Positions 1 to 21,239 of a stretch of 21,239 nt of DNA are shown piece after piece. The stretch spans positions 1 to 21,239 of the forward strand of contig JAJYLN010000027.1 of NCBI GenBank assembly GCA_021787665.1, written 5' to 3'. The stretch comes from a bacterium. GTDB lineage: Bacteria; JAMCPX01. The notes under the pieces are model-generated. The model had not been told where the DNA came from. It did no database searches and worked only from the letters and a program-made list of their open reading frames with translations. How positions within the stretch are numbered: the stretch's first letter is position 1; the number at the start of each line of letters is the position of its first letter. The translations under genes were made by a program, and so were the position numbers.

Positions 1-168
1 GCAGCGAGCCCGATGACCGGCCCGGAGGGGCTGGCGCCCATGGGAGAGGGCATGAGTGCCACGGCCCCGGCAGCCCCTGAGGCGCTTGCACCCGAGGCCC
101 TTGCAGCGAGTCCGACGACCGGCCCGGAGGGGCTGGCGCCCATGGGAGAGGGCATGAGTGTCACGTCC
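1..168 (+). repeat. 102-bp in-frame tandem repeat
   Basis: Bases 1-66 recur at 103-168 with only four mismatches (62 of 66 identical by hand alignment). The period is 102 bp, exactly 34 codons. The repeated protein motif is AASPxTGPEGLAPMGEGMS, followed by a diverged Ala/Pro-rich stretch. More copies may lie left of the window. Confidence 0.85.
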
Positions 169-789
169 CCGGCAGTTACTGAGCAGCCGATAGCTGCTGC
201 TCAGGTGAGCCCGTCCGTGTCCGAGCAGCCCTTGACGTCGGAAAATACGCAGACCAGCGCCGAGAGTATTCCTCCGGTCGTTACACCACAGCCCACGGCA
301 CCTGCACCTGAGGTAGCTCAGCAGCCGGAGGCTGAAGCACCTACGCCTGTAGCACCGCCAACCGGGGAAGGACAAGAGCAGAATGAGCAGCTTGCCATGG
401 TAACGCCGGCACCGGCCGTTCCTGCCCCTGTAAAGGCCATGAGAATCCGCAAAGACATCATCGAGACTTCAGTACCGCTTGTCTTTAAGAGCAATCAGGC
501 GATCCTATCCGTGGGCGCCGAGACATCGCTCAAAGACGTCGCAAACTACCTGCTCGCGCATGGGGATATACGGGTGGTCATTGCAGGGTACAGTGACGCA
601 AACGGCTCGGAGTCCTACAACAAGGAATTGTCCTTCTACCGGGCGACATGGGTAAAGCTGATCCTTGAGAAATACGGCGTGTCCTCCCGACAAATAGTCC
701 TGAGACCGATGGGCGAGACGACAAAGTTCGGCCACACGAAATCGACATACCGGCGGAACAGAAGGGTCGTACTAACGATAGCCCGCTAA
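1..789 (+). CDS. OmpA-like C-terminal domain protein (5' partial)
   Basis: The frame is open from base 1, so the true start lies left of the window; the ATG at 13 is internal. About 262 codons are visible. The first half is low-complexity, rich in Pro, Ala, Glu and Thr, and probably an extended linker through the periplasm. It begins with two copies of a 34-residue repeat. The last ~110 residues form an OmpA/Pal/MotB-type peptidoglycan-binding domain. The hallmark GYSDANGSESYN segment has the Asp that binds diaminopimelate in this family, followed by LSxxRA, and the YRRNRRVVL motif sits near the C-terminus. The role inferred is anchoring an outer-membrane or periplasmic structure to the cell wall. 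The gene is convergent with the class II aldolase gene, 6 bp away. Domain assignment is firm; the specific function is unknown because the N-terminus is missing. Confidence 0.85.
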   Translation, partial: AASPMTGPEGLAPMGEGMSATAPAAPEALAPEALAASPTTGPEGLAPMGEGMSVTSPAVTEQPIAAAQVSPSVSEQPLTSENTQTSAESIPPVVTPQPTAPAPEVAQQPEAEAPTPVAPPTGEGQEQNEQLAMVTPAPAVPAPVKAMRIRKDIIETSVPLVFKSNQAILSVGAETSLKDVANYLLAHGDIRVVIAGYSDANGSESYNKELSFYRATWVKLILEKYGVSSRQIVLRPMGETTKFGHTKSTYRRNRRVVLTIAR

Positions 790-795
790 GGGGGG

Positions 796-1476
796 CTACC
801 CTCTTTTTCTTTTCTTCTCTATCTCAAGATCCTGTTCCGCCTTCAGTAACTGGAACAGGAGGTCAGATAAGTCGGACGGCAGCGTCGTAGGCTTTTCCCC
901 TGTTAAGAGGGCGTGATAGTATATCTGCGATGACTTTTCCATCAGCTCGAGACTCCTGAATGCCCTTCCGATGCTCGTGCCGATGCTCAAGGCGCCATGG
1001 TTCTGGAGGATATAGCAGTTGCATCTGTTGGATAGTTTCTCTCTGACGTTGTCCACGAGCTGGTCCGAACCGGATAGTGCATAGGGGACCACGTCGGTGA
1101 CATTGCCGATGCTCATGACGACTTCGTCAAACAGCGCGGGTACGGGCCTGCTTATCAGGGCGAAGATGCTCGTGTAGATCGGGTGGGAGTGGATCACCGC
1201 GTTCGCGTCAGGTCTATGCCTGTATACGGCGATGTGCAGCCCGGTCTCCTTCGAGGGGCTATACTTCCCCTCGATCGTTGTAAGTCCGAAGTCCACGACG
1301 CATATGTCGTCCGGCGCAAGCTCCCCGTAGTCCCTGTTCGAGGGCGTTATCACAAGGGCCTCCTCTCCCTCGACCCGGATGGAAACGTTCCCACCCGTGC
1401 CAACGGTATAGCCCTTCGACAGCATCATCTGGCCGTGCCTCAGGACTTCCTGCTTATAGCGTTCGTAGTTGCTCAT
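796..1476 (-). CDS. class II aldolase/adducin family protein (fuculose-phosphate aldolase-like)
   Basis: A 226-residue protein, the usual length for the FucA/AraD class II aldolase family. These Zn enzymes cleave or form ketose-1-phosphates (or epimerise ribulose-5-P). Visible motifs are TGGNVSIR (27-34), SNRDY (46-50), the SxE region with the catalytic Glu at about 77, the zinc ligands in HSHP (H96, H98), and H160 in LQNHGA. I chose the ATG at 1476 because AAGGAG lies 5 nt upstream; the longer in-frame extension to 1563 has no family homology or SD. It is the last gene of the leftward metabolic run, 183 bp after the aminotransferase gene. Together with the FGGY kinase it suggests retro-aldol cleavage of a phosphorylated ketose to DHAP plus an aldehyde. 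The exact substrate cannot be read from the sequence. Confidence 0.9.
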   Translation of the reverse strand: MSNYERYKQEVLRHGQMMLSKGYTVGTGGNVSIRVEGEEALVITPSNRDYGELAPDDICVVDFGLTTIEGKYSPSKETGLHIAVYRHRPDANAVIHSHPIYTSIFALISRPVPALFDEVVMSIGNVTDVVPYALSGSDQLVDNVREKLSNRCNCYILQNHGALSIGTSIGRAFRSLELMEKSSQIYYHALLTGEKPTTLPSDLSDLLFQLLKAEQDLEIEKKRKRG

Positions 1477-1557
1477 GTAATCTCCTTGTTTTTTTTGTCG
1501 TCTTTCAACCCCGCACTGGTACGTCTGCGTTATCCCTCTTGCATAAAAGGGCGGGGT

Positions 1558-1576
1558 ACCCAAGCGGGGCTTGGGT
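1558..1576 (-). promoter_or_regulatory. stem-loop in aldolase leader
   Basis: A perfect 8-bp inverted repeat, ACCCAAGC-GGG-GCTTGGGT, lies in the 183-bp gap between the aminotransferase and aldolase genes. Read leftward it is followed some 12 nt later by a short T-run (CCCTTTTATG), so it could be a weak terminator, attenuator or mRNA-processing hairpin that sets aldolase expression apart from the upstream genes. The hairpin is seen; its role is inferred. Confidence 0.45.
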
Positions 1577-1659
1577 CGGGAGTTGCATCCTGCGACAGCA
1601 TCTCCTGAATCTTAAAATCATAACGCCCAGGGTCCATCGTATCGTAAGAGGAGGATTTG

Positions 1660-3072
1660 TTATTCCGGTATCAGCGAAAGCGTGTATTCCCACGCCTTCA
1701 GGGTTCTGTCCAAAGCCTCCGGATCATGCTGCATGCACGTGTACATCCTCGATCCTGCGAGCGTGAATATGCCCTGATCGATCATCACCATCTGGTAGTC
1801 CTGCGCGGTGTGCCGCCGCGTCATGATCTCGTTGAGCGGATCCGGGTGGTTAACGCTCACCGCGAGCATGCCCGTGGTCTCATAGTGGATGATCGGCCCG
1901 AAATTGAACGCGAAGAACGGCAGGTCCTTCCTCGTCGAGAACAGGTCGTTCATCTGCTCCGTCAGCCTGTCCGCAAAGTCTGCCGCCTTCCGGACGGCGT
2001 CATGCTCCTCCATGAGCCTGAGTGCGTAATAACAGGCCGCCGTGGATATCGGGTTCGCCGACAGGGTTCCGCCGATGTATGCCTTCTGGCCGATACTGCC
2101 CACGCCGGAGCATAGCGCCATGATGTCCTTCCTGCCGCCGATGCCGCCGGCTGCCGGGTATCCGTGCGCAATGATCTTCCCGAAAACGACGATGTCCGCA
2201 TCGACGTTGAAGTATTTTTGCGCGCCACCCATCCCGAGTCTGAAGCCCGTCACGACCTCGTCGAAGATCAGCAGGGCACGGTACTCGTCGCAGAGCTTCC
2301 GTATCGTCCTGTTCCATCCCGGGTGCACCGGGTGGGTGCCGGATTCGCCGCCCACCGGCTCCACGATCACCGCGGCGATGCCGCCCCGATCTCTGTTTTC
2401 CTCGAATGCCTTTCGGAGGCCTTCGAAGTCATTGGGAAACACGTCCACGAGGCCGTTGAAGCAGTCGGACGGTATGCCCGCGGCCTCAAGCGGTCCTGCA
2501 CCGGGCACGTGGAGCGAGTACACGACCTGGTCGCTCCATCCGTGGTAGCTGCCACCGATCTTGATTATCTTGTTTTTCTGGGTGTAGATCCGAGCTATCC
2601 TCAGCGCTGCCATCACGCTCTCAGTCCCGGACTGCAGGAACCTTACCATCTCGACGTTCGGCACGTGCTTGATGATCTCCTGTGCAGCGAGTATCTCGTA
2701 CTCCGAGGTACAGCCTGTCGATGGCCCCTTCTCTCTGATGAGTTCAATGATTTTGTCGTCAAGAGGGGCGTAGTGGTGCCCGAGTATAATCGGTGCCCCG
2801 CTCATCAGGTAATCCACGTACTCGTTGCCGTCTATGTCCCACATGCGGTAGCCCTTTGCCCTGTCCATGGTAATGGGGAAGGGTTTCTCGAGGCTGAGGT
2901 TATGCTCAACGCCCCCCGGGATGATCTCCCTGGCCTTCGTATACAAGGCTGCTGATCTGCTGTGCCGGGCGTAGTACCGCTGCCTGACCTTTGACAGGGC
3001 CTCCTCCGGTATGGGGTGGATCGGTAGGTCAACGATGCGCTTGAGTCTGTCGATAATCTCCTGATATTCCAT
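1660..3072 (-). CDS. class III PLP aminotransferase (glutamate-1-semialdehyde aminomutase-like)
   Basis: A 470-residue fold-type I PLP enzyme of the class III/HemL family. Visible motifs include DIDGNEYVDYL (79-89), QSGTES (147-152, phosphate-binding), SYHGW (175-179, ring stacking), VEPVGGE (237-243), DEVVTGFR with the pyridine-N Asp at 271, and FGKIIAHGYP with the PLP-binding Lys at 299. The chain is about 40 residues longer than typical GSA-AM, mostly as an N-terminal extension. A weak SD (AAAGGAT) precedes the ATG, and only 2 bp separate it from the kinase stop codon. A heme-biosynthesis role is unlikely in this context; transfer of an amino group to or from an aldehyde or keto acid made by the neighbouring kinase and aldolase is more plausible. 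Family is firm, substrate unknown. Confidence 0.92.
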   Translation of the reverse strand: MEYQEIIDRLKRIVDLPIHPIPEEALSKVRQRYYARHSRSAALYTKAREIIPGGVEHNLSLEKPFPITMDRAKGYRMWDIDGNEYVDYLMSGAPIILGHHYAPLDDKIIELIREKGPSTGCTSEYEILAAQEIIKHVPNVEMVRFLQSGTESVMAALRIARIYTQKNKIIKIGGSYHGWSDQVVYSLHVPGAGPLEAAGIPSDCFNGLVDVFPNDFEGLRKAFEENRDRGGIAAVIVEPVGGESGTHPVHPGWNRTIRKLCDEYRALLIFDEVVTGFRLGMGGAQKYFNVDADIVVFGKIIAHGYPAAGGIGGRKDIMALCSGVGSIGQKAYIGGTLSANPISTAACYYALRLMEEHDAVRKAADFADRLTEQMNDLFSTRKDLPFFAFNFGPIIHYETTGMLAVSVNHPDPLNEIMTRRHTAQDYQMVMIDQGIFTLAGSRMYTCMQHDPEALDRTLKAWEYTLSLIPE

Positions 3073-3074
3073 GT

Positions 3075-4667
3075 TTATGTATTCATCCTTTTGAACAACT
3101 TTTTGTTCTGTTCGTAAAGCTCTTTAAACACCGAAAAGCTCCTGTCGTACATAGTTTTGTATTCGTGCCGCGGCTTGAATATCTTTTCGACCGGTACCAG
3201 CGATTTTGCCTCTTTGAACGATCCAATCAATCCAAGTCCCACGGCGCAGATAATCGCCGCGCCGTTCGTGCCCGCGTTCTGTGCATTTTTTATGGTCTCG
3301 ATGTGTCTGCCCGTGACGTCTGCCATGATCTGGCACCATACTGCGGACCGTGCGCCGCCGCCCACAAAGCGGACGCTTTCCCGGTACGGGATCTTTTTCT
3401 CGATGGCCTCGAGCAGCCACCGCTTGTGGAACGCCACGCCCTCGAGAACCGAGCGGATCATCTGGCGCTTGCCTGTGGTAAGACCCAGGTTAAAGAACAT
3501 GCCGCGTGCATACGGGTCCTCCCGGGGCGATCTGTTCCCGTGAAGCCAGGGCGTGAATATGAGTCCTCCGGCCCCGGGCGGGGTCTGTTCTACGCGCTCG
3601 TTGAGGAACTCGTACAGGCTATCGTACTCCCCTGTCCTGTCCACGGTGTGTTTCGTGCCGAGGTACACGCCGATCTCGTCAAGAGCGAGGTGGTCGCGCA
3701 CCCATTGTAGGCATAGGCCCGAGGTCTCCTGCTCCGCGGTATACACGTACTCGCCCGGTATCGCACCGAGTATGGATGCGACAAAGTTGCGGATGTCGAC
3801 GGTCCGCCTGTCGATGTTCGATGCGACCCAGCCGGACGTCCCAACATAGATGTGCGTATCGTACAGATCGAGTGCGCCGGCACCGACCGCTGTGAGGAAG
3901 GTATCTCCTCCGCCGCCGAATACCGGTATGTTCGGCATCAGCCCCATCTCGTCTGCGGCCTGCCGGGTCAGCCCGCCGATGATATCCGTCGACCGTATGA
4001 CCGGCGGCAGATGGTCCATATCGACATCGAAGATTCTGCACAGCTCCTTTGACCATCTGAGTCTGCCCGGGCGCGAATCGAAAACCCAGGTGAGGTGTGC
4101 AGAGTCGTAGGTCATGCCATACCTGCCGGTGCACCGGAGCGTGAGGTAGTCTTTCACGTCGAGCCATTTGTAGACCTTGCAGAACAGCTCCGGCTCGTTG
4201 TCCTTTACCCAGTGGTATTTCCAGAGCGGGTCTTTCGGGGTTGCCGCAAGGCCGCCGGTTATAAGGAGAGACTTCAGTCCGATCCACGCGTTCCAGTTTT
4301 CGATCCGCGGGAACCCGTGGTACAGGTACTTCGTGATCTGAGCCGTGGACCGCTGGTCCATGTATATCATGGGGTTACGCAGGGCAGTGCCCTGTCTGTC
4401 GACGACAACGGAGCCCTGCATCTGAGAGGAGAAGGCGATGCCTCTGATGAGGGATGGGTCCAGGGAAGTCCGTTTGAGCAGCTCGCGGGTCGAACCACAG
4501 ACAGCACCCCACCAGTCGTCTGCCCTCTGCTCGGCTCCGCCGTCTCCGGTCGTATAGAGCGGGTATTCCGCGAGGTACGAGTCCACGAGCTCGATCCGCT
4601 CAGTTATCCTGTAGAGGCACGACTTATTGCCCGTGGTACCGAGGTCGTACGCGAGGATGAAAGGCAT
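3075..4667 (-). CDS. FGGY-family carbohydrate kinase (xylulokinase-like)
   Basis: A 530-residue sugar kinase of the FGGY family, which phosphorylates pentoses, polyols and related sugars with ATP. The N-terminal phosphate-1 motif is YDLGTTGNKS (7-16). The central GGGGDTF (251-257) holds the candidate catalytic Asp255. The C-terminal adenosine region FVGGGARSAVWCQIMAD resembles XylB. Length matches the family (480-550). Its SD (AAGGAG, 4682-4687) overlaps the stop codon of the upstream 52-residue gene, and its own stop lies 2 bp before the aminotransferase start, so all three are probably co-translated. The inferred job is to activate the substrate that the class II aldolase then cleaves. Calling it true xylulokinase would be over-interpretation, because no xylose isomerase is nearby. 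Confidence 0.9.
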   Translation of the reverse strand: MPFILAYDLGTTGNKSCLYRITERIELVDSYLAEYPLYTTGDGGAEQRADDWWGAVCGSTRELLKRTSLDPSLIRGIAFSSQMQGSVVVDRQGTALRNPMIYMDQRSTAQITKYLYHGFPRIENWNAWIGLKSLLITGGLAATPKDPLWKYHWVKDNEPELFCKVYKWLDVKDYLTLRCTGRYGMTYDSAHLTWVFDSRPGRLRWSKELCRIFDVDMDHLPPVIRSTDIIGGLTRQAADEMGLMPNIPVFGGGGDTFLTAVGAGALDLYDTHIYVGTSGWVASNIDRRTVDIRNFVASILGAIPGEYVYTAEQETSGLCLQWVRDHLALDEIGVYLGTKHTVDRTGEYDSLYEFLNERVEQTPPGAGGLIFTPWLHGNRSPREDPYARGMFFNLGLTTGKRQMIRSVLEGVAFHKRWLLEAIEKKIPYRESVRFVGGGARSAVWCQIMADVTGRHIETIKNAQNAGTNGAAIICAVGLGLIGSFKEAKSLVPVEKIFKPRHEYKTMYDRSFSVFKELYEQNKKLFKRMNT

Positions 4668-4685
4668 GGTACCGGGGCGTGCTCC

Positions 4686-4844
4686 TTAGTTCCCCTTAGC
4701 AGGGGGGAATTTCGGGAAGCCACCCTGATGATGCAGGGCAGGGGCTTTTCCCTTTGTTTTGCTGACCTGCGCTCTGTTCCTGTCCTGTGCCTTTGCCTTC
4801 AGGTTTCTCATGATCAGCGTCTTGGGCAGGTTCTTGAACCGCAT
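4686..4844 (-). CDS. 52-residue highly basic small protein
   Basis: A short ORF, ATG at 4844 to TAA at 4686, with a GGGAGG ribosome site 4 nt upstream (4849-4854). The product starts MRFKNLPKTLIMRNL and ends FPPAKGN. It has about 13 Lys/Arg and one acidic residue, and no signal peptide or membrane segment. Its stop codon overlaps the SD of the sugar-kinase gene 18 bp downstream, which suggests translational coupling. I do not recognise a family. It could be a small nucleic-acid-binding or regulatory peptide, or a leader ORF whose translation tunes kinase expression. The evidence is position plus a good SD; homology is untested. Confidence 0.5.
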   Translation of the reverse strand: MRFKNLPKTLIMRNLKAKAQDRNRAQVSKTKGKAPALHHQGGFPKFPPAKGN

Positions 4845-4922
4845 GTAACCTCCCTACCATAATACATGGGTAACAACGTAAGTCAATGGTATAGTTGGAT
4901 GTACGTGACGGAAGATGGGGCT

Positions 4923-5450
4923 TTATATCCTCTTCAGTGCCTGCTCGTAAACCCTGAGGTCGCTGTCCGAGAACAGGACGAACCGTACCAGCGACAGGCC
5001 CCTGGTTGCCCCGATGAATTCGGCCACCGTGCTGAGCGCGATCGTGGCGGCCCTGTCGATGGGGTAGCCGTACGCGCCAGTGCTTATTGAGGGGAAGGCG
5101 ATGCTCGTGAGCCCCTTTTTCACCGCGAGATCGAGACTCGCCCGGTATGCCCCTGCGAGCAGGCCGTCTTCGCCGTGCCTGCCGTCGCGATATACCGGGC
5201 CCACGGCATGGATGACGTACCGTGTTGCCAGGCTGCCGCCTGTCGTGATGACCGCGCTCCCGGTGGGACACCCCTTGATCTTTCTGCACTCTTCCATGAT
5301 CATCGGCCCCCCGGCGCTGTGGATGGCGCCGTCTACCCCTCCCCCCCCGGCGAGCCGGGAGTTGGCCGCATTTACTATCGCATCGGTCTTCTCGAGGGTG
5401 ATATCTCCCCTCACGAGGGATATCGTCACGCCATCTCTGACTACTTCCAT
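4923..5450 (-). CDS. macro domain protein (O-acetyl-ADP-ribose deacetylase-like)
   Basis: A 175-residue single macro domain, the size of E. coli YmdB. These proteins bind ADP-ribose and hydrolyse O-acetyl-ADP-ribose or remove mono-ADP-ribose from proteins. GDITLEKTDAIVNAAN (15-30) has the substrate-contacting Asn27. GGGGVDGAIH (35-44) carries the catalytic-loop Asp40. SISTGAYGYP (121-130) is the phosphate-binding loop. The ATG at 5450 has a strong SD (AAGGAGG) 5 nt upstream. It sits in the metabolic run, 70 bp after the ComA-like gene and 78 bp before the 52-residue ORF, so co-transcription is likely. A metabolic role for it there is not obvious; scavenging or regulatory removal of ADP-ribose is inferred. 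Confidence 0.93.
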   Translation of the reverse strand: MEVVRDGVTISLVRGDITLEKTDAIVNAANSRLAGGGGVDGAIHSAGGPMIMEECRKIKGCPTGSAVITTGGSLATRYVIHAVGPVYRDGRHGEDGLLAGAYRASLDLAVKKGLTSIAFPSISTGAYGYPIDRAATIALSTVAEFIGATRGLSLVRFVLFSDSDLRVYEQALKRI

Positions 5451-5520
5451 ACGTACCTCCTTATCGGCGAAATAGATCCCTCATCGTTTTTTGGGCCAGG
5501 GGCATTCGCTGTTTCTGCGA

Positions 5521-6357
5521 TCAGTCCTTGTACGTTACGACCCTCCCCCAAAGGCTCATCGTGCCCCAGATCCCGGACCGCAGGCACTGGAGCTGGACTA
5601 TCTGGCTATGGTCCACGAAGACGTTGACCTCTGCACCGTAGTTTTTGATGTACCACGCGAAGACCTCCGGGTCGGCTGCCTCGAACATCACGCGCTCGAT
5701 GCCCAGCGCATTGACGAACTTCGGAGGGACGTCCGTGCGCCAGGTCTTCACATTCTCGGTGATGCCCTCGGATTCAATCATGATCATGTATGCCCCGGCA
5801 TCCAGGAACCTTTTCGCCTGCTCGATCGCATGTTCCGGGTCGCGCGTGCCTTCTGCCTCGAGCTCCTCCGCGGTGGTCGCTCCACCGGCGCCGAACTGTA
5901 TGCCAATCTCAGGTTTAGGCCTGAGTCCGGCCTTCTTCACCTTCTCGATGATCCTGAGCCAGTCGTCCGTAGGGATCGTTATGAACCCGCTCGAGACCTC
6001 GATGATATCGAACCCGAGGTCCTTGCACTCCTCTATGTATTTCGCTACCGCATCAGGCCCCTGCGTGACCACGTATTCCATGAATCCGCCGGTATCGACC
6101 TTGACGTCGTACCGGTGGCACGTATCGATCAGATCCCTCACGGCCTTCTTCGGCATGAGACTGAACGACCCGCCAGCGAACTTCAGGATATCCACGTAGT
6201 TGCCCATCGTTTCGAGGACGTCCTCGAGGTAGCGCTTGCCCATGGGTGTGTAGTACGGCCCCCTGATCTCTGTCACGGCCGTCTTCCGCGGTTTGCCCGG
6301 CAGATCGTTCATCCTCAAAAAATGGAACCCTCTTTCGCTATCACCCGTGTTCTGCAT
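5521..6357 (-). CDS. phosphosulfolactate synthase (ComA/HSA32) family protein
   Basis: A 278-residue TIM-barrel protein resembling ComA, which adds sulfite to phosphoenolpyruvate to give phosphosulfolactate in coenzyme M synthesis, and plant HSA32. Recognisable blocks are YLEDVLETMGNYVDILKFAGG (a Lys in the KFGWGTS-equivalent strand, ~59), VKVDTGGFMEYV (86-96), KDLGFDIIEVSSGF (112-125), FLDAGAYMIMIE (184-195) and VFVDHSQIVQLQCLR (246-260). The start is the ATG at 6357. It has AAAGGAGG 8 nt upstream, inside the end of the PrpD-family gene, whose stop is 1 bp away; the two are surely coupled. Ours is longer than archaeal ComA (~250), with extra residues at both ends. Family assignment is from memory of motifs. 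The reaction (sulfite addition, its reverse, or another PEP/enol chemistry) is open. Confidence 0.82.
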   Translation of the reverse strand: MQNTGDSERGFHFLRMNDLPGKPRKTAVTEIRGPYYTPMGKRYLEDVLETMGNYVDILKFAGGSFSLMPKKAVRDLIDTCHRYDVKVDTGGFMEYVVTQGPDAVAKYIEECKDLGFDIIEVSSGFITIPTDDWLRIIEKVKKAGLRPKPEIGIQFGAGGATTAEELEAEGTRDPEHAIEQAKRFLDAGAYMIMIESEGITENVKTWRTDVPPKFVNALGIERVMFEAADPEVFAWYIKNYGAEVNVFVDHSQIVQLQCLRSGIWGTMSLWGRVVTYKD

Positions 6358-6358
6358 G

Positions 6359-7735
6359 TTATAATCCTCCTTTCTTTGTGACCTTCGAGAGCAGACCCAT
6401 GAGGTCCCTGACCTTGATGGACTCAAGCCTGCCTATCGCATCGATTATCTCTTTCTGGAGCGATGCTGATGCATGCCCCTGAGAAAGCCTTATGAACTTC
6501 TCCGAGACGGTCTCCCATCGCATCGGCTTCGTATGGAAGCCCTCGTAGTCTGTTTTCTCTCTGGTGAGCGTGGTGCCGTTCCTGAGCGTGATCGTGACCC
6601 TGCACGACATCGTCCCGGGAAAGAGCTTGCTGTACTTCTCGGACGGTGCCACCCGTACCTTTCTCATAAGGGCCTGAATGTCGCCACGGTGTATGCGCTC
6701 CGGGACGTATTGCTCCGGCATGACCTCCCGGTCCAGCAGGGCCGCCGAAACGAGATACGGTATGCTGTGGTCTGCCTGTTCCTTTGTTTCGACCAGGTAC
6801 TTGTTACCTTCCTCGCCGCCGCCGATGATGTTGTACGCCACATCGAAGGTCTCGACCTCTATCGATTCCACGTCGCCGGCAGTGAGGCCGTGCTCCTGCA
6901 CGAGCTCCAGGGTCCCTTCGAGGGTGGATTGGGAGTGTATCTCCGCATTGTAGCGCTTCACGATCGTCATGGTGACCCGCTCGAGGTTTTCTTTCGACCA
7001 ATCGATCGCAAACCTGCCGGCGATAGCATCCATGAACCCCTTGTTTCCCTCGAACACCTCCGGTGGTCCGGTGATGCCGCGCATGGCGAGGAACACGGCG
7101 TGTGTGGCGCAGAAAGCCGTGTTTGGGTACGCAAGGCCCTTCCAGCTCGAGAGAGTACCGGTGCGTGTGACCCTGAGTGCGTTGAATGCTGTGCCGCTTA
7201 TCGCTATAGCGTTGGCCGTTTTCTCCCGGTCCAGCCCCAGCGCCCTCGCAACGCCGGCAGCGACCGCGTATGCGCCCTGCGTGGTGTGGTCGAACCCCTT
7301 TGCCCGGACCGGCGCCACGTCGCTCAGTCTGCACTGGACCTGGTATGCAACCGCCAGGGAAACGAGCAGGGCCTTCCCGTCTTCTCCTGCGTACTCTGTT
7401 GCAGCAAGCACCGCGCCTAAGTTATCGCTCGGATGGCACGTCTCCCCCTTTGCGAGATAGCTATCGTTGAAGTCGAGATACCTGACGAGCGCACTGTTGT
7501 AAAGGGCCGCCCTGTCCGGGGATGTGGCACCTCCGCCTATGGTCGTACACACCGGTCTGCCCCCGAAGTCCGCGTTCTGCTCTTCGATGGCTCCAATCGG
7601 TCCTGCGTCCATTGCGCCGACGGCACACCCCAGTGCATCGAGGGCCCGTATCTTCAGCGCTGTGACTGCGGACCCGGAAAGCTCCCTGTACGATGCCCGG
7701 ATAACGAAGCCTGATAGCTCCTCAGCATACGTCAT
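6359..7735 (-). CDS. MmgE/PrpD family protein
   Basis: A 458-residue member of the MmgE/PrpD superfamily, which includes 2-methylcitrate dehydratase, cis-aconitate decarboxylase and iminodisuccinate epimerase; they act on small di- and tricarboxylates. Typical features are the mostly helical N-terminal half, YLDFNDSY (86-93) and the CHPSDN block (100-105), with a hot-dog-like C-terminal lid domain that includes the RVTITLRNG strand. The ATG at 7735 has AAGGAG 5 nt upstream. It appears to be the first gene of the leftward metabolic run. No prpB or prpC is present, so propionate metabolism by the methylcitrate cycle is not supported; it more likely dehydrates, isomerises or decarboxylates an intermediate specific to this operon. 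Confidence 0.9.
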   Translation of the reverse strand: MTYAEELSGFVIRASYRELSGSAVTALKIRALDALGCAVGAMDAGPIGAIEEQNADFGGRPVCTTIGGGATSPDRAALYNSALVRYLDFNDSYLAKGETCHPSDNLGAVLAATEYAGEDGKALLVSLAVAYQVQCRLSDVAPVRAKGFDHTTQGAYAVAAGVARALGLDREKTANAIAISGTAFNALRVTRTGTLSSWKGLAYPNTAFCATHAVFLAMRGITGPPEVFEGNKGFMDAIAGRFAIDWSKENLERVTMTIVKRYNAEIHSQSTLEGTLELVQEHGLTAGDVESIEVETFDVAYNIIGGGEEGNKYLVETKEQADHSIPYLVSAALLDREVMPEQYVPERIHRGDIQALMRKVRVAPSEKYSKLFPGTMSCRVTITLRNGTTLTREKTDYEGFHTKPMRWETVSEKFIRLSQGHASASLQKEIIDAIGRLESIKVRDLMGLLSKVTKKGGL

Positions 7736-7768
7736 ACCAGCTCCTTCATGTAAAGGTTACTATCCGGT

Positions 7769-7802
7769 CTGGGTATTATCAAGACCCAGGCCTTGCAGGC
7801 CT
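7769..7802 (-). promoter_or_regulatory. paired inverted repeats between membrane-protein and PrpD genes
   Basis: The 65-bp gap contains CTGGGT-N9-ACCCAG (7769-7789) and two AGGCCT palindromes 3 bp apart (7788-7793 and 7797-7802), next to the membrane-protein stop codon. They could form a 3' hairpin or an operator ahead of the metabolic run. There is no U-tract, so a standard intrinsic terminator is not supported. Confidence 0.3.
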
Positions 7803-8661
7803 ACTGCTGCTTCTGTTTTTTCGTCTTCAGGACCTGTCGGTACGAGTACACGAAAGCGGGTATCGCCACGCCGGCCATGAACACGGAAATGAGCGTGTAA
7901 TTGGACACGAGCGGAAGCTCGATCTCGATGCCCATCAGGGCGAGCAGACCTGCCCCCATGAACAGCAGGCCCCCGAAGAACAGGGTACGGCCACCGGTCT
8001 TGCTGCCGATCTTTCTGATATCGTCCTGGGTGAGGGAACCCATCCATTTCAGCGACACGGCGAACAGCGCGCCGATCAGCATGAGCATGAGCATCGTTCC
8101 CACGCCGAATACGATCCCCGGCACGAACCCCAGCCATGCTCCCGGCATCGCCGGTGCGGCGACGGTCATAATGAACAGGGAGAACCCGCCAAACCCGAAC
8201 CCGGCCACGAACCCATGGATGAGCGTCCATCTCACCGGAGGTGCGCTCGCCTGAGGCTCGCACCCCTCGCATGCGGTGCTGAGTATCCTCGTGCTCGTCT
8301 CCATGTCCCTCGCGTCCTTATGGTGGTGTCCGAATATATGCAGGTGCGGGTAGACATTCCTCTTCAGCACAAACACGCCCGCAATGAACATCACGAACCC
8401 TACGGCGAGGTAGATGTACCGGTTTATGATCATCAGGAAGGGCGTGAGTGCGAAATACGAGAGCTCCGACATCAGTGCGCGCTGGACCGCGAACGCGAGC
8501 GAAAAATAGAGCCCGGCCTTCATACCCTGTTTGCCGCTGCCGGTGCCAATCGCGTAGCTGAAAGTTATGGGCCAGGTATGTTCGTCCGGCAGGATGCCAT
8601 GGAGCACGCCGAACAGGAACGAGTAGAGGATAGCAATAAGCGGACTCATAGCATAGAGCAT
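7801..8661 (-). CDS. polytopic membrane protein, NicO/TauE-like candidate metal or anion transporter
   Basis: A 286-residue integral membrane protein with about six to seven hydrophobic segments. Segment 1 carries HGILPDEHTWP (21-31), and a later segment carries IHGFVAGFGFGGF (148-160). This two-half arrangement, with a conserved His/Asp in a helix, recalls the RcnA/NicO and UreH-like metal transporter families. Between the halves is a metal-binding-looking loop, HLHIFGHHH (106-114) followed by CEGC (131-134). Substrate is unknown; nickel, cobalt or another metal is inferred from the His/Cys loop only. The start is uncertain: ATGs at 8661 and 8649 are in frame and neither has a convincing SD. 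It lies 65 bp upstream of the PrpD-family gene on the same strand. Confidence 0.75.
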   Translation of the reverse strand: MLYAMSPLIAILYSFLFGVLHGILPDEHTWPITFSYAIGTGSGKQGMKAGLYFSLAFAVQRALMSELSYFALTPFLMIINRYIYLAVGFVMFIAGVFVLKRNVYPHLHIFGHHHKDARDMETSTRILSTACEGCEPQASAPPVRWTLIHGFVAGFGFGGFSLFIMTVAAPAMPGAWLGFVPGIVFGVGTMLMLMLIGALFAVSLKWMGSLTQDDIRKIGSKTGGRTLFFGGLLFMGAGLLALMGIEIELPLVSNYTLISVFMAGVAIPAFVYSYRQVLKTKKQKQQ

Positions 8662-8722
8662 AGGATCAAGGAGCTACGGTTTGCAATAAGTATGGGTATA
8701 CGGTCCTCCGGGCAATCATGGC

Positions 8723-8751
8723 GGAAGGACTTCCAGCGAGGAAGCCCTTCC
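8723..8751 (-). terminator. long stem-loop after the DUF255 gene
   Basis: The inverted repeat GGAAGG-g-CTTCC-tcgct-GGAAG-t-CCTTCC gives a 12-bp stem with one G-U wobble and a 5-nt loop. It begins a few bases after the DUF255 stop codon on the minus strand. No U-run follows, so it may be a Rho-assisted or mRNA-stabilising 3' hairpin rather than a classic intrinsic terminator. Confidence 0.45.
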
Positions 8752-8755
8752 TGAT

Positions 8756-10909
8756 TTATACGTGCAGGTTCTTGCTCTGTAACAGCTCGAGCATCCTGTC
8801 CGGATTGGTCGTCGGAGGCTCACAGTGATAATCCTGACACACGTGAGCCGTGGCCGGGCCCCCGACGCTCACCTGGTAGTGGACGAGCGGGGCGATATCC
8901 GTGATGCCATCCTGCTCTTTCGGGTCGCGGAGCAGTACGATCTTATCCGGGACAAAGCTGTCCCGGAGCGCCCTGAGCATGGCCGCCGTATCGACGGAAT
9001 TCCGGTCGCCCGTTATGACCACCTCGTACGAGGGGCCTATCGCAAAATCGAGGGCACACAGCATCTGTGCGGACGCAGACGGCGACCGCTCGATGTCTGC
9101 TGAAAACGCACGTGCCGCCTCGAGGGCGATCCTTTTCAGTCCCGAGTCCCCGGTTATGCGGGAGAGCTTCAGCAGGTTGAGCACGGCAACAGCGTTGCCC
9201 GAAGGTACGGCGCTGTCGTGTATCTCCTTCTGACGTACCGGGAGATGCTCCCCGTCGTCCGGCGTCAGATAGAACCCGCCATTCTCGCGGTCAGCGAAGT
9301 GGTCGATCATGTCCCGGTTCAGATCGAGCGCGATTTTGAGGAACTTTGCATCGAACTTCGCCTCGTAGAGCTCTACCAGTCCCCAGATGAGGAACGCATA
9401 GTCGTTGAGGTATGCCGGTATGGCTGTTTCACCATACCTGTAACGATGGAAGAGCCTTCCATCACTGTTACGCATTGTACTGAGTATGAAATGAGCAGCC
9501 TTTGCCGCGGTGTCCGCGTAGACCCTCTCGTCGAACACGGTCGCGGCCTTGGCAAAGCCGGCTATCATGAGTCCGTTCCAGTCGGTTAGGACCTTGTCAT
9601 CCCTCTGGGGGCGCGTACGCTCCTGCCGTGCAAGAAACAACCTCTGCCTCAGGATCTCTATGCTGTGCAGGATCTCACGTTCCGATACACGCATGTCCGC
9701 CGCGATACGTACGATAGGCCTTCCGGTGTAGAGCATGTTCATACCGGTCTTGCTTCCACTCGCCTGATCGAAGAAGTTGCCGGCCTCCTCGACGTTGAAT
9801 ACCTTCTTGATAAAGTCAAGGTTGTCTGCTCCTACCACATCCTCGATCTCCTTCAAGGTCCACAGGTAGAACCTGCCCTCCTCACCGCCGGTGTCCGCGT
9901 CCTCGGCTGTGTAGAAACCGCCCTTGGGCGACGTCATGTCCCTCATGACATAGGCGAGTATCTCCTTTGCGGTCCTCCGGTACTCCTCATTGTCTGTCGC
10001 CTGGTATGCCTCGGTGTACGCCATCGAGAGCATGGCCTGATCGTAAAGCATCTTCTCGAAGTGGGGTAGGACCCATTGTGGATCCGTCGCATACCTGTGG
10101 AGGCCGAACCCAACATGATCGTATATGCCGCCATCTCTGATTGCCTGGAGGGTTTTCTCCACGATGTGCAAAGCATTCAAGTTCCCATTCCTCTTGTAGT
10201 AGCGCAGCAGAAACAGCAGGCTATGCGCCAGCGGGAATTTGGGGGTGTTCCCGAAGCCGCCGTTGAGCGAGTCGAACTTCTGTTCGATCTCGCGATAGGC
10301 AGCGTCGAGCAGACCGACGTCCGGCTCCCTGCCTTTCCGTCCGGGCGTCCTCTGCCTCAGGTTGTCGACGCATCGCTGTGCAGACTCGGTGAGTCTCCCG
10401 CGCTGGTTCCGCCACGAGTCAATCATCATCCTGGAGAGCTCTATCATGCCGATCACGCCGAACCGGGTCTCCTTCGGGATGTACGTCGCCGCGAAGAAAG
10501 GCTTTTTGTCCGGGGACAGGATCACGTGCAGCGGCCAGCCGCCCCTGCCGGTAAACATCTGGCAGACGTCCATGAAGATGCTGTCCAGATCCGGCCGCTC
10601 CTCCCTGTCGACGATGACACACACGAAGGCAGCGTTCATGGCCTTTGCGACGTCCGGATCGTTGAAGGACTCCTCTTCCATGACGTGGCACCAGTGGCAT
10701 GATGAATAGCCTATTGAAAGAAAGACGGGCTTGTCCTCTGTCCTCGCTTTCTCGAACGCCTCCTCACCCCACGGGTACCAATCGACAGGATTGTGTGCGT
10801 GCTGAAGCAGGTAGGGACTCTTCTCTCGGCCCAGGCGGTTGAGCGACTCCCTGTTGCTCACCGGTTTCTGGTGGAGCTCCTCTTCTGGCACTGAAGATCT
10901 TGTTTCCAT
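8756..10909 (-). CDS. DUF255/YyaL thioredoxin-domain protein
   Basis: A 717-residue protein of the YyaL/SPATA20 family. The N-terminal thioredoxin-like domain (~25-190) begins with the family signature [19 protein letters not shown] and holds a CHWC redox pair (C71, C74) in [14 protein letters not shown], then DREERPDLD and GGWPLHVIL. The remainder (~200-717) is an (alpha/alpha)6-barrel of the AGE-epimerase/glycosidase type, for example [14 protein letters not shown] and [12 protein letters not shown]. Family length is 650-750. I chose the ATG at 10909, which has AAAGGAGG 5 nt upstream (10915-10922); the open frame continues to 11230 but the extra 107 residues lack homology and cover the divergent promoter region. 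The biochemical role of the family is not established; a redox role is inferred from the CxxC. Confidence 0.93.
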
Positions 10910-10956
10910 AAGGACCTCCTTTAGGATAAGATAGTGCTGTGGTGCTGGGATGACAA

Positions 10957-10972
10957 GGGGTCGAAGGACCCC
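10957..10972. promoter_or_regulatory. small hairpin in divergent intergenic region
   Basis: GGGGTC-GAAG-GACCCC is a perfect 6-bp stem with a 4-nt loop, in the 224-bp gap between the divergent DUF255 and J-domain genes. It would lie in the 5' leader of the DUF255 mRNA. Function is unknown. Confidence 0.35.
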
Positions 10973-10984
10973 GTTATCCGGAAC

Positions 10985-11003
10985 CTGTAAGTAATCTGTA
11001 AGT
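10985..11003. promoter_or_regulatory. CTGTAAGT direct repeat, 11-bp spacing
   Basis: Two exact copies of CTGTAAGT start at 10985 and 10996, one helical turn apart. This geometry suits a tandem regulator-binding site for the divergent promoters. There is no other support, and chance occurrence is possible. Confidence 0.25.
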
Positions 11004-11096
11004 CTGTCCATGGGAACAGGCTTGTCATGAGAGGGGAGATGAGGGGAACAGGGGCGTTGCAGGTGTTGAATAATGAACACTGGATTTTTTTCGGGA

Positions 11097-11127
11097 TTGA
11101 CAAACCGCCGGTGAATATAAATACTAT
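11097..11127 (+). promoter_or_regulatory. putative sigma70 promoter of the chaperone operon
   Basis: A perfect -35 hexamer TTGACA lies at 11097-11102. Candidate -10 boxes are AATACT (11120-11125, 17-bp spacer) and TACTAT (11122-11127, 19-bp spacer), inside an AT-rich stretch. Either would place the transcription start at about 11131-11135, on or next to the ATG at 11134, which has no Shine-Dalgarno. The transcript may therefore be leaderless or nearly so. Confidence 0.4.
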
Positions 11128-11133
11128 GACGAT

Positions 11134-12273
11134 ATGGAAGAAGTGCCCAAACTAACGAAGAACGCGAAGAGCATACCTGGCCTGACCGAGCAGGAGAAGC
11201 AGGTACTCTCGATGATAGACGGCATGACATCCATTTCTGAGATTGCGAGGATAACGGGCTTCGGGCTGTCCTCCGTCAAAAAGATCATAGAAAAGCTGGC
11301 AGGCAGCGGCGCGGTCGGGCGCCAAAACAGCAACTCCGCTCAGCACGTACCACAGGATCAATCTATGCGGGAGCTCGTCCTTAGCTACGAGAATGCGGAT
11401 CCCTTTACCATGCTCGGTGTACCGGAGGACGCAGACCTGGGCCGTATAAAAGATGCGTACTTCGAAAAAACAAAGATGTTCCATCCGGACAGCCCTTACG
11501 CACGATCGGTGTCTCCGGAAGACAGACGTTTGCTGACTGACCTCTATAAGAAGATTCAGCAGGCATACGAGACGTTGAAGGCCAGTGCACCGCCCGGGGC
11601 CGGCCGGACCGACGCGCAGCCGACTAATCCCGGCATGCCCATGGTCGGTAAGGGTATAGCGAGCAAGCCTGCCGGGGCCGTTCCACGGCAGCCCGCGATG
11701 ACCGGCCCGCCTGCGGCAAAGGGCAGGATAGACGATGGGATAATACAGAACGTGAAGAAAGCGGAGACCTATTACAAGATGGGCGAAGCGGCCCTCTTCA
11801 AGAGCGACTATTCCGGCGCATTTCTCAACTTCAAGCTCGCCAGCTCGTATAATCCCTACAAGAAAGAGTATGTCAGCAAGATGAACGATGCCGAAGAGCA
11901 CATGAAGAGGGACCGGTACGAGGATTTGCTGAAGAAGGCGGACATCAGCATCGAGATCAATAAGCCGGACGATGCCCTGGGCTTTCTCAGGGCTGCGCGG
12001 GAGCTTGGCGATGATCCGAAGTTTGTTGCCTATAAGATTGCGCTCGTCATGTACGACTTCAATCATTCCTTGAAGGAGGCGGCGAAGTACTGCCAAGAGG
12101 CGATCGTGCGCGATCCGAAGAACCCGGACTATCACCTCCTGCTGGCAAGGATATATAAGAAGGCCGGACTCCTGAAGAGCTCGATGGTCGAGTATGAGCA
12201 GCTCATGCTGCTCGGTGTGAAGACGGACGACATCAGGGCAGAAGTGAGGCTGGTGAAGGGCATGGTGAAATAG
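11134..12273 (+). CDS. J-domain protein with N-terminal winged-helix and C-terminal TPR regions
   Basis: A 379-residue multidomain co-chaperone. Residues ~15-62 look like a small winged-helix domain ([22 protein letters not shown]...). Residues ~88-150 are a J domain: [21 protein letters not shown], then the essential HPD at 117-119, then [13 protein letters not shown] Pro/Gly-rich linker (150-200) precedes helical TPR-type repeats (~205-365). J domains stimulate Hsp70 ATPase, and an Hsp70 gene begins 1 bp after this stop codon, so they are presumably partners; the TPRs would bind a client. The Gly/Phe and zinc-finger regions of classical DnaJ are absent, so this is a specialised (class III-type) J protein. 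There is no SD; see the upstream promoter entry. Confidence 0.85.
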
Positions 12274-12274
12274 T

Positions 12275-13852
12275 ATGGGCAAAACAATCGGCATAGACCT
12301 CGGCACCACGAATACCTGCGTTGCGGCTATGTTGAGCGGAAAGCCGTTCGTGATACCGTCGTCCACGGGCAACAGGCTCATACCGAGCTACCTCGCGGTC
12401 ACCCCGGACGAGAAGCTGCTCGTCGGCGTCAGGGCGAAGCGGCAGTCCATTACCAACCCGAAGGGTACCGTGTTCGCTGCAAAGCGGCTCATCGGGAGGA
12501 GGTACGACTCCGAGGAAGTGAAGATCGCGAAAGAGAAGATGCCGTACGAGATCGTGTCCGGACCTCATGGCGATGTGCGGGTCGTGTGTGGCGGCAGGCA
12601 GTTCAGCGTGCCGGAGATAAGCGCCGCGATCCTGCTCGAAGCTAAGAGCATGGCGGAGAAGTTTCTCGAGGACGACATCGAGGGAGCGTGCATAACAGTA
12701 CCGGCATATTTTAACGAAAGCCAGAGGCAGGCGACCATAGATGCAGCGACCATTGCGGGGCTGAAGGTCCTCAGGATCATCAACGAGCCGACGTCCTCTG
12801 CCATCGCGTACGCAAGCAAGAGGGGTAGGAAAAGCGAGCTCATAGCAGTGTACGACCTCGGGGGCGGGACATTCGACATATCGATCCTTGAGCTCGGGGA
12901 AGGGGTGTACGAGGTACTGTCGACGGCCGGCGACACCTACCTGGGCGGGCAGGACATCGACGGGGTCATTATGAACCATCTCGTCGAGGAGTTCTTGAGG
13001 ACCAACGGCGTTGATCTGAGGCAGGACATGATGGCCATACAGAGGATGAGGGATGCTGTGGAGCAGGCAAAGATCGATCTGTCGGTGCAGTCCGAGGTGA
13101 CCATATCGCTGCCATTCCTTACCGAGACGACGCATGGCGCCGTCCATTACACCCATGTCCTGACGCGCGGCAAGCTGGAAGAGCTGGCCTCCGCCATGAT
13201 AGAGAGGACCATGGAGATATGCAGGAGCGCTATCGATAGGGCGCACATCGCGAAAGAGAACATCAGCGAGGTAATCCTGGTGGGAGGACAGACGAGATCA
13301 CCGCTCGTCATACGCAGGGTCACGGAGTTTTTCGGCAAACAGCCGAACCGGAGCATCAATCCGGACGAGGTCGTTGCCGAGGGTGCCTCGATACACGCAT
13401 ACAATATCGTATCGCCGCTGCCGTCAAATATCCTTGTCGACATCACGGCACTGTCGCTCGGCATCCAGACCAAGGGAGGCTTCTTCACGGAGATTGTCCC
13501 CCGGAATACCGCGATTCCGGTTACCCGGAAGCGCAAGTTTACCACGACCTACGACAACCAGGAAGCCGTGAGGATCTCGGTTTACCAGGGTAACGAGAAG
13601 CTCACGAAGGACACGGAGCTTCTCGGGGAGTTCGTGCTGAGCGGGATACGGCTCGCAAAGAAGGGCATTCCGAACATAGAGGTGAGCTTCGATATGAATG
13701 GCGAGGGCATTCTCCAGGTGACCGCGAAGGACGCGGATCTCGGGTCGGAGCAGAGCGTGGTGCTCGAGGCAAAGAGCGGTCTGACCAATGACGAGATAGC
13801 GTCCATGCGAAGCAGGATGACCTCTCTGGAGCTAGAGTTGAAAGATCAATGA
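12275..13852 (+). CDS. DnaK/Hsp70-family chaperone lacking the helical lid
   Basis: A 525-residue Hsp70. The nucleotide-binding domain (1-~385) is intact: IGIDLGTTNTCV (5-16), catalytic Lys70, INEPTSSAIAYA (169-180) with Glu171, YDLGGGTFD (193-201), ILVGGQTRSP (334-343). The interdomain linker is VDITALSLGIQ (388-398). The beta-sandwich substrate-binding domain continues to about 505, and the protein stops soon after. Housekeeping DnaK (~640 residues) has a further helical lid and EEVD/GKK-type tail that are missing here, so client trapping must differ. The start at 12275 is 1 bp after the J-protein stop, and its own TGA overlaps the next ATG (ATGA). No grpE is nearby. It is a dedicated Hsp70, not the housekeeping copy. 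Confidence 0.95.
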   Translation: MGKTIGIDLGTTNTCVAAMLSGKPFVIPSSTGNRLIPSYLAVTPDEKLLVGVRAKRQSITNPKGTVFAAKRLIGRRYDSEEVKIAKEKMPYEIVSGPHGDVRVVCGGRQFSVPEISAAILLEAKSMAEKFLEDDIEGACITVPAYFNESQRQATIDAATIAGLKVLRIINEPTSSAIAYASKRGRKSELIAVYDLGGGTFDISILELGEGVYEVLSTAGDTYLGGQDIDGVIMNHLVEEFLRTNGVDLRQDMMAIQRMRDAVEQAKIDLSVQSEVTISLPFLTETTHGAVHYTHVLTRGKLEELASAMIERTMEICRSAIDRAHIAKENISEVILVGGQTRSPLVIRRVTEFFGKQPNRSINPDEVVAEGASIHAYNIVSPLPSNILVDITALSLGIQTKGGFFTEIVPRNTAIPVTRKRKFTTTYDNQEAVRISVYQGNEKLTKDTELLGEFVLSGIRLAKKGIPNIEVSFDMNGEGILQVTAKDADLGSEQSVVLEAKSGLTNDEIASMRSRMTSLELELKDQ

Positions 13853-14424
13853 GTACAGGTGAGATAGAAAAATTATTGGAAGACGGACTCGAGCTGTACG
13901 GCCTGGGCAAAACGGAGGAGGCGATCGCCGTGTGGCGCAAGGTACTGGAGATCGAGCCAAACAACCAGAAGGCCGTCGACTACATAGAATCCGCCGGGTT
14001 CAGCAGACAGAGCGAGATTGCCGTGGACATGCATCCGAAGGACGCGGAGTTCATCAATATAAACTATATCAGGGACCTCCTGAAGGCCCGCAGGTTCGAG
14101 CTTGCGTACGAGTTCCTCGAGCACCTCGCACAGAAGGGCACCACGTTCAACAAACAGTTGGTAGCGTACCTCTTCATGGTGAAGGCCCAGCTCATCAGGG
14201 GCTACTACGAAGAGCTGGACGGCTTCAAGAAGGTCCCGAAGCTGAACATCAGCAGTCATGACATCGTCAAGTACAACCTGGGCAAGGCCGACGGCTATAT
14301 CGTGTCGCGGGTAGACGGCTACTCGACAGCGGAGGAAGTCATTCAGATGTGCAGCGGCATCGACCGGTTCGATGCCATGAAGAGACTCAGCAAGCTCGCG
14401 AGGCTCGGGGTGATAGGGTTCTGA
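13849..14424 (+). CDS. TPR-containing protein with C-terminal winged-helix-like domain
   Basis: A 191-residue protein whose ATG overlaps the Hsp70 stop (ATGA), a mark of translational coupling. Residues ~1-50 form a TPR-like hairpin (GLELYGLGKTEEAIAVWRKVLEIEPNN), and helices continue through ~120. Residues ~128-191 resemble the N-terminal domain of the J protein in this operon. Both have a PKL lead-in, an xDGYST/IDGMTS turn, an acidic E[VI] helix, and a KLAx[14 protein letters not shown] ending. No enzymatic motif and no signal peptide are seen, so it is probably cytoplasmic. It likely acts as an adaptor in the chaperone or signalling complex; no precise function is known. Confidence 0.7.
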   Translation: MSTGEIEKLLEDGLELYGLGKTEEAIAVWRKVLEIEPNNQKAVDYIESAGFSRQSEIAVDMHPKDAEFININYIRDLLKARRFELAYEFLEHLAQKGTTFNKQLVAYLFMVKAQLIRGYYEELDGFKKVPKLNISSHDIVKYNLGKADGYIVSRVDGYSTAEEVIQMCSGIDRFDAMKRLSKLARLGVIGF

Positions 14425-14425
14425 T

Positions 14426-15460
14426 ATGGCTACGGTGGGTATGGATCTCCTGAAAAAGATGAAGACCCTGCTCGCCTTCGTCGACAGCGGCATCGTCATC
14501 GCCGACTCGACATACCGAATCGTGTATGTCAACCCGTCGGCATTGAAGTTCATCGGGGGAACGGTAGAGGAGCTTGTCGGCAAACCGATAAAGGACATCT
14601 TCTCAGCGGACAACTGGAACCGGATCACCGAGTGCATCGAGAAGGTGAAACACGACGGCGAGCCTGTGCGAATCCATGTGGAGGAAAAAAAGAGGTTCCT
14701 GAAGCTCGGCGTGTCGGCCATCATGGTCGCGGAGAAGTACACGGGCGTTATTCTCAACATGCTCGATGTGACTGTAGAGGAGCACCTGCTCATACAGAGG
14801 TCCGAGCTAACCTCGATGTTGATAAACGAGCTCAAGGACCCCATCTATACCCTGTACGGGCTCCTGCACAACGGGAAGATTCTTAAGGATGGGGATGCGC
14901 AGGCCGATCGGGCGAAGGAGTCGAGCAGGCTCCTTATGAACGCGCTCGATACCCTGCTCGACATAAACCAGCTCACGGCAGGCGTCCTCAATCTGGAGCT
15001 CCAGGACCTCGATGTCGCCGCGATCATACGATCCTGTGTCAAGAGTATCGAACCCTTTGCCAGCAAACAGGGGCTCGCGATCTACAGCTCCTATCGGCAC
15101 ACGCGCTCCATCGCAAAGATCGACAGGGAGAAATTCACCAAGGGACTGATAAACCTGTTGAGCCTTGCCGTAAAGGAGGGGCGCGAGAAGGACGTCCTCT
15201 GCGTGGACGTGGCCAACTATGGGGAGGACGGCAAGGCGAACCTGATCCTGACCATCGCGAACACCGGGAGCGGCACCGCTGCGTCCGTCTTCGAGAACAT
15301 AACGGACGAGCAGACTTTTACGCATCTGAAAGAAGAAGAGAAGTTGTACGTCGAGGTGCTCACGGCGAAGAGGCTCATCCAGGCCCACGCCGGCCGGCTG
15401 GACGTGATCAGCGAGCTGGGCATTGGGTCAAGCTATATCGTGTCGCTTCCGGTCGTGTAG
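14426..15460 (+). CDS. PAS-domain protein with degenerate histidine-kinase module (pseudokinase)
   Basis: 344 residues, starting 1 bp after the previous stop. An N-terminal PAS domain (~10-120) includes ADSTYRIVYVNPSALKFIG and a PAC-like end. It is followed by a region aligned to the HisKA and HATPase_c domains of sensor kinases. The H-box reads INELKDP (133-139), so the phosphoacceptor His is Asn134. The N-box is LINLLSLAVK, with Leu247 in place of the Mg-binding Asn. The G1 DxGxG is NTGSG (279-283). The G2 glycine loop is replaced by EEEKLYVEVLTAKRL. The C-terminal GRLDVISELGIGSSYIVSLP still matches the kinase fold. ATP-driven autophosphorylation therefore looks lost. It probably works as a ligand-sensing scaffold with the chaperones. 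Its 3' end overlaps the convergent acyltransferase gene by 33 bp. Confidence 0.85.
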   Translation: MATVGMDLLKKMKTLLAFVDSGIVIADSTYRIVYVNPSALKFIGGTVEELVGKPIKDIFSADNWNRITECIEKVKHDGEPVRIHVEEKKRFLKLGVSAIMVAEKYTGVILNMLDVTVEEHLLIQRSELTSMLINELKDPIYTLYGLLHNGKILKDGDAQADRAKESSRLLMNALDTLLDINQLTAGVLNLELQDLDVAAIIRSCVKSIEPFASKQGLAIYSSYRHTRSIAKIDREKFTKGLINLLSLAVKEGREKDVLCVDVANYGEDGKANLILTIANTGSGTAASVFENITDEQTFTHLKEEEKLYVEVLTAKRLIQAHAGRLDVISELGIGSSYIVSLPVV

Positions 15461-16096
15461 GAGTGCCAGCGCCGTCTGCTCTTGCTGTTCCATGCGCTGC
15501 TGTATGGTGCGTATCCCCTCCCTCCGCTGGATCCCGCGCATGAAGATCGGCTCCCCGTAGATAACGACAGCCCGGGTGAAGGGCAGCGGGATGCAGAACT
15601 CGTCCCATGAGTGTAACTGGATGCAGTGCCTGAACCGTATCGTTACCGGAATAAGGGGCACGTCCATTTTCTGCGCGAACCACACCGGCCCGGGCTTGAG
15701 CTCGTGGCGCGGTCCGCGGGGTCCGTCACCGGTAATAGCTATCGTGTAGCCGCCCTTGATGAAGTCCAGCACGCCCAGCGCTGCCGCCTCGGCGCCACGC
15801 GAACTCGATCCCCTGACGCTGGCGAAGCCGTAGTGCCTGTTGACTGCCTCGGATAGGTCTCCGTCCTTGCTCTGGCTGACGATGAGTGCTACCTTTTTCC
15901 CCCTGTGGAGGTACGGCAGTATGAAGAATTCACCGTGCCAGAACACGGTGACCACTGCCGTTTTCGCCATGGTGGCGTCGAGCATGTCGCTACCCACGGA
16001 GGTGCACCGGACGGTGAGAGACAGGAGGTAGGTCATCAGCCAGATGACCCACCCCAGCGCGGCCATTACGAATCTATTGTATCGTATATGAGACAA
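15428..16096 (-). CDS. DUF374 / lysophospholipid acyltransferase-like protein
   Basis: A 222-residue protein of the DUF374 family, related to LpxL/PlsC-type acyltransferases. A hydrophobic N-terminal segment (~10-30) likely tethers it to the inner membrane. FWHGEFF (52-58) carries the candidate catalytic His54, VRGSSSRG (94-101) the glycine/serine loop, and ITGDGPRGP (121-129) the family signature, followed by LIPVTIRF. I favour the TTG start at 16096 because GGGAGGT lies 6 nt upstream (16103-16109); the first in-frame ATG at 16066 has no such site and would cut into the hydrophobic segment. The expected role is acyl transfer to a lipid or lipid A precursor. It is the last GC-rich gene before the composition change. 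Confidence 0.88.
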   Translation of the reverse strand: MSHIRYNRFVMAALGWVIWLMTYLLSLTVRCTSVGSDMLDATMAKTAVVTVFWHGEFFILPYLHRGKKVALIVSQSKDGDLSEAVNRHYGFASVRGSSSRGAEAAALGVLDFIKGGYTIAITGDGPRGPRHELKPGPVWFAQKMDVPLIPVTIRFRHCIQLHSWDEFCIPLPFTRAVVIYGEPIFMRGIQRREGIRTIQQRMEQQEQTALALLHDRKRHDIA

Positions 16097-16164
16097 TGTT
16101 GTACCTCCCTTCTGTCCTCAGGATTGTGTTCAATGCCTTCTCGTCCGACCCCGATTTCTCCATT

Positions 16165-16209
16165 TGTCACAGTGCTCTGATACAGTATGTCACAGTACCA
16201 TGTCACAGT
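16165..16209. repeat. three direct copies of TGTCACAGT
   Basis: Exact copies of TGTCACAGT begin at 16165, 16188 and 16201 (spacings 23 and 13 bp). The last two share the longer ATGTCACAGTA. Clustered repeats of this kind, TGTCA-led, recall the multiple transposase-binding sites at ends of IS21-like elements. A relic transposon end or an operator are both possible. Confidence 0.6.
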
Positions 16210-16364
16210 AAAACGTCGTGCTTCGTCGGATCAGTGGAACTTTTGGCTACAATCCTGACAATGTTTTTCTCGACCAAATCTTCCGAATCACGCTGAGCAG
16301 TACGCCGGATACAGGAGGTGACGGATTGATATTCATTGACGGGAAGTGTGCCTTGAATGAACAT
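16203..16364 (-). CDS. possible 53-residue small ORF downstream of hsdR
   Basis: ATG at 16364 to TGA at 16203, 25 bp after the hsdR stop and in the same direction. The product runs from MFIQGTLPVNEYQSV to KSSTDPTKHDVLL. It has a polar, helix-compatible middle (RDSEDLVEKNIVRIVAK) and no membrane segment. A weak purine-rich GGGAAAG lies upstream. I do not recognise a family. It could be a real small gene co-transcribed with hsdR, the C-terminal remnant of a transposase-associated gene ending in the TGTCACAGT repeats, or chance. Confidence 0.25.
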   Translation of the reverse strand: MFIQGTLPVNEYQSVTSCIRRTAQRDSEDLVEKNIVRIVAKSSTDPTKHDVLL

Positions 16365-16389
16365 GAAAGCTTTCCCTATCTTCCCTTCA

Positions 16390-19300
16390 TCAACTCAAAA
16401 CATCTACGAGTTCAGCAACAACTTTAAAATCATCACTGCCTACATTTTCTAAAACAATGTTATGAAATGCTTTATTATCCGGAGAAAGGATTATGCGTTT
16501 GTGTCGCCACTGATCGGTATCAACATTTTCTTTTTCACTCTTGTATCGCTTAACCGTGAACTTTTGATTTGTTTCAGGGTCGGCAACCAAACGAGATTCA
16601 ACGATAACGACTAATCCATTTCGCGAACCACCACGATCAAAACGGAAGATACAAAAACTTCCGTCGGGAATAGTTGGTTCCATAGATTTCCCGACAACCT
16701 GAGCAATAAACATGTCTTTATTCAGACGCTTATTATCAACTTTCTTCCAGCCAAGGATTTCAACGTGTTCTTCCTTGCCAAAGTCCGTTGCAACCGCCCG
16801 TAATGAATATACAGGTAAAAACGCCGTATATTTAAAATTGTCTTTCATATCTGTGTCAGGGATCAAATCTTTAAGAAATGAATTGCTCTCTCTTTGTCGA
16901 TCATCTTCTTCGTAGCTGACGGGTTGATTAAGGCGGTTATATACACGTTTCAGCAGGTAATCTTTTACAATATCGGCAAACGCTTTATCATCCATAATTT
17001 TATTAAAGATATCCTGATTCTGATCCATCCTACCTACAATCTTGTCAACAAACACATCTTCAAAGCCGAGTTTGAAATTATCGATGGTATTTACTTTAGC
17101 CTGCATACCAAGTTTCTTGTCTAAAACCATTTCTTCTTCAATCTGGTCAAAAAACAGCTTGTCGGCTTCTGTAAAATCTGTTCCAAAACGATCATTTAAC
17201 ACCTTTATTATCTCAGAAAGTCTTGCATACTCTTCCTTATCTTTTCTTGTCCCTGCCTCAGAAATCGGTTTTATTACCGCATCAGAATCCTTTTGTAGGG
17301 AAATTCCACCTTCGGCAATTTTCTGTAGGCGATAATACTCAAGAGTAACTTCATCTCCGATACGGTATCGCTCATTCCGATCAGGTCCGGGCAGTTTCTT
17401 CAGCAGCAACCGAGAATAAGTATAAAATTTCTCCAATCCAATGTCTTGAAAAGGTATGATTTGCGTAAGAAAGGCATACAATCTTACAAAAACACCGAGC
17501 GTATTGGTAAAATCTTCTCTATATTCTTCTTTTTCTATAGCTTTATATCTTTCCACCGTCACATCTACAAGAGCATTTAATTGTGCATGCTCCCGCGTCG
17601 TGTGCAGCGCTTTGATCCTAAAAAATACCGTGCAAAACATGTCGACATCAGATTGCTGGACAATCTGGAAAGAATCCAACTTGTGTTTGAGATCATACAG
17701 CTTATTGGGGTCTGTTGTATCAGTTAATTGTGTCTGCTCGTAGTAGGGCTGAAAAGCCGCTAAAATATCATACCGCTTATTCACAAAATCCAGAACAAAA
17801 GTATCATCTTTCCCCGGACATGTTCTGTTCAGGCGGCTCAAGGTCTGAACAGCCCTGACTCCATCAAGCCTCTTGTCTACATACATAGTGTGCAAAAGGG
17901 GCTCGTCATAGCCGGTCTGATATTTCTCTGCAACCAGGAGAATTTGATATTCGGATGTTGCAAATTTTCCCGGCAGCTCTTTTTCGCCAAACCCGTTCAT
18001 GCCTACCTCAGTATATTCCGGAGGTACACCATCCAGCAAAACCTTTCCGGAAAAGGCAACAAGAGCTTTTATATCATTATAGTTTTTTTCTTTGAGATAG
18101 CGGTCAAACTCGTGTTTGTATCTCACGACATGCTCGCGTGAAGCCGTAACCACCATTGCTTTTGCTTTGCCGCCGATCTTCTTCATTGTCACCTGTCTGA
18201 AATGTTCAATCATCACCTCGGTTTTCTGAGCCAGATTATACGGGTGAAGCGTCATAAAGCGAGCAATTGCAACTGCTGCCTTTTTCTTGTTCATATTCGG
18301 ATCATCTTCTATCTTCTTGGATAACTGGAAGAAGGTCTGGTAGGTCGTATAGTTCCGTAAAACATCAAGAATAAAGCCTTCCTCAATTGCCTGACGCATA
18401 GAATACAGGTGGAATGGCTGAGGGATGCCGGAAAAATCCTTTTGTCCAAAATATTCAAGTGTTTTTGCTTTTGGAGTCGCTGTAAACCCAAAGAAGCTTA
18501 AATTAGGTTGAGGCCCGCGTTTGAGCATTGATTCGCGGATCTCGTCTTCAACATCCTCTTCTCCATCAGTTTCGACACGTTCAGGTTTTGCATCTGTCAC
18601 TGAAAGTACTGCCTGCATTTTCTTTGTTGTTTCTCCAGTCTGTGAGCTATGTGCTTCGTCCACAATAACAGCATATGTCCTCTTGGGTATATTTTTTATC
18701 TTATCTAAAACAAAAGGAAATTTTTGCAGGGTTGTTATGACAATATTTGTCCCGCCGATGAGCGCTTGAGCCAATTGCGCTGAATCCTTATCGATTTTTT
18801 CTACGACACCCGGCTTATGTTCAAACTGATAAATAGTATCCTGTAATTGTTTATCAAGCACAATCCTGTCTGTTATAATCATCACTGAATCGAAAATGCG
18901 TTTATCTGCCTCGTCGTGGAGATCTGCAAGGTGATAAGCCAGCCACGCAATCGAGTTGCTTTTGCCGCTGCCGGCACTGTGCTGTATCAGATAATTTTTC
19001 CTCGTTTTGTTTTTGCGTGCATCATCGACGAGCTTTCTTACAACATCCAACTGGTGAAAGCGGGGAAAGAGCATAGTTTCTATCTTTATTGTCTTACCTT
19101 CGAAGGTTTTCTCTTTCACCTCAAGATGAAGAAATCTTGCCAATATCTCCATCCAGCTATCTTTTATCAAAATCTTTTCCCATAAATATGCTGTCTTATG
19201 GCCATTAGGATTCGGCGGATTTCCGGCACCTTTATTAAAGCCAAGATTGAAAGGCAAATATTTTGTCTGACTCCCCTGCAGACGGGTAGTCATGTAGACT

Positions 19301-19890
19301 TCGTCTGTATCAACTGCAAAATGCACAAGTGCACGTTTCTTAAATCGGAATAAAGGTTCCTGCTCATCGCGGTCATATTTATATTGCCGTTTGGCGTCAT
19401 CCACATCCTGACCGGTAAATGGATTCTTCAGTTCAATTGTGGCCACCGGCAACCCATTTACCGATAAAAACATATCAATAGAGCTTTCATCTTTTGTGCT
19501 GTAGTGGACCTGCCGATAAACAGTTAAGATATTCTTATCGTACAACCTCTGGGTTTCCGGGTTTAGTTTGCTGACCGGTTTAAAATAGGCGAGCTTAATA
19601 TGCTTTCCATAATCGGTTATTCCATGCCGTAAACAATCCAGCATACCCCGGTTATCCAATTCCTGATTCAGACGATATAAAAACTTCTTTTCTGCTTCAG
19701 CCCCGTGAATAGCAACCAAACTATCCCACGTGTCCTTCTGAGTGTCTTTAATGAATTTAAATAAGACTGTTTTATCAAGTGCAAGAATCCGGTCAAAATC
19801 CGCCGGATCCCCTTTAACATAACCACCATGCTCAATAAGACTCTGTTCAATAGCATCTTCAAAAGCTTTTTCATTGATTATACTGCTCAC
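16390..19890 (-). CDS. hsdR: type I restriction endonuclease subunit R with C-terminal S24 (LexA/UmuD-like) domain
   Basis: A 1166-residue motor and nuclease subunit of a type I restriction enzyme, which translocates and cleaves foreign DNA. The N-terminal PD-(D/E)xK nuclease shows D139 and E153-L-K155. The SF2 helicase shows Walker A AGSGKS (306-311), DEAH (411-414), TATP (470-473) and QTLSRLNR (682-689). The helical C-terminal region (~720-1010) is typical of HsdR. From ~1020 comes an extra domain: LPVYSLRAVATDFG, then GKSMEPTIPDGSF with Ser1069, then FTVKRYKSE with Lys1114, the Ser/Lys dyad of S24 peptidases. GTG start at 19890 with AAGGAG 8 nt upstream (19899-19904); it overlaps the hsdS end by 20 bp. 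AT-rich relative to the genes at left. Confidence 0.95.
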   Translation of the reverse strand: MSSIINEKAFEDAIEQSLIEHGGYVKGDPADFDRILALDKTVLFKFIKDTQKDTWDSLVAIHGAEAEKKFLYRLNQELDNRGMLDCLRHGITDYGKHIKLAYFKPVSKLNPETQRLYDKNILTVYRQVHYSTKDESSIDMFLSVNGLPVATIELKNPFTGQDVDDAKRQYKYDRDEQEPLFRFKKRALVHFAVDTDEVYMTTRLQGSQTKYLPFNLGFNKGAGNPPNPNGHKTAYLWEKILIKDSWMEILARFLHLEVKEKTFEGKTIKIETMLFPRFHQLDVVRKLVDDARKNKTRKNYLIQHSAGSGKSNSIAWLAYHLADLHDEADKRIFDSVMIITDRIVLDKQLQDTIYQFEHKPGVVEKIDKDSAQLAQALIGGTNIVITTLQKFPFVLDKIKNIPKRTYAVIVDEAHSSQTGETTKKMQAVLSVTDAKPERVETDGEEDVEDEIRESMLKRGPQPNLSFFGFTATPKAKTLEYFGQKDFSGIPQPFHLYSMRQAIEEGFILDVLRNYTTYQTFFQLSKKIEDDPNMNKKKAAVAIARFMTLHPYNLAQKTEVMIEHFRQVTMKKIGGKAKAMVVTASREHVVRYKHEFDRYLKEKNYNDIKALVAFSGKVLLDGVPPEYTEVGMNGFGEKELPGKFATSEYQILLVAEKYQTGYDEPLLHTMYVDKRLDGVRAVQTLSRLNRTCPGKDDTFVLDFVNKRYDILAAFQPYYEQTQLTDTTDPNKLYDLKHKLDSFQIVQQSDVDMFCTVFFRIKALHTTREHAQLNALVDVTVERYKAIEKEEYREDFTNTLGVFVRLYAFLTQIIPFQDIGLEKFYTYSRLLLKKLPGPDRNERYRIGDEVTLEYYRLQKIAEGGISLQKDSDAVIKPISEAGTRKDKEEYARLSEIIKVLNDRFGTDFTEADKLFFDQIEEEMVLDKKLGMQAKVNTIDNFKLGFEDVFVDKIVGRMDQNQDIFNKIMDDKAFADIVKDYLLKRVYNRLNQPVSYEEDDRQRESNSFLKDLIPDTDMKDNFKYTAFLPVYSLRAVATDFGKEEHVEILGWKKVDNKRLNKDMFIAQVVGKSMEPTIPDGSFCIFRFDRGGSRNGLVVIVESRLVADPETNQKFTVKRYKSEKENVDTDQWRHKRIILSPDNKAFHNIVLENVGSDDFKVVAELVDVLS

Positions 19891-21094
19891 TTCGCATACT
19901 CCTTACGTCAATCTTACCTGTCACAACCTCCGAGATTAATGCTGTTCGATATTCTTTTAATAGATCAATAACTTTTTGTTCTTTCATTACTCGTGCGCTA
20001 ATCTGTGCAGTTTTGTCATCAAGGAAATCAACTATCCGATATTGTTCGCTTCTATCAGGTATCACAAAAATTACGTCACGTAATTTCTCACCATAAATCA
20101 CATTTATCGTAGTAGCATCACTGATATACTTGACGCTTTCATAAAATGATTGGGCATCTTGAATGAAATATTGAGTGAACCTATTTAGAATGATATTTTG
20201 ATTTAATTGTATTCTTATCAAACAAGGATGTAAAACACCTCTATCTTTATTTTTGGGGAAAATTGCACACCTTCCGATCGTTCCTCTTGTAGTTAAAAGA
20301 ATGTCATCTGGAAAAATCTCAAACTCCCTCAGTTCATCAAATTTATCATTGCTTATGTATAAGTCATTTGAATCAAAGTCATTATCAATAACTGAACGTT
20401 GATTATAAATCTTTACATCTGAACCTTGCATATCGGACTGTTTCAATTGACTTCCAAAAGGCCCCGTTTTTAATGAGCCTTTATTACTGATTAAAACATA
20501 TTTTAACTTCCTTATCTGCCAATGTTTCGGTATTTTGCCCAACCATTCAATACCTGTATCTTTCATCTCAACATGCAGGTCGAGGCCTTTGGTGACAGCT
20601 TGATTAATAATAGCAGTACGCTCCTCCTTGAGGAGTTCAATCATCGGTTCTTTCTTGGCAATCAAATCATCAATTTGCTCGGTCTTGCGATCGAGATAAG
20701 TAGCGATGTTTTCTTGCTCTTCGCTATCAGGATTTGGGACAAGCACATTATTTACTTGTTCAACAGATACTGCATTATATGTAGACCCGGTTGCCATTCG
20801 ATTTAATTCGTCTGCTAAACATAGTGTTTTATAATACAAATATTTTTTATGTGAATGTTTTGGCCTTATAGAGCAAAGGCCTCGTCCAATTCCATATGTC
20901 TGGTCAGCAATATTTACGGCACCAACGGGCGCTCTTACAGATAAAAGAACATCATCCTTTTCTGAAAATTTATTCGGATGTTCACACCAAACGCTTGGTA
21001 CGGGATTCATACAAGAAAAATCAGCATTACCCTGAAGAAAAGGTATTCCTTCCTGATCTTGATTGCAGTCTTCAGATTCAGGTGATTGTCCCAT
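19871..21094 (-). CDS. hsdS: type I restriction specificity subunit S, 5'-truncated by an insertion sequence
   Basis: 407 residues from the first in-frame ATG. HsdS recognises the DNA target through two variable domains joined by conserved helices. Here target domain 1 is ~1-120, and conserved helix 1 is SEEQENIATYLDRKTEQI...LLKEERTAIINQAVTKG (124-170). The second half opens with GIEWLGKIPKHWQIRKLKYV (181-200), then target domain 2 and a second helix (RIVDFLDDKTAQI...LLKEYRTALISEVVTGKI). By comparison with that second half, the first must have begun with about 20 residues ending in LKYL. The codons for LKYLDNVI are still present in frame at 21095-21118, but the rest is replaced by the IS end. 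No ATG, GTG or TTG start lies upstream in frame, and the ATG at 21094 has no SD. It is probably a pseudogene or poorly expressed. Confidence 0.85.
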   Translation of the reverse strand: MGQSPESEDCNQDQEGIPFLQGNADFSCMNPVPSVWCEHPNKFSEKDDVLLSVRAPVGAVNIADQTYGIGRGLCSIRPKHSHKKYLYYKTLCLADELNRMATGSTYNAVSVEQVNNVLVPNPDSEEQENIATYLDRKTEQIDDLIAKKEPMIELLKEERTAIINQAVTKGLDLHVEMKDTGIEWLGKIPKHWQIRKLKYVLISNKGSLKTGPFGSQLKQSDMQGSDVKIYNQRSVIDNDFDSNDLYISNDKFDELREFEIFPDDILLTTRGTIGRCAIFPKNKDRGVLHPCLIRIQLNQNIILNRFTQYFIQDAQSFYESVKYISDATTINVIYGEKLRDVIFVIPDRSEQYRIVDFLDDKTAQISARVMKEQKVIDLLKEYRTALISEVVTGKIDVRSMRSEQYNQ

Positions 21095-21146
21095 AATAAC
21101 ATTGTCAAGATATTTTAATGTCCTCTTCGGGGATGGTTGAAATCCC

Positions 21147-21160
21147 TCGCCTTTAGGCGA
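21147..21160 (+). repeat. IS left-end hairpin
   Basis: TCGCC-TTTA-GGCGA forms a 5-bp stem with a TTTA loop, 27 nt before the transposase start. IS200/IS605 Y1 transposases recognise such subterminal hairpins in single-stranded DNA. Confidence 0.65.
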
Positions 21161-21186
21161 AGAGAAGAATGTGCTAATGTGGTTGC

Positions 21187-21239
21187 ATGCGACAATATCG
21201 TACAGGGACGCACACGAAATACGATATCAAGGTACATCT
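21187..21239 (+). CDS. tnpA: IS200/IS605 family transposase TnpA (3' partial)
   Basis: Seventeen codons are visible before the window ends, reading MRQYRTGTHTKYDIKVH. This matches the characteristic TnpA N-terminus (x-YRxGxHTxYDIKxH-x-VW) of the small Y1 HUH transposases that cut and paste single-stranded DNA. The HUH pair and catalytic Tyr lie outside the window. The gene runs away from hsdS, and its leader contains the left-end hairpin. There is no strong SD, as is common in this family. The identification rests on a short but very typical sequence. Confidence 0.8.
   Translation, partial: MRQYRTGTHTKYDIKVH

Follow-up and report, generated by a model that had tools for sequence, protein, structure and literature searches.

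A lidless Hsp70 encoded with a J-domain protein, a TPR/winged-helix protein and a PAS pseudo-histidine-kinase in what looks like a chaperone-based control operon

Why would a PAS protein with a dead histidine-kinase module be encoded in the same operon as an Hsp70 and a J-domain protein? The initial annotation of this locus proposed that four adjacent genes form a chaperone-based sensory system, and we asked how far their sequences, their predicted folds and their neighbourhoods in other genomes agree with this idea. The relevant features of the window, i.e. the whole stretch of 21,239 nucleotides that was analysed, are the following, with the four genes called J, H, T and P.

11097..11133, + strand: candidate sigma-70 promoter running up to the J start codon; its TTGACA box is at 11097-11102
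11134-15460, + strand: the J-H-T-P block, four tightly packed open reading frames
11134..12273, + strand: J, putative co-chaperone of 379 aa, with a winged helix (~4-66), a J domain (89-150), a linker and TPRs (~200-358)
12275..13852, + strand: H, dedicated Hsp70 of 525 aa, with a nucleotide-binding domain and a beta substrate-binding domain but without the helical lid
13849..14424, + strand: T, putative adaptor of 191 aa, with TPR-like helices (3-122) and a winged helix (118-191)
14426..15460, + strand: P, PAS pseudo-histidine-kinase of 344 aa, apparently cytosolic, with a PAS domain and a degenerate kinase

The coordinates, the strand and the gaps of +1, -4 and +1 bp (J/H, H/T and T/P) agree with the four co-directional genes of the initial annotation, and the nearest neighbours of the operon are genes for DUF255 and DUF374 proteins. 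The TTGACA box is found 28-36 bp 5' of the J start codon in 7/7 genomes of the window's family having upstream sequence, and no convincing Shine-Dalgarno sequence was seen between the box and the start codon in these seven genomes. The J-H-T-P transcript is probably leaderless.

H matches the HSP70 family (PF00012, E 7e-181, 602.9 bits), and its ATPase residues K70, E171, D194, T199 and D201 are identical to those of E. coli DnaK. The residues that dock a J protein (R167, N170 and T173) and the linker Asp are kept as well. The protein ends 14 residues beyond the point where its alignment to E. coli DnaK stops (DnaK position 515), just after the beta substrate domain, and hence the helical lid (SBD alpha) is missing, as had been claimed. 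The orthologues in the family, the paralogues and the relatives in genomes G022 and G051 are similarly short. H scores below both DnaK equivalog cut-offs (644.6 vs 648, and 628.3 vs 822.55), and in our tree it falls outside the 100/100 canonical DnaK clade, which holds both full-length DnaKs of the same genome. H thus forms a subfamily separate from these two DnaKs, and the sequence evidence is compatible with this subfamily recurring in several bacterial lineages.

The J domain of J was detected by Pfam above the cut-off (PF00226, 36.1 bits, E 7e-09), and its HPD motif at 117-119 is conserved in every relative that has the J domain. Matches to TPR_19, TPR_17 and TPR_14 are also above the cut-off, and the full-length orthologues are 49-58% identical. 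Having an HPD-containing J domain without a Gly/Phe-rich or zinc-finger DnaJ region, J is a class C J-domain protein; besides the J domain it carries only the winged helix and the TPRs. Its N-terminal winged helix gives only weak Pfam matches, and it is recognized by its homology to the C-terminal winged helix of T (hhalign 99.0%, E 3.7e-18). The AlphaFold model of T has a pLDDT of 83.6 overall and ~90 in the winged-helix domain. Foldseek gave no match to T at E 0.001 or better, but with VIA-align residues 118-191 superpose on structures of the GATOR1-KICSTOR complex (chain C; 71 residues at Z 9.1 and an rmsd of 2.3 A). The domain compositions first read from the J and T genes both hold.

P contains a PAS_9 domain (E 7e-11) and a HATPase_c remnant (E 4e-06). 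Its phosphoacceptor His is replaced by Asn (INELKDP), the second N-box Asn by Leu and the G1 Asp by Asn, and G2 is lost, all of which is conserved in seven family genomes. In homologues elsewhere the His position holds Asp or Glu (G047, G192 and G324) or the H-box is absent (G022), and every P homologue found lacks both the catalytic His and the N-box. The proposal of a dead kinase module is therefore strengthened, and, judged by sequence, we reject P as an active kinase in this and the other lineages. P is nevertheless as constrained as H, being under purifying selection with an omega of 0.04-0.06. Its sequence and fold matches include NifL, DivL and RetS; because P was modelled with low confidence (pLDDT 62.7), the fold matches serve only to back up the sequence result. 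No PAS Cys or His common across lineages was found that would point to a cofactor, and no ligand was assigned; P may still bind a flavin or another cofactor.

The grouping of the four genes is unlikely to be accidental. The J-H-T-P order and spacing are retained in 6/9 genomes of the window's family, while in two others the block is cut by contig ends and in one, an 84%-complete genome, it is absent. The flanks vary between these genomes, and since the block is conserved where its surroundings change, a simple chance cluster was rejected. The TTGACA box shared by the seven family genomes points the same way. Homologues are also adjacent in other genomes, as the initial annotation required for a real system. 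A dedicated Hsp70 lies directly downstream of a full-length J in at least 9 of 11 non-family genomes (8 families), and P lies directly downstream of a full-length T in all four non-family genomes with a full-length T, each P being without the catalytic His; these counts are lower bounds, since no more than four candidates were scored in each genome for J and no more than eight for T. H and T are adjacent in G022, G035, G135, G254 and G381, and closely linked in G182.

All four genes occur together in one other phylum, upstream of argG-mreBCD. The window's family itself has a second, paralogous cluster, J-H-T-argG-mreBCD, in which P is missing, and J-H(-T) without a neighbouring P was also observed in G051, G185, G196, G254 and G381. 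We therefore take J-H(-T) as the core and P as an accessory. The presence of mreB and argG nearby may be a relic of ancient synteny that has no bearing on function. T-P and J-H are on separate contigs in G047 and G192. The claim of a system is supported, but P is dispensable to the module, and the four-gene sensory set is one version of a chaperone module that is broader.

We found nothing on an operon of an Hsp70, a J domain, a PAS domain and a pseudokinase in open-access PMC papers. Among the closest known systems is DnaK1/DnaJ3/GrpE in cyanobacteria, through which polysaccharide secretion is linked to type IV pili (PMC9239167, PMC12288463). It combines a dedicated Hsp70 with a TPR-containing J protein and regulates a surface machine, being a near-precedent for parts of the mechanism proposed below (PMC9239167, PMC12288463). 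Judged by sequence, J and H likewise appear to pair a TPR-containing J protein with an adjoining dedicated Hsp70. However, no TPR/winged-helix adaptor or PAS pseudokinase is described for the cyanobacterial system, and its genes are near grpE and pilBTC, whereas J-H-T-P is in one operon near neither. The PilB/T homologues of the window's genome are on other contigs than the operon, in an apparent pil locus. A type IV pilus link by co-occurrence was rejected, as PF00437 matches occur in all 14 control genomes and are thus not specific.

In Myxococcus xanthus, the specialised Hsp70 paralogues StkA and SglK, which affect exopolysaccharide and social motility, also sit in small gene clusters. StkA (540 aa) is encoded with StkB (SCP2) and StkC (PMC4319316), and SglK with the GrpE homologue MXAN_6672 (PMC8265645, PMC11019930). 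Next to them are genes for SCP2 and a PhaE-like protein or for GrpE, rather than J, T and P, and SglK, unlike H, has no neighbouring J gene. No SCP2 match was found on the window's contig. In the distant H-T relative of G135 an SCP2-domain gene lies upstream of H; this is one locus only, the SCP2 genes of G035 being off the contigs with listed Hsp70s, and identity with the Stk system through an SCP2 neighbour was rejected. MXAN_3015 (J protein) and MXAN_3016 (Hsp70) are possible orthologues of the J-H core, judged by consecutive locus tags only (PMC8265645, PMC11019930). Deletion of MXAN_3016 lowers sporulation and oxidative resistance and leaves swarming normal (PMC8265645, PMC11019930), and hence a pilus role would be disfavoured if this gene is orthologous to H.

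Like P, the proteins NifL, DivL and RetS use a PAS and/or kinase-like fold without a conventional kinase reaction, largely by protein binding. Their partners are NifA, the DivK/CckA pathway and GacS, respectively, none of which is an Hsp70 system.

The operon looks like a real, undescribed chaperone-based control system, and we propose the following mechanism. The HPD motif of J would stimulate ATP hydrolysis by H, which without a lid may grip its clients only briefly, suiting the remodelling of folded proteins rather than the refolding of denatured ones. J and T, with their homologous winged helices and TPRs, would be scaffolds joining client and chaperone. P would bind T, its constant neighbour, and by a conformational change would switch the access of T/J-H to the client independently of phosphorylation, as in NifL. 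It is plausible that a PAS signal gates remodelling by the Hsp70/J pair in place of phosphotransfer. A cell-envelope machine is the most likely client, either the elongasome, whose genes adjoin the ancestral cluster, or the type IV pilus/polysaccharide system. Taken as a whole, a dedicated Hsp70 machine that brings its own regulator is the best explanation we can offer, and we hold it tentatively, a little short of an even chance.

J, H and T might instead fold or assemble a single client, e.g. an elongasome or pilus component, as its private chaperone, with P itself as a client or a co-expressed passenger and no sensory switching. HscA/HscB is an example of a dedicated Hsp70/J pair that works for one client, and the J-H(-T) clusters without an adjoining P, both the paralogous one by argG-mreBCD and those in the five genomes above, fit this reading. 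However, P comes after T both where all four genes are together and in three genomes in which T-P is apart from J-H or J-H was not seen, which ties P specifically to T, and P is under strong purifying selection. We regard this alternative as rather unlikely. It is quite improbable, in our judgement, that J and T bind DNA through their winged helices, with the chaperone working in transcriptional feedback much as HspR-DnaK does and P adding a signal input. The fold, modelled in T and present in J by homology, would allow this; the J proteins have weak matches to sigma-70 region 4, TrmB and MarR, and the same domain comes after receiver domains and DUF4388 in other proteins. But its best solved match in T is to the GATOR1-KICSTOR chain, a protein assembly, and a non-systematic look near the operon revealed no operator besides the TTGACA box.

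P could also keep an unusual enzymatic or nucleotide-binding activity that feeds an ordinary two-component output, since it still has the general build of a kinase and certain degenerate kinases, e.g. DivL, act within phosphorelays. The loss of all four kinase elements in P, with the His missing in other lineages too, speaks against such an activity, as does the window, where the ORF list and domain search gave no response regulator gene adjoining P; we consider this very improbable.

Returning to the regulated Hsp70 machine, the J-H-T-P operon could represent a new class of bacterial signalling. In it, a private lidless Hsp70/J pair would be controlled by a PAS pseudo-histidine-kinase via a TPR/winged-helix adaptor, with ATP-driven client remodelling taking the place of phosphotransfer as the output. 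The core would be an Hsp70 subfamily that stands apart from DnaK and recurs across several lineages, often near arginine and probably also hslVU genes. This broader claim is speculative and we put it forward with some doubt. Bacterial Hsp70 paralogues are common, and how private tasks are assigned to them is poorly known. Here one transcription unit encodes a chaperone, a co-chaperone, a putative adaptor and a protein resembling a signal input, and pairs of these genes are found again in separate lineages. Whether a dead sensor kinase can regulate an Hsp70 thereby becomes directly testable with four small proteins, and the operon offers a lead on the role of at least one family of pseudo-histidine-kinases.

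The four co-directional genes that the initial annotation had proposed as an Hsp70-based sensory system are confirmed, with spacings of +1, -4 and +1 bp between J and H, H and T, and T and P, respectively. The operon is laid out as follows.

11097-11134, forward strand: TTGACA box region, the box lying 28-36 bp 5' of the J start codon in 7/7 family genomes with upstream sequence
11134-12273, forward strand: J, the co-chaperone, 379 aa, with a winged helix at the N-terminus, an HPD-containing J domain and TPRs towards the C-terminus
12275-13852, forward strand: H, an Hsp70 of 525 aa
13849-14424, forward strand: T, a putative adaptor, 191 aa, with TPRs and a C-terminal winged helix
14426-15460, forward strand: P, 344 aa, with a PAS domain plus a body resembling a histidine kinase

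Since the TTGACA box is conserved and no convincing Shine-Dalgarno was found between it and the J start codon in the same seven genomes, the operon apparently carries a promoter of its own, and its first message seems to be leaderless. It is flanked by a DUF255/thioredoxin-like gene 5' of J on the opposite strand and by a convergent DUF374 gene 3' of P. Elsewhere in the window, the reverse strand encodes a type I restriction R-subunit-like protein (16390-19890; HSDR_N, SWI2/SNF2 and T1R_D3) with an unusual C-terminal fusion to a Peptidase_S24/LexA-like domain (residues 1055-1161, above the Pfam cut-off), adjoined by a specificity-subunit gene (19871-21094). A further reverse-strand run at 796-7735 (class II aldolase, class III aminotransferase, FGGY kinase, macro domain, MmgE/PrpD), which includes a ComA-like phosphosulfolactate synthase (PF02679, E 1.6e-82), may represent a bacterial pathway for a sulfonate or an unusual acid.

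All four genes were found in order on one contig in six of the nine family genomes searched (G000 and G002 to G006). The contigs of G007 and G008 end inside H, their pieces fitting the same order, and the block is absent from G001 (84% complete). Within the family the proteins share 49-58% (J), 69-76% (H), 53-66% (T) and 60-68% (P) identity with those of the window. The flanking genes are unlike among the window, G004 and the G002/G003/G006 group, so J-H-T-P persists as a unit while its neighbours change.

We surveyed 386 sampled genomes, and outside the family homologues of these genes are repeatedly rather than rarely adjacent, as the initial annotation had predicted for a real system. A full-length or nearly full-length J (E 2e-39 or better) is encoded in at least 11 genomes outside the family, and an H-family gene starts directly 3' of it in 9/11, covering 8 families (G022, G047, G051, G098, G185, G192, G196, G254 and G381); no such gene starts directly downstream of J in G157 and G295. 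A T-like protein follows H in five genomes (G022, G035, G135, G254 and G381) and overlaps an H-containing reading frame in G182. P comes next, spaced -7 to +7 bp, in 4/4 cases where a full-length T was found (at least four genomes: G022, G047, G192 and G324). Each of the pairs J-H, H-T and T-P thus recurs, which supports a system in which P is accessory to a J-H(-T) core of wider occurrence. In several genomes the neighbours of J are hslV, hslU, argB, argD, argF and argG (argG and argF assigned by NCBIfam, the others read from N-terminal sequences).

A second J-H-T copy, whose H is about 525 aa long, is present in G000 and G001 to G007, though G002 shows just fragments of H and T where a contig begins. 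Where the contig continues, this copy is followed by argG, mreB, mreC and mreD, with genes reading as mrdA and rodA beyond (e.g. locus L040, 6962-16638), and no P was found there. In G022, the sole genome of its phylum in the sample, a single cluster carries the four genes together, with argG and an mreB operon after them (L058, 3-10609). The H tree joins the two family copies (95/84), with G022 next (98/93). The simplest reading of the three gene orders and this tree is an ancestral J-H-T-P-argG-mreBCD cluster, whose duplication would have left P with the window copy and the argG-mre neighbourhood with the other.

P is, by its sequence, a pseudokinase, and the dead histidine-kinase module suggested earlier is borne out. 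Its H-box reads INELKDPI versus SHELRTPL in the active kinase VicK, so the phosphoacceptor His is replaced by Asn; Leu stands in for the second N-box Asn and Asn for the G1 Asp, and G2 is missing. These substitutions are common to seven family genomes; three genomes from another phylum carry Asp or Glu in place of the His, and the H-box of the G022 protein is degenerate. Purifying selection on P is as strong as on H: in the two within-genus pairs whose synonymous sites are unsaturated for both genes, omega is 0.056 and 0.040 (P) and 0.045 and 0.043 (H). No response regulator gene lies beside P in the window.

The Hsp70 proved lidless as well: H aligns to E. coli DnaK from residue 1 through DnaK 515 and ends 14 residues later, so the lid helices are absent. 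The ATPase residues (K70, E171, D194, T199, D201) and the J-domain-receiving residues (R167, N170, T173 and the linker Asp) are those of DnaK in the window H and every relative compared. H scores below the DnaK equivalog cut-offs, and in the maximum-likelihood tree it falls outside the fully supported canonical-DnaK clade, which contains both long DnaKs of the window's genome.

The C-terminal 75 residues of T are homologous to the N-terminus of J (hhalign probability 99.0%, E 3.7e-18). The T model has a mean pLDDT of 83.6 (about 90 within the winged helix), and its winged helix superposes on chain C of the GATOR1-KICSTOR complex (Z 9.1, 2.3 A, 71 residues). This domain is placed after a receiver domain in G226 and after DUF4388 domains in G226 and G360. 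At locus L108 (6369-10401) the genes for an H-like Hsp70 and a T-like protein have an SCP2-domain gene upstream of them; stkB, beside stkA in M. xanthus, encodes an SCP2 protein too. The window's genome also encodes another J protein (L129, 7588-9066), which has a DUF4388 N-terminal domain and TPRs.

Several dedicated Hsp70s have been described. M. xanthus StkA, of 540 aa, represses exopolysaccharide and has SCP2 and PhaE-like neighbours (PMC4319316); SglK, with a GrpE homologue upstream, is required for social motility (PMC8265645, PMC11019930); for MXAN_3015/3016 the phenotype reported is in sporulation and oxidative survival, with normal swarming (PMC8265645); and cyanobacterial DnaK1 partners the TPR-containing DnaJ3 (PMC9239167, PMC12288463). 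Unlike the window operon, StkA, SglK and DnaK1/DnaJ3 have no PAS pseudokinase or T in their descriptions, and in the open-access papers that our search covered, no account of the four-gene set turned up.

Coupling of J and H would be expected from the HPD motif together with R167, N170, T173 and the linker Asp. By established Hsp70 biochemistry, H should exchange clients fast for want of a lid, which would suit brief remodelling over the holding of unfolded chains. T would be a natural bridge between H and P, given the gene order H-T-P and the fact that elsewhere it pairs with either one. P is similar to regulators that work independently of phosphorylation, among them NifL, one of the fold matches of the weak P model, and we propose that a conformational change of P sets whether T and J-H engage a client. 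As to that client, the precedent of DnaK1/DnaJ3 in cyanobacteria (PMC9239167) hints at the type IV pilus and polysaccharide; PilB/PilT homologues are present in the window's genome and are uninformative on this point. The normal swarming associated with MXAN_3015/3016 would, if these are orthologous, point away from pili. The ancestral place of the cluster beside mreBCD suggests that the client may be the elongasome.
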